From Takashimella koratensis (lineage: Eukaryota > Basidiomycota > Tremellomycetes > Trichosporonales > Tetragoniomycetaceae): a stretch of 64,000 nt of DNA. Under the pieces are notes generated by a model, which made no database searches, had not been told where the DNA came from, and saw only the letters and a program-made list of their open reading frames with translations. The stretch lies in contig BCKT01000005.1 of the NCBI GenBank assembly GCA_003116875.1, positions 868,001 to 932,000 of the forward strand. The letters are read 5' to 3'. The translations under genes were made by a program, and so were the position numbers. Positions 1 through 64,000 of this stretch are shown in pieces; positions within the stretch are counted from its first letter, which is position 1; each line of letters begins with the position of its first letter.

Positions 1-112
1 ACTCCAGGTCCTGACCTCTCCTGTTCCCCCTCTTCTCTTGGTCGTTGTCGATCATGTGGGACTGGAGACTGGGAATTGGACTGGACGCTGATTGAGAATT
101 TGTTGGTGATAG

Positions 113-695
113 ATGTGCGCGTTCTATGGGATCGAGTTTAATGGTGGTCGATTGCGCCGAACAGCTGATTACAAGGCTCGATGTGAGCATCACTTTCCCC
201 TCTTTTTCCTCACTTCCCCTTTGCTTTCTCCCCACCGTGTCCGACACCAACTGAAACCTTCTTCACTTTCCCCTCACTCCTCTTCATACACTTTTTCCAG
301 TCTCCAACCTCCAATCGCGTGGCCACAACCTCCTCCGTCTGACCCGTATCCTCAAACACCTCTCCGAATTCCCTTTCCTCCAACCCCACGCCGCAGCCCT
401 GGTCCTCTTCCTCGCCGCACAGCACAGCGACGGTCGACTCAACTTGACTCCTCGCGGTGATGGAGCGCGCGGGAACGGCACGATGCATGGGGACAGTATG
501 GATAAGTGGTGGGTGAATTGCTTTCGAGATGAGGAAGAGAGAAAACAAGTGAAGAGTTTGGTACTTGGAAGAGGAAGGTTGGGGGAAGGGAAATGGGGTG
601 AGGAAGAGTGGGGGAAATGGTATGATGCTCGAACTCAGGGAGGGAAAGTAGGTTGGGCGGGTGAACAAGAAGACTCGAGTGAGGTAGACAATTAA
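113..695 (+). CDS. OGFr-domain protein, 3' part (5' end outside window)
   Basis: Two exons are visible: 113-182 and 301-695, joined in phase across a GTGAGC...CCAG intron, with TAA at 693-695. The exon at 113 follows a 3' splice site (GATAG), and an in-frame TAG lies just before its ATG, so the gene continues upstream beyond a further intron. The joined protein reads AFYGIEF...ADYKARFSNLQ, then NLLRLTRILKHLSEFPFLQ. This matches the conserved region of opioid growth factor receptor-like proteins (…GFYGI…NYQKRF.NL…NNLRITRILKSLGE…). The tail is Gly/Glu/Trp-rich (GEGKWGEEEWGKWYDAR). Animal OGFr is a nuclear-envelope-associated receptor; the role of fungal relatives is not established and I assign none. 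It is convergent with NMD3, with 263 bp between the stop codons. The family call is fairly secure; the N-terminus is unseen. Confidence 0.72.
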
Positions 696-958
696 GGATT
701 TGGACAGACGCGAGCATTAACATTGACCCATTGTAAGTTTAAACAATGTACATACATCTTTCTCTCTCAGCCGCAAGTCAAGAGCAATGACGGCTTTGTA
801 TGTATTCTGTGCGCTTTACCATGGACTGTGGACTATGGACCAAAGACCATGAGCCTGAATCACGCAACATGGTTAATGACATATACATGCACCAGCCGTA
901 CTAAACGCTCATACACACACTCTCTCCCATCTCCCAACCTCCTCCTTCCCTAACACCC

Positions 959-3169
959 TCACTCCACTTCCTCGGCAGCATCATCCCCTACGTCCATCTC
1001 CTCAAAGTGCTCCAAGAGCTCATCCATATCAATCTCTGGGAAATCCTCTTCATCCTCATCATCGCTGGCATCTGCATCCGCTCCCTCATCCACCTCTTCA
1101 TGAGCTGGCAGACCTCCATCGATCTCCATCCTTGCAGCAGCGGCGTTGACTGCACCTGTTCTCCGTTTCCCGCCTCGCATTCCGGACCCCTTTGACCCGC
1201 CCATCGCGACATCGCCTTCGTCGTCGCCCTCGTCCTGTCCAGCCGGGGCGCGGTACAGGTTGATTGCTGAGCGCATCTCCTTGTCTTCCTCAAGATCACG
1301 AAGGAACAACTCGTAATCCCTCTCGACATTCTTCGCGTCCACACCACCGCGTCTCCCGAGCGCACCACGACCAACAGCTGTCGATCCCTCCGCCATACCT
1401 TCCTCGGCCTCTTTCGCGATCGACTTGAGCTTCCAGTTACGTGGACGAGCCTTCTTCCTGCGGTTCGGGTACGTCTTCTTGACCAAGATCACATTCGGTA
1501 TCCGATCTTGATCGAGAGACTCGTAGACCGGGTTGTTGAAATTAGCGTTGGTCAGGTCGTAACCGAGGACAGTGTCACCAGGCTGGAGAATGGAACCGAG
1601 GTGGGTACGAGTGTGGTAGATCCCGTCGTCACCCATCCCGTCGTCGTCAGTTCGCCCGCCAGAGCCAGATGCGCGCGTCACTTGACAGTCGGCAAGGACG
1701 TAACGCCCACGAACGGGGCCGACGGGCTCCACGTCGAGGACAACGTATTCGACCAGGTCAGAGACAGTCGCCAGGGACTCGAAGGGCTGGCGCCAGTAGA
1801 CGCCCGAGGTGACGTCGGTTTGCTGCAGTGTGATCGGGTCGAGCAAGTGCATCGAGTTGCCAACACGAGAGCAGATCGTCAATGGCCTGGGAAGTGTAAG
1901 TAAAACTAGACCTGAGCAGGGATATGGTCAGGGTGACCACGGCATGACTCACGAGATATTACCCCATGACTTGGCAAGAGGCTTGGGGATACAGACGAGG
2001 TCGTCTTTGCAGATAGGTACAATCTCGACAGAGTAGGTAAACTTGTAGTTGGACGTTCCGTTGTGGGTATCGGACGAGATGAGCTGTTCGGAGCCTTTTG
2101 TTCTGAATCGGGGTCAGCTGTGTACCCCGTTGTCGTGCTGTAGCTGTCCACTTTAGACTCACCGGACGGGCACGACACCAGAAAGGAACTCGACCATCTT
2201 GATGGCTAGGTTACGCTCAGTGTAGAAAAAATCGAGACCGTCTCGCTTCTCAGTGATGCTTGTGGTATCCCTGTCTTTGTCAGCAAGAGACCCTAAGGCA
2301 GCGGCAAATCTCGCAACCTATCCCCTAGATTCAAACCCCGGTCTCCAACCTCCACTGCGATTCTACTCACTTGTGGGCATTGTGTTTGAGGATAATCTGC
2401 TCAAGGAACAAGAACGTCCTCTTGTGCGTAACCTTTTGCCTAACCTGTACACTGGCCTTCCACGTATTCTTCGCTGCCAACCTGGTACACTGCGGACACT
2501 GGCCTGTCTGAACCACGAGGGTAAGGACAAATGTCTGTTGGAGAACAGTATTGGCAAGGACTTCTTTTTGGATAGTGATTTTCAACTTGATACGGCGCGA
2601 GTGGGGTTCGGTCCAGATGAAGGAAGCGTCGATCAATCGGACTTTCATCAATGGTCGCGCAATCTTCTTCAGGCAGATAGCTAGTTGTTGAAAGTGGAGA
2701 AAAGAAGGAATGAGAAAGAGGTGTCGATGTCAGCTAGCAGTCCAAGGAGGGAGTGGGTATAAGGGTGGAAGAGGTAGAAGGGGTGGGTGAAAAATCAAAG
2801 GTTTCCAGGTGAAAGCTTACCAAGCAGTTCACGAGACTCGGGTTGAGCTGAAGTCCATGTCTGAGGAGGTGACAAGAACCTTTCACACCCTCTACAAAAG
2901 TTGATCGATGCTTCCTTGGGGATCCCTTCTGTGATATCGACCGAGTTTCGAAGACACCCAACGCCTAGAAATCTCACGGTCAGCGTCCACGGTGGGTTCG
3001 GGAGTCCGTTGAAGTTCCAACCTTCTTTGAGTCGGCCGACCCGTCGCGGCAGACAAGAAGAAAAGAGAGACTTACAGAGACCTGCGCCGTTGGCAGAGGA
3101 AATGACGGTCCCGCAATCCGCACAGAGAATGTAACTCTCCTTCCCATGAGCGTCTGGCTCGTACTCCAT
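959..3169 (-). CDS. NMD3: 60S ribosomal subunit nuclear export adaptor Nmd3
   Basis: Nmd3 binds the pre-60S ribosomal subunit and bridges it to the Crm1 exportin for export from the nucleus; it is released in the cytoplasm. I place six exons: 3076-3169, 2821-2964, 2371-2680, 2163-2270, 1953-2102 and 959-1886. Together they give 1734 nt, one open frame of 577 residues; yeast Nmd3 is about 518. The start at 3169 (MEYEPDAHGKESYILCADCG) puts the first zinc-binding Cys pair near residue 16, followed by CVGCLR, FCRGCERF and a QCPQC pair. The central part is typical (HNAHKDTTSITEKRDGLDFF; YKFTYSVEIVPICKDDLVC; TICSRVGNSMHLLDP). The C-terminal ~80 residues are very acidic (DDEDEEDFPEIDMDELLEHF), where known Nmd3 carries its leucine-rich export signal. 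All introns have GT-AG ends. The identification is strong. Confidence 0.95.
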
Positions 3170-3332
3170 TGTCACAAGTGAAGCGGGTGGTAGTGATAAA
3201 GTGGGAAGGTGGTAAAGTGGTAAAGTGGTAGATGAGTAAGAGAGTGTGAGATCGGAATGGACACTCGTTGTAGGTTGTAGGAAATCTAAAATGAAAAATA
3301 TCAAAAAATTCAGTCGGGTGTTCGTTCCCAGG

Positions 3333-3358
3333 CACACACACACACACACACACACACC
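3333..3358. repeat. (CA)n microsatellite
   Basis: About 13 perfect CA dinucleotides, 165 bp upstream of the NMD3 start codon. Confidence 0.95.
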
Positions 3359-3825
3359 GGAGCCGGGAGGAGGAAGGGGGTGATTGATAAGCAGACTCCC
3401 AAGGGGGATATAAGGATGCGCATTAGGTCCGGGGATTAGCAAGTGAACCTCCAAGGGATTATGAACCGCAGGGTGGCGGATTAGGATGGATGGAAATTTG
3501 AGTACACGTCAGGTAATACTGTGGCGAATCGTGGGACACTGGTTGTCCCAGTCGTCGTCGTTGGTGCCCATTCTCGCCCTGGCTCAAAGTTAGAGGTATC
3601 GACAGACTGAGAGTCATGGACGAGGGCATTAACAGTATCATCTTAACATGGTTTCCTCTGTCTACTTCCCAAGACAGCGCTACGTGCGTTTTACTTTGAC
3701 TTTTCATCCTTCCCCTTGCACCCTTCCTTATGCCAACTGTATCATCACCACACCTTAAACCTTGGTTCTTCTACTGCCAGAGCTAGTTTAACAGCTGTAC
3801 CCTTTAGACTACTTTCTCCGCTCCT

Positions 3826-3885
3826 CACTCTTCACTCTTCACTCTTCACTCTTCACTATTCACTCTTCACTCTTCATCCTCTCTA
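3826..3885. repeat. Short tandem repeat of ACTCTTC-type heptamers
   Basis: Seven-base units (ACTCTTC, with one ACTATTC variant) repeat about seven times on the + strand. The tract lies between NMD3 and the PHD gene with no coding potential around it. Confidence 0.85.
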
Positions 3886-4480
3886 CTCTTCATATGATTA
3901 ACAGTCATCGATACCGACACTCCCAAAAGATCTGAATCGAAACGAGATAGAGAATGACGAGCAAGAACTGTTGGTGCTTGAGTGCTTGCAAGGTGCGACA
4001 GACGAGAGCAAGACGTCCGGATCCGCGCGGCGGAACCGAGAGGTCCAAAAGCGAGTAAGTGGGTGCCGGGTATGCAAGATGCGAGGTACCAAGACCGACT
4101 GGGCAAGACACAAGATGTTAGAATTGCTGACCGGTCATGTACATGCGGGTCGTAGATGCGGGCGGGCGTAAGAGTGTGCTTGAAAGTGTACGTTCGTTCG
4201 TGCGGGCGTGCGTGATTGCAAACGTGACTTGCGTACAATGCTGTTTGCAGTTAAAGTTTACGAAACCGGCGAGATGAGCCTAAACGCCTGAACCTATACC
4301 TGCGTGAAGGCTAAAGATGTCGTTTCGTTTCGTTGCGAGATCTCGCACTCTTGCGTAGTTCGTCCTTCTTTCGTATCCGTCACGTTCCACCCCGCCAACC
4401 CCTTGTGCCTCCACATGCCTCCCATCTCCAATCGCCCTTCTCGCCAGTCCCGCTACCCATGCCCCACAACCACCCCCGTT

Positions 4481-7400
4481 CTAGTCGCTATCGACCTCGA
4501 CATCGACCCTCTCCTCATCTTCATCCAGGGACATACCCAGTCCCAACCCGCTTCTCGAGCTCGACCTCAGATGACTAAACTTGTTCCCGCTGAGTGTCCT
4601 CCTCGCGAAGGGGCTTGGGGAAACCGGTTGCGCCGCACCGAGGAGTGCACCGGTAGGTCCTCGTCGAATCACCGACGGCGACGCGGGCGAGTTCATGCCT
4701 CCGACCGCACCCGTGTCAGACAACGAAGTCGCCAAAGCCGCCGACGCCGGACCAGACAAAGACGCCGCGGATCGGACTCGGTCCGCAGCAGATACCGATA
4801 CCGACCCGCCAGCTGTGAGACCCTGGAGGCCCTGTAGGAACTCGTGTTTCGTCGGAACGAGGTCAGCGAATGGTGGAACGCCCGAGACGTTCCTGTTCCT
4901 CCCTGCTGGGCCTGGTGTGTCACCCGCCGTCGCGAGGAGGTTGGATGGGTTCCTCGACCGTGACATCAGCGGGGTCATGGAGAACAGGCTGTTGAACGTC
5001 CCTGCTAGGCGGGGGTCGGTATCAAGGTGCCTCGAGGGTGTGGAGTTGACGTCGAAGATTGGGTCGTCCAGGCGGGGGGTCGCGAAGCGTTCAGGCAGCC
5101 GAGCGGCAATAGGCGCGGGCGTGGACGGAGAGTCATCGTGTTCGTTTTCGTTCAGACCCCAGATGTCGCCGCCGTACGACAAGACGCGGGCGCGCTGGGG
5201 GCGGGATGGAGAGCCCGGGGCGCCAAGGAAAGTCATGGGTGTGCGCGCGGCACCAATGGCAGCGAGTGTGCCTCGGAGCGGGTCGGCACCAAACATGGGC
5301 GAAGGAGCGAGCGCCAGCGCTGCGTCCCCCTTGTACGCCGACCGTTCGTTCGACTGCGCATACCCACGAGGTGTCCGTGCGACCGCGGGAGTCGCCATGA
5401 GCGCCTCACGCTGGGCGGCGCCGACGCAGGTATCGCATACCCAGTCGGCCTGGATCTCGTCAAGCCCAACACACGCGACATGGTGCCATGTTCGACAGGA
5501 CGAGCAGGAGATGAGGGAACCCGCGCCCGGTGCGGCCGATTTGCAAACGCAGTTGATCACACCCGCTGGTGACCCGGCGGCGTTTGCAGCAGCAGCGGCG
5601 GCGGCCATAGCGACAGCGGGCGAAGTTGTCGTCGTCTTCCTCAACGAATAGAGGAGGGCGTCCCTCGCGTCGGAAGGGTAGATCTGCCAGTCGGTCGAGA
5701 TGGGTGCGTTTCGACTTCGGGCGCGGATGACGTTCTTGCCCTTGCGAGTCGAGGCGAGCTGCTCGTCAGCGGCTTCGTGCTCGTCGTCGCTTGGGGTCTC
5801 GAGGTACCGCCGAAGCAAAGCCGATCGTTCTCGCTCCTGTCGCTGCTCGCGCGCCTTTTTGGCCGACGCACGCCACTGACCCTCGTTCTCCGGCCAATCG
5901 GGGCGAGATCGGGAGCTGGGACCGGCGACATGACTCGATGCCCACTCGTCCTCGTCGTCCCGGCGGACCTCCTCGACGGCATCGATCACGTCGTCCATCT
6001 TGATGAACGCTAACGCTTTTTCCTTTCGCAGAGCGACGCGGGACATCTCGCCGTGGCGCGTGTTAACGCGGACCGAGAACATCGAGCGGCCGCCAGGACT
6101 GGGGAGCTGCGACGAGAACGCCTTGAGCCTGCGCGAAGTCTTGTCCTCGCGAGTCTTGGGGGTGTCCTTGACATCATCGGGAAGCGGGACCATGTCAGAG
6201 ATGGGCGTGCGCAAAACGGACGAGGGCTCTGGTCGGCTGTCGCTTGATTCGGCTTCTCGTTCAAGCCATGCGAGCTCAGACGCAAGGACCTCGGTGGTGA
6301 CGAGCGATGCGACGCCCGCTTCGTTGACGGCAAGCGTTGTTGACGACGACAGTCGAGGAGGAGCTCGCTCTCGAAGCTGCTCGATCGCCTCATCGCCAGT
6401 CGAGTTGCGGACGAGGCCAAGCTTGCGCCCTTCCTCCTCGGTCACAGTCACGTAGACGCCGTGCTGGGACATGTCCTCGGGGACGTCCTGGTGCGAAGGC
6501 AGACTGCCGTTTGAGACATTGCGCCCTGTTGATGGAGGAGTTGGCAATTGAGACTGCACAGAGGGCGGGGCGTCATCGACCTTGACTCGCTTGACAGTTC
6601 GAGCGCCAGAGTTGGTCTCTGGGAGCTTGGACTTGGCGTGTCGCTTCGGCGTCTGCATCTTGGACGGGGAGCCCTCGCGCTTTCGCTTTGCCGCGTTGGT
6701 CGAGTCGTTGAAGTTGAGAGCATCATTTGTCTCGTACAAGGGAGTGTTGGTGTACAACGGGCGAGCTTCTTGCGAGTTGCGGCGGTTTGAGGGGCCAGCA
6801 GACGTTGACGCTTGGGCATATTGCTGCACGCCCTGATGTTGGCCGCCGAGCTGGGGCTGGGAATAGGGGTAGTATAGTTGGCCATTTGGGTAGGCGTGGG
6901 GAGCAGACTGATAAGGGTATGGTGCTGGAGGGAACGTCGGTGCCGAGCCAGACATCGACCCAGTCTGTGGGGTAGCGTAAGCCGCTTGTGAATCGGCTTG
7001 AGCCGAGTAGGTTGGCGACGGTGCTGCCTGTCTGTTCAATCTGGCTACGTCAGCAAAAACTCGAGTTGCACGATATATCTGTGCCAACCCACTTGTCCTT
7101 GTGGGACCGTTTCCCGCTCATGGTGACGCCGTAGTGGTCCGTGATGAGCTCCTGCTTGAGGGCTGGCGCCGAGGAGTGCGGTGTTGGCGCGGAAGTCTCA
7201 AACAGGACCCCTCCGTTCATGGTACGAGGAGCTAAGGCTGTGTGTGGGCGGCGATAGTCGTAGGCGGGGTAAGAGAGATTTGGGTCGAGTTGGTGAAGTG
7301 GGTATGGGTAATGGTTGTTATGGTCAGTGACGCCGCCCAAGACAAGGGAGTAGAACGGGCCGCCAAAGTGGTCGTGGTGGGAGAGAGGTTGGGGAGGGGT

Positions 7401-7709
7401 GGGACAAGAGAGTAAGGGTCCAGGAACAGAGTAGGAATGGGTGTTGGCTGGAGTAGGAGGGGATGGAGAGCAAGGGGATGGGTGTTGGTCTGCGTCCATG
7501 ACTGAGGATCCAAACGACGGCGACGACAGTGGTCGATGGGAAGGTGGGGCAGGGGGTGGGGCAGGGAAGGGAAGAGGGCTGAAGAGGGAAGGAGGGGAAG
7601 TGCAAGCGAGGAGATCAAGGTGAGGGTCAAGATCAAACAGAAGGGACAGTTGGTCGTCGACCTCTTCTCGATCCGACAGTCGACCGAGCTTGTCTCTCCC
7701 GTAGCCCAT
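4481..7709 (-). CDS. PHD-finger protein, low-complexity, likely chromatin-associated
   Basis: Two exons, 7093-7709 and 4481-7040, joined in phase (GTGGGT donor, CCAG acceptor), give 1058 residues. I chose the ATG at 7709 (MGYGRDKLGRLSDREEVDDQ) because the sequence from there has protein-like character. A shorter start at 7121 (MSGKRSHKDK) is possible. The only domain I recognise is a PHD zinc finger near residues 700-745: CVCKS, CSSCRTWHHVACVGL and WVCDTC give the Cys4-His-Cys3 ligand pattern. PHD fingers usually read histone H3 tails, so a nuclear role is inferred. The rest is Ser/Pro/Ala-rich with Lys/Arg-rich stretches (AAKRKREGSPSK; PKRHAKSK) that could be nuclear localisation signals, and an acidic C-terminus. 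No catalytic or bromo domain is visible. No orthologue name can be given. Confidence 0.78.
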
Positions 7710-10700
7710 GAAAGTGGAGAGGATGGGTGGTGGGTCGTGGTAGTGGGCGGTGGGATGGTGTGAACAAAAGCGGCGGTGCTCGAAGTGCAGGCAAGTCGAT
7801 TGAGAGACCGTCCGGCAGGTCGTTGGGAGGTGGGAGGGTTTTGAAATGGATGATTGAGGGAAGCCAGGGGAAGATGGATCAAGGGGGTGGAGTAATTTCA
7901 AGCCATGTGACAAGAACAATGACAAGGCGGGGATGTGAAGTGGATGGTAGAGAGATGAAGAGGAGGCAGGAAGAGTTGGCAAGCGGTTGAGGACTGGACC
8001 AGGACTCACGATGTAAGGGAGAAGGGGGGGGACGGGCGGGGAAAACAGCGACTGGCGATGGTTACCGGCCGGATTCTTCGTAATGACAAATGACAGAGAA
8101 GGGATATCCCAACGGATGATGCAGGCGAGGCCGTGTGTGGAGAGTGAGTCACTCTTCACCGAGACGAGGGAGATCGGGACGGTGGGAGGGCCGGGCGAGG
8201 GAGGGAGGAAGAGCGGGTAAGGAGAGGGCGAGATTAGGTGTCGAGGCTAGCGAGGGCGAGGCTCGAAAGTGATGCGAGTGAACTGATGTGTTGAGTCACT
8301 GAGGAGGAGGGGGGAAGGGGAGGGGAGAGGGGGGCTAGCAGGAGATGAGTGTATGCTGGAAACAGATCGAGAGTTTCACCCTGTCTCGGAATCCGGGAGG
8401 GAGGGGGTCGGGGAGAGCGGTGCTGAGGTCGAGAGAAAGCGAAGTAACCTTGTTTCCTTTCGAGCTGAATTGGACCGGCCAGTGACCACGCTCGTCTCGA
8501 GGCTATTACGTCTGTATCTCCTTGGGTAAATCGGGTTGCCGAGAAGGACTGGCGGGCTCGAAGCTAGCAAGGGGGAGAGGTTACGATAACGATGATGTCG
8601 AGGGAGGAAGGGGGAAAGTAGTGTTTGAGATCGGCGAGGGAGGAAGGGAAGACGGAGAGGACCGCAAGAAATTGATAGACCCAGGACTGTGCGGATTTGA
8701 GTCTAGACGGAGGTGGGCGAAGGGAGAGGGGGTGCAGGAGGTCGATGAGGTAGGCGAGATTGAGAGGATGAGGCAGGATGGGATGGGATGGGATGAGAGC
8801 GAAAAAAGAGAGAGTGGTGGAGCGGAATGTGCAAAGTGATATGTCGCGTCGGATGGGACGGGCGGTGGGAAACTGTAATTCGGCGGGTCGGCCGGGGTCG
8901 AAACGTGTAATGCCAGCGACCGACAGCGAGGAGGTTGAGGATTGAGCCGGTCGAGAGGGATGCGATGGAGAGCGATGCGTGTGACAGACTGAATTGGTTG
9001 GGTCGTAGGTGGACTGAGAGGGTGATAGGCAGTGTCAGAGTGTAGCCAAGAGCCGGGTGGGGGAGGGGGGCAGAAGGCAGGAGGCAGGAGGCAGGAAGGG
9101 GATGTGTCTCGGGGATGGTCGATGACAACGTAGGGAGGGCGAGTAGTACCTTTTTTTTTCTTTTTTTTTTTACTCTCTCTATTATTCCTTTCCCCTGCTT
9201 TTCGTTCCAATGTCGTTTAATTGCAAAGGGGTCCGGGGGGTACCAAGGGCGGGGGGATGGAGAGGATACTGAAGGGTCGATGATAAGAATCAAGCTAAAT
9301 GGAATAGTGGAGTAGTACGAAGGGGATATTGGGCAAACTCTATTACGATAGACAGCGTGGAAGGACAAGGGCCGAGCCAGATGCAGAGGAAATAGGGATT
9401 AGGTTTGGGTGTGAAAAGAGATGCAATGTATTGTCGGGACGGGGACTGTATTGTCCAGCCTAGGATTCAGGCAACCAACGCTCAGGGGGAACGACGACGG
9501 TCGGGTACTTTCTACACTGAACTGTACTGTACTGTATCGCTTCGGCTCTCGGTGCTTGGTGTATGGTGCATGATGCATGGCCATCGCTACGGATCGTCTC
9601 GTGGCTGAGCAGGCTCTCCTGACTCTGAACGCACCCTATCTCCCTCTTCCCAGTTTTTTATAGCATCCTCTCCCTGTGCCCGCTGGTAGTTGGAATGGAT
9701 TTTATTGTTTTTGTGTCGGTTCATGACAGGACAAGGGTCTGACTTGCCCTACCCTGGGGCTTTCCTTACCCCTGACCATCAGCGCCCATCCCATCACCTC
9801 GCCTCGCGCACACCGATACCCACACACACTCACACACACACACACATCCACACACACACTGAGCCCTCTCATCAGAGGCGCTGGATGGGTTCCTCTCGCG
9901 TGCATTACCTGCTTACTCCTCCCTCCCTCCTTCTCTCCCGAGCACACCACCCACCTCTTGCTCGCCGGTATCCGCCACGGCCAAGGCGGCTGCCCGATCA
10001 TCGTCTCCAGCAATCCCCCCTCCCTCTTCCCTCCACCCAGCCCCATCGACCCACCCACCGGCAGGCAGTCAGGTCCGCCCAGTTATCCTTAATCAGGGCA
10101 CACATCCCTCACTCCCTGCACATATCCCGTAACACTGACCCACCAGACATCCGCACCACACTCACCCACCGTCCCCTCCCTCATCCCATCCCCCACCCGC
10201 CATGCTTACAGGTCAGCGGCGCTCCGGCGAGGCTGAACCCCACTACTAACTACCAAACCAGCCTCCCCGCCGCTTGTCCCATCTTCTATCCTTATTACCA
10301 AATACCCCGCCGAACAGGCCTAGATCCCGGACCTACTTCTTCCTGACGCCGGACCCAGAACGCACAGACTCTCTTGCACCCGCTCGCTATCCGATCCACC
10401 ATTCGTCTCTGCCCAACGGAGTACGCACGTTTTTTTTTTTCTCTCTCTCTTTCCCCCGTCCCATCCATCCCTTCTTTTTTTACGCAGCATGGGTTTGGTC
10501 AGGTCTCGGCAGAGAAAGTATGGTCCATACGATGCGACACCGTCTTTGATCGCCTGACCCCTTTATCCCATTTTCCTTTTTAACAGTCTTTTCCTGACAA
10601 CGGACCTGACAATGCAATGAAGGCAAGAAACAGGGGGTTTGGGTGGGTTAATGACATGGGTGTTACGGTATTTCGTTGGAGCTACAAGCTTAGAATTGAA

Positions 10701-11862
10701 CCGGGGTCTGCCCATTTGACAGCGAGTAGGATGCAAAGACCATGACGAGGTCGTCGTAGACCCGGAGCTCACCGATCATGGGTCCTATCCCGCATGACCC
10801 GTTTCCGTATCCCGGTTCGATGCGATGCCGGCTGAACCGCGGGCTCCCGGTCTCGCAAGCCCATCACTCCCTCCTAGCCCTGTCCACAGACACAATCGTC
10901 AACACATCCCGTTCCCACCGACAACACACCATCATCTACGCCAATCTCATCATTTCAAGCACTGTTGACTCCCACACATGGTACTTAGCGAGGTACTGGT
11001 ACAATAACCCTCGGGTCGATCGCTGTGAGAATGTTGACAGCCCGCTCTACCCTTTCCTTTTCCCCTGCTCTTCTCATTTCCGACGATCGTTGTTTACTCG
11101 TCCTCGTCTGCGGGTCTCCGCCTACGTGGAAGCTACGGACATCCACATCCCCCACTCTCCCGTCTCCGACTCTGACGCGTTCCAAAATACCCCAGCCAGG
11201 TCCGAGAAACCTTGATTTTTTTTTCCTTCTCCTACGCGTCGGCACGTCGCGCACACTCTTACCTCTTGTAGCAACTGGCCGGTTCTCTTTCCCCCCCAGC
11301 CTGTCGTCCAGAGCCGTCATTTTTTTTTGCGCATTCTTTTTTATTCTTTTATCCTTTCTTCTTCGGTGAATCGACCCTGAATTTTCATTGTGGCGTGGGT
11401 CGAAAAGACCACCAGAAACCAGAGAGAATCAAGCGAACAAGCAGAGCCGTACTTGACAGAGCTGCGTTGGAAACCAGCTACAGCAGAGGTGTAGCTAGAA
11501 TGCATACGCGACGACGATTGGCCAACGATATGCCTCGATGTGTGGACTGCTATCTGGCGCTAGTGCAGGGGTGAGTACCCATTGATCGACCCGTTCCTTG
11601 CCCTTGCGGCTGCTGCGTCATTTTGCTTGCTAGTCTGTTCCCAGTTGTCTCACAAGCCGTTGCATACCACCCACTTTCTTGCTCATGAATGTAGATCGAT
11701 ATCTTATTGCTTCACGACAAACACATGCATACAATCCTTGGACTCCTATGCTACTTGACCACAAACAACCTCAGACCCCTTTCGCAGAGGTGCGAGCAAG
11801 AGGATGCTTGGCATTCTCGTTGGCGATGGTCGCTGAATCGTTGTGTCTTCTTACGACCCGCC
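7710..11862. other. 4.1-kb stretch upstream of the PHD gene with no supported gene
   Basis: This is the longest gene-free stretch in the window. It has strong strand asymmetry: GA-rich on the + strand from about 7.7 to 9.1 kb, C/T-rich from about 9.6 to 11.3 kb. It includes a poly-T tract at 9150-9170, a (CA)n tract near 9826-9862 and T-runs near 10430, 11216 and 11320. Open frames here encode Pro/Ser/His-rich low-complexity sequence with no motifs. It may be a large promoter or 5' leader of the PHD gene, or hold a noncoding transcript. The sequence alone does not decide this. Confidence 0.4.
9826..9862. repeat. (CA)n-like microsatellite, imperfect
   Basis: CACACA runs interrupted by CT and TC steps. 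Confidence 0.9.
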
Positions 11863-15051
<3,189 letters not shown>

Positions 15052-16078
15052 GTTGACTGTATTTCTTCTCTATCCGAAAACCAAGTCAGATTTTCGCTCT
15101 CCCAGCTCGTTTTAAGGGCTCCTTGCCAACTTCTCTGCCGTTGGGTCTTGGTCCGAACGAGGATGCGATGGAGGATGGACCCAGACGTCGAGGTGAGTAG
15201 GTGACGGGTGGATGGTGGATGGTGGGTGGATGGATGAATGCGAGGAGGAAAGTGGTTTCAGTGGCCAAAAAGAAACCGACCAACATAAATGGGGGGATTA
15301 TTTAAATGCAGCTTGAAATCCCATTCACTCGTTGTGGCACTTTGACTCGTGCTGTACTTCTCGACGGACGACTTTGATAGCCAGAAGAGACAGGTGCAAA
15401 GACGAGACTGACCGACTTCGGCCCAGCGGACCAAAAAGAAGGCACACGCAAACAAAAGCTCATCCTTCGTTCTCGCCCCTTCTTTCTCTACCGTCTGTCT
15501 GCCTTCGCGTAGAATGAGGGCAAGCATAACCAATTTGCCCGATGTTATCTCTGTTAGTGACAGGGAGAGTCCTCTCGCCGTACCCCTTAACTAGGTTGGA
15601 TTCACCGCCTTTAAGCGTGGGACGAGAGGGAATGATTTCGGCCGAGGATTCGTCAAAAGACCAATTTCGCTTGAATGGCTTATCTCTTCCTACCCTTCTT
15701 CTTTCTTCCCCGCTCTCTTTCCTCTCTCGGCCTTCGTCTATGGATTTGGGGTAGGCTTATCATGGCCTCTTGACTTGCCCTTAAGCCAAAACCGATCATA
15801 TCCCACAAGAACATGCTAGGAGGTGCACCAGAAAAGCCTTCTGCTGAGAGAAGAAAATCCTTTCATTCTGGCCACTTGCTGTCTGAATGAGTAGCTACAT
15901 GTTGGCTGTCCAAGCTTCTTATATGTTTGCCCTCTTTGCCCATCCCCTCTCCTTCTCTCAACTTTGTTCTCGCCCTCGCCAATACCATCGCCTCGATCCT
16001 TCACGACCCAATTGTTTCTTATCCGTCGCTGCGACTGTACAACTTTCACAGAAAACGACAATCAGACCCCTCAACACA
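15052..16078. other. Divergent intergenic region, CEF1 / family A member 1
   Basis: About 1 kb that must hold the promoters of CEF1 (-) and of the gene starting at 16079 (+). It is C/T-rich with short open frames that have no recognisable features. I see no further gene. Confidence 0.45.
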
Positions 16079-16981
16079 ATGATCAAGGTCTTCACCCTTC
16101 ACCGAGAGCTACTCGAACTTTACAGATACGCTGCCACCCGTTCGAACTTGAATGCTTCCCCCAATCGTTCGCATGTCGATCGTCTCAAGCCTCACCTCCG
16201 CATGCATCGTCTGACTTCCCACGAGAACACGATCAACAGTGATGTCACCAGCAACAGCGTCACAAACGACAAATTGATCGTACAATTTACCGACAGATTC
16301 ATCGGCATGCCGGATGGACCAAGTGACGCCTTCAGTAAGACTACGCGAGCAGCCATTGCCTCGAAGTTGAGCAGTATCATCAGCACACCTTTTGAGGCAA
16401 AGCTCGACAACGTGTCGGACGCGGACATGGAATTCGTCTTCGCCAGCGCAGTTCAACGTGTCAGTGACGCGATTTTCGACTACGTTCATACAAACTCCAT
16501 TTCCCAACAGGTCCAGAGCTCTGGGCATCTCCCTCTGATCGCTCCGCTGATTCTGAAGGACGAAGATCCCCAAATTCATTTCTACAACGAGGCTCCGACG
16601 ACAATCACCATCTCTCCTGACAGCGAGACCCCGACGACGCACGTCTCGCTTGTCGACCACGAAACCTTGACGACGTTTACGTTGCCTCTCAAGGGGGTGA
16701 GGTACAAATCGTTGCAAGTCAGCTTCGTGCCTCCTGACGCGATCAGCTCCGACTCAAACCAGTCCAACATCAACACTGGATCCTCCAACGCGTCAAACGA
16801 CCTCATGCCCCCGCCTCCGCGGCCCACAAACATCTTCAATCATCAACCGTCTGGCATTGTCGAAGAGCCATTCCCCAACTCCAAAGGTGCTCAGATGAAG
16901 GCGTGGATGTCCAAGTCATTACAAAGAGGTGACGACGATCTCAAGATGTACTCGATCTCTCTGAGCAATGCCTCAGCGTAG
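16079..16981 (+). CDS. Unrecognised accessory protein, family A member 1
   Basis: A single-exon gene of 300 residues. I chose the ATG at 16079 (MIKVFTLHRELLELYRYAAT) over an in-frame upstream ATG because the upstream part lies in C/T-rich leader-like DNA. I recognise no known domain. A predicted strand (KLIVQFTDRF) is followed by two likely helices (SKTTRAAIASKLSSI; MEFVFASAVQRVSDAIFDYV). Later come two strands, TTFTLPLKG and KSLQVSFVPPD, then a Ser/Asn/Pro-rich tail. The element [S/N]F/TF-x-[L/I]-x-L...[S/T]L[Q/K]V[S/T]FVP recurs in the next gene (SFNIKLDG...TLKVTFVPRP), so the two are probably distant paralogues. There is no signal peptide or membrane segment. Function is unknown. Confidence 0.7.
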   Translation: MIKVFTLHRELLELYRYAATRSNLNASPNRSHVDRLKPHLRMHRLTSHENTINSDVTSNSVTNDKLIVQFTDRFIGMPDGPSDAFSKTTRAAIASKLSSIISTPFEAKLDNVSDADMEFVFASAVQRVSDAIFDYVHTNSISQQVQSSGHLPLIAPLILKDEDPQIHFYNEAPTTITISPDSETPTTHVSLVDHETLTTFTLPLKGVRYKSLQVSFVPPDAISSDSNQSNINTGSSNASNDLMPPPPRPTNIFNHQPSGIVEEPFPNSKGAQMKAWMSKSLQRGDDDLKMYSISLSNASA

Positions 16982-17245
16982 ATACCAGCTTGCGGCTATA
17001 CAACCAGTGCATATCAGACACCATGATCCTTTACTCATTGCGTGAGGACGATGGAGCGATGAGGGGTGGAGAACAGCGTGACAGATACTTTGAGAGAGTC
17101 AAAGAGAGATGAGGAAGGAGAGTGGAGTTACAGTACTTGTCTGTTCCTGTGAAGATTCATGCATTATCTCATCAGGCTTCTTGCGGATGCGCGAAGAGAA
17201 TGACACCACCTTTCCGAGGCTGAGAAGTTATGAGAACCATATTTC

Positions 17246-18207
17246 TACAGTGGGGGGAAATAATAATTTGGTACAAGCAGGTTGCCTAGCCATCATGTTT
17301 GAGATGCTACATCTCATGCTGCAGCTCCTCTAATACTCTATTACTTGGAAGATGTGCTATTGGCATGCCAATGGTCATGTTTCATGCAGTGCTGATAGAC
17401 TTCCCTGATTACAATCTGTTTCATGGATGTGCTTCCATTTTGACTGAAAATGAGCTTCAATTGCAGTGCTCCCTCTGCAGTTTGACCTTTGAAACATGCA
17501 GTATCTCCCATGCAGTACTTTTCATTCATGCATTGGCTTCCTTCACACCAAGTTTCAATTGTGTAGAGACCATATATACTATACATTTGGAAGATATGGC
17601 TGAACCTTCAGAATCATGGGAGCCAGCATCTTTAGCTCTCATCAGCACATTTGTTAATGCATATTTTTTCTTCATTCTTGCTTTAACACTGGTGAAACTC
17701 AGAGGAGCCTTGATGGGTGAAGTATCAGAGCAAGAGACTGCCTGTTGCATGAGCAATGTCTTGAAGCAACCTTGCCAGCACTTCAAACTCCCTCAAAAGT
17801 GCCACCTGGTGGCAGTTTTTCTATGGGGAGGAATACTGGGGTCACCCTCTTCTGAGCAGCCTCCAACATGCTACAATAGCTCTACTATCTAGAAGAAACG
17901 TGAGGACACTCATGAGACATACCAAAACCACTGCAGGGTTCTGGGAATGCAGCAGTGTCTTTTTGCTTGAGATGTCACCAGCATAACCAAAACTTATTTG
18001 TGATTTTTCACATTCCTCTTTGGCACATCACTGTGAGTGCAAGATGGATCCTATGCATGTCTTGTTGTTACAGCAGCTTTATAACCTGTGTCGCATCATC
18101 TATACATTATTTCAATGTTACTGCACTAGTATTGGCGCAGGGGTACCATGCAGCAATTACAAACCCAAAAATGGCCTTGTACCAAATTATTATTTCCCCC
18201 CACTGTA
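17246..18207. mobile_element. Tc1/mariner-like element, non-autonomous or decayed
   Basis: Near-perfect terminal inverted repeats of about 30 bp run from 17248 (CAGTGGGGGGAAATAATAAT...) to 18205. Each is flanked by TA (17246-17247 and 18206-18207), the target duplication of Tc1/mariner transposons, whose ends are often CAGTG. The element is 958 bp between the TA pairs and visibly more AT-rich than its surroundings. An open frame of 197 codons (17299-17892) crosses the interior, but I see neither a helix-turn-helix nor a DDE/DDD triad on either strand. At this length, a full Tc1-type transposase is not expected. It lies between family A members 1 and 2. Confidence 0.82.
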
Positions 18208-18716
18208 CGATATCACAGGCAATGAGAATTTCCCTTCCGAGCGGTTGCCACCTTCTTGGCCTACCTCTCAACTCTCAACTTTCCTTCCGGTGCGAACTCG
18301 ATGGTCACCACGTTCTCGCCCTCCTTTGATGATGTGAGCAAGGATGAGTGTGGCATGACTGTGGCATCTGGGGAACATGGGTCTCGAAGGTTCTCAGCCA
18401 CACGCTTGAAGTCGCAGCCCGCTCCAAGTGACAGTACGGCTACCAGATTTTGCTCCAGCCTTCTCAAGATGCGGCATTCCCAATATTTCCCCATTCACAC
18501 AGCTAGTGTGAGGATTGTGACAATGGGAAGCAGAGTGATCCTTGACCGATTTCGTCCTGGAATATAAAATCCACGACCGAATAGCGATCAAGCTCCTCGT
18601 TAGCTAGCCCACTCCAACACCCAACTACAGCACAGCACTACGAGTTATTGTCCTTCACTCACTAGTCTATAATCCATTCGACGCACATACTTTGCCCACG
18701 TTTCCAAATCTCAACC
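18208..18716. promoter_or_regulatory. Upstream region of family A member 2 with TATA-like box
   Basis: About 510 bp. A TATA-like sequence, GGAATATAAAATCC, lies at about 18559-18572, some 150 bp before the ATG at 18717. A similar spacing recurs in block B. Confidence 0.5.
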
Positions 18717-20201
18717 ATGAGCTTCCGTCACCCCCCTTCGGTACCGGACACAGTTCACCTTGACAACTTTGCACACACACTGCTTCAGTCCAGTAACGAC
18801 AACGAGGCTGCTTCGGCCGGGACCAGACAGCTGTATGCCAAGCTCGAATACGAGGACCCTACTGGTTCGGCTTCCGCCTCATCTGGGGGGGCCTCGTTCG
18901 GCAATCGCGATCCTCATTCTCCACCTGACGGAGAGTTCATCCTCCACCTTCAGTTCGGCGATTCTTTCACGCATGACAGGAATCAGCCAGCCTCCCATTG
19001 GCGTCAAGCAACCAGGAGAGCACTTGCTCATGCTACCTTGGAACATTTAGCCACCAAGTGCAAGTTCAAGTACGACTATTTGCGAACTTCTGACGCACAA
19101 TCAGTCTACGCATCCATCCTCACCGCACTTGCCAAGACCGTTCATGAAAGTGTCGAGGCTGACGTCCAAGCCCACTCGGCGTCCTTGGTGGCATTCGCGT
19201 CCGCACCTTGGGGTGACGAAGTGACAAACTTCGTTAGGCGCAAGTTGGCTGAGAAAGAATTCATCTCCACCGCACCGACCATGATGCGGATTGAAGAGAT
19301 CAAGACGGAAGGACCCGATATTGGGCCGATCGCCGGACCCAACCGAATCCAAGAGATCAAGACCGAGGGAGAGAACGATGGCGATGAGTCCATCGAAGCG
19401 GTAGTAATCCCAGAAGCGCGAGTTGAGTCTGTCGACCACCTTGACGCTGAAACGAATACGCCGGTTTTCTCAGTGAGTTACGAGAACACCGAAGATCGCT
19501 TGACTCACAACGACGACTGGACCTCATTCAATATCAAGCTCGACGGTGACATGGCCAAGACCCTCAAAGTAACGTTCGTTCCTCGCCCTGGCCCACCCAT
19601 CTGGGATGGGATCAGCGGTGACGAGATGGGCGTTCCCATCTTCCCACCCTCATTCCCACCAGGCAATGAAACGGCAACCGTGCCGTGGGGAGCACCAGCG
19701 GGATGGCCCTCGATGAACCGGCCCCCAAGCTTGCCTTTCCAGCACCAACAACCTTTTATTCCGCCTCCCTCTGTTCTCCCGACCTACAACTCACACCACT
19801 CCCCCTCAATTCCAATCTCATATGCCTACCAGATGTCTCCACCCCCATCTGAGATTCCAGCGAGCTTCCCTACAGTGACTCTCTCAATCTCGCCATCTTC
19901 TCCGCCGAACACTGCACCATCTGTCCACCCATTTTTGCAGGAGCATATCATCTCTGAAGCGCTCATGCGAGCGGCTTCTATGTCTGGATGGGGGTCTTAC
20001 CCTCAGGTCGTGCCTCAACCCTCATCGTGGTTCCTGCCTGGCCCCGGGCAACACTCCGCTTCAATGGTACCTGGGTACCTACCGCCCCACGCAGTCTCGT
20101 CAGTGGCGGGTGTACCCGGAGGACCGACCGGGCTTGTCCCATACCAGCCGTGGGGATCGAGGATAGCACAGTCTGGCCCCGTCTGTCCGTCATCTCCCTA
20201 G
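18717..20201 (+). CDS. Unrecognised accessory protein, family A member 2
   Basis: Single-exon gene, 494 residues, starting MSFRHPPSVPDTVHLDNFAH. The N-terminal ~320 residues look folded. There is a strand (EFILHLQFGDSF), a Trp/Arg/Ala helix (HWRQATRRALAHATLEHLA), a second helix (QSVYASILTALAKTVHESV), then an acidic linker with a twice-repeated [I/Q]EEIKTEG-like unit. A final strand pair follows: DDWTSFNIKLDG and KTLKVTFVPRP. From about residue 320 on it is disordered and Pro/Ser-rich (PSLPFQHQQPFIPPPS). The strand pair resembles that of the neighbour at 16079. There is no known domain, signal peptide or membrane segment. The overall order strand, helix, helix, strand pair is also seen in block B, but at a level that needs profile comparison. 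Confidence 0.72.
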   Translation: MSFRHPPSVPDTVHLDNFAHTLLQSSNDNEAASAGTRQLYAKLEYEDPTGSASASSGGASFGNRDPHSPPDGEFILHLQFGDSFTHDRNQPASHWRQATRRALAHATLEHLATKCKFKYDYLRTSDAQSVYASILTALAKTVHESVEADVQAHSASLVAFASAPWGDEVTNFVRRKLAEKEFISTAPTMMRIEEIKTEGPDIGPIAGPNRIQEIKTEGENDGDESIEAVVIPEARVESVDHLDAETNTPVFSVSYENTEDRLTHNDDWTSFNIKLDGDMAKTLKVTFVPRPGPPIWDGISGDEMGVPIFPPSFPPGNETATVPWGAPAGWPSMNRPPSLPFQHQQPFIPPPSVLPTYNSHHSPSIPISYAYQMSPPPSEIPASFPTVTLSISPSSPPNTAPSVHPFLQEHIISEALMRAASMSGWGSYPQVVPQPSSWFLPGPGQHSASMVPGYLPPHAVSSVAGVPGGPTGLVPYQPWGSRIAQSGPVCPSSP

Positions 20202-20784
20202 GGGAAGAAAGACAACCCCGAGAAAGATCGAGGCTACTTTGCTATTGACTGATTTGAACCTTCATGATAGTCCTCTTATCTTCCGCCGGACCATGAATGC
20301 ATGTTTTGTGGCTTTCAAGTCGGTCTGGTCATTGCGAAAGCCTCGTTTGCTACCTCTCCTTTCTAGAAACGCAGCCCACCCTGGGCAAGAATTCGTCGGC
20401 CGAAAATTTCCTCTCGTCTTTCGCCCTTGTTGTTCATCCTTTCACTCGTCTCTCAGTCCTCTTTCCTTTTTTTACTTGGTCCACGCCCGGATAGTGCGTT
20501 TCTCCCATCAGGAATCTGTACTGTACCAGAGAAAGAGCGTTATGACAGTCTCGTCAAATGATGTCATGTGGACAGGCTGAATAATCACCTTCGACACCAC
20601 GGCGGGCGAAATTGGAACCCTTTTATCAAACCTGCCAAAGTCAGGTGGAGTATCGGCGGTCGAACGCCACGCTACTGTCACAAATACTGGTGGACCTCAG
20701 AGTCCTACTTCTCTTCTTCCCCGATCCCCACTTTTTCCACTATTCACTGTTCATCAGTGAACCAGCTCTGAAAGCTCGATTACG
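20202..20784. promoter_or_regulatory. Upstream region of family A member 3 (duplicated block)
   Basis: About 580 bp. The part from about 20290 to 20640 is clearly similar to about 22045-22360 upstream of the next gene. Shared pieces include CTCCTTTCTAGAAA, GTCGGCCGAAAATTTCC / GTCGGCCGAGAAATTCC and GTCAAATGATGTCA / GTCAAGTGATGTCA. This indicates that gene and promoter were duplicated together. Confidence 0.7.
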
Positions 20785-21690
20785 ATGAACACTCTCACGA
20801 CGATGCATCCCGAATCGATCGCTGACGACGCTGATTTCGACAATACCTTCATGTCTGCCGCGCCCAAGCAGAACTTTTCTGACATGGAATTTGATGCCGT
20901 CGACGCCCTCATGGAACTTGCGGAAGAACTTCGATGCGGGGGCATAGAGGTTATAAACTCGACGAAAGGCAAGATTGCAAGTCCCTCCGACCATCAGCGA
21001 GGCCTGATTGATGAACTGATGGGTGCGCCTTTCATTTCTCACAATTGGCGTCGACAGGATCTGTTTTCCAAGGATCCAATTTTGGAATCTCTCATCATTG
21101 TCGTCGCAACCGAATTCGAGTTCGAATCCTCGGACGCCGACCAATCCATCCTCCTGACGGTGAAATCCGCGATCGCCGAACGTCTGGCGGATCCTTCACG
21201 TTCCGAATTCGCCACCAAAGAGACGCTCCTCGAAGTTTGGTACGATTCCGTTTTCTCGACGTGTTCGTCCCTCATGCTCTCTGCAAAGCACAACGGGCTT
21301 ACCAGTCCACCGAAGTTATTGCCATTGAGTGTCAACAAATCGACGCCTGCCTTCGCCCAGTGGAAATCCCATTGGGTGAAACACTCTCTGATCAAGAATC
21401 GACAGCTTTCGGCGCCCACCCGGGTTGAGAGTCAAGTGGCGCAGATTCCCACTGTAACTGTCCGCGACAAGGCACGAATCGAGATGACGGTGATGTTTGG
21501 GAGTGTCGAAGCACCCGAGGTGGAATCCTTTCTTGACGATTTGGAAACACGATTCCCTCTGACGGAGTGCCCCTTCGAAGCTCCGTTCGAATCAAAGGGT
21601 TCGAAACATGATACGACATGCGAAGAGGATGAGTTCGATTTTCATCCCAATGCATTGAAGGTGGAAGGGCGATGGAGGATGAGCTGTTGA
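20785..21690 (+). CDS. Unrecognised accessory protein, family A member 3 (single repeat unit)
   Basis: Single-exon gene, 301 residues (MNTLTTMHPESIADDADFDN). It contains one copy of a domain that occurs twice in the next gene. The domain has a helix (DALMELAEELRCGG), a basic segment (HQRGLIDELMGAPFISHNWR), a strand (ESLIIVVATEFEF), then a helix ending in LLEVWYDSVFSTCSSLM. At the C-terminus is FGSVEAPEVESFLDDLETRF, matching FGKLEDVKLYPQFQNWIERF and FGHLHEVQKLREFKDWAERY in the neighbour. The domain is not one I know. The WYD/WF-x-[A/S]-V-x-T-x-C motif is the best seed for a search. Promoter and coding region were duplicated with the gene downstream. There is no targeting signal. Confidence 0.72.
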   Translation: MNTLTTMHPESIADDADFDNTFMSAAPKQNFSDMEFDAVDALMELAEELRCGGIEVINSTKGKIASPSDHQRGLIDELMGAPFISHNWRRQDLFSKDPILESLIIVVATEFEFESSDADQSILLTVKSAIAERLADPSRSEFATKETLLEVWYDSVFSTCSSLMLSAKHNGLTSPPKLLPLSVNKSTPAFAQWKSHWVKHSLIKNRQLSAPTRVESQVAQIPTVTVRDKARIEMTVMFGSVEAPEVESFLDDLETRFPLTECPFEAPFESKGSKHDTTCEEDEFDFHPNALKVEGRWRMSC

Positions 21691-22562
21691 AGTACGGCCT
21701 TTGGCTTTCCGCTCGCGAGGCCAAAAGTTCACATCGTGCTTCAGGGTCTGGGACTAGCGAAGAGCTGTGAGCGTGTGGGATCGAATGGCTGATCTATCGT
21801 TCAGGGAGTTGGTGTGCGGTGATGAGGCTTGGAGGGTAGTAATGCCGGTGATACTACAGATATGCGATGTTGTCCACCATCACTGTGTCTGGACCTCCTT
21901 GAGCGAGATGTGAGGTCCGATGTCGTCATAGTTGTACATGGGCAGACAATCCTTCAAGGCAGTGAATGCAAGGGCTTGTGAGGGAGTGAGTGATCGTCGT
22001 GAAAGGTCTATTGATCGGTTCAGGATTCCATGACACTTCGACTTGGCAGTTTATGCACACTGTGTGGCTTTTAAATCGATCTGATCACTGCGAACATACA
22101 TGATATTCCTCCTCTCCTTTCTAGAAAGTCAAACCAGACCAGTTCTCTATTTGTCGGCCGAGAAATTCCCTCCGTCTTGCGCCTCACCATCCATTTTTTC
22201 AGTTGTTGAGCGCCCTTCACATTACTCACCCTGCCACTTTCTACATGTCAGTGTGACTGTAGCGACTTTAGCGGCCTCGTCAAGTGATGTCACTTGCACG
22301 GGCTAATCACCTTTGACATATCAATCAGCGAAGGAAGAACCTTTCATCAAGGTGAGGTGTAGTCGCAGCTGTTGAGCCCAAAGCTGCTCGTCACATATAC
22401 TCGAGACGACACTGAAAACTTCTTCTTTTTCCCCCCACCCCAATTATTTTTCAGTTACTCACGCTTTCGCTTCGCCACCCTGGACATTGCGCATCACAAC
22501 TCACCAATATCTTCACAACGTCAGAGAATTCCCCCATCACCTCTGGCCCCCACATACCGCTT
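21691..22562. promoter_or_regulatory. Upstream region of family A member 4 (duplicated block)
   Basis: About 870 bp. Positions about 22045-22360 repeat the upstream block of the preceding gene. No separate gene is visible. Confidence 0.6.
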
Positions 22563-24263
22563 GACATTGACAAATTCCTCCAACTTGCTCGAGAGTTGGG
22601 AAGGGTCCCTTCGCCTACGGCGTTCGTTTCGGACAAACGAGATCGACAGCGAAAACTGATTGATTCTTGTCTGAACGAGCCCGAATTCCTCCACTGGAAG
22701 GAAAGACCGGGCCAGTACGTGAGTGGAGGCCGCCTTTCGAAAACCCTCATCGCCGTCGTCGCCCCCGGGGTTTCTTTCAAAGACGAGGACGATGCTGTGG
22801 ATGAGGACGGTTCTGTGGATGAGGACGGCTCTGTGGATGAGGACGGCTCCGTGGGTGAGGACAGCGCTGTGGATGTGGACGGTCCTGTGGATGAGAACTG
22901 TTCTGTGGCGATCATGACCACTCTCAAAGTCACAATGGCAGACCAAATTGTGGAAGACGAGAGCATCAAGTTGCCGACGAAGAGCGAAATGATGGATATC
23001 TGGTACGATGCCGTTGTTGCAACTTGCTCGTCAATGCGAGGTCTGGATGCCCACGACAACATCGACGAGTTTTCGCGTTGGGCGAAAATGACATCAACAA
23101 GGAACAAAAAGCTTCTGCGAGCCATCAAGTACGATTGCGATTTCTGGTCCCATCCTTTTTTCAGCGCATACGACGAGTATACCGGCAACGGTGTGGCCAT
23201 CGTTTTCGGGCATCTACATGAAGTTCAAAAGCTCAGGGAGTTTAAAGATTGGGCGGAACGATATCCCATGGAGGATTCACCCCTACTTGAACAACCCGTC
23301 GAACCCCGCGAACAACCCGTCGAACCCCGCTATCCGACCTCCTCTTCCATCCTCGCGAGACAAGAGGAGGTTACCAAGTTCCTCGAGCTCGCCAAAAAGC
23401 TGGGATGCACTCCCAAAGGCAAACAATCGACCAACGTAGGGAGTTCAGGGGAACAACGAAAATTGATCATCGAAGAGCTTGGGTCGCCGCACATCTCTCG
23501 TCGGCTAGCTGAACCCCGGTTCAGCAAAGAAGACAGCAGCTCCCTTCCCCGTGCACTCCTTCTCGTTGTTCCAACCAGTTTTTCCTCCGACTTTCAAGAC
23601 CAGCATCCTGTTGTCAGAACAAGCTTGAAGGCAGAAACTATCCGACGGCTCGTTACATCCCGCACGACCACCGATCTGAACGACGACAAGCTCGTCGACT
23701 TTTGGTTTGAAGCGGTGAACACAGTATGCTTCAAACTGTGCAACCTCGGTCACGACAATCCCTCAAGCTCGGTGAAGAGGTCGTTATCATCCATGGAGGA
23801 AGAAGGACATGAAACGGTTCCCTTCGATTGGCAGAGTCCACTTCTGTTTGAGAGTCGGCAGGACCTTCAGCGAACAATGTCGGAGGACATTACGCAATTG
23901 TCCGCTTGGCTCGAAGAACGCCAGAGGTTGGTACCACGGGAGGCAAAAAAGAACCGTTCCGCAGTCTTTGAGGGTTATGGGGTAGCTGGACCATCGATTG
24001 ACTTCACGCCCGATGCGCCTGATACGAATGAAGACATCGCGTCGAAACACAACGCATGGCGCCTGATGCGGCTGATGTCGATACCAAGCCCTTTGGATGA
24101 CCCGTATTTTTGCACAGTCATTGACAAGGAAACTTTGACCGAAGTAGGAATCGCTTTCGGAAAGCTTGAAGACGTCAAACTGTACCCGCAATTCCAGAAC
24201 TGGATCGAGCGTTTTCCCTTCACGGTAAAGAATGAGACTGAGGAAAAGACCCGCGACAGGTGA
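22563..24263 (+). CDS. Unrecognised accessory protein with two tandem domains, family A member 4; start uncertain
   Basis: The open frame encodes two copies of the domain found once in the gene at 20785: about 22563-23275 and about 23361-24230. Paired motifs are FLQLAREL / FLELAKKLGC, RQRKLIDSCLNEP / EQRKLIIEELGSP, SKTLIAVV / RALLLVV, and DIWYDAVVATCSSM / DFWFEAVNTVCFKL. The final pair is FGHLHEVQKL / FGKLEDVKLY. Similarity to the neighbour runs upstream to at least 22563, yet no in-frame ATG occurs between about 22380 and the domain. The start may lie in an unseen 5' exon, may have been lost, or may be a downstream Met such as 22914. Inside repeat 1 sits a run of about six VDEDGS-like hexapeptides (22795-22905). 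Function is unknown. Confidence 0.6.
   Translation, partial: DIDKFLQLARELGRVPSPTAFVSDKRDRQRKLIDSCLNEPEFLHWKERPGQYVSGGRLSKTLIAVVAPGVSFKDEDDAVDEDGSVDEDGSVDEDGSVGEDSAVDVDGPVDENCSVAIMTTLKVTMADQIVEDESIKLPTKSEMMDIWYDAVVATCSSMRGLDAHDNIDEFSRWAKMTSTRNKKLLRAIKYDCDFWSHPFFSAYDEYTGNGVAIVFGHLHEVQKLREFKDWAERYPMEDSPLLEQPVEPREQPVEPRYPTSSSILARQEEVTKFLELAKKLGCTPKGKQSTNVGSSGEQRKLIIEELGSPHISRRLAEPRFSKEDSSSLPRALLLVVPTSFSSDFQDQHPVVRTSLKAETIRRLVTSRTTTDLNDDKLVDFWFEAVNTVCFKLCNLGHDNPSSSVKRSLSSMEEEGHETVPFDWQSPLLFESRQDLQRTMSEDITQLSAWLEERQRLVPREAKKNRSAVFEGYGVAGPSIDFTPDAPDTNEDIASKHNAWRLMRLMSIPSPLDDPYFCTVIDKETLTEVGIAFGKLEDVKLYPQFQNWIERFPFTVKNETEEKTRDR
22795..22905 (+). repeat. 18-bp coding minisatellite (VDEDGS-type units)
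   Basis: Units of the form TCTGTGGATGAGGACGGC repeat about six times with drift (VDEDGS, VGEDSA, VDVDGP). They add a flexible acidic loop to the first domain of the protein. The sister domain and the neighbouring gene lack it, so it is a recent expansion. Confidence 0.85.
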
Positions 24264-24604
24264 GTGCAGAGGATGGTGACTTGACGTCAACTGATGATTC
24301 TTCAGTACAAGTTAGCTTGAAAACCGTACGAGACCGATGTCATGGCGCTGGTAATGTGCGACGGTCAATGCTGTCTTGCAGGGCAGGTCGGTTTTGCTTG
24401 CCACGTCATTCCCTTTCCTTATCTGGTGGTCGATTGTGATAAGGGCCCAGATCGAGTCGCGTCGGTTCCTGAGATTATGAATTTTTGACTGCCGTATTTT
24501 TCTTTTCTGGGTTTAGATCTATTGACATCGTTCCTCCCTCCGTCACGCCTGTCTCCGTACCACCCTCACCTCACCTCTAGCAAACCCCTCAGACTACAGC
24601 AGCC
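24264..24604. promoter_or_regulatory. Upstream region of GUA1
   Basis: About 340 bp between the accessory gene and the GMP synthase ATG. C/T-rich just before the start. No individual element can be assigned. Confidence 0.4.
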
Positions 24605-26780
24605 ATGGCGACGAGCGAGATCCACGACTTGTACGACTCGATCCTCATCCTCGACTTTGGATCGCAGGTGCGCATCTCCTACCTCGGCTTCCTCTCCCTC
24701 CTATCGCGTTTCCCAGTCTATCACACCTCGCCCAACTCGTCTTCTTACGCTATTCATCTACTCCCGTGCTGACGTTTTTGTCCCTCTCAACAGTACTCCC
24801 ACTTGATCACCCGACGATGCCGTGAAATCAACGTGAGCGCTGTTCTCCTTCTCTAACCCTAGCTCAAGCTCACCACCAACAGGTCTACTGTGAGATGCTG
24901 CCGTGCACGCAGAAGATGGCCGATCTCAAGTGGAAGCCCAAAGGTGAATCTCATCTCTCATTGCTATTCAACTCACTCCTACCTTGCTGACGTGCTTAGG
25001 CATCATCCTCTCCGGCTCGCCTTACTCCGTCTACGCGCCCGACTCCCCGCACGTCGACCCGGCGGTGTTCGAGGCCGGCGTCCCCGTCCTCGGCATCTGC
25101 TACGGTCTGCAAGAGATTGCTCGCGTTCACGGCGGTGACGTCGGTGCCCACAGCCACAGGGAGTACGGACACGCCAACATCACCGTTGTCAAGACTGGTA
25201 ACAAACACATGGACGCCTTGTTCGAGGGTATCGAGTACGGCGAGGAGGGTCTTCAGGTGTGGATGTCCCACGGAGACCAGCTCCAGTCTCTTCCGCCCAA
25301 CTTTTCCGTCGTCGCCCACACCCCGACTTCTCCGTGGACCGCGATCGCGCACGAGTCTCGCCCTATCTACGGTGTCCAGTTCCACCCCGAGGTTACCCAC
25401 AGCCCCAAGGGCAAGGAGGTGATTGGCGCGTTCGTCAAGAACGTCTGTGGCGTTAAGCCAGGATGGAGCATGGTGAGTTCAACCTTTTCTGCTCGTGGTA
25501 AGGGAGAACTGACACCCCGCAGGAATCGTTCATCCCCAAGGAGATCGCGCGAATCAGGGAGATCTGTGGTGAGAAGGGCCAGGTCATCGGTGCCGTCTCC
25601 GGAGGTGTTGACTCGACCGTCGCTGCCAAGATCATGCACGAGGCGATTGGTGACCGGTGAGTAAATGATCTGCGCTCTTACTTGGCATATGCCTTTGAGT
25701 ACAATGAAAGTGTATCACTGATCCCGCATCTCCCAGATTTCACGCGATCATGGTGGACAACGGTGTTCTTCGCAAGGACGAGGCCAAGAAGGTGCACCAG
25801 ATGCTCACTGTCGACCTTGGTGTCAACCTCACTGTTGTCGATGCTTCCGAGCTCTTCCTCTCCCGTCTCGCTGATGTTGAGGACCCCGAGCGCAAGCGAA
25901 AGATCATCGGTAACACCTTCATCGAGGTTTTTGAGGCCGAGGCTCTCAAGCTTGAGGCTGCCGCGGAGAAGGAGGTCGAGCAGAAGGGCGGCGAGGCAAA
26001 GGGGAAGATCGAGTGGTTGCTCCAGGGCACCTTGTACCCGGACGTTATCGAGAGCATCAGCTTCAAGGGACCAAGCGCGACTATCAAGACCCACCACAAT
26101 GTCGGTGGTTTGCTCGAGGACATGAAGCTCAAGCTCATCGAGCCGCTCCGAGAGCTCTTCAAAGGTGGGTTGAGGTTGCGCTGATATCTGTTCGGCTCGT
26201 GACAAAACCCTGACCCAGAGCTGACGATCCTCCTCTCCCATCCACTTGCTCACTCAAACAGACGAGGTCCGCGCGCTTGGCCGGTTGCTTGACATTCCCG
26301 CCCACCTTGTCGGTCGTCACCCGTTCCCTGGTCCCGGTCTCGCCATCCGTATCCTCGGCCCTGTCACCCGCGACCAGATCGCTATTCTGCAGGCCGCCGA
26401 CGAGATCTACATCGAGGAGATCCGTGCTGCGGGTCTCTACGACCAGATCAGCCAGGCTTTTGCCGCTCTCCTCCCTGTCAAGGCAGTGGGTGTTGCGGGC
26501 GACGCGAGGACGTACGACCAGGTTATTGCGTTGCGCGCCGTCTCGACCGAGGACTTTATGACCGCAGATTGGTTCGTCTTCCCCCCTCAGGTCCTTAAGA
26601 AGATCTCATCGAGAATCACCAACGAGGTCAGGGGTGTTAACCGCGTTACCTACGACATTACCTCCAAGCCCCCCGGCACGTAAGTGATGGTTTGCACTTG
26701 ATGACGGGACAATCTCTATCATCAAGAATCGAACAATCAGCTGACATGCTTCTTTTTACCACAGCGTCGAGTGGCTGTAA
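24605..26780 (+). CDS. GUA1: GMP synthase (glutamine-hydrolysing)
   Basis: GMP synthase converts XMP, glutamine and ATP to GMP, the last step of de novo guanine nucleotide synthesis in the cytosol. I place eight exons: 24605-24667, 24794-24832, 24883-24943, 25000-25472, 25523-25656, 25737-26164, 26262-26679 and 26765-26780. They sum to 1632 nt, 543 residues; yeast Gua1 is 525. The N-terminal class I glutamine amidotransferase has [17 protein letters not shown], the oxyanion region GIILSGSP, the nucleophile [11 protein letters not shown] and the His-Glu pair [10 protein letters not shown]. The ATP-pyrophosphatase P-loop is [12 protein letters not shown]. The C-terminal dimerisation domain has [16 protein letters not shown] and ends [18 protein letters not shown]. 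All catalytic residues are present. It sits as a housekeeping island between accessory family A genes. Confidence 0.97.
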
Positions 26781-27349
26781 ATTACATGTTCTTGTCCCGT
26801 ATTGTGTTTTAGTTGGTAGAGAGGATGTTTCGATTTACATGCAGATCATATACAGCTTAGCAGAGGCATAACTGATTGCACAGCGTACGCTATGCCAGAC
26901 ACACTGATGTTCATGTAAGGCGGTCTACGACCTTGACATGGGCTCCTGCCAAGGAGTCAATGACCGGCTCGGGAGCATGTCGACGTGTAAAGGAGTCCAA
27001 TGAGTCGATGACCGTTTCGGGAGCATTTCGACATGAAAGGAAAACGATGTGGTATGTACGCAAAAGGAGTGGGGACAAGTGAACCAAGGCAGCCATCGGG
27101 ATACTCGGTGTCAACTAGCTCGAAAAGGTGTCATCCGTTGATGCTCGGGGTCTCTTATGAAAGAGTGAGCGGGCAAGCGTTGGATGGAAAGCAACAGCCA
27201 ACCCCGGCTAAACCCTTTGCCGCATGGACCCCCCCCCCCCCCCCCGGGGCGCCCCCTCAAAACAAAACCTTTCTCCACTTTCTTCAGTACCGTATGTACA
27301 TCGACTACCGAAGCGGCAAGAGTCACTACGCTCAACACATAGCACCGCG
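26781..27349. promoter_or_regulatory. Upstream region of family A member 5, with direct repeat and C17 tract
   Basis: About 570 bp. It contains two imperfect 40-bp direct copies of GAGTC[A/G]ATGACCG...CGGGAGCAT[G/T]TCGAC (26954-26993 and 27002-27040). It also contains a 17-C homopolymer at 27229-27245. An ATG at 27224 reads through the C tract in frame with the chosen start at 27350. Confidence 0.6.
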
Positions 27350-28030
27350 ATGTCAACCAAACCTAGCTTTTCTTCAATTCACACGCGTTACGTCGCCTCA
27401 GCCTCCTTCGACGGGAAGAGTCTTCACTGGGTGGCTCACACCAACATTCTGGGCTCTAAATTCACCACCTCGAACGACAGAAGGCTTGTAGCTCTGAGAT
27501 TCCTCTCTACGTTCAGCGCCACGAAGTCAGGCCTAGAGCTGGAAGATCCATTCCTCACCCACACCAGTGGATTTGTTGCCGATATGAACGAGAAACCAGC
27601 AAAGCTCCTCTCAAGCCTGCTCAAACAAGCTTTCAGCAGCGAAAAAGTTGATGTGGACGAAGAAGACTATCAAAACGTCGGTCACACGGACGACTGGTCA
27701 AAACTTCGACTCGCCCTTCCGCATCCGAGCGATGTGACGGCCAATGTCCGAGAGCTCGTGGTCGAGTTCAGCGAAGCCACGGAGGAACAATCTGACTACT
27801 GCATCGATTTGTCCACCATTCCCCATCCAGATCAAAACGTCCCTCCTCCTGAATTTAATGATTCTACCATTGGAACCAAGACACCCATGAGCGCTATGAA
27901 TCAGCAAGACGTTCCCGTCCCTAAATGGCGGGTTAATGCCGGCTCCACTTCATCCTGGAACACTGAACGGACGCCTGTAGCCTCTGGGGGATACCCCAAG
28001 CAGTATGGATGGGGGCGGAAGAACGTTTAA
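27350..28030 (+). CDS. Unrecognised accessory protein, family A member 5
   Basis: Single-exon gene of 226 residues from the ATG at 27350 (MSTKPSFSSIHTRYVASASF). An in-frame ATG at 27224 would add 42 residues beginning with a polyproline stretch from the C17 tract; I consider this less likely. It is a clear paralogue of the gene at 28964. Shared features are LHWVAHTN / LWRAHVTV, a DRR/ERKRA helix with LALRFL / ACRLFDRL, TSGFVADM / TDGFVTPMGKK, a helix KLLSSLLKQAFSSE / EVLESLFEETFSNE, and YQNVGHTDDWSKLRLALP / HQRIGHTKDWSIIRIPLD. These are followed by ELVVEF / ELSVLF. The C-terminal tail is Trp/Pro-rich and disordered. No known domain is seen. The DW-x(3)-[L/I]R[L/I]-x-L element recalls the terminal strand pair of the 18717 protein. 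Confidence 0.72.
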   Translation: MSTKPSFSSIHTRYVASASFDGKSLHWVAHTNILGSKFTTSNDRRLVALRFLSTFSATKSGLELEDPFLTHTSGFVADMNEKPAKLLSSLLKQAFSSEKVDVDEEDYQNVGHTDDWSKLRLALPHPSDVTANVRELVVEFSEATEEQSDYCIDLSTIPHPDQNVPPPEFNDSTIGTKTPMSAMNQQDVPVPKWRVNAGSTSSWNTERTPVASGGYPKQYGWGRKNV

Positions 28031-28963
28031 ATGACTGCTGAACGCTCGGCCTTCGTGAGATGTCCGAGCCTTATATTCTTTGACACCAAAGGCTTTCCTT
28101 GTTTGTGATGCATACTTTCCCTGTCTCTTTCTTCGATTTTATTGCTGAAAGAGCGTCTTCCGAGCCCGAACTTTTGCGGTGCTCAACTGTGAGGTTACCT
28201 GGTAGTCGATTGTACCGAGCAAGCCGTGATTACGACGTGTTTGCGCTATGTCGAAACTTTCAGTAAGGTTTGCATGCACTGTTCATGTTCTTCCAAAACG
28301 AATGATGCATTTGAGCAACCTGCGATTCTTGCGCTGCTGCTGAGAACAAAGGCCAACCTCTAGAGGAGAGTCCCGTCATTGACGACGGTAGCAACGCCTC
28401 AGTAAAGTCACGGATGATAGCGTAAGAGGATCAGCGACTTCTTGAACTGCACTTCACTGGACTTGGACGTGATTTCCTTGGCTTGGACAGACAGCGACAA
28501 TCTGGAAAATAACCAATAAGGATGAATCACAAGCTCTCTAGCCGTGTAGGCCCCAAGTGGAGCGGCAGGTGAAAAAATCAAGTAGGGAGTGGTATGAAAG
28601 GATGAATACGTCAAATTCTAACCTGTTCAAGTTGGGGACAAGCCCCTGGCAAAGCTCGAAAAAGGATGACCTGTCACACTTTTGGGGAGAAAGCGATAAA
28701 AGGAGCGACCCGTCCTGGTCAGACTTTCTCTGTTAGGATGCGTTAGGCGTCCACATACGTTAGTCGCCGTTGGCTGCGGATTATGCCGAGTCATCCTTTG
28801 TTTCTAAACTGATGGCGTGCGCTGTCTTCGCACAGTAGGCAAACACAGCGACATATAATGAATTCTCCTTCCCTCTTGCTCTCCCCTTTTCCCACCTCAT
28901 ACAACACTTCAATTACCAAAGACACAGCACAGCCACAGTACCCAATTCAACATTTCGTGCGAT
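28031..28963. other. Intergenic region between family A members 5 and 6
   Basis: About 930 bp without a supported gene. GCGATAAAAGG near 28690 could act as a TATA-like box but lies about 270 bp from the next ATG. Confidence 0.4.
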
Positions 28964-29689
28964 ATGACGAAAGGATCCGGGCGCTCTCTCGAGATGCGCT
29001 ACATCTACAGCTCATTTCGCGATGCCAAAGTACCTCTTTGGAGGGCCCATGTCACCGTTCCCAGAACAACGCTGACCGCCGCGGACGAGAGAAAGCGCGC
29101 AGCATGTCGATTGTTCGACCGTCTCCGCTCCACAGATTCCGGCGGACTGCTGGACGACCGTTCTCTGAACCCCACCGACGGCTTTGTCACCCCCATGGGC
29201 AAAAAGGGCGAAGAGGTTCTCGAAAGTCTGTTCGAAGAAACATTCAGCAACGAGCCTATCCAAGGAAGTGAGGCGGATCACCAGCGCATCGGTCACACAA
29301 AGGACTGGTCAATAATCCGAATTCCGCTCGACCATCTTGACTGCGAGGCGGCCATTGTCAACGAGCTGTCAGTTCTTTTCAACGATACCACTCGGGAACG
29401 GTCGATTCATGACATCGATTTTTTCAACACCTCTGGTCCCAATGCCAACCTCCCCTCACCGGAGCCTGACAAAGATGCTTGTGAGTCTAAATCTCACCTG
29501 TCGATCATCCTAACCTCTACCTGCCCTCACCGCCAAAGCTAACCAAACGTTGCTCAAGCCCTCACCCGTTCTCACTCCCCCCTGCCAGATCGGAGGTCTG
29601 GGCCAAAGCTCCCATGGGAGTCCTCAAGCAACTGGAGGGAGGGAGCCAAGCCGCCAAGCTGCCGTTCGGACGGGTCCTGGAGAAGATAG
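28964..29689 (+). CDS. Unrecognised accessory protein, family A member 6
   Basis: I propose two exons, 28964-29480 and 29589-29689 (GTGAGT donor, GCCAG acceptor, in phase), giving 205 residues. The unspliced reading would stop at 29542. The spliced tail (RRSGPKLPWESSSNW, then SDGSWRR) matches in style the Trp/Pro-rich tail of the paralogue at 27350 (WRVNAGSTSSWNTE...GWGRKN), which supports the intron. The body carries the same succession as that gene: LWRAHVTV strand, ERKRAACRLFDRL helix, TDGFVTPMGKK, EVLESLFEETFSNE helix, HTKDWSIIRIPLD and ELSVLFND. It starts MTKGSGRSLEMRYIY; two block B genes also begin MTKN. Function is unknown. Confidence 0.68.
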
Positions 29690-29985
29690 GCTTCTCCTGC
29701 AATACCCTGGTGGTCCCGGAGCGCTGCGAAGGTGCTTCTTGTTTCACGCTTGAGTTTGAGTTCCCGTTCCGACCCAATCTACCTCTCATCATGTGTCATG
29801 AAGTGCTGCTTGTGACTCATATCATGACGTGGCGGTGTATGGCCACTTGATCGATTCATTACACTTTACAGTTCTAGTACTGTAGAAGCAGAAAGATCAG
29901 TCAGCTATCGAGGCGGATCTCCAAAGTGCATGGGAGATGCGTATCACCATCCACTTGATGGCGAGCCCGAAAACGACTAGGTTTT

Positions 29986-30545
29986 TCATTTGCTCTGCGG
30001 GTCATATGCTTGCACCTCAATCTCAACCCTCATATCATCCTCCCCGAGCCTTGTCACGCCTACACAAGTCCAGATGGGCTTGTGATTGGGCATATACTTG
30101 CGGAAGTTGCGGACCATAGCCTCTATAGCCTCGTTATTCAGAGGCACGTGATACGAGTTGACCCGGAACACCTGGAGCAGGTAAGCTGCTGTTCTGATGT
30201 GTAGCGTCCCATCGATCCTCAAGGTACATACCTGCTCCCAACCCTTGCCACCGGCATCCTTCAAGGCGATTCCGACATTCTTGAACGCCTCGTCGATTTG
30301 AGCGTTGATCTCCTTGTAGAACTCGAAGGTCTTCGAGTCCCAGCCGCCTAGAGCTAATTAGCAAACCGCGACTATTAATTGTGGTCTCCCCTAACCGACT
30401 CTTCAGCACTGCCGGGTATAATACTAAGCTTACCTTGTCCGGCGCATTGGATGGTGTCGCCGACACGAACCGCTTGCGAGTAGTGGAACCCCTCGGCGTT
30501 GCGGACACCAACGCCTGGGTACTTGTAGTATTGGAGGCCAGACAT
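29986..30545 (-). CDS. RidA/YjgF-family protein (probable enamine/imine deaminase)
   Basis: Three exons, 30434-30545, 30232-30347 and 29986-30171, give 414 nt and 137 residues, the normal size for this family. The start at 30545 reads MSGLQYYKYPGVGVRNAEGF. RidA-type proteins are small trimers that hydrolyse reactive enamine/imine intermediates released by PLP enzymes. Family features visible are the HYSQAVRVGDTIQCAGQGGWD strand region, the helix INAQIDEAFKNVGIALKDAG, and the C-terminal RVEIEVQAYDPQ, which carries the conserved Arg and Glu of the RidA pocket. Subfamilies differ in activity, so the exact substrate is not predictable. The gene is divergent from the Zn2Cys6 regulator with 290 bp between start codons, which suggests shared regulation. 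Confidence 0.85.
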
Positions 30546-30835
30546 ATTGCTCTGACTCTTGGTGTTATACGAGTGCTCAAAGATGTCGAAGCTGGGGTCG
30601 TGTAAAAGTGTGTAGCGAGACGATGTAAGTAGCTGTCGATACCCTCCGGCCGACTTTATAGCTCGCTGGCGATGGCCCGGAACTGACTCTTCCGGGGAAA
30701 TCGCACTACCGCTCCACCTCCACCGCGTATCATCCCCGTGTTTGTCTTTCCACCTCCACTGTCCAGTCACCAGCTACAGTCAACAGCCAGCTCCACTTTC
30801 ACGGCCATCGACCTCCATGTGCTGAGGAACCGACA
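30546..30835. promoter_or_regulatory. Bidirectional promoter, RidA gene / Zn2Cys6 regulator
   Basis: The 290 bp between the two divergent ATGs must carry both promoters. Zn2Cys6 proteins usually bind CGG-containing pairs, and CCGG and CGG triplets occur here. I cannot define a specific site. Confidence 0.45.
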
Positions 30836-33219
30836 ATGCCAAGACACCCGCGTCGGAATGTGACTACGGCGTGTGCACGGTGTCGAGAGAAAAAGGCAAA
30901 ATGCGATGGGTTGCAGCCAGTATGCGGGCAGTGCTCCTTACGACGGACATCGTGCGACTGGTCAACGTCGGTCGATCTCCGTGCGACGTAAGATTACTCC
31001 TCCTCTTTTCTCCACGACCTCCACCAAGGCTGTGTGGCCGCTGCCAGGAGGGTCAATTTGATGCTTTAAGCTGATTTACAACCTCCACAAAGCAATCGCC
31101 CCCACCAACGGATCGCCGAGTTGGAGCGCCAGATCGAGTTGCTGAACGCGACCATCTCCCGCTTGCAAGCAAGTGGGTATGATGCTTCAGCCAAGAATAA
31201 AGGAGTGCAGGTGCACAGAGAGGCTGGATCGACGAGCCAGCTTGATACGCCCCAGTTCAAGCCAGTCGAGAGCTTGCGAATGAACTCGTACACTGGAGAA
31301 TTGACATTCATGGGTCCGACCTCGATCCCCCCCTTACCGCTCAGCGATGCGAGAGATCAAAGTGGGTAAGGATATTGATTTCCCCCCATGCCCGTATTGT
31401 CGTGGAGGTCTTTTCAAGCCTGCCAGATGCCATGATGCTAACATACCTTGAGATAGGCTTGTCCCCCAAACATTCGGTTTCCCGATCAATCATGCCGTTT
31501 CACCTCGACCCGTCCGCGCACGATGCTTTACTCGATCTTTACTTCACTTATCTGAACGGCTGGTCCGGCTTCGTCGATGAGCGGGCTTTCCGCTCCGGCC
31601 TTGCGGCCTTCGACCACTCAGATCCAGGCACTGCGTCTCGTTCGAGCCCCAGCGAGTACCCCGGTTACAGTCCTTTCCTCCACTTTTGCATTCTCGCCAT
31701 CGCTGCGCACCTGCACCGTGCCGAGAGCCAAGCGGTCAAGTTGTCGGAGAGCGAGAACTCTCGGCTACTTCGCGACGCGCTTTCTTACCTGTTTGCAGAG
31801 GTTGAGAACCTGAAACCGACGACTGTCATTGGTGCGGTGCTGCTTTGTTCGGTCTTCTCGGACTTGAACCAAGAAGCAACAGCCTGGATTGCTTGTGGTG
31901 AGTGAAACCACCGTCGGCCTCATATAGGGCACTGCATTCAGCTCCCCGCTGATTGCTCGAGACAGGCATTGGTGTCCGAATCACACAGCTTTTGGAATTG
32001 GGGATCGATGTCTCGCAGCTAGTCTCGGAAGGCAAGATTAGTCACCAAGTGCAGCGATTAAGAGAGGACGCTTTCTGGACGATTTACGTTGATGACACGT
32101 GCGCAGCCCGGTTCATCACACTCCTGACGTGGTCCCTTTCTGACGTGCTTCAGTCTGGTGTCTCTCTATACTGGTCGTCTCCCTGCCATGCAGCCCACCG
32201 ACCACGAGCTTCGAATCGAGCCCTCCCAGATGCAAAAGCTCGTGGACTGTAGGGCCAACGACAAGTCACTTCAGTTTGCCCTCACTGCACTGTGTGATAT
32301 CGCGAAGCGAGTGATTGTGCTGTTCTACAGCCTGAAGAAAGCAACAACAGGAGTCGGCGACCATGTAATACAGCTCAAGCAAGACCTGGCAAGCTGGTAA
32401 GTGCGCAAGACCTAGGCAGAGAAGGATGCAGTTGATATATGTTTCTGAAGGAAGAGCACGTTCGACCCTGGGCAGTCTTCTCCACCAGTGGATCCTGTTT
32501 CTCCACCTGCCCTGTACGTACTCATCGTCTATGAGGATCACGGAGCAGAAGCTGACATGTAGTTTCAGTACCACACTCGCGATGCACAACACCATAGTCA
32601 TATTGCTAAACCGGCCATTCCTTCGTCGCCATTGCCTTGATAACGTGGAGGGACAAACCTGCCTTGCTGCGGCTAAAGACACCGCCAATCTCATGCGGCT
32701 GTACCATGATCGCCATACGATGTCACGATCACCCGTCACAAATTCACAGGTCAGCTTTCTGCTCTATGTTGAATGTACACAAGGCTTGGCTGACTTGGTT
32801 CGGTTGACCAGAATATGTACGTTGCTGCGTCCGTATCGGTATTGATCATCAACGATCTTTACGACCAACCCGACCGTCAGTTTGAGCTTTCTCAAGCTCT
32901 TGACACCATCAACAGCATCGAGGTGAACCTTGGACGACTGTCCGAGTCATGGAGTGTCGCTCGTCAGGCCCATCAAGCTATCATCAACTTGAAGCAAGAA
33001 CATGCAGTTTCAGCTCCACCCGCTCTACCAGGCCGCGAAGATTTCAGATACGGGAGCCATGAATACGACAGCTCGCTACAGACGGAGAGAGAAACGTTGT
33101 CTCCGTTCGACTTTGATCGGTTCCTCAGAACTGAAATGGGGATGGAATTGATGAATCTAGACTCGATGATGGGAATCCTGGGGAACAGCGCTCCGTTCAT
33201 GGACTCAACTCCACCCTAA
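30836..33219 (+). CDS. Zn2Cys6 fungal transcription factor
   Basis: A fungal-specific DNA-binding regulator. The first exon 30836-30987 encodes MPRHPRRNVTTACARCREKK and the rest of the binuclear zinc cluster. All six Cys are present (CARC, KC, VC, QC, SC) with normal spacing and the basic REKKAK segment. Exon 2 (31093-31361) supplies the linker and a short coiled coil (ERQIELLNATISRLQ). Exons 31457-31897 and 31966-32098 and later exons carry the fungal_trans middle-homology domain (SIMPFHLDPSAHDALLDLYF; FLHFCILAIAAHLHRAES; VRITQLLELGIDVSQL; MHNTIVILLNRPFLRRH). The last exon ends at 33219 after an acidic, Met-rich tail (MELMNLDSMMGILGNSAPF). Exons between 32150 and 32815 are less certain. It may control the divergent RidA gene. 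Target and ligand are unknown. Confidence 0.85.
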
Positions 33220-33261
33220 AGAGGCATGCAGTAGAAGAGCGTCCCGCAGGCACATTGTTCA

Positions 33262-33921
33262 TTAGTTTGTGGCCTGCCATATCTGACACTGCGAGTGATT
33301 CATCGTGTTGAAGAACTCTTGGGAGCAATGCACAGGTATCACGACATTCTGCGGCAAGTCGCTGTACAGGTCGAAGCGCATTAGCACATGGCAATACGGG
33401 GGGCTTGTAGCAGAGAGCTCTGACTCACATGAATCGCAGGGAGTCCGCTTCCAGATCGAGGCCGCATTGACTCTTCACAGCGTCCTTGTAACTGTGCACA
33501 CCAATCGATGAGCTAGGAATTTGACGACTGACAAACACTCACACTTGTTCGCTCTCATACACATAGACAGAGACGCTGTCGTAGCCACCGACGATCATTT
33601 CCATCTTTCCACTCTCCCTTCCCTTTCTGATCGGTAGCTGCAGGTACTTGATTAGGCCTGGCATACAAACCGCGTATTTGAAGTGGACCTGGGAAAGTAA
33701 GTCAACACCTGTTTCCCACCCCATTCACTTAGTCTCACATTGGTGTAGTGCTCGATATATTGCTCCAGGGAGGTCCCAGGAAGTCGACGACACAGATATA
33801 CGAGACCAAAGAGACCGGAGGGGTCGGAAGCCGCTTTGTCCGCCGATTGGAGCTGCTCAACCATGAGGGGGTCTGTCTTCCAGCTTGGGATGAAAGAGGA
33901 AGGGATAAAGGAGGAAGGCAT
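33262..33921 (-). CDS. Small EthD-like dimeric alpha/beta-barrel protein
   Basis: Four exons, 33739-33921, 33543-33688, 33429-33512 and 33262-33361, sum to 513 nt in one frame, 170 residues. The order is that of EthD/ferredoxin-like alpha-beta barrel proteins: strand GLFGLVYLCRRLPG, helix TSLEQYIEHYTN, then KYAVCMPGLIKYLQLP and GGYDSVSVYVYESEQ. Members of this fold include polyketide cyclases, decarboxylases and ring-modifying proteins of secondary metabolism, but sequence alone does not give the reaction. It is convergent with the Zn2Cys6 regulator, with about 40 bp between stop codons. With the RidA gene, these three could form a small catabolic group, which is inference only. The last exon rests on splice-site and frame logic. 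Confidence 0.62.
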
Positions 33922-34297
33922 CACCAAGAGGCAAGACCGTCTCTCAGATAGCCAGAAGCAAGGTAACAGCCGGAGACCGGAAGAGTCATTTCCTCGGGCT
34001 TAGCTTGTCCGAGTACCTAGACTCCCCAATTTGTCAGCTGTCGTTGAGAGTATATCATCTGCGATAGGAGTCTCCTTGCAGCCTATGATAGGAGCAGAGC
34101 CGCTCTGACCCCAGGGAGATCGAGGAAGCGCCAGGCAGGTCATGAGATTACCCGATTACGCAGGGCGCCACTCTAGGTGAAGGCACGGATTTGTTTACTT
34201 TTTTCACCTTCCTCCACTTTGAATTTCTCCATCGCTCATCTCTTCTCCTCTCCATTCCCATGCTCACTTCGTGACAGCCTAGCAAACGACCCACGCA
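33922..34297. promoter_or_regulatory. Divergent promoter region, EthD-like / RNase III genes
   Basis: About 375 bp between divergent start codons at 33921 (-) and 34298 (+). No specific element can be assigned. Confidence 0.35.
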
Positions 34298-35930
34298 ATG
34301 AGCGACGGCAGCGACGACTACTCACAGCGTGGCCACGACTTCGCACCTCTCCTCGTCCCCAACGACCGACACCTTCCATCGGCCGTTCCAAGGTCGCTCG
34401 CTCCTTCGCCTTCTTCCTCTTTGCCCAACCGTCCTTCCTTCGTCTTTCCAGCTTCGCAAATCCCCAAAGCTCGCTTGCCAATCTCGAGCAATGAAACCAG
34501 CTTTGGGAGGCTGCATGATGGTTTCCATTCCGCTCCTCTCGCTGTGAACGAGAACGAGGTCAGAATCACCCCTTCTGCGTCGCCCTCCTCCCAGCTGGCA
34601 GATCCCAGGCTCTCAAGAAATGGCCCGACATCTTTTCCACCCTCGCCCTCTTCCTCGCATGAAATTTCGATCGCCTCATCATCCTCGAAGATTAGGGCCG
34701 AACAAGCCTCACCGGCCTTCTCTCTCCACATCACCTCTCGTCTTCCGTCCACGAAGAAACGCAAACTCGATCGAGGTCGAGTCGGTAGCGAGGATGAAGA
34801 AGAAAGCGAGAATGCGGACGCTTCAAGTAGCATCAACGGCCAAGACATCAATAGCGAACCGCATGACGGAATTGGAGGTCTCGTCACGCGTCGAGGTGAA
34901 GACATCGCCATGCTCCCCGCTCCTCTCCCCTCGAAGCGCTTCAAGAAAAACGCAACGGCCCGCGCGGTCCTTATCCCCGTCGAACAGCTCCCCGTTTACC
35001 CCCTACCACCAGTGCCACCGATCAACAGCCCCGAGCTAGTGGAACGAGTCTTCACGCATTGCTCGCTCTTCGAGAAGGCGCGAGGAGTGTTTGAGGAGAG
35101 CGAAGAGGCTCCGCATTATGAGAAGCTGGAGCATGTAGGAGACAGCATCCTCGGGATGCTGGTGACTACGTGGTTGCACGAGAGCAAGCCTGGTCTGCCT
35201 TGTGGGACAGCGACTGTGAGTCCTGCTAAAACGCCCTATGTTTTGGCTCCACAGCTGACTGGCTCATCACCAGAAATTGAAAGCCCATCTGGTCTCCAAT
35301 GCGACTTTGTCCCACATATCTGGGATGTACAATTTCCCTCAACGACTTACCGGGAACCCTCGACTCTTGCCAGTTCTTCGAGCGCAGACCGACGTCCGTG
35401 CCGCCATCGTGGAAGCCTACATCGCCGCCCTTTACTTCTCCTACCCCATCGCAGAGCGCTTTACCGTCGCGCTGCCAGCTATCGACAAGTGGCTGAGAGA
35501 GCTCCTCGAACCGCTGTACGACTTCTTCTACCAGTACATGAAGAATGAGTACGCGCAGCACCACGCGGCAACGGGGGCGGGTCTCGACGGGATTGTCATA
35601 ACGGCTCCTGATCAAGGCGAGCTTGACAAGCACGATAAGGATGCTGAGGGGATGGCGTTGCTGGTGGAGATGTATGGGACCACCAAGTCTAGGGAAGTAA
35701 GCTGGGAAGCTGAGCGGTTCGAGACAAGTGTAGGGGTGTTGTGGAGGATGACGTGTCTGGTGGATGGAATTGAGATGGGGGAGGCGACGAGAGCAGTCAA
35801 GCGCCGTGCGAAGAATGTGGCTGCGTGGGAGGTAGCGAAGAAGCTGGGCCTCACTGTGAGTGATCGCATGTTGGCTTGCGCGAGGTCTCACTGACGTGGG
35901 CTACCATAGACTGGCCTCACGACAATCTGA
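34298..35930 (+). CDS. RNase III-domain protein with C-terminal dsRNA-binding-like domain
   Basis: Three exons, 34298-35215, 35274-35855 and 35910-35930, sum to 1521 nt, 506 residues. The first ~230 residues are Ser/Pro-rich and disordered (PSPSSSLPNRPSFVFPASQ). The RNase III domain follows: LVERVFTHCSLFE, then the signature YEKLEHVGDSILGMLVTTWL with the usual Glu and Asp metal ligands. NATLSHISGMYNFPQRL and VRAAIVEAYIAALYFS come next. The Asp normally found in the second metal-binding cluster (A-D-x-x-E-A) is Ala here (AAIVEA), while the Glu is kept. A dsRBD-like stretch ends the protein (RRAKNVAAWEVAKKLG). The single RNase III domain plus dsRBD resembles Rnt1/Pac1 or the mitochondrial ribosomal L44/L3 type rather than Dicer. 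Activity is doubtful given the missing Asp. Confidence 0.75.
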
Positions 35931-36162
35931 CGAACGATCTCGAACACGAACATGAACACGACCTTGATCATGACCAAAACTCATCACCCTTTCGCTGTCG
36001 ATTCCACTCATCCTCATCTCAAAACAATGTTGTTCCGCGCATCCTATACATGTATCGTAACCAACAGTCATCATCATCGTTACTGAATATGTTGTGCCTA
36101 TATACTCGTGTTGTACATCCAAACCAATGATATGATAAACGTCCGCGCTCCGATCGCAAAAC

Positions 36163-37414
36163 CTAGCCAAGCCGGTTGAGTTCGCGCTTGGCCCTAGCCA
36201 ACTTGCCCCCGACTCTGGTAACATTGGCATCGACGTCGTCGAGCATCTCGTTCTGCTCAGCAACCTCCTGCGCGATCTCCTCGCCCATCACGCGTTGCGT
36301 CCGGAGCAGTTTACTTAGTTCGGTCAACTGCGCGTCTTGATTGGTCATTTGCTCCTGTTGCAACTGCAAGAGGCCGCGGTCGTCAAGCGGTCGAGTTTGC
36401 TCGGTCTCCTGTGGCTCAGCGCGGCGGCCAAAGACACGGCCGGACGGAGCTGTAGCGTGGAAAGCACCCGGCATCGAGTGGGAGGGAGACGAGGTAAATG
36501 CAGATGACGGTGCCGATGAGGATTGGGTCGCCTGAGCCGTCCGCACCCCTGCCTCGGCCGTTCGCAACAACGCAGCCTGCTCGACCTTGATTGACTCCAA
36601 CATATCCTCTCTCCGCCTGCGCTCGCCATCACCCAGCGCTGCAGCCGTCACTGCCAGCCCCTTCTCCAGCGCCATGATCCTGCCCGAAAGATCCCTCAGC
36701 GCTCGCTTCGCATCTCCACTAGCCCCCCTCGACCCCGACGCATCCGCCATCGCCGCGAGCGCATCCCGCTTGAGCAGTGCCGATCGCGCGTTTCGGAGAA
36801 GCGCAAGGACGTCGGCATGCTCCGCGAGCCAGGTGGATGGTGTCCACTGCGACGGCCCTGATGCAGAGGATGCCGACTGCTTCGAAGTGCTGGGGACACC
36901 GAGAAAGTCACCGAATCCAAACGCCGTCCGCCAGCGAGCGTCTTTGGTGGTTAAAATTGTTCGCAAGTATGTTTCGAGATGGATTTTCCGCTCGCGAATC
37001 TTCTGGGAGTGATGTAGGAGGGAGGTAGGCAGGCCGATATGGGAGGGAGAGGTCCGAGCACAAGTCAGCGGGATCCCCAGCCAGAGGTCATGATGCCTGC
37101 CCACCTTGTCATCGTTCACGGTCCGGCCCAAGCCCCATGACTTGGCCGGGAGCGGCGATGGTGGCTCCTTGCCTGTCGACGACTTGAGTTCTGCATGCAG
37201 CGCGACAAAATCGTTGTACCGCCGATTGACCGTCCATGTTCTTGTGGGGGTGGAGACTGGTTGTTGACGTCAGGGTCCAAGCCTTCATTTACGCCTTAGG
37301 TCTACCCGCCTGCTAAGCTCCTGTCAACTCACTTTGGACGGTATACGAGGTGTGAGGTTTCGGCTGTGGATCTGTTTGCGTGGAGACGATCGTGATGTTC
37401 TGGATATCTGCCAT
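36163..37414 (-). CDS. Vam7-type PX-domain Qc-SNARE
   Basis: Three exons, 37333-37414, 37105-37256 and 36163-37002, sum to 1074 nt, 357 residues (yeast Vam7 is 316). The N-terminal PX domain, which binds PI3P, is seen in TWTVNRRYNDFVALHAEL and PPSPLPAKSWGLGRTVND, then IRERKIHLETYLRTIL. The C-terminal ~65 residues form a SNARE coiled coil (LQQEQMTNQDAQLTELSKLL; VMGEEIAQEVAEQNEMLDDV) with a central Gln, and there is no transmembrane segment. This domain order (PX plus SNARE, soluble) is that of Vam7, which acts in homotypic vacuole fusion with the HOPS complex. The middle region is Ala/Ser-rich. Assignment to the Vam7 class is firm; one-to-one orthology is likely but not proven. Confidence 0.87.
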
Positions 37415-38029
37415 GGTGGTGAGTTATGCGTAGGTGAGATGGGTAGATGGATAGATGAGGGAAACGAGAAGCAGCGGAGGAGCAGGGATGAATCGGTGGC
37501 AAAAAGGGCGAAAGTGGCACGTGACTTGTTGGCGATCCGAGACTGTCTCATTCGCATGGGATGCGGGGAGCTCAAACCTGTTGCTGCTCACAGGTCAATC
37601 GATACCCACCACCTAGATACGATGTATGTACACCTGATTAGTTGATGAGACCTTCGGCCTGCCGCGGGATTGTCCAACTAGCTTGCCGGCCGCAAACGGG
37701 GTAAAGCTCACCGCAGCTATCGTGAGAACGTGGCATAGACCGCGCTCAAAATTGCAAATGCGCACTTCACTCCTTTCCAGCCAGGACTGAAAGGAAGGTG
37801 GTTTCATCAGAGTGAACGTGACCCATACCTCATGCTCGCTCCACGCATAGACCTTTGTCTTGTATGTTGTTAAAGCACTCTTTTGAAGCTACGTACTGTT
37901 TCGGAATATGATGATAATGGAGGGCAAAGTGCAGGAGGGATATTTGTATGAGGCGGTACATGGCATGCGTTACTCTCTAATCATCTCTACATCTCTCAAA
38001 TCCACCTCCAGCAGCCCTTCATCGCCAGC
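37415..38029. other. Divergent intergenic region, Vam7-like / family A member 7
   Basis: About 615 bp. No gene is seen; it must contain promoters for both flanking genes. Confidence 0.4.
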
Positions 38030-38872
38030 ATGGCCTCGACCAGCAGTTTAGACCATGAGCTGTCCCCCCACCGGGTTTTCTTAAATGCCTCCGATGCCGA
38101 CAGCTTTTTTCTCAATGTCGCGCAGCGAAAGGATAGGACAACATTTGAACCTGCATCTCGATTGACAGCCAGTTTCACTGACGAAGAGCGAAACAATCAA
38201 CTGGAAAGTATCTGCAAGTTCACGGGCAAGTACACCGATGAGCCAACGCTTCGTTTCTTCACCAACGTCCGCAGCGAGGTAATAGAAGGGGAATCGTGTG
38301 TGATGCTTCCGATATCAGAGTGTTACACCAGGGGCAAAGGGAAAAACACAACCCCATGTTTCCTATCGAGGGGGGCTGTTGAGGATGTGTTGAACAGCTC
38401 TGACATGGAAATACACAGCAAGCTCGAGCCATGCATTGCTTCTTCCTTCAGCACGCAAGCGCTTGACTCTTTTCAACACCAAGTTCAAAAAATTCTTCTG
38501 AAAACCTTCAAACAACGTAGAGATGTGTACGCACTGGGTGTTTTCTCCCATCGACTCACGGATAAGACCGACGAAGAAGCCAAAAGGACGATGAGGGAGT
38601 GGAACTGGCCTGAGGAAGCTAGATACAGTTTGGGTCCCAGGTCAGGCTCATACTGTGTTTCTCCAGGGCCCAAACTGGTGATTGGGATTCGCCCCTTCAC
38701 AGCAACACCCCCGACAACACTTGTAACTGCCTCCATCGTTGAAAGCCCGATTTCCAAAGAGCCGTTCAAGCTGCCTGGCGACACCCATTTCGGGGGATCA
38801 GCCAACCTCAGCCAAGTCGGGCAAAACGGCTTGGAAGCTCCCTCGGCCAGCTCGGCGCTCATTGAGCAGTGA
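38030..38872 (+). CDS. Unrecognised accessory protein, family A member 7
   Basis: Single-exon gene, 280 residues (MASTSSLDHELSPHRVFLNA). No known domain, signal peptide or membrane segment. Visible order: a strand-rich centre (ESCVMLPISECYT), a helix after FLSRGAVEDVLNSS, a second helix (ALDSFQHQVQKILLKTFKQ), then NWPEEARYSLGPRSGSYCVS and PKLVIGIRPF as closing strands, and a Pro/Ser-rich tail. The gene at 40346 has the same succession (LTKKATEDLINSC; LDWPEGVECGWLSQSDESVY), so the two are probably paralogues. The layout strand, helix, helix, W-containing strand pair echoes other block A and block B proteins. Function is unknown. Confidence 0.68.
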   Translation: MASTSSLDHELSPHRVFLNASDADSFFLNVAQRKDRTTFEPASRLTASFTDEERNNQLESICKFTGKYTDEPTLRFFTNVRSEVIEGESCVMLPISECYTRGKGKNTTPCFLSRGAVEDVLNSSDMEIHSKLEPCIASSFSTQALDSFQHQVQKILLKTFKQRRDVYALGVFSHRLTDKTDEEAKRTMREWNWPEEARYSLGPRSGSYCVSPGPKLVIGIRPFTATPPTTLVTASIVESPISKEPFKLPGDTHFGGSANLSQVGQNGLEAPSASSALIEQ

Positions 38873-39146
38873 GTCAGCGCTGATATTTGGAAGAGCGAAA
38901 GTAATTTCGTATTACTTCTTCGTAATGCATTGCATATAGCTGCATTTTCGAATGGCCGTCTTTGAAATGCTTTCGAAATACGGATACGAAATGTGCAAAA
39001 AGCCTTGCCGCTTTCAAAGTCCGTCCTACCTGGGAAAGAGTTATAAGCACGCAGCGTTTTCTCCATTTTTTGTATACTGTACTCAGTTTTTCCCGACTAG
39101 GAATTCAAACCCGTCCTCGCTGAACACCGCTTCCAACACGCCGACA

Positions 39147-39823
39147 ATGTCCTCCACCACTCCCAGCCTGACAGCCGCTGCCATCTTCGATCTTGTCCTC
39201 CCCGGCGACACCATGTTCCGCGATCTCGGCATTTTTCACACGGATACCGGGATCGATTCGTTCCGCTTACGGAAAGCGCTGCGAAGCCTAGAAAACTGTC
39301 AGGTATGGCGCCTGAGGACGCCTGAGGTGGTCCGAGCGGTCCCAAAGTACCTGGGATGCCAAGAGGGGACCGAGCGGGGTGGCGTAGGCCAAGGCCACGG
39401 AGAACAATAAAGACCACTAGTAGGGGCGATGCAGCGCTGCGGCGCACGAGCCCGCAAGCGGCTGCGGCCGCGGAGAACGACGGGGATGCATGAACGACGC
39501 GCAAGCGGTCGAGGCCGATCGGGTGCATTTAAATAGCAGTCTGTAGCGTCGAGAGATGAATCCCCAACCCGTTGTAATCTAACACAACGGATTTGAGCTG
39601 TTTCCCAGAAAGATGTCGAGTACTTGACAAATACGTGGGGGACCAAATATTCAACGACAACTACACATTCGTGATGGGCAACCTTGAGGGAAGCAATTGG
39701 GAATACTTCCATTAAAATGCCATTGCCTCTCTTGAACTGACGTCTGAAGAGGAAAAAGCGGACTGGGCGAGAGGCAAGTCCACAAACCGTCTCGCAGAGG
39801 GTGACCATCAGACTGTGCCATAG
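39147..39823 (+). pseudogene. Unrecognised gene interrupted by a solo LTR and by an in-frame stop
   Basis: The 5' part (39147-39296) encodes a plausible 50-residue start (IFDLVLPGDTMFRDLGIFHT; SFRLRKALRSLEN). It is cut at 39297 by an LTR running to 39584. After the LTR an open frame resumes (CRVLDKYVGDQIFNDNYTFV; GNLEGSNWEYFH), meets TAA at 39713-39715, and continues in the same frame (IASLELTSEEEKADWARGKS) to TAG at 39821-39823. The two sides together read like one broken protein. No domain is recognised and no similarity to family A or B is evident. Whether the TAA is the natural end or a second lesion cannot be decided. Confidence 0.55.
39297..39584 (-). mobile_element. Solo LTR (copy 1)
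   Basis: Read on the - strand it begins TGTTAGATTACAACGGG at 39584 and ends ATACCTGACA at 39297. It is closely similar over its whole length to the LTR at 60825-61119 in the opposite orientation. A TATA-like TATTTAAATG lies near its 5' end. The flanking pentamers (AAAAC and CAACG) do not match, so a target duplication is absent or has decayed. No retrotransposon internal region adjoins it. Confidence 0.8.
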
Positions 39824-40345
39824 ACGTTTTAGAATCCGCCGAAAGGCGCGCGACATGGCTGGCTCCCCAACACCGGGACCTACTGGGTTGCGTTCAACAC
39901 AGTCAAAGATGATGAAGGTGTATATCCTTGGCGACTGGGTCTGACCGTGTCTCGTCACTCGGACTATTGGAGCACTTCCCGGCCGGAAAGTTCATCCATG
40001 GCGCGCCCCGCTCAATCCCCCCCCCCCCCCCCTCGTCGGTGGCGTTGAGGACAGACAATTATCCTCTTGATTTATGTAACACTGCGCTCGTTTTGTCAGC
40101 GACTGTGGGTGAACAGTCCTCCTTTAAGCCAGTTTGAAAGGAAAACAAACAGAAAGGACGATCATATAGCTCCAAAAAGACAGCTTGGCAAGCAAAAGAG
40201 TCTTACTACCAGAAAGAGCAAATGCCATGTTACCCTCTTCCTCTTCACCCACACGTATTGCGACAACTGACGCCAAGCACAACGACTCACGTCTGCCCTA
40301 CTCTATCACACGCCGATCAAGCACCTACAGACGTATTGACTACAG
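39824..40345. other. Intergenic region upstream of family A member 9, with C16 tract
   Basis: About 520 bp with a homopolymer of 16 C at 40017-40032. No gene is seen. Confidence 0.45.
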
Positions 40346-41239
40346 ATGCCACGAAGGTTTTTCGAAACGCCGCCCGAAACTGAGGATTGGGTGAGGATTT
40401 ATTGTCAGCCCAACGAAAATTGGGTAAGAGATTACGTGAACCGAGAGACGTCTGAGGAAACCGAGAGACAGGATCTAGCATACGCGTACCATCAAAAGGA
40501 GGATGATCGGAAGGATTCACTGGTAAAGTTGATGAGCAAAAACCCGAATTGTGACCACCACGAGGTTCTCTTCACTCAAATCACCCATTCGATATCCCCG
40601 AGACCGTGGGGAGGGATCTCGACTGCCGTTGTCTTACCTCGATTCAGGGCTGATGTAACCTCGGATACTGTGCTTCTTACCAAGAAAGCGACGGAAGATC
40701 TCATCAACAGCTGCGTGAACCAAGTCTTCAAAGACAAGGACTATACAAACGACCATCAAGGCAGACACGCGTTCAATTCGGCAGCCAAAGGTGCATATGA
40801 TGAAGCCCTGGAGACGAGGAGGAGGTTTTGGGCCAAGGGCGACTTTTCCAATTGTCTCAGTGACGATACGTTAGCGCCTCCCGCATCCCTAGACTGGCCT
40901 GAGGGAGTAGAATGCGGTTGGCTATCACAGTCGGATGAGTCTGTTTACTTTGTTTCTGTTAATAGGGACATGGGCGATCGCATCAAGTCTTTCCGCCTTA
41001 CTCTCCTCTTATCTCGTCATTCTGTGCTCAAGCAGCGCCTTGATGAAGAGAACGAAGGTGACCTAATCGGTGGCTATGAAGTCGACGAGGATGAGGTAAG
41101 CGTTCACAGATCGATTACTACTAAGTGCTGATGTTCTTTCCACCAACCGTGTCGTGGTCGTTGATAGTGCTATGATGCGAAATGTTTCATTCGCCCACGA
41201 AGAGAGGGTGAATTTTGGGCCTTCAGTACTAACGATTAA
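40346..41239 (+). CDS. Unrecognised accessory protein, family A member 9
   Basis: Two exons, 40346-41095 and 41168-41239 (GAG|GTAAGC, GATAG acceptor), give 822 nt and 273 residues. The unspliced frame would end at 41131. The N-terminus is charged (MPRRFFETPPETEDWVRIYC). Then come a strand (GISTAVVLPRFRADV), the helix LTKKATEDLINSCVNQVF, a helix AFNSAAKGAYDEALETRRRF, and closing strands LDWPEGVECGWLSQSDESVY and SFRLTLLLSRH. The order and the W-P-E element resemble the gene at 38030. No known domain or targeting signal. Function is unknown. Confidence 0.67.
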
Positions 41240-41692
41240 CACCGTTGCTTTAAGTCGAATGAATGAGATGAATGAACCTTGATGCTGTGTAGCAAAGACC
41301 AGCCTGCAATGGTCATACGCCGTCATCCCACAGCTCTGGGCAAAATACATATGTACTCGAATGCGGAGCATCTGCTCTGGTGTCCATCCATTTGTCCGCC
41401 ATCAGCGAGACTTATCTTGACTCGAATGGAATCACTGGAATCTCATGCATTTTTCATGTACAGATATGGCAAGCGAGACTTCCATTTACATTCCTCCTTC
41501 ACCCCGTTCTCGACTCTTTCATACGCATCATACTTCTGACGGGAATATCTTACACACAAATGGGCGAGAAGACTTTGTCGATTTGCACATGTGACGAAAC
41601 GATACTAGGCATATGCGAGCTGACTTATAATATACTCAATGGGTGTGTCTTGGGTCTCGCCATTTCGCGAGAGGTGTGGAGGGAAGAGACGA
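41240..41692. other. Convergent intergenic region
   Basis: About 450 bp between the 3' ends of an accessory gene and the fasciclin gene. No gene or repeat is seen. Confidence 0.4.
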
Positions 41693-43767
41693 TTAGTACT
41701 CCTCGGCCCAGTCCGGGAGCCAACTGTCCATGTGTCAGCTGCTCAATTCCAAGTTAATTCAAAGTGAGATGCCACACTTACTCCTCCCAGTTCTCCCACG
41801 AGTCGTAGGCCGAGATATCGGCGCCCTTGTGGTCGTGGTGCTTGTGCGGCGGGACAATGAGTTTCGGGAGGACGTGGAAGGCTCCGTTACGCGAAGGGAC
41901 GTCGATGACTTGGGCTGACTCGCCGTTGAATTTGATCGAAGTCTTCACGGCCCCTGCAGCGTCATCAGCTACTGTGATCGATAGTACGGATGAAACTTTG
42001 ACAATGAAGAGATGCCAACTCTACTCACCCTCGACAGGGAGGAACTTGGTCTTGTCAACAGTGACCTGGACGGTGGTACCGTTGAGCGCGGTGGTGATAT
42101 TGAACTCGCGGTGGAAGCTCGGGTCGTCAGCGAGGTTGAGAACCGTGTCGATCTCGTCCTTGTCGTCGGCTGTGTAGACAACCTCGGAGAGGAGGAGTGT
42201 GTGCGGGATGTAGTGGTACATCAGAACCTTTGCGAGGATGTGTTCACCGAATGGCGAGAAGAGGAACAACCTAAGCTTCTCCGGGATAAGTGCGAACGCT
42301 GCGTTGGTGGGGGCGAGGACTGTTGCGAGTGGGGTTCCCGTGAACTTGGGTTTGCCCGGCTCAGAGGCTTCGTGGTCATACTCGTAGTCGAGGAAGTGGC
42401 GGCCGTGGAGCTTTTGAACAGCGCTGGTGAGGGTCGAGAAGACGACGGGGAAGTTGAAGAGTTCTTCGAAGATGGAAGGAGGAGGGAGAAGAGGGTGGTT
42501 GAGGGTGTGGATGTAGCCGTTGCGAGCTTTGATGTCGCTAACGAGGACCTTGGCGTAAAAGTTGATCTTCACCGCTGGGAAGGGTCAGTAAGCGGCTAGA
42601 AGCGAGGCGCAAAGCAGCTAGACTCACCAGGAGGGACAATGGTCTTCTCGATGTGAATACGGCGGTGAAGACCGGCGTAGCTCCCATCGTGGGCGCGCAA
42701 GGCAGTCTCGAGGGTCGAGTTCTGGGCAATTTCCTGGACCGTGTAGGCCTTGGGGAGACCGTGGTAGCTGAGTACGGCGAGGGCGATCTTGCGGAACACC
42801 TCGCGACGACGACGCTTCTCTTCGTCATCGTCGTCGTTGTCGAGAGCGAGGAGGGCGGGCTCGGCGTCGAGCGCAGAAGAGAGGGTGGCGAGGGAGGGCT
42901 TGGCGAGGAGCTGGAGGTGTTAGTTGATGGCGGTAGAGAGCGGCTTCGGTTCAGGCGCAGGTGGGTAGCCAGGGTGGAAGGGTGGGAGTTTGGGTGGGTG
43001 GTCGAAGGGAAAAAAGGTGAAGAAGGTGGAAGGGAAGGTGATCGAGCGTGGAAGGGGTAGGAGCTACTTACAACCTCGAGCAAGTCGTCGTCTCCATGGT
43101 GCTTGGGCGGAGTCAACGCGTCGTTGTTGGGCGCCTGAGACGAGAGATCAGCTTACGCCCCGGATCCAGGTGGTGCCTCAGCTGAGTGCGGTACGTACGA
43201 AGAAGGTGATCTGGATATCCTTGTCGTCGAGATACTCAATGCTCTTGTTGGCAAACTGCAAGAGTATCAGATCGAGGTGGCGCGGTGTAGTCTTTCGTCA
43301 TCCCTCTCAACATCTCGGCCACCGATCTCGGGCCCCGGCTGCATGTTCCTTTCCCCAAGGGCGCGCGATGTCTCCCCCACCGACCTCACCCGACCCTCGC
43401 CCCACTTCAGTCTCACTGTAGCCCTACCTCACTCCCTCTCCAACGGCCACGGCTCTTCCCGATCCCAACTCACCTCGATGACCTTGACCAACTTGCTAAA
43501 GCTGTTCGGGTCTGCCTTGAGTTGCTGATAAATCGTCAACTCGGTCTTGTCGTCCACGTCGTCGAACGTGGCTTGAGCTTCGGCGATGACTTCGTCGGCC
43601 TTGGACCATGCCCAGCCGGAGAGCGAGCCGAGAGCGTGGGTCGCGCCATCGATGAAACTCGATTGGATCGAGGACCATTCGGAGACCGAGAGGTCAGGGA
43701 GAGAGGGTTTGGTTTGGAGTGTGGGTGCGGCGAGGACCGCGGGAAGGAGGAGGAGGGAGAACTTCAT
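41693..43767 (-). CDS. Secreted fasciclin (FAS1)-domain protein
   Basis: Seven exons, 43474-43767, 43199-43255, 43072-43134, 42628-42910, 42029-42574, 41782-41953 and 41693-41723, sum to 1446 nt, 481 residues in one frame. The N-terminus is a signal peptide (MKFSLLLLPAVLAAPTLQ). FAS1 features are seen twice: FSKLVKVIEFANKS...ITFFAPNNDALTPP in the first half; FNFPVVFSTLTSAVQKL, TPLATVLAPTNAAFALIPEK, HILAKVLMYHYIPH and a second H-box-like stretch in the second. The protein ends KGADISAYDSWENWEDWLPD, without an obvious GPI or membrane segment, so secretion or cell-wall association is inferred. FAS1 proteins mediate adhesion in many fungi; no specific partner can be given. Confidence 0.85.
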
Positions 43768-44904
43768 GGTTGGTGAGATGAGAGATGGGGAGGAAGAGAG
43801 AAAGAAGGTGCAAGTTGGGGAGAAGGAGGTTATATATGACCTCTAAGTTGGGGTGTGAGGAGGGCGCAGAGAGTCTCTTGCCTCGCTTACGCGGTGTGTG
43901 TGTCTGTGTGTCTGTGTGTGTGAGTGTGTGTGGGATCGTTCAATGACGACGAGAGCTTGGCGGCTCCCTTTCTTCATCGGGGATCCCTGCGGGATCGGGC
44001 AACGGCCTGGGCAGGGGAAGGACCCAAAGGAGAGGCGTGCTTGATCATTCTTTACGCCAGAGGCAGGCGAGATGACCCAACGTAGACGTATGTAGACGTA
44101 GCCAACACGTGCAAACTCGGTGGCCGAGGGTAGGGAGTGAAGGACAACACGCAAGTGTTCTGCCTGCGCCCGACGGTCTGCACGACTAGAATGTCTGTCT
44201 GTAGTCTGTGGTCTGGGGGCAACGGTCTGCGGTCTGCGGTCTGGGTCGATGGCGCGATGATGCGTCAGGTTTTAGGGAAGAACGAGATCACTTGACGAGG
44301 TTCAGCCAGGGTTGGATTGAGAAGGAGAGAAAGAGAGAAAGAGAGAGAGACACGACACCCTTCGCCGCTTACTGTATGTACCCCAGCGGTTCATCTGTTT
44401 CCATCGTTCAGGCTAAGAGCCTTGGATGTGGACCCGGTTCCAACGATCTGGATTTGGATGACGATCCGACCCAGGCCGGCTCGTCCAAGCTTACCATCCT
44501 AAGCCTTCTGCCGGGCGTGAGCGGAGAGCAGGCCGGGCCAAGATCGACCGGGCATTAGGACAGGTGCCAGCCGAAGTCGGTTAAGATGACCGTCACCGGC
44601 CCTTGTCTCCAGGGTGAAACATTGCACACCGTCCACGCGCCTTGACGTCATTACACCCGTCGTACACCGGTGGCACCTGAAACACTCTACTCCTCTGCAC
44701 CCGCCATCTAGCTGCTCGGTCTGCAAGCACTATGAGCATCATCTCCTGCATCGTTTGCATCTGCGTACACAACCTTGATCTAATGGTACACAGCTAGGTA
44801 TAAAAAAGAAATCACTTAACCGATCCTCAAGTCTTTGGGTATATCTAATCTGTTTTCTGGCTTTGTGATGTATCTCAATATTGAATGCCATGTTGACACG
44901 ACCA
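43768..44904. other. Intergenic region upstream of the fasciclin gene
   Basis: About 1.1 kb including a (GT)n-like tract at 43893-43932 and short TGTCTG/GGTCTGC repeats near 44195-44245. No gene is supported. Confidence 0.45.
43893..43932. repeat. (GT)n-like microsatellite, imperfect
   Basis: GTGTGT runs interrupted by CT and GA steps. Confidence 0.9.
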
Positions 44905-47900
44905 CTACGTGTGGACCCAGTTACCCAATCCCTCTGCCCACGCCGCGAGCCCCTGGATCCCTGCGTCCCTCAACGCCGCTCGTTTCGGAACAACCAACAC
45001 CTCTGCCCCACCTTCAACCACGACCTCATCCTTGTGAGCTTCATCGACCACCGCGCTCTTGTTGGTCTTCGGGACATGGACGCCCAACCCCGGTCCGCCC
45101 AGGCTAGTCAGGTGCGGCTCGAACCCGAGGTTGGTCAGTGCGTCGACGAGCGAGACAAGGGAGGACGAAGGGAAGTCGTCAGGGATAAGAGTGACGGCGC
45201 AACCGCCTCCGCCGGCACCAGTGAGTTTCGTGGCCAGGTTGAAGGGGGAAGCGGCAGTCGCGGAGACGATCATCTCGAGAGATGGATGAGAGACGCCGAG
45301 CGTTACCAGGTGCGCGTGGTTCTCACGGATAAGCGCCTGCAGAGGTTACGTTTGTCAGCGAGAGTTTCCGAAAGAAGGACAAAATGAGACTTGTTCGGAG
45401 AGACAAAGTCAGAGTCAACTCACTTCGAGACGAGAAACGAGAGCTTGGCGGTCTGTAGCCTCTCCACCGAGGAGTTTTGCAGCCTCGTCCGAGATTGCTT
45501 GAATTGAGTCGAGGACCGGGTCAACGACTTCCGGCTTGGCGAGGCGCAAAGCGCTCACACCAGCGACGAGTGACTTGGTGTCCCGGGGTACGAGGGTGTT
45601 GGTCAACAACAATCGAATAGATGAAAACCTGGTAAAGTATCCGTATCAGCAAGTTGATTTAGAGTATCCCACAACTTACCCGTGCAAGCCCTGGAGGCCA
45701 CCCTTCTTCCCTCCAATAGCGCGAGTGAAGGCCACCGCCCCGCCTCGGACAGAGACGGCATTATCGATCCCGCTCGGGTTCCCGTGAATCACTTTCTCAG
45801 CCAAGAACGCCCACCCGTCAACGAGGTCGGTCTCGGCGCCCGAGAAGCGCGCGGGCTCCTTGTCGCTGCTCGAAGAAGGGACGGCGATACGCTGGTAAGC
45901 GAGGAGAATGGACGAGGCGACGCAGGACGAGAAAGCGGCAGAGGAGCCGAGACCTGCGCTGATAGGGAGATTTGCAGAGACGGTCAAAGTGGCTCCGAGG
46001 CTGTGACATGTGTCAGTTGAGCTTCCTACGTCTGGAGAAAAAAACAACTCACGCGTTCGCCTTAGAACCAGCGATCAGCATGTAAAGGTACAAGAAAGCG
46101 ATACCCGCAGCGGCTGCTTTAGCAGTCGGGAGCTGAACAATCTCCTCGAGAGCAGCAAAGAGCGCCGGGTCAAGCTCCTTGTCTGCCTGAGCCTGATGCT
46201 CGGCGTGGACGGGGAGGAGACCCCAAGGGAGCTTGTCAATAGCCCACTCGAGGTCGAGGCCGAGGTCTGGAGCGTCGAGGCCGACAAGCCCGTCAGAGCG
46301 GGGGGAGAGGACACCGAAGCATCGAAGGTTGACGCTGGTCGCGATGGCGGTCTAAAGACACTTAATATCAGTCTCAAAACCGAACCTTCCTAAATGATAT
46401 TCACTCACCACACCGTGGACGACTGCGTGCTCGCCAAAGAGGATGACCTTGCCCGGGGCGGAGACCACGATATCATCCTCGATGGTCTTGTGGCTCGTGG
46501 CCGATTTGCTAGCGGAACCGAGAGCGAGACCCTTCTCGACCCCGGCAGCGAGGGCGTCAACGGTCCCCGGGCGGCGAAAAATCCGAGCGCGCTCGAGGAT
46601 CCAAGCCTCCGAGTCTTGGCCGTATAGCTGCTCGAGCTTGGGCGCGGACAGGGGTTGGGAGGTAAGGTCGGGGACGATAGCGCCTGCAGAGGCGAGAGCG
46701 TGCTCGAGGTCGTCGATAAGGTCACGGGGGTCTTCGATACCCACACACAGGCGGATCAGGTTCTCGGGGAGACCACGCTCGGCGCGGACGGCGGCGGAAA
46801 TGGACGCGTGCCTGCGCAAGGTTAATGATAAGTTAAAACAAGTAGGCAATGGGTTCAAGGATAAACCAAAGGGTTGAATGAGGAACTCACGACATGAGAC
46901 AAGGCATGCTGATGAGAGAGTTGACAGCCCCGAAGGAGACACTGATGCCCCACAACCTTGCGCCTCCGACAATACGCTCACTCAACGCCTTGTCGCCAGT
47001 AACGAAACTAAGGACAGCACCTGCCCCTGTCGCCTGTCGGTAGTGGACGTCTCGCTTGGGGTGCGACTTGAGACCCGGGTAATGAACGAGGAAGCCGAGA
47101 GCGTGGAGGTATGTCGCGACGAGTTGAGTGGTGGCCATCTGCCTGTCCATGCGGATAGAGAGCGTTTTGAGACCCCTGAGGAGGAGGAACGAGTCAAACG
47201 GCGCGAGTCCCGGTCCCGTGGCGTTGATCAACCATGCAATCGATTTGCAGATCTCAGGGTTCGCGACGGCAATGATACCGGCCATAAGATCGTGGTGACC
47301 AGAGAGGTACTTGGTCCCGGAGTCGTAGACGATATCGGCACCGCACTCGAGAGGGCGCTGGAGGTAGGGAGACATCATGGTGTTGTCGACAACAATGATG
47401 GCGTCAGGAGCAGCGGCCTTGACAGCAGCGGAGATCTCGGCAATGTCGGCAATCTTTAACAATGGGTTGGTAGGAGATTCAAGGAGGACCATCTTGACTC
47501 TGGAGAAGGTGTCAGCACGATTCTCGATCTTTTTGTTCGTGGTCTGAAGAAATGGAGTAAGGAAGAAGGGACGACTCACTTGTTGCCCTCGCCGAGGTGG
47601 GGGAGAACACACTCGACACGGGTCGTGTCAACGTGTCGAACGTCCACGCCGCCGTGGCTGCTGACGTAGGTGAGAAGTCGGTTGGTACCGCCGTACAGAT
47701 CGTCACCGGCCAACACGGTCTCGCCTGGTTTGACGAGTCGAAGGATGACATCGAGACAGGTCATGCCGGTGGACAATGCAAAAGCTTGGGTTGCGCCGTA
47801 CAGTCTGGCGAGGTGGGATTCTACCAACGTTAGCAAGGCTGTTCTCAGTCACTGTCATGTGAAGATAATCTTTGATATGTTTGTCTCTCTGGTTCGTGTG

Positions 47901-48239
47901 TTTGTCGTACGACCAAGAACACCACTGAGCAGACTCCAATGGGACGATGAATGAGTTGGAAAAGTGTCCCCACTTACCAAGCCCGCCTCGAGTTGGGTTT
48001 CCCGAGCGAGAATAGTCGTACTGCCCGTCCATTCCCTTGAACGTAGCAGTCTGATAGATTGGTGTCGAGCTAGCCCCATACTGATCCTTGGTATCGACAG
48101 CCGCGCAGAGGGTACTGAACCGCCATTTCGCAGCTCGTGCGGCTCGCTGTTCGGCCTCGGACAGGGGTTTTCCTGGCAGCGAGAAGATGGAGGTAGCGAG
48201 GGACGACTCGGCCGGGGAGGAAGGGACCGAGGTGGACAT
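44905..48239 (-). CDS. Fused cystathionine beta-lyase / mevalonate kinase
   Basis: Eight exons (47978-48239, 47580-47820, 46891-47499, 46409-46811, 46053-46351, 45680-46000, 45424-45628, 44905-45336) sum to 2772 nt, one frame of 923 residues. The first ~440 residues are a PLP-dependent Cys/Met-metabolism enzyme: YGASSTPIYQTATFKG, YDYSRSGNPTR, the Schiff-base Lys in VYDSGTKYLSGHHDLMAG, and SFGAVNSLISMPCLMSHASI, which points to cystathionine beta-lyase (cystathionine to homocysteine, methionine pathway). After ~65 linker residues with no stop and no Met comes a full mevalonate kinase: VSAPGKVILFGEHAVVHG, PISAGLGSSAAFSSC and TGAGGGGCAVTL, the three GHMP motifs, phosphorylating mevalonate for sterol synthesis. 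The junction lies inside exon 4 (46409-46811). Cleavage or an alternative transcript cannot be excluded. Confidence 0.85.
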
Positions 48240-48763
48240 GGTGGGTAGGTAGGTGGTGGGTTGAGAGAAAGAATAGAGTATGAACAAGGAGGAGGATGGA
48301 GAGAGGGGGGAGGGATGGGATGAACCGAGTCGGGATCGTCAAAGGGAGATTTCAAAGGGCGGGCACCACCGACAAGACCAATAATAATACCCAAAAAAAT
48401 CACATAGCACGACTGGCGTGATCGCAAAGAGTATGACGTGGACTAAAGACAATTCTTGTTTTTTTATCACTCCCCCTCATCTTCGGAGTATAGGCCAACT
48501 CCGCGTGGCTCCCCTTGCCGATCTGAAAAATTCAGTCATCGGTCATCGCTCGGCGACTCGCACTCAACAAGTCACTCACCTCGCAACGATTCTCCTCGTC
48601 CCCCGGTCGTCACTCGATCCAACCCATCGGCTGTACACAGCCCCAGAGCCTTCCTCTCAACAGGGCGCTCGACACCTCTTCTCCCCCTCTCTACCCTTCC
48701 TCCTCCATCCTACTCCCACCTCCTCAAAGAGCCGTCTCTATCCTCAACTAGACCCCGCGCAAC
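48240..48763. promoter_or_regulatory. Divergent promoter region, fused lyase/kinase gene and Mdm31-like gene
   Basis: About 520 bp between divergent start codons. No individual element can be assigned. Confidence 0.4.
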
Positions 48764-51476
48764 ATGTACTCCACCACCCTCCGAACATCTCTTCGCGCGT
48801 CTCGGGCTTGGTCGTCCTTGGCCACAACCTCTCGACACAACCTCTCCCCCTCCCCCTTCCCTTCCTCTAGCCGATACCTCGTCATCCGAGACTTCTTCGC
48901 TCGCCAAGCATCCACCACCTCTTTCCCACCTGTATCACAATTACCCGTCCGACCCCGGATCCCTGGGAACACGTTTGCAAGAGCACGTTTCAACTCCTCC
49001 GAACCGACTTCACAATCCTCGCAAAAATGCCCAGACTGCGATCGAGTCACACAAACCCCGTCTCCGAAAACCTCCCCATCTGCTTCCCCACCACCTCCCC
49101 CACCGGCTACTCCCGGGAAACGCGACCTTCCGCTCCATGTCCAGGACTACATCCCATTTATTCGGAGATTGATACGGAGGTCGTCCTCCTTGGCAGCAGC
49201 AACCAATCTCAATCGGAGACCCAGTAAAGATGAACTCCTAGCTGCTGCGGAGAGCTGGTGGCAACGGTTCCGGATCAGAGTCAAGTGGTTTACGATTCGT
49301 GGATGGAGGAGGTTCAATATGGACGATATGAGTGCTTTCCTCAGCTGGTTCTTGGTTGGAAATAGTGAGTGCACGTTCGACTTTGTAAACGTCAAACTTG
49401 CTGACATTGTTCTTGGTCAGCCTTGTGGATTGTCATTGGAACGTGAGTATGGAGCGGCCATCCTGATCTGCTGAGTACACTTCATCGCTGACAATTTATC
49501 AGAACCACCTTTGTCTCTGCCGTGTTTGCCACCCTCAACTCGCTCTCGTTGCAGGAATACGTCGCCCGCTGGATCTCAGACTACCTGACTTCTGAGACTG
49601 GGGTCACCGTGATGTAAGTTCTCCCCTCCTTCTTGTTCCTCTCGACCGGTTCTTACGATCTGCAGCTTCGAGTCCGCCATTGTCCCTCGATGGGGCGCGT
49701 CCACCATCAGTTTCCGTAATGTATACATATCCCGCCGACCTCGAGACGCTCGAGACGAAGAAGACACCGGAACCGACCCTAAAGCCCGTCGATTCCAACC
49801 AAAAGCATCGACGGCAACCCCTCCCGCGCCTGTGCCGTTCCTCTCTTCGTCGCTCGAGCCTGACACGTACCTCAATGCCCCGCGAGCCCGGGAGGGCGAG
49901 AATTACACCATGTTTGATGTGAATCTCGAAGAGGTCGAGGTGACGCTCAGCTTTATGCGTTGGCTTGATGGGAAAGGTTTGGTCAAAGATGCCAAAGTCA
50001 AGGGTGTTCGCGGTGTGATCGGTGCGTATTTATCTTTTCCTCAATGTCTGCATTACCCCTTGACGTGATGCTGATACTTTTACGATCTTTAGACCGCCGC
50101 TCTGTCTGGTGGGACCAAACGAAACGCCTAGTCCCTGCCGAATTCCGACACGCCACCCGCCCCGGAGACTTTGAGCTCGAGTCCTTCCAAGTCGAGGATT
50201 TTCTCGTCACCGTCTACCAGCCCGGCGGCCAACGTCCATACAACGTCTCAATCTTCAATGCCGCGCTGGGACCGTTGCGTAAACGATGGTTGTTCTACGA
50301 TATCATCAGTGCAGAAGGAATGACGGGACAGTTTGATAATTGTTTGTTCAGTTTGCATATGCCCCAGAAATTGAGCAAGTCGGCCGAGAGCGAGAGTATG
50401 GTTAAGCGGATGGTAAGTTGGGTCGCGGCGATCTGGCTTCGAGAAAAGCTTTCGGTAGCTGATGATCATCTCACCAGGCCCGACTCCGGATCGACGGACT
50501 TCCCATCGAACACGTACAGTATGCGACGGGTCACACAGGTCCTATCTCATGGATCACCGCTGGCAAACTCGATGCTGTCCTGGATATCAAATTCCCTCCT
50601 CATCCCGATGACGAAGTGGATATTAAAGCGATCTTTGAAGAAATCGGTCGCAAGGTCGCTACTATCACCCAACACGGTACTCACCCAGACCACGACATCG
50701 ACCCCTCCTCTCCTACTTCAGAAGCCGTGACGATCAGCACGAACGATCTCGCTCGGGCTCAGATCAACGATACCATCGCAGCGACGGAAGCGTCTCAAGC
50801 TCGGATGTTACCTGGCCAACACAGGCTAGCACGGCCTCCCCTCACCCCGCCACAACATGGACAAGACGCAGGCGGGGAAGAAGAAGAAGCTAGGGAAGTC
50901 ACAATCGATATAGACTTGAGGTTTAGGGATTTGAGAGCAGCAGTTCCAGTGTTTACGGCAGATTTGAGCGTGACGAATAATGCGTTGATCAGGCCAATCG
51001 TGGCTTTTATCAAGTGAGTTTGAGTTTGGCAATAAGAAACCAGCAACTGTGTCGAGCGTTGCAAATGTCGTTAGCGGTATTGTGTAAACGTTACTGATCT
51101 ACGTTATTAGTGCGAATCGGACACTAGTCCCGATTCACTGCAGAGTCGCCGCCGACCTCGCCGAGTTTGACGGATCCTGGACAGTACGTTCCTTTCCCTC
51201 CACCTCTCCACAACTCGCCTCGTGACCTCTACCTTCAATTGAGTCAGATATGCTTGGACTAACTCGATCGTGCAGCTCTTTGAAACCGGTCTCATGTCTT
51301 CCATCTCTAACCAAGTCTACGCCGCCCTAGCTCACCACGTCTCCTCCGAAGCTGCCAACTCGAAACGGATTCGACAAGTTAGCGTATGGGGTATTCAACG
51401 TAGTGCCGAGGTCCTCATCCATACACTCAAGACCGTGGTTGATCCGATTCATGCCGCGGTTCCAGCTGCCGTTTGA
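48764..51476 (+). CDS. Mdm31/Mdm32-family mitochondrial inner-membrane protein
   Basis: Eight exons (48764-49364, 49421-49442, 49503-49613, 49666-50021, 50093-50412, 50478-51013, 51111-51183, 51276-51476) sum to 2220 nt, 739 residues. Mdm31 and Mdm32 are inner-membrane proteins required for normal mitochondrial shape, mtDNA inheritance and phospholipid balance. The N-terminus is Arg/Ser-rich and lacks acidic residues (MYSTTLRTSLRASRAWSSLA), as in a mitochondrial presequence. Family stretches are HVQDYIPFIRRLIRRSS, the FTIRGWRRFNMDDMSAFLSW region with a membrane segment (FLVGNTLWIVIGTTTFVSAVF), IFESAIVPRWGASTISFRNV, YTMFDVNLEEVEVTLSF, and WWDQTKRLVPAEFRHATRPG. Exon 2 is only 22 nt. The exact paralogue (Mdm31 or Mdm32) is not resolved; many fungi have only one or two. 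Confidence 0.87.
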
Positions 51477-51779
51477 GTCTGAAACGATCTGCATACAACA
51501 TATTTGGTGGTTTTTTTTTATCTAGTATTATAGTATTTCGGGATTGGTCTTGATTCACCCTTCTACGGTTTTACGACGAGTATGACGCTTTCACACCCAA
51601 ACAATTAGTAGTTTGTCTGTACATGGTACCCATTTGGCCGCCGCTCATATTCACATGAATGCATGACACTAGCGATGATTTGTCGCGGGACTGGGTGAGG
51701 GCTTAGATGAAAGATCAAAAGTCGCTCAGAAGACGACGCAGGGCAGAGTGCAGGAAGCACGTGGTAAACAATCCCGTGA

Positions 51780-52588
51780 CTAAGATTCCAAGTCCCATTC
51801 CTCAATCCGTGACTGAACATCTTTGGATGGATCGAGACATTGATGATTGTCAATAGACAGTATAATCGCGGAAGTTGAATTGTATAACGATCCCCTTTCG
51901 CGTTCCAACTTCCCTTCGGGACAGACGTCGACGGCGCCCCTATGCCGAAGAATGATGCGACTGAATCTAATACTGTTCCCGCCGGGTTCTTGGATGTGAA
52001 CTGCTGCTTAATGATCTTACTTGAAGCATCAAGGCAGGCTCGGTAAACTTTTTCAAGTTTCTGCTTGGTCCAGTTGCCCTTCGAAGTGACTCCAGCCTGG
52101 AAAAGAATACTTTTTTCCACGACCTGTGCAAGTGCTTCGAGCGTTTCCGACAAATAACTTTTGGGCATACAAAAACACTTTGGGCAACCCTCAAAATGTT
52201 TCAGAAGATCTGTGATCTCTTGTCCATCTTGGCTGTTCCTTGACTTGATCATGTTAGATTGCAAAAATAGATCGGTAAGGTGAAGTCTCGGCGACGGATC
52301 CGTTACCATGGTCATCTTCATGGTATGCAAGAAAAGATTAGCATCACGTTCAAGCTGCGCAGGAATTTTGATCTGACTCGACTTGTATTCTTTCCAAGCC
52401 GTTTCTCGATCGGCCTCGCTGGCCTTTGCCGCTTCGACCCAAAGATCCAGTCTGTTGACACCGAGATCGACAGAGCCCTCAAACATGTTCGAGTTTCCCG
52501 GTTTCGACGTTTCCTCTACATAGGTATCCCATCCAGAGACCCCAAAGTTGATCAATCCGGTATAACAGTCGGACTTCCTAGGGTGCAT
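51780..52588 (-). pseudogene. Block B member 1, frameshifted near its 3' end
   Basis: First copy of the block B tandem family. From the ATG at 52588 (MHPRKSDCYTGLINFGVS) the protein has the family landmarks: RLHLTDLFL strand, CPKCFCMPKSYLSETLEALA helix, NWTKQKLEKVYRACLDASSK helix, and KGSWNAKGDRYTIQLPR. At about 51865-51875 the frame must shift by one to recover the expected ILSIDNHQ (compare LTLSVDNLH); that frame then ends at TAG, 51780-51782. Without the shift it reads on to 51605 through non-family sequence. It may be a pseudogene with one indel, or a sequencing error. A TATA-like box (TGTATAAGG on the - strand) is at about 52725, some 140 bp upstream of the ATG. Function is unknown. Confidence 0.6.
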
Positions 52589-53470
52589 TCGGTTTGTCTT
52601 GTGGCTCAAAGATACTAAAGTCGTAAAATGTCTATTGGATAAGCAAGTTTACTCGGTACTCTTGAAAAGTCGATGTTGTAAACTTGAGGGCAAGAAAGAA
52701 AAGAGTTTGCGCTTTACAACAGGCCTTATACATCATTCTTTGATGGCAAGGCAGTGCATGCGGGAGTAATCAGACCAATTTCATTGCGAGTGTAAGTTGA
52801 AGGCGTCGGCTGCGGACTGACCCGGGGCCCGGGGTCTAAAGGGAGGAGCCGAGTGAGATGCTTTACCTTTGGCGGTTGCCAACAAATCCCGTAGAGTGGT
52901 TTGCTTCCGTAGCTTACTGTACGCTCACTCGGGCACTAAATGTACACGGCGCTGAAGGCTCTATTCCTTTACTCTCGGCCGTTGCATAAAACTCCCGTCG
53001 ACTGCTAGCCGCTGCTCCTTGCTGGTGCGCAGTGCATTCGGATACAATTGACGTTGCTCTTGTGGTCTGAAAAGTGAGTATCCTTTGCTGACTCGGGACC
53101 AAAAGCCCTCGGAATCATTCAGCCGAAGGCCACTTGGTGAACGGAGTCTCTCCTTTTTCTTCGGGAGTATATCGCAGTACACAAACCACCGGGTATGGTT
53201 GGGCTTCGTAGCTTGGTTACGTCGGTGAGGCTTTGGCAGTGTAGAGTGAACTATCGCTGGATTAGATCCAGGGAGGCGAAGTAAAGTAGGCAGCATCAAT
53301 GCATGAAAACAGCAACGAGAACGCAACTGGGACAGAGTCGGGTTCCCAAAGGGAACGGAGAGCTTCAATCGGAGGTGAGGTGCAGCATGTCGCAAAAGAC
53401 AGGGAAACACGGTAACTCCAACGATCCAGTCAATATCCCTTTAGCCAATTTGTGACGCGAAATTACGAGT
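52589..53470. promoter_or_regulatory. Intergenic region between block B members 1 and 2, with promoter modules
   Basis: About 880 bp. It holds two degenerate copies of the TCCTTT module: TATTCCTTTACTCTCGGCC followed by GTTGCATAAAACTCCCG (52961-53000) and AACGGAGTCTCTCCTTTTTC (53140-53160). They belong to the promoter of member 1. Confidence 0.6.
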
Positions 53471-54240
53471 CTAAATGCTGTTAGAGAGATTGTGACCAGT
53501 GTCAACAGAAAGTGTCAAGGCGGGTAGATGGATTGTATAGCAATTCCCATCCGCGTTCCACGTCCCCATAGGAGTCGACGTCAACGCTTTCGTCATTGCC
53601 GAAATCATCGAGGCGGTAACTTCAGTCGTTGGCGTTTGTTTCCTGGATTCTGGATCTTTGCTCAATTCACCAGACATGATCTCTACAGATGTCAAATAAG
53701 AGTCGTAAATCGCATTCCAACTTTTCCCAGTCCAGTCAGAGACTGTTGAGACTTCATGGTCGACCAGGATCCTATCCTTGAGGTGAGTAGCAAGTGACTC
53801 GAGCAAGATCGCTGAAAGTGATTTCGGCATGCAAAAGCACTTTGGGTATCCCTCAGAGTGAGATTCCATCACGTTCCTTCCTGATTCCCCAATCTTGACG
53901 GGGGCCAAGTTGCCGAGACTGTACTCCACGAACATATCGGTCAAGTGAAAGGTCGGCGGGTTGGGCCCGTCTGCAGGGATTGCTTCCAGTTCACGGTAAA
54001 ACCCAGTGAGAACATCGGCGCTAGGTGTGGGGTGCAGACGGTCGTCCTGGTATTGCCGAAGAGAATCCTCAGAGCACCCTCGTTTCTGGATGCGGCTTCC
54101 TTCCAGAGATACTGCTGGCCGGGAGTCATTTCCCACTTGATCGAAGGGATGATCGACTGGTGCGTCGTTTCATCTTCCCTGAGTTGAGAAGATCTGTTGG
54201 ACCCAGTGTAGGTCTTCAGTCTGTTCAACAGCTTCATCAT
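53471..54240 (-). pseudogene. Block B member 2, frameshift in the N-terminal part
   Basis: The 3' reading frame (53471 to about 54050) carries all family landmarks: FHLTDMFVEYSLG, GYPKCFCMPKSLSAILLESL, SDWTGKSWNAIYDSYLTSV and MGTWNADGNCYTIHLPALTL. The expected N-terminus (MMKLLNRLKTYTG...QQYLWKEAASRNEGAL; compare QVLWVKATGADEYDRE in member 3) lies in another frame starting at ATG 54240. I tested the plausible GT-AG pairs around 54050-54090; none joins the two frames, so a one-base indel is likely. A TATA-like TATAGAGAG sits at about 54380, 140 bp before the ATG. It may be a pseudogene or carry an assembly error. Confidence 0.6.
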
Positions 54241-54843
54241 CTTTGAAAGTCCGTGCTGCGATTCGAGAGTTGGACAGAGGTAAAGTATTCGAAAATGTGT
54301 AGTTGAGGTGGTTCAAAATGCTAAAAGGTTGTTACTTTGCCAGTGCAAAAGTGGGGCAGCTCATCCAATAGCAACCTCTCTATATCAGTCTTTGACAACA
54401 ACGCCGAGCACAAAAGAGTATCCGGACGTTGTCAGGCGACTCCGAGACGAGAAAGGGATCCTCCTTTACTGTTCCGGGACCAAAAGCACTCGGAGTCTTT
54501 CAGTCGGTCGCAATCTGGTCAAAGGAAATCGCTCCTTTGCGTCTGGCTTTTGCGTAAACTCATGGTTATCTGGCTACTTTGTCTCCATAGCTTGCTGATG
54601 GAAATGATGCTCCAGCACAGTACTGCAATTCAGAACCACAGGTGTTCACTAGAGCGGGAAGGAGGGGTCATGAATGCATCACAATGTCAATGATAACAGG
54701 CGAGACGGGGTGGCCAGTATTGAAGGTGAGAATGCAGCAGACCCAGCTGTAAACAGGAAGCCTAAGGTACGAGGAGGGAGCGACAGACCGTATTGCTGAA
54801 TTGGAGATAGACTCGTGGTTGGTCTCGTTCCATGATCAGATCA
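54241..54843. promoter_or_regulatory. Promoter of block B member 2, two palindromic modules
   Basis: Two modules: GAAAGGGATCCTCCTTTACT (54451-54470) and AAAGGAAATCGCTCCTTTGC (54521-54540). Between them is GGGACCAAAAGCACTCGGAG. Downstream are TTTTGCGTAAACTCAT and ATAGCTTGC, equivalents of sequences in the same order at the other copies. Confidence 0.7.
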
Positions 54844-55566
54844 CTAGTGATCGACAGTTCTCATGCTGATGCTGTGGAGGTTGTCGATGGAGAGTGTGAT
54901 GAGGGGAAGATGGATGGTATAACAATTTTCTTCGGTGTTCCACCTGCCTCTGGCGCAAGTTTCCGAAGTCTTCGTCGGAGCCTGCTTGCAATGTGCGACA
55001 GCTATAGTATGTACCGTCCCACCGTACTCGTCGATGACTTTCTCCCAAATCTCTCCACAGAGATCGGGTGCTGTCGAGACGCCATGCTTAACACAGATTT
55101 CCTCCAACTTTATCGCAGCCGTGTCAAGAATGTCCGACAAGAGGGTCTTGGGCATGCAGAAGCTCTTTGGGTATCCGTCATAGTGTTCACCCATAGCAGA
55201 TTCCTTACCTTCTGGTGACGTAAAGCGGCCGATGCTGTACTTGACAAATAAATTCGTCAAGTGGAATTTAGGGGTGACCCCCCATTCCGCCGGACGAGCG
55301 TCCAAGTCCCTCGAAGTTTCAATCGCAAAATCGTAGCTATTAGATAGAACTTGACCCCTCGCCCAATCCGACCGACAAAATATCAAAGAATGCTCACGAT
55401 CGTATTCGTCGGCGCCGGTCGCCTTCACCCAAAGAACCTGATCTTCGAGAGACAACGTGCAGCGTTCAATTGCGGTCGAATCCTGCTGCCTTTCGTTGCT
55501 CTGAGGCAGCGCGTACGTGCTCCTCTGAGTGCTTACAAGCTGCCACCGGGGAGGGTTCTTCGTCAT
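54844..55566 (-). CDS. Block B member 3, intact unrecognised protein
   Basis: Single-exon gene, 240 residues, starting MTKNPPRWQLVSTQRSTYAL at 55566. That start is shared in style with member 4 (MTKNSKRQ). Landmarks: helix LEDQVLWVKATGADEYDREH, DFAIETSRDL, strand KFHLTNLFVKYSIG, YPKSFCMPKTLLSDILDTAA, IWEKVIDEYGGTVHTIAVAH, and CARGRWNTEENCYTIHLPLI with TLSIDNLHSI closing the fold. No signal peptide, membrane segment or known domain. TGTATATAC (55713-55721) lies about 150 bp upstream of the ATG. I take this as one of the functional copies. The acid-free hydrophobic end of the CYTIHLP motif suggests a buried beta strand. Confidence 0.75.
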   Translation of the reverse strand: MTKNPPRWQLVSTQRSTYALPQSNERQQDSTAIERCTLSLEDQVLWVKATGADEYDREHSLIFCRSDWARGQVLSNSYDFAIETSRDLDARPAEWGVTPKFHLTNLFVKYSIGRFTSPEGKESAMGEHYDGYPKSFCMPKTLLSDILDTAAIKLEEICVKHGVSTAPDLCGEIWEKVIDEYGGTVHTIAVAHCKQAPTKTSETCARGRWNTEENCYTIHLPLITLSIDNLHSISMRTVDH

Positions 55567-56265
55567 GCTGTGCGTTTCTAGTTGTGTAATGACTCGACAA
55601 CTTGAATGACCTGATTGTCTGGGCAATTGATGTGAAGTGTGTGTCGGCTGAGCGAAAAGATAGTTGCTGCGGGTGGCAAAACGTCGGTTAACCTTCCTCA
55701 AAGGCGAGCTACTGTATATACTGCAATTTCTCCCAGTGGCAACGTTACAATAGTTCAGCATATCATTCGGTAGTATTCTCATTATGATCCCGATGTCTGA
55801 AAAGATGTCTCCTTTCTTCATTCGGGACCACAATACACGGAGCCTTTCCGCCAGCAGCAATGTAGAGAAAGGAGTTGCTCCTTTACTTCAGAGCGCTACA
55901 TACGGAGCAAAACGCCTTCGGGGTCATTCTGCCAACGAAAATGTCAAGAAAGGGATCCCTCTTTTACCTTCGACCGCTGCAAAACACTCCCGAGACTCGG
56001 ACTTTGTCTTCATCGCCTGCTTGTGAAAATAAAGCTATAGAGGAGTCCTGGGGATACTCCTAACCGCTAGAGGAATATCATAAAGGCAGTGAACCTGGTT
56101 GCATAGGACTATTGCTGACATGAAAAAAGATAACATGGTGGTCGGGATGGAAGGTGACAGGAGGCCACGCAATAGAACATGGGATACGTGACAGCAGGCA
56201 GGAGGGATTCGTGACTAGAATCATCCGAACAAAATATGCGATCGTACTCTCTGACTACGAGAGCC
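55567..56265. promoter_or_regulatory. Promoter of block B member 3, two palindromic modules
   Basis: Modules: AGAAAGGAGTTGCTCCTTTA (55865-55884) and AAGAAAGGGATCCCTCTTTT (55947-55966). The second is followed by CGACCGCTGCAAAACACTCC. Just before the first is CGGGACCACAATACACGGAG. Confidence 0.7.
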
Positions 56266-57024
56266 CTAGTGGTCGACGGATTCGACGTGGTGTAGAGTGT
56301 CGACCGAGAGCGTGACGGGCCCAAGGTGAATGGTGTAACAATCCATGTTGGTGTTCCACGTTCCCCTTGCCACCGGCGGCCTACTTCTAACCTGCTTCGT
56401 GAGATCGGAAAACTCACAGAGCGCAACAGACGTCTTGTATACGGCCAGCTCGTAATCGTCCACGACTCCCTTCCAGCTGTCCACTGTCCAACACGACGAG
56501 TCTCTGATCCCGTGCTTGACGAAAATATCTTGCTCCAGCTTAGTAGCGACGGTATCGAGCAAGACCGGCACAAGCGAGTTGGGCATGCAAAATGACTTTG
56601 GGTAACCTGGAGAATGATGATCCAGATGACTGCCCCCAGGGACCGCATCGCCTGTCTCGGGGAATATGCCAAGGCTGTACAGAACAAACATGTTGGTCAA
56701 GTGGAAGCTCGCACGCGAGTTCAACTCTGAGAGAGTTGCAGATAAGGTTCGGAACGGCTCGACTGAGATATTCAAACCGCGGTCGGGGCCTTTATATCCC
56801 TCAATTCTGCAGGCTGAAAGGGCTCGCTCACGGTAAAGATCGCTCGCTCGTGTCGCTTGGCGCCACAGCTCCATGTCCGAGGGATCCAGGTTTTTGACCT
56901 TCGAAATGACGATATTTTGTATCGAGCTCAAGGTTCCGGCTGGCAGGGTTTTGTCTGTCACCAACTGCGAGCTGTCATAGGGGATCAGCTGACCGCCACC
57001 TTGCCGCTTTGAGTTCTTTGTCAT
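56266..57024 (-). CDS. Block B member 4, intact unrecognised protein
   Basis: Single-exon gene, 252 residues (MTKNSKRQGGGQLIPYDSSQ). Landmarks in order: helix DMELWRQATRASDLYRERAL, VEPFRTLSATLSEL, strand SFHLTNMFVLYSLG, a Gly/His loop, GYPKSFCMPNSLVPVLLDTV, CWTVDSWKGVVDDYELAVYK, and ARGTWNTNMDCYTIHLGPVT with LSVDTLHHVESVDH. The last residues, SVDH, resemble TVDH of member 3. Intact open frame and all landmarks make it a good candidate for a working copy. A TATA-like CATATACATA (- strand) at about 57172-57182 is 150 bp before the ATG. No known domain. Confidence 0.75.
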   Translation of the reverse strand: MTKNSKRQGGGQLIPYDSSQLVTDKTLPAGTLSSIQNIVISKVKNLDPSDMELWRQATRASDLYRERALSACRIEGYKGPDRGLNISVEPFRTLSATLSELNSRASFHLTNMFVLYSLGIFPETGDAVPGGSHLDHHSPGYPKSFCMPNSLVPVLLDTVATKLEQDIFVKHGIRDSSCWTVDSWKGVVDDYELAVYKTSVALCEFSDLTKQVRSRPPVARGTWNTNMDCYTIHLGPVTLSVDTLHHVESVDH

Positions 57025-57570
57025 CGTGATGCCCTGGTAGTATGTACTTGGGATCTCGAAGATGTAGCAGACGTAAAGTATCAAGTGCTGGAGAGGCAAA
57101 GTCGTTGCCCAGAAGCTCAGATAGTGTACTGTAGGCTGGCAACAATCTTGGCCAGTTAGCCTTCACCGCACGGTATGTATATGTTGTCGGCTACAGCGGT
57201 TTTCGAGAGAAAGACGACAAGTTTGACTGCTCGGCTGTTTCCCAAGGTAGCCCCGAGGCTTGAAAGGTTGTTTCCTTTGCTGCTCCCGGACCATGGGTGC
57301 GCGGAGCCATTTGAACAACGGCAGTGAGATGAAAGGTTGCTCCTTTGTAACCGGGAGTTACACAAAAGCCCCGTTGTCTGATTTACCCCCGCAGCTTACT
57401 AGTAGTGATCTGAAATGGCGCTCGCCACCGTAGCGATACCAGGCGAGATCATCATGTCAGTTTATCCAGAGCAAAGGACACAGGAGGAGCTTGGGGAGTT
57501 GTGACATCACACGGCTGTCGTCAATTCCAACCACAACACTGGAGTCTGATTTGCGACAGCTGCATCATTT
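57025..57570. promoter_or_regulatory. Promoter of block B member 4, two palindromic modules
   Basis: Modules: TTGAAAGGTTGTTTCCTTTG (57260-57279) and ATGAAAGGTTGCTCCTTTGT (57329-57348), 69 bp apart. GGACCATGGGTGCGCGGAGC lies between them and CCGGGAGTTACACAAAAGCC after the second. GATTTACCCCCGCAGCTTAC follows, as at other copies. Confidence 0.7.
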
Positions 57571-57571
57571 C

Positions 57572-57861
57572 TCGTCTACACAATGAGACATCACAATCCA
57601 GATCGGGGGAGGGGTAGAAAGAGAATGCATGGGAATCGACAGGAGAAGAAGCCAATTGCAAGGAAANNNNNNNNNNNNNNNNNNNNNNNNNNNNNNNNNN
57701 NNNNNNNNNNNNNNNNNNNNNNNNNNNNNNNNNNNNNNNNNNNNNNNNNNNNNNNNNNNNNNNNNNTCGTCTACACAATGAGACATCACAATCCAGATCG
57801 GGGGAGGGGTAGAAAGAGAATGCATGGGAATCGACAGGAGAAGAAGCCAATTGCAAGGAAA
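57572..57861. repeat. 100-N assembly gap flanked by an exact 95-bp direct repeat
   Basis: Positions 57667-57766 are N, exactly 100. The 95 bp before it (57572-57666) and the 95 bp after it (57767-57861) are identical, starting TCGTCTACACAATGAGACAT. This is the expected signature of two contig ends that overlap but were not merged. G18 (57863-57880) and G31 (57919-57949) follow at once and could have caused the break. Confidence 0.9.
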
Positions 57862-57862
57862 T

Positions 57863-57918
57863 GGGGGGGGGGGGGGGGGGAAAAAGAAAGAGAGGGAGAA
57901 GCGAGGGGAAAAAAGAAA

Positions 57919-57949
<31 letters not shown>
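57863..57949. repeat. Poly-G tracts (18 G and 31 G) in a purine-only stretch
   Basis: Homopolymers at 57863-57880 and 57919-57949, separated by A/G-rich DNA. They lie immediately 3' of block B member 5. The lengths may not be accurate given the adjacent gap. Confidence 0.85.
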
Positions 57950-57950
<1 letters not shown>

Positions 57951-57999
57951 ATATGCAAAGTTCAAGTCAGAGCCCATTGGTATGGTGTCAAAACGCCAA

Positions 58000-58926
58000 T
58001 TACCAACGCCAATTCTCAGGCTCGATAGATGTCGAACCATCATCATGTTCAACGTTGTCCACCGAAAGTGTCATGAGGGGGAGCCTAATTGTATAACAGG
58101 TGTGGCCGATGTTCCATGCTCCCCTAGCTCCCTGAGGAGTCGTGATTGTCATTGGTGCGTCGAACCTTGCGAATTGCTCCGACTCGGAGCGGTCTGTAGG
58201 CTTGGAAGTCATTATTTCTGCCGCCGCAGTGGCATGTGCAATTCGAGCGCATATGTTGGTAACAGACGTCCACTTCGCAGGAGTCCAATCAGACTCTTCA
58301 AGGATCCCAAGTTCGATCAGGACCCTCTCCACAACGAAGGCCATGGACTCAAGCAAGTGCGACAAATGATTTGAGGGCATGACAAAAGCTATTCGGCTTT
58401 CAGTGGTACTCAGATCAGAATTCGCGTGCGGGAACGGATCCGGTCTGAACTCCATCCTCTGAGGATCGAATCGTACCTGCAAGTCTGAGTGAATGTCGGT
58501 CTCTCTCCATTCCGTGCGAGTACCGATTCCAGACCTCGCGCACAAGTGGAAGAGGTGAACTTCTCGACCGGACTCGAATGACGACCTGTCAAGGGTTAAC
58601 TCAGTGACGACCGAGAAGTCCCTGTCTTGATTGAGGCTTTCCAATGCGTCTTGCTTGCAGTGTATCAAATACATTCACCGACCCCATTCGTCCGACATGA
58701 AGGACAGTTGTCGACGAGCAAAACCTCGGCGATGCTTGCGGTCATGATCTGGCAACATTGGTAACCTCTTCAATTCCGAGGTTGAAGCCAGAATGTCGGA
58801 AGGATGCACAGGGACAACACTGGTCTTTGTTGTGTTTTCTCCTTCGGTTTGTGCGGTAATCCGACGGCATGGCCACTCGCACAGTGTCTCAAGATGACGC
58901 ACGATTTGGGGGTCGCGTTCCGCCAT
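58000..58926 (-). CDS. Block B member 5, unrecognised protein with one 57-nt intron
   Basis: Exons 58679-58926 and 58000-58621, joined across a 57-nt GTGAAT...GACAG intron, give 870 nt and 289 residues. The unspliced frame has a TGA at 58675-58677, which the intron removes without changing frame. The spliced protein reads FMSDEWGR-DFSVVTELTLDR, matching YDFAIETSRDL in member 3. Landmarks: REVHLFHLCARSG, SRIAFVMPSNHLSHLLESMA, ESDWTPAKWTSVTNICARIA, and ARGAWNIGHTCYTIRLPLMT with LSVDNVEHDDG. It is more divergent than members 3 and 4 and starts MAERDPQIV. A TATA-like CATATTTAAGC (- strand) at about 59015-59023 is near 90 bp upstream of the ATG. Function is unknown. Confidence 0.7.
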
Positions 58927-59454
58927 CTTGAGGAGGATATCGGTAGTAATTGAGACTGGCAGACAAGAAAGCGGAAGTGGTCAATAGTGGGGGACAAGGT
59001 GTCGTCAGCGAGGCTTAAATATGTGAGTCGAGGAGTGATAGAGTGGGGAGCGCGGTCTCTACGTATAGGCCGAAGAGGCTCTTGAGCCAAGAGCAGATTG
59101 ACGTGGAGGCTACCTACGTACTCGGACCTGTTTTGCAGCCGAGAAGACCAGGGAGTCCTCCTTTACTGATCCACATGTAAGGAGAGAAAGATAGTGAAAG
59201 GATTCGCTCCTTTACCGTCGGCCGTTGCACTAAACCTCCGCATAGTGAAAGGAATCGCTCCTTTACCTTCGGCTGTTGCACTAAACCTCCGCTGACTGGT
59301 TTACCTCCATGGCTAAGCAAGTACATGGTGCTCGGGTAAGGTGGACATTACTCCCCACCTTTGCAGAATCGTCAAGGCAGGCGGCGTGAATGCATGACAC
59401 AACCAGCAAAACCTTAAAAACATGGCGTGGTATACAGTGACTTCAAAAGTGGTT
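58927..59454. promoter_or_regulatory. Promoter of block B member 5, with 51-bp tandem units
   Basis: Two near-identical adjacent 51-bp units (59191-59241 and 59242-59292), each ATAGTGAAAGGA[T/A]TCGCTCC then TTTACC[G/T]TCGGC[C/T]GTTGC and ACTAAACCTCCGC. A third partial module, GTCCTCCTTTACTGATCC, precedes them at 59153-59170. This is the clearest form of the block B promoter module. Confidence 0.8.
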
Positions 59455-60435
59455 TTAAAGGATTTCGGTGATGCGCTGAGCCAAGAGCGACACCGGATCG
59501 ACCGTCACCTGAGTCACTTCCTCCCCATCAACCACCACAGTCTCCTCAACAAGTCTGATACTATGCAAATTGTCAACAGACAGTGTAAGAAGGGGGAGAT
59601 GGATGGTGTAGCAATCTCCGAAGTCGTGCCATTCCCCCTTAGGAACCGAGGTAACGGACGTGTTTGTCACTGAGATCTGCGCTTGCGAGACCACCCCTTG
59701 CATTGATGACTGCCTAGTACACTGTGTACTCTTGGGGGCCTTGGACGTTTTAATTGCCACGCGATGGACGAGTTTACCATAGTCACTGGCGACAGCGTCT
59801 AACCTTTCTTTAGTCCAGTCATCTTGTGTCCGGACCCCACGTGTGGCAAGAATTTGGTCGACCCTGTCGGTGACAGAATCAACGACCGCTGACAGGAGCG
59901 TTTTAGGCATGCAGAACGTTTTGGGATTTTCCTCACCCTCAAGATCAGAGTTAGGATCAGAGTCATAACCAAAGTCCGAGTCCGAGTCCGATTCTCGTTC
60001 GTACCAGTCCTCATTGTCGCCGTGTCCGTAAGTAAGGAACATGTTGGTAAGGTGCAGCCTGGGCGGCGTTTCGTGCCTGTACCCGTACATCTGCTGATGC
60101 GTGAGAACCGCAAAGTCGCCGGCGTAAAGGCGACTCTATGAAATGCAATCACCAAGCGCCTTTTCTCGAGCGGTCTCATCCGCAGTTGCTGCCAAAGCCC
60201 ACTGAAGCTGGCGCCCGATGGGCAATTTTTCCCCAGCTGGTAGACCATTCCGGTTGGTGTTTGGAGCCGCAATAGTTCTCGGATGCGCGGCCAGCGACTC
60301 TGGAGCGTTCGCGTTTCCCCTGGTCATGAAGTTCTGCACGTCGCTCCAGTCCCCTCGTAGTTTCGGCTCCGCAAGCGCGTATTCGCGTGTTAACTTACTG
60401 TTCTCAGACGGTGGGTGGAAAAACTGCTCTGCCAT
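59455..60435 (-). pseudogene. Block B member 6, interrupted by one in-frame TAG
   Basis: One continuous frame from ATG 60435 (MAEQFFHPPSENSKLTREYA) to 59455, broken only by TAG at 60136-60138. Upstream of it: LPIGRQLQWALAATADETAR, the family N-terminal helix. Downstream: GDFAVLTHQQMYGYR, RLHLTNMFLTYGHG, KTFCMPKTLLSAVVDSVTDR, DDWTKERLDAVASDYGKLVH, and KGEWHDFGDCYTIHLPLLTL with SVDNLHSIRLVEE. I looked for an intron that would remove the TAG, as in member 5, and found no GT-AG pair of matching phase. It is either a recent pseudogene or a stop-codon sequencing error. An Asp/Ser/Glu-rich insert (about 59920-60000) is specific to this copy. Confidence 0.65.
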
Positions 60436-60824
60436 AGTAGCGCGATTGTTGATACTCTTGAGAGCTGGTCGACCTGAAATCAGAGAGTGAGGTTCGCTTG
60501 GGCAGTTTTGAGATGAGGTTATGAGTAAAACATGGGAAACTGGTTGACGTGGTATCTGGTAGAAAGGGGAGGTATGCTAGGTATTTCTGCACTTGGTGCG
60601 CCTGAGTAGCAGATTACAAGGGGCTTCTGCGCAGGTTGCGCTTTGAAAGGAAGCTGATTTCTGCGACCCATACACAAAACTTGGCAGGCTTGTAAAAGGG
60701 AGCTGAGACGTTGACCAACCGCTGTGTGATCGTGAAAGGATCGCTCCTTTTTCCTTTCAGCACTCACACCCCGCTTTGGGTAGGTGGGGAGAGAAAGGGA
60801 AAATGCAACGATGGTGATAACCCG
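60436..60824. promoter_or_regulatory. Promoter of block B member 6, one palindromic module
   Basis: The module CGTGAAAGGATCGCTCCTTT lies at 60731-60750, about 300 bp above the ATG. Its second copy and the TTGCACTAAACC arm are not evident, perhaps because the LTR inserted nearby. Confidence 0.55.
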
Positions 60825-61119
60825 TGTTAGGTTTCAACGGGTTGGGGATTCATCTCTCGACGCTACAGACTGCTATTTAATGCACCAGATCGGCCTCGAC
60901 CGCTTGCGCGTCGTTCATGCATCCCCGTCGTTCTCCGCGGCCGCAACCGCTCGTGGGCTCGTGCGCCGCAGCGCTGCATTGCCCTACTAGTGGCCTTATT
61001 GTTCTCCGTGGCCTCGGCCTACGCCACCCCGCTCGGTCCCCTCTCGTCATCCCAGGTACTTCGGGACCGCTCGGATCACCTTGGATCAACTCCGCAGTTC
61101 TCGGGTTTGATACCTGACA
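60825..61119 (+). mobile_element. Solo LTR (copy 2) with 5-bp target duplication
   Basis: Begins TGTTAGGTTTCAACGGGTTG and ends GATACCTGACA, with short inverted ends (TGTTAGG / CCTGACA). It is flanked by a perfect ACCCG duplication (60820-60824 and 61120-61124). A TATA-like TATTTAA is at 60874-60880. It is highly similar to the LTR at 39297-39584. TG...CA ends, 5-bp duplication and about 295 bp length fit an LTR retrotransposon; the superfamily cannot be told without the internal part. Confidence 0.88.
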
Positions 61120-61349
61120 ACCCGCCCGTCGAGCAGCTCACAAGAACTGCCAAGTATTCAAGCTCCGGCTTTCTGCGGGGCCGTGGGCAGGCGGGATTAA
61201 CACTGCGGCTATCGACCGCGGATGAGGAGTGGCTGGATAGCAACAGAATAGTAGAGTAATTTTGGCAGCAAACGGTCGCATAGAACCCCCATTGTACGAC
61301 AAAATACCAAGCACTACATAATCCGTCACAGATGAGGTTCCCCGGCTCG

Positions 61350-62110
61350 GCTCACGTTTTAGTAACAACACTTGTGTCTAGAGAAGACCCACCCCCCCTC
61401 GGAGGTTGTGATGCTGTGCAACTCGTCGCCCGAGACCACAAAAATCGCGGTCCTGATGGTATAGAAAGGAGAGCGCTCCACTCTCCCTTGGGCTTGTTGT
61501 TGGAAGCCGATTCACTCGTTGAAGAGGTCGCCGTACTCTCGCCCGTAAAGATTTCAGGTAGATCCCCTTTGAGCAGAGCTGTCGATGCTAGACGGAGCGT
61601 CTGGGCGTACTGATCCTTCACCGCGTACAATTCGATGCTCGTCCATTCAGAAACACTCGTGACGCCTGAGCAGTGACGATCTTCTGAAAGTTGTCAAGTG
61701 TTGATTCCAATACCTCGGCTACAATCGACTTGGGCAAGCAAAATTACCTCGATGAGATGCCGGGGTCGTTCGCCGTATCGATGCAGTGCTACATATCCGA
61801 GTTCTCGTATTCGGGATCCCAATACCGCTGGAGGGTATTCTGGTAGAGCAACAAACTTGTCGGTGACGTGGATCCTCGGTGGGGCTTCAGAGAAGTAGGA
61901 GAGTACGGTGGGATGAGGGTTTATGTCGATAGCGGATTCAAGTTCTCATGTTCAGCTACGGAAGGGCTTCAGCGCAGCTTCTCGACCAGTCGCATCAGCG
62001 GCTGACGCGTAGGAGCATTTCTTCAAAGCATCTCGCGATAGTTTGTCGAAAACAAGGACAACAACGGACTTTTCCTGAGAAGTCAGCATATGGGTCTTCC
62101 GCGGGGCTGT
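61350..62110 (-). pseudogene. Block B member 7, heavily degraded copy
   Basis: Family pieces occur in the right order on the - strand but in different frames: LKKCSYASAADATGREAALK (N-terminal helix, near 62010), APPRIHVTDKFVAL (near 61870), FCLPKSIVAEVLESTLDNFQ (near 61720), VSEWTSIELYAVKDQYAQTL (near 61640) and NNKPKGEWSALLSIPSG (near 61480). The CYTIHLP strand is no longer recognisable. At least two frameshifts and an in-frame stop separate these pieces. The LTR copy 2 lies just downstream. Confidence 0.65.
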
Positions 62111-62990
62111 ACTGGCCAGCTCTCACACTTCCGAATACCGAGTCCAAACAGCTCACGCTCTTCTTAGAAGGTTTAGCCAGTGTGATTCAATAGGAGGAGA
62201 TGAGGCGCTGAGTGCGAATACTTGAGACGAACGCCGGTAATAAGACGGACGGTAGCCTGCAATGTGGTGGTGCAGTCGGAAACGATTGGTAAGTAAACCT
62301 TGTGGATGGGGCAAAAACGAGAATTTGCCGTTGACTCTCCAGGCCTTCGGCATACTAAGATTCTCTCTGCACTGTAAAGGGAGACTTCTTTTGCCGTCCA
62401 TTTCCTCAGGGCTTTACAACTCTAGCAGGCTTTCTCCGGTGTACACTCGTTGATGGCGGTGAACCGGGATAGTCAGCGTTACAGAGTCCAGACCTCTCCT
62501 ATGTGAAAGGTCACCACTCTTTCGTGAGATAGAAATCTACTTCAATGGCGAGCCTAACATGGAGAGTCCCACTGCAGCATGCATGTACAAGTGGGTATGA
62601 CCTTGAATTGCGATCAAGCCGCAGCAGAAGCTCTACAAGCTCTGTGATTCACTCCTTCACTCTTTGTGGCAAACAGTCTCCCGAGATCAAATGACATAGA
62701 GCCACGTGAAATCTTTGTTCATCGAGAGCTGACAAGTCGTTCGGCTCAGAGCTCAGCGTGTGGATGACGAGCGACCAAGGCTTGTCCTGAATGGAGCCCT
62801 GAATGGAGTATCGAGTCTTCTTTTCATTCCATCGGGTGCGCGGTGATGCCTCAGACGGCGTGTCGTTGGCGGTGTGACCTTACTGGTCTGTGCTCGAAGA
62901 CACCTCTCCCTGAGCGATTGTGAAAATTTCGCTGCGGTGGAAAAACTCGTCGATGATGACTGACATGCACAAGAAGCTGAGTGGATCGAT
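62111..62990. other. Intergenic region with degraded family-like fragments
   Basis: On the - strand, around 62970-62870, LSFLCMSVIIDEFFHRSEIF recalls the FCMP helix. Around 62850-62770, RTRWNEKKTRYSIQGS recalls G-x-WN...CYTIHL. Weak TCCTTT-module-like sequences occur near 62372-62400 (AAAGGGAGACTTCTTTTGCC) and 62503. It may be the 3' part of the gene at 62991-63590, separated from it by a stop codon. Confidence 0.4.
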
Positions 62991-63590
62991 TCAGTTCGGT
63001 GACCACTTGAGCTGGATGGTATCGCTATCGCCGCTATGCTTGAGTGTCTCTTCACTGATGATCCGAAACGAGGTGGCTATCCAGGACGGGAAGAGCCGTC
63101 TAGGTACCGCGAGCCAAGTCACCTCGAGGACGTGAGTGTCTCCCAAGCTCTCGGAGTAGACTGGGGGCTTGAAGGTCGTTTCGTTGTCAGACACCCTCGT
63201 GGTGTCTTCGACTTGTCGTGGTTTGATGACACCATAGCAAAGGCAAGGGGCCGAAATCTGGTAGCCGAGTGAGTCATTCGAGATTGGGTCGAGAATGTAA
63301 CGAAAGGCACGGGCAAGTTGCTGCTTTCCGAGGGAAGCAGCAACTGATTGATACTCGGAGAGAGAACTCTCCCGCTCAGGTTCACTCGAGTCGGTTATGA
63401 TGCGCAATGCGGGGTCAAAAGTCCGTTTCTGAACTACTTTGAAGCGATGTAGAGTCTGTGCGGTAAACTCTCGTTCGTCGCGTATCGTAGGCGTCTTTGT
63501 AATGTGGCTGGCGGTCGGGCCGTCGTCCTCGGACCAAAATGCGAACCATTCAGGGTATGCTTCGGAATGAGACGCCGCGTTTTCGGACAT
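62991..63590 (-). CDS. Unrecognised protein, possible divergent block B member 8
   Basis: Open frame on the - strand; I take the ATG of MSENAASHSEAYPEWFAFWS (about 63590) as start, though an in-frame ATG 21 nt earlier is possible. About 199 residues end in TIQLKWSPN before TGA. The centre has a helix (LGKQQLARAFRYILDP) and strands (HVLEVTWLAVPRR; PSWIATSFRI). The same frame continues past the TGA into sequence resembling the FCMP helix of block B (LSFLCMSVIIDEFF), so the gene could be a block B copy truncated by a stop. No independent domain is seen. Confidence that it is a functional gene is low. Confidence 0.4.
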   Translation of the reverse strand: MSENAASHSEAYPEWFAFWSEDDGPTASHITKTPTIRDEREFTAQTLHRFKVVQKRTFDPALRIITDSSEPERESSLSEYQSVAASLGKQQLARAFRYILDPISNDSLGYQISAPCLCYGVIKPRQVEDTTRVSDNETTFKPPVYSESLGDTHVLEVTWLAVPRRLFPSWIATSFRIISEETLKHSGDSDTIQLKWSPN

Positions 63591-63611
63591 CGGGGGCAAG
63601 TTCAGCGGCAC

Positions 63612-64000
63612 GGGATGAGATTGTGGACGATGGGGTGTTTTTGGTCGGAGTGAAAAACCGCTATGGGTGAAGCGAATGGCGAGGTAACGGTGGATTCAGA
63701 AACAATTTGAGAATGTGGTGAAAGACAAACAGTAGAATTGGTATGGCCACCAGGTTATTCGTGGTGTTGTAGTAGGTGGTATGAGGTTTGGAGCAACAAC
63801 GCGAAGGCTCAGAGTGTCCTCCTTGATGATTGCGTAAGCTGCTAGGACAAATAATGGGTCTTTGCCGTTCTAGTTCATTCTAAGGCCCTCCATTGATTCT
63901 ATCATCATCATCTACTGGGAGAGGATGCGAACTGCCCTTTGAAGCTCGTCTGAGGCTTACGTTATCAGTAGATGCTCCATGTCCTTTTGCGCTGGGCGTG
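63612..64000. other. Right end of window, no gene seen
   Basis: About 390 bp with no supported coding region; it would be the upstream side of the gene at 62991-63590. Confidence 0.35.

Follow-up and report, generated by a model that had tools for sequence, protein, structure and literature searches.

An old tandem array of an orphan gene family with candidate regulatory palindromes upstream of its members

What keeps a row of related genes together on one strand, some whole and some broken, when they match no family in the libraries searched? The window analysed here, the whole stretch of 64,000 nucleotides, contains such a row. A sequence-only reading had proposed an undescribed family in seven or eight tandem copies, with active birth and death, and had taken the mixture of intact and damaged copies as a sign of fast turnover, as in effectors, allorecognition genes or meiotic drivers. 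Fungi commonly have orphan families in tandem, and intact and broken copies lying side by side need not signal fast turnover. The fungal character of the DNA is supported by an MDM31/32 match (E 9e-40) and by STE3-like receptors, which score above the curated cut-off and are absent from 14 control genomes; a match to a fungal transcription factor falls below its cut-off.

The tandem arrangement is borne out, and the array is situated between an MDM31-like gene and a MutS-like gene. The minus-strand array (51605–62011) consists of six core reading frames, M1–M6, and one wreck, M7 (Table 1). An ordered set of motifs is common to the six cores, all of which are open over 196–224 codons, and the local protein scores of their pairs (106–352) exceed the best shuffle in 15 of 15 cases (43–55; 100 shuffles each). 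In a family HMM that includes all six cores, the core of M2 scores highest. Three pieces of M7 each outscored all 200 shuffles, the first against five of the six members, the second against four and the third against three, and the HMM picks up two pieces (E 8e-5 and 0.007), so that the description of this copy as wreckage holds. The eighth copy does not: the reading frame at 62994–63611 (206 aa) gave no match to the family HMM at E≤10 and beat its 200 shuffles against none of the six members, its best case being M1, with a score reached by 3.5% of shuffles.

Table 1. Genes, upstream palindromes and 3' motifs of the array (positions in the window)
Feature	Position	Strand	Remarks
M1	51605..52609	-	open frame, first ATG 52588; family part 51878-52588
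M2	53471..54240	-	open core 53471-54136; N-terminal helix in ORF 53941-54240
M3	54844..55566	-	ATG 55566 to stop uninterrupted, 240 aa; intron unnecessary
M4	56266..57024	-	ATG 57024 to stop uninterrupted, 252 aa; intron unnecessary
M5	58000..58926	-	core ORF 58000-58674; same-frame upstream ORF 58675-58926; one TGA between
M6	59455..60435	-	core ORF 59455-60090; same-frame upstream ORF 60136-60435; one TAG between
M7	61355..62011	-	wreck; pieces 61621-61743, 61355-61693 and about 61700-62011, in differing frames
M1 palindrome	53140..53156		weaker partner starts 53071, 69 bp away
M2 palindrome pair	54452-54467, 54521-54538		212 and 281 bp 5' of ATG
M3 palindrome pair	55800-55815, 55868-55884		234 and 302 bp 5' of ATG; weaker third at 55949
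M4 palindrome pair	57263-57278, 57332-57346		239 and 308 bp 5' of ATG
M5 palindrome pair	59197-59213, 59248-59264		in 51-nt tandem duplication; weaker third at 59148
M6 palindrome	60735..60750		300 bp 5' of ATG of M6 upstream ORF
3' motif at M1	51654..51668	-	0 mismatches; inside extended M1 frame, beyond family domain end
3' motif downstream of M2	53294..53308	-	2 mismatches
3' motif downstream of M3	54669..54683	-	1 mismatch
3' motif downstream of M6	59385..59399	-	1 mismatch

Two copies, M3 and M4, are free of interruptions. Copies with a single interruption number four (M1, M2, M5 and M6), where the sequence-only reading had counted three with single lesions. Past YTI, M1 drops out of the family frame and continues into an unrelated C-terminal tail; in M2 the conserved N-terminal helix lies in a different frame; in M5 and M6 one in-frame stop each, TGA and TAG, respectively, precedes the HLT motif. 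Inspection by eye found no frame-keeping GT–AG intron that would bypass the TAG of M6, so that the copy described as intact with an intron is only putatively so. The assembly has a gap and homopolymers close to the interruptions. Gene death is supported by these four interruptions together with the fragments of M7, and with four of the six genes carrying one interruption, decay may be under way in some of the array.

Birth is another matter. The cores are 23–43% identical over their aligned length, and even the closest pair reaches only 43%, or 46% over its best local stretch. Values of dS could not be computed for 6 of the 15 pairs and lie between 1.33 and 4.26 in the other nine; fourfold sites are identical in 140 of 383 comparisons, and no recent duplicate was found. 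The saturation of their synonymous sites marks the copies as old, not recent, and active birth is not supported. All nine pairs with computable dS have dN below dS, and in all 15 pairs differences are fewest at codon position 2 and most numerous at position 3. There is thus constraint at the protein level across M1–M6, measured over an old divergence, which does not prove present translation of the interrupted copies. The suggestion of effectors, allorecognition genes or drivers was drawn from fast turnover and is consequently weakened, its main support having gone, though allorecognition genes and drivers keep some plausibility; classical effectors, and drivers in recent expansion, are a poor fit to the array.

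Comparison with Pfam, NCBIfam, PHROGs, PDB sequences and PDB folds gave no significant family match, and neither did one search of a collection of 5.8 billion proteins, whose fungal coverage is uncertain. Among eight sequences submitted to Pfam (M1–M6, the frame at 62994–63611 and a piece of M7) the sole hit was a weak one of M4 to Tyr_Deacylase (E=0.22), and HET, NACHT and NB-ARC domains were absent from these results. Profile comparison with SKP1 was likewise weak (best E=0.098, profile positions 98–159), and searches with two short patterns, taken from an alignment of four rows, confirmed no bacterial, archaeal or viral relatives. The structure prediction recommended by the sequence-only reading yielded a domain model (pLDDT 75, pTM 0.75) but no significant fold match, a result that does not rule out families missing from the lists compared. 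Confident HMM or structural matches were thus looked for and none was significant in the libraries searched, and the family stands as undescribed as far as these tools reach. In a genome search with M1, M4, M5 and M6 as queries (not M2 or M3), all hits but one (E=1.04) fell in the array; judged from these hits, the family is confined to a single locus at the sensitivity used.

Each of the genes M1–M6 has one or two upstream palindromes of the form AAAGGA-N3-6-TCCTTT with at most one mismatch, 212–322 bp from the ATG in five of the six and about 550 bp away in M1. They are paired in four genes at a spacing of 51–69 bp (68–69 bp in M2–M4). At this stringency the palindrome occurs at 10 places, all within the array, and every one of the six genes has at least one. 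The region upstream of M7, the remainder of the window and the 30 kb downstream yielded none. Another scan gave 10 matches at nine places, all in the array, against a mean of 1.48 and a maximum of 7 in 100 shuffles. Exact palindromes occupy 18 places in the genome (25 Mb), five in the array and 13 elsewhere; at the density of those 13, the Poisson chance of at least five in 12 kb is about 8e-14. Simple arithmetic predicts 6 exact palindromes genome-wide (4 x 25.1 million / 4^12), and a reversed-motif control is found at 2 places. The palindrome need not be exclusive to the array, because the 13 outside occurrences exceed both figures; 6 of these 13, at five places, were inspected, and no member of the family turned up in their vicinity (best HMM match E=1.5).

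Beyond the palindrome modules the spacers hardly align. BLAST between them gave 11 pieces at E<0.01, nine of which cover strict or weak palindromes, and the spacer upstream of M6 yielded no piece with other spacers, having only the palindrome in common with them. Four of the six genes also share the 3' motif TGTCATGCATTCATG, which was not found at M4 or M5 at the threshold used.

The same palindromic element 5' of all six genes suggests that they are switched on jointly. The explanation we favour, with somewhat better than even confidence, is that M1–M6 form an old tandem family, restricted to one lineage and induced as one regulon, and encode six small, soluble proteins that stay inside the cell. 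Each unit would be driven by a separate promoter with a palindromic element upstream; a single dimeric transcription factor would most likely bind these sites, and one such regulator on all palindromes would induce the whole array. The proteins would have one alpha/beta domain. Since the residues that never vary among the six are for the most part structural, the proteins probably act through protein–protein or ligand contacts rather than catalysis, and the paralogues may have diverged for different partners. A bolder version, to which we give little credence, combines an unrecognised fold, a single dedicated locus and a paired-palindrome switch with paralogues forming an intracellular recognition or assembly set, one specificity per copy.

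A pheromone-induced (HMG-box) regulon was considered and is not supported: the motif ACAAAGGGA is absent from 51001–64000, and the 28 kb surrounding three STE3-like places contain neither ACAAAGGGA nor the palindrome. Single half-sites AAAGGAG number 14 in those 28 kb, three of them within about 140 bp, which speaks against discarding the idea altogether.

Other explanations draw on the same observations. M3 and M4 alone have no interruption between ATG and stop, and the array could be a relic, once co-regulated, in which these two alone still work and the others, singly interrupted or wrecked, are recent pseudogenes. Six cores are nevertheless still open, the core of M2 tops the family HMM, and palindromes are kept at all six genes while none was found upstream of M7; we regard a relic as unlikely. 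The array could also consist of genes for intracellular conflict (allorecognition, antiviral or spore-killer-like), with copies that diversify and die; this would account for paralogues that lie in tandem, are restricted to one lineage and have diverged strongly, some of them interrupted or dead. This too is unlikely, given a single locus (queries M1, M4, M5 and M6) without recent copies, dN below dS wherever dS is computable, and the lack of Pfam domains, HET and NACHT included.

The palindromes themselves could be short mobile or recombination-prone repeats that lie behind the tandem duplication and are not regulatory, which would be compatible with the other readings. The 51-nt duplication at M5, with one palindrome per copy, and the several spacers that contain two or three palindromes agree with this, but distances to the ATG and the 68–69 bp spacing in M2–M4 remain similar despite saturated synonymous sites, the M5 module is found, at the DNA level, at one place in the genome, and few exact palindromes lie elsewhere; we consider such an origin doubtful. 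Secreted host-directed effectors are very improbable. Orphan tandem clusters are typical of fungal effector genes, but by hydropathy, and with first exons as recognised, no N-terminal hydrophobic segment is present in M1, M3, M4 or the upstream ORFs of M2, M5 and M6: the top 9-residue mean within the first 38 residues is 1.09 in M1, 1.07 in M4 and 0.27 in M3, and at most 0.77 in the upstream ORFs. The core of M5, read from its own ATG, reaches 1.46, and it contains one 19-residue stretch with a hydropathy of 1.63, at the usual border for membrane helices.

In this array the orphan genes are accompanied by a candidate regulatory element that is defined by its sequence and restricted to the locus. 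If regulatory, the palindrome would serve as bait for its transcription factor and, through that factor, point to the condition and process where this unmatched family takes part.

Among known systems, nucleotidyltransferase-like folds, in particular RsfS and its mitochondrial relative, count among the closest, without a significant fold match. Clustered orphan and effector families of plant-associated fungi are likewise tandem, lineage-restricted, free of Pfam domains and composed of diverged copies; the array differs from them in having no secretion signal by hydropathy. The wtf meiotic drivers of fission yeast are multi-copy and include pseudogenes, as the array does, and driver genes likewise bear shared regulatory sites. 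However, where wtf genes have recent, near-identical and dispersed copies, the array occupies one locus with old, constrained copies, none of them near-identical.

Six minus-strand core reading frames (M1–M6) have the motifs HLT[ND][ML]F, FCMP, GxW and YTI...LSVDNL in common, with exceptions in M5, where the variants HLF and FVMP are found, and in M1, which has no family motif after YTI. Ten columns (H, L, F, M, P, G, W, Y, T and I) are identical in all six members, and the scores of all 15 pairs lie between 106 and 352, as against 43–55 for the best of 100 shuffles. The seventh copy, M7, is a wreck, with family pieces spread over more than one frame; three of these were tested and scored above all 200 shuffles against five, four and three of the six members, respectively. 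The ordered motif set that the sequence-only reading ascribed to seven or eight same-strand copies is thus confirmed for the six cores, with M7 as a wreck that keeps family pieces, and does not extend to the proposed eighth copy, an ORF that fails both the family HMM search and the 200-shuffle comparison.

The cores are open over 196–224 codons in all six members. M3 and M4 can be read from ATG to stop without interruption; M1 departs from the family frame close to its C-terminus; the conserved N-terminal helix of M2 sits in another frame; and M5 and M6 carry one in-frame stop each, located after the N-terminal helix and before the HLT motif. The top score of the family HMM (318.9 bits, M2 core) shows only closeness to the family average, because all six members are in the model.

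Identity between cores is 23–43% over the aligned length, with a local stretch of up to 46%. dS could not be computed in six of the 15 pairs and is 1.33–4.26 in the other nine; dN is 0.50–0.89 in all pairs, and fourfold sites agree in 140 of 383 comparisons. Codon position 2 is the least different and position 3 the most in every pair, and support in the family tree is weak (53–61%). These figures indicate an old family constrained at the protein level. Since pairwise identity, dS and fourfold sites revealed no recent duplicate among the M1–M6 cores, the active birth previously suggested for this array is not supported.

Searches of the 25.1 Mb genome (24 contigs) with M1, M4, M5 and M6 as queries returned only the array and one other place at E = 1.04; M2 and M3 were not among the queries and only the best candidates were scored, so that distant members could be missed. 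No meaningful family match was obtained in Pfam (best E 0.22), NCBIfam (0.13) or PHROGs (0.022), and no relative among PDB sequences, either with M4 as sole query (best 0.37) or by profile search (best 0.098, SKP1). A large protein collection gave no scored match among 2928 candidates, and none of 29 viral and 23 prokaryotic pattern matches was confirmed. By these searches, the family appears to be an orphan to the libraries searched.

The window corresponds to C5:868001–932000, and the array is internal to this contig, which is 1.75 Mb long. M6 and M7 have between them a dispersed repeat about 250 bp in length, which may be mobile or be left over from a mobile element; the genome has at least 41 matches to it, itself included and mostly 91–98% identical, from the 40 of 90 candidates that were scored. 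Between M4 and M5, an assembly gap with identical 95-nt sequences on either side is found near a G run; the gap and this duplicate are likely an assembly artefact, and small assembly errors are therefore possible around M4–M5.

Features of the array and its surroundings (window positions unless stated; palindrome distances are counted from the ATG, for M5 and M6 from that of the upstream ORF)
Feature	Position	Remark
Palindrome upstream of M1	about 550 bp before ATG (from an ATG position 3 bases off)	
Palindromes upstream of M2	212/281 bp before ATG	
Palindromes upstream of M3	234/302 bp before ATG	
Palindromes upstream of M4	239/308 bp before ATG	
Palindromes upstream of M5	271/322 bp before upstream-ORF ATG	
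Palindrome upstream of M6	300 bp before upstream-ORF ATG	
Cys/Met-metabolism enzyme	46890–47627	left neighbour
MDM31/32-like ORF	49969–50727	left neighbour
MutS-like ORF	stretch L017	right of array; name read from sequence, not a tool match
Kinase-like and WD-repeat-like ORFs	stretch L018	right of array; names read from sequence, not tool matches
Dispersed repeat	60823–61081	second window copy at about 39325–39585
Assembly gap	57667–57766	100 N
95-nt duplicate together with the gap it flanks	57572–57861	
G run	57919–57949	31 bases
Tandem duplication, 51 nt	59191–59292	94% identical
Rejected eighth copy	62994–63611	
Motif past family domain	51654, 53294, 54669, 59385	up to two mismatches

Repeat searches showed that the array spacers have short pieces in common, which contain a near-perfect palindrome, AAAGGA-N3-6-TCCTTT. 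Allowing one mismatch, the window has it at ten places. All ten are in the array, each gene from M1 to M6 has one or more upstream, and none is found in the rest of the window, upstream of M7 or within 30 kb on the downstream side; the number expected from a first-order Markov background is about 0.27 per 12 kb per strand (at most 2 in any of 30 trials). When up to three mismatches were allowed, a fixed pattern had ten matches at nine places, all within 52954–59266 (expected 1.48, largest shuffle 7). Genome-wide, exact palindromes occur at 18 places, five in the array and 13 elsewhere (reversed control, 2). With no or one mismatch, every match of two longer patterns (one and three, respectively) is in the array; with two mismatches, four of 18 are (reversed controls, 4 and 12). 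Another fixed pattern had four exact matches, three in the array and one on contig C1. A pair spacing of 68–69 bp is repeated in M2–M4, and also in M1 if a weaker partner at 53071 is counted. Each copy of the 51-nt tandem duplication carries one exact palindrome.

When eight spacers were compared pairwise on the same strand (E < 0.01), 11 matching pieces emerged among the five preceding M1–M5, and none in the spacers before M6 and M7 or the stretch after M1; one of 60 control chunks matched, via a dispersed repeat. Nine pieces overlap a strict or weak palindrome. The others are 52861–52914 versus 59261–59314, with a half-site-like stretch only, and 54576–54611 versus 56001–56036, directly beside a palindrome-bearing module. 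That these modules are conserved next to genes whose synonymous sites are saturated speaks for a function. As similarly placed palindromes upstream of every gene usually point to a dimeric activator, the array most likely constitutes one regulon, in which a single such activator, acting on these palindromes, would regulate M1–M6 together. Outside the array, two exact palindromes lie 2.3 kb apart (C8:1231358 and C8:1233654; positions 5358 and 7654 of stretch L031) with no family member nearby, possibly a second target of the same putative regulator. A second motif, TGTCATGCATTCATG, follows the family domain in four of the six genes and occurs nowhere else in the window at up to two mismatches; three mismatches add three further places.

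By hydropathy, M1, M3 and M4 lack a hydrophobic segment at the N-terminus, as do the upstream ORFs of M2, M5 and M6. Averaged over 19 residues, hydropathy peaks at 0.97–1.16 in five members; the M5 core reaches 1.63, which sits at the usual membrane-helix border of 1.6. With no secretion signal, no recent copy and no conflict-type domain in evidence, we consider a cytosolic or nuclear family whose partners have diverged more likely than effectors or drivers. The palindrome motif resembles a pheromone-response half-site. STE3-like receptor exons are found at one place on contig C2 (L043) and two on C15 (L044–L045), and neither the pheromone-response motif nor the array palindrome occurs in the 28 kb around them. 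Three AAAGGAG half-sites lie within about 140 bp in L044. As single AAAGGAG half-sites, 14 in these 28 kb, do occur near the STE3-like places, a link to pheromone response has been put aside here but is not refuted.
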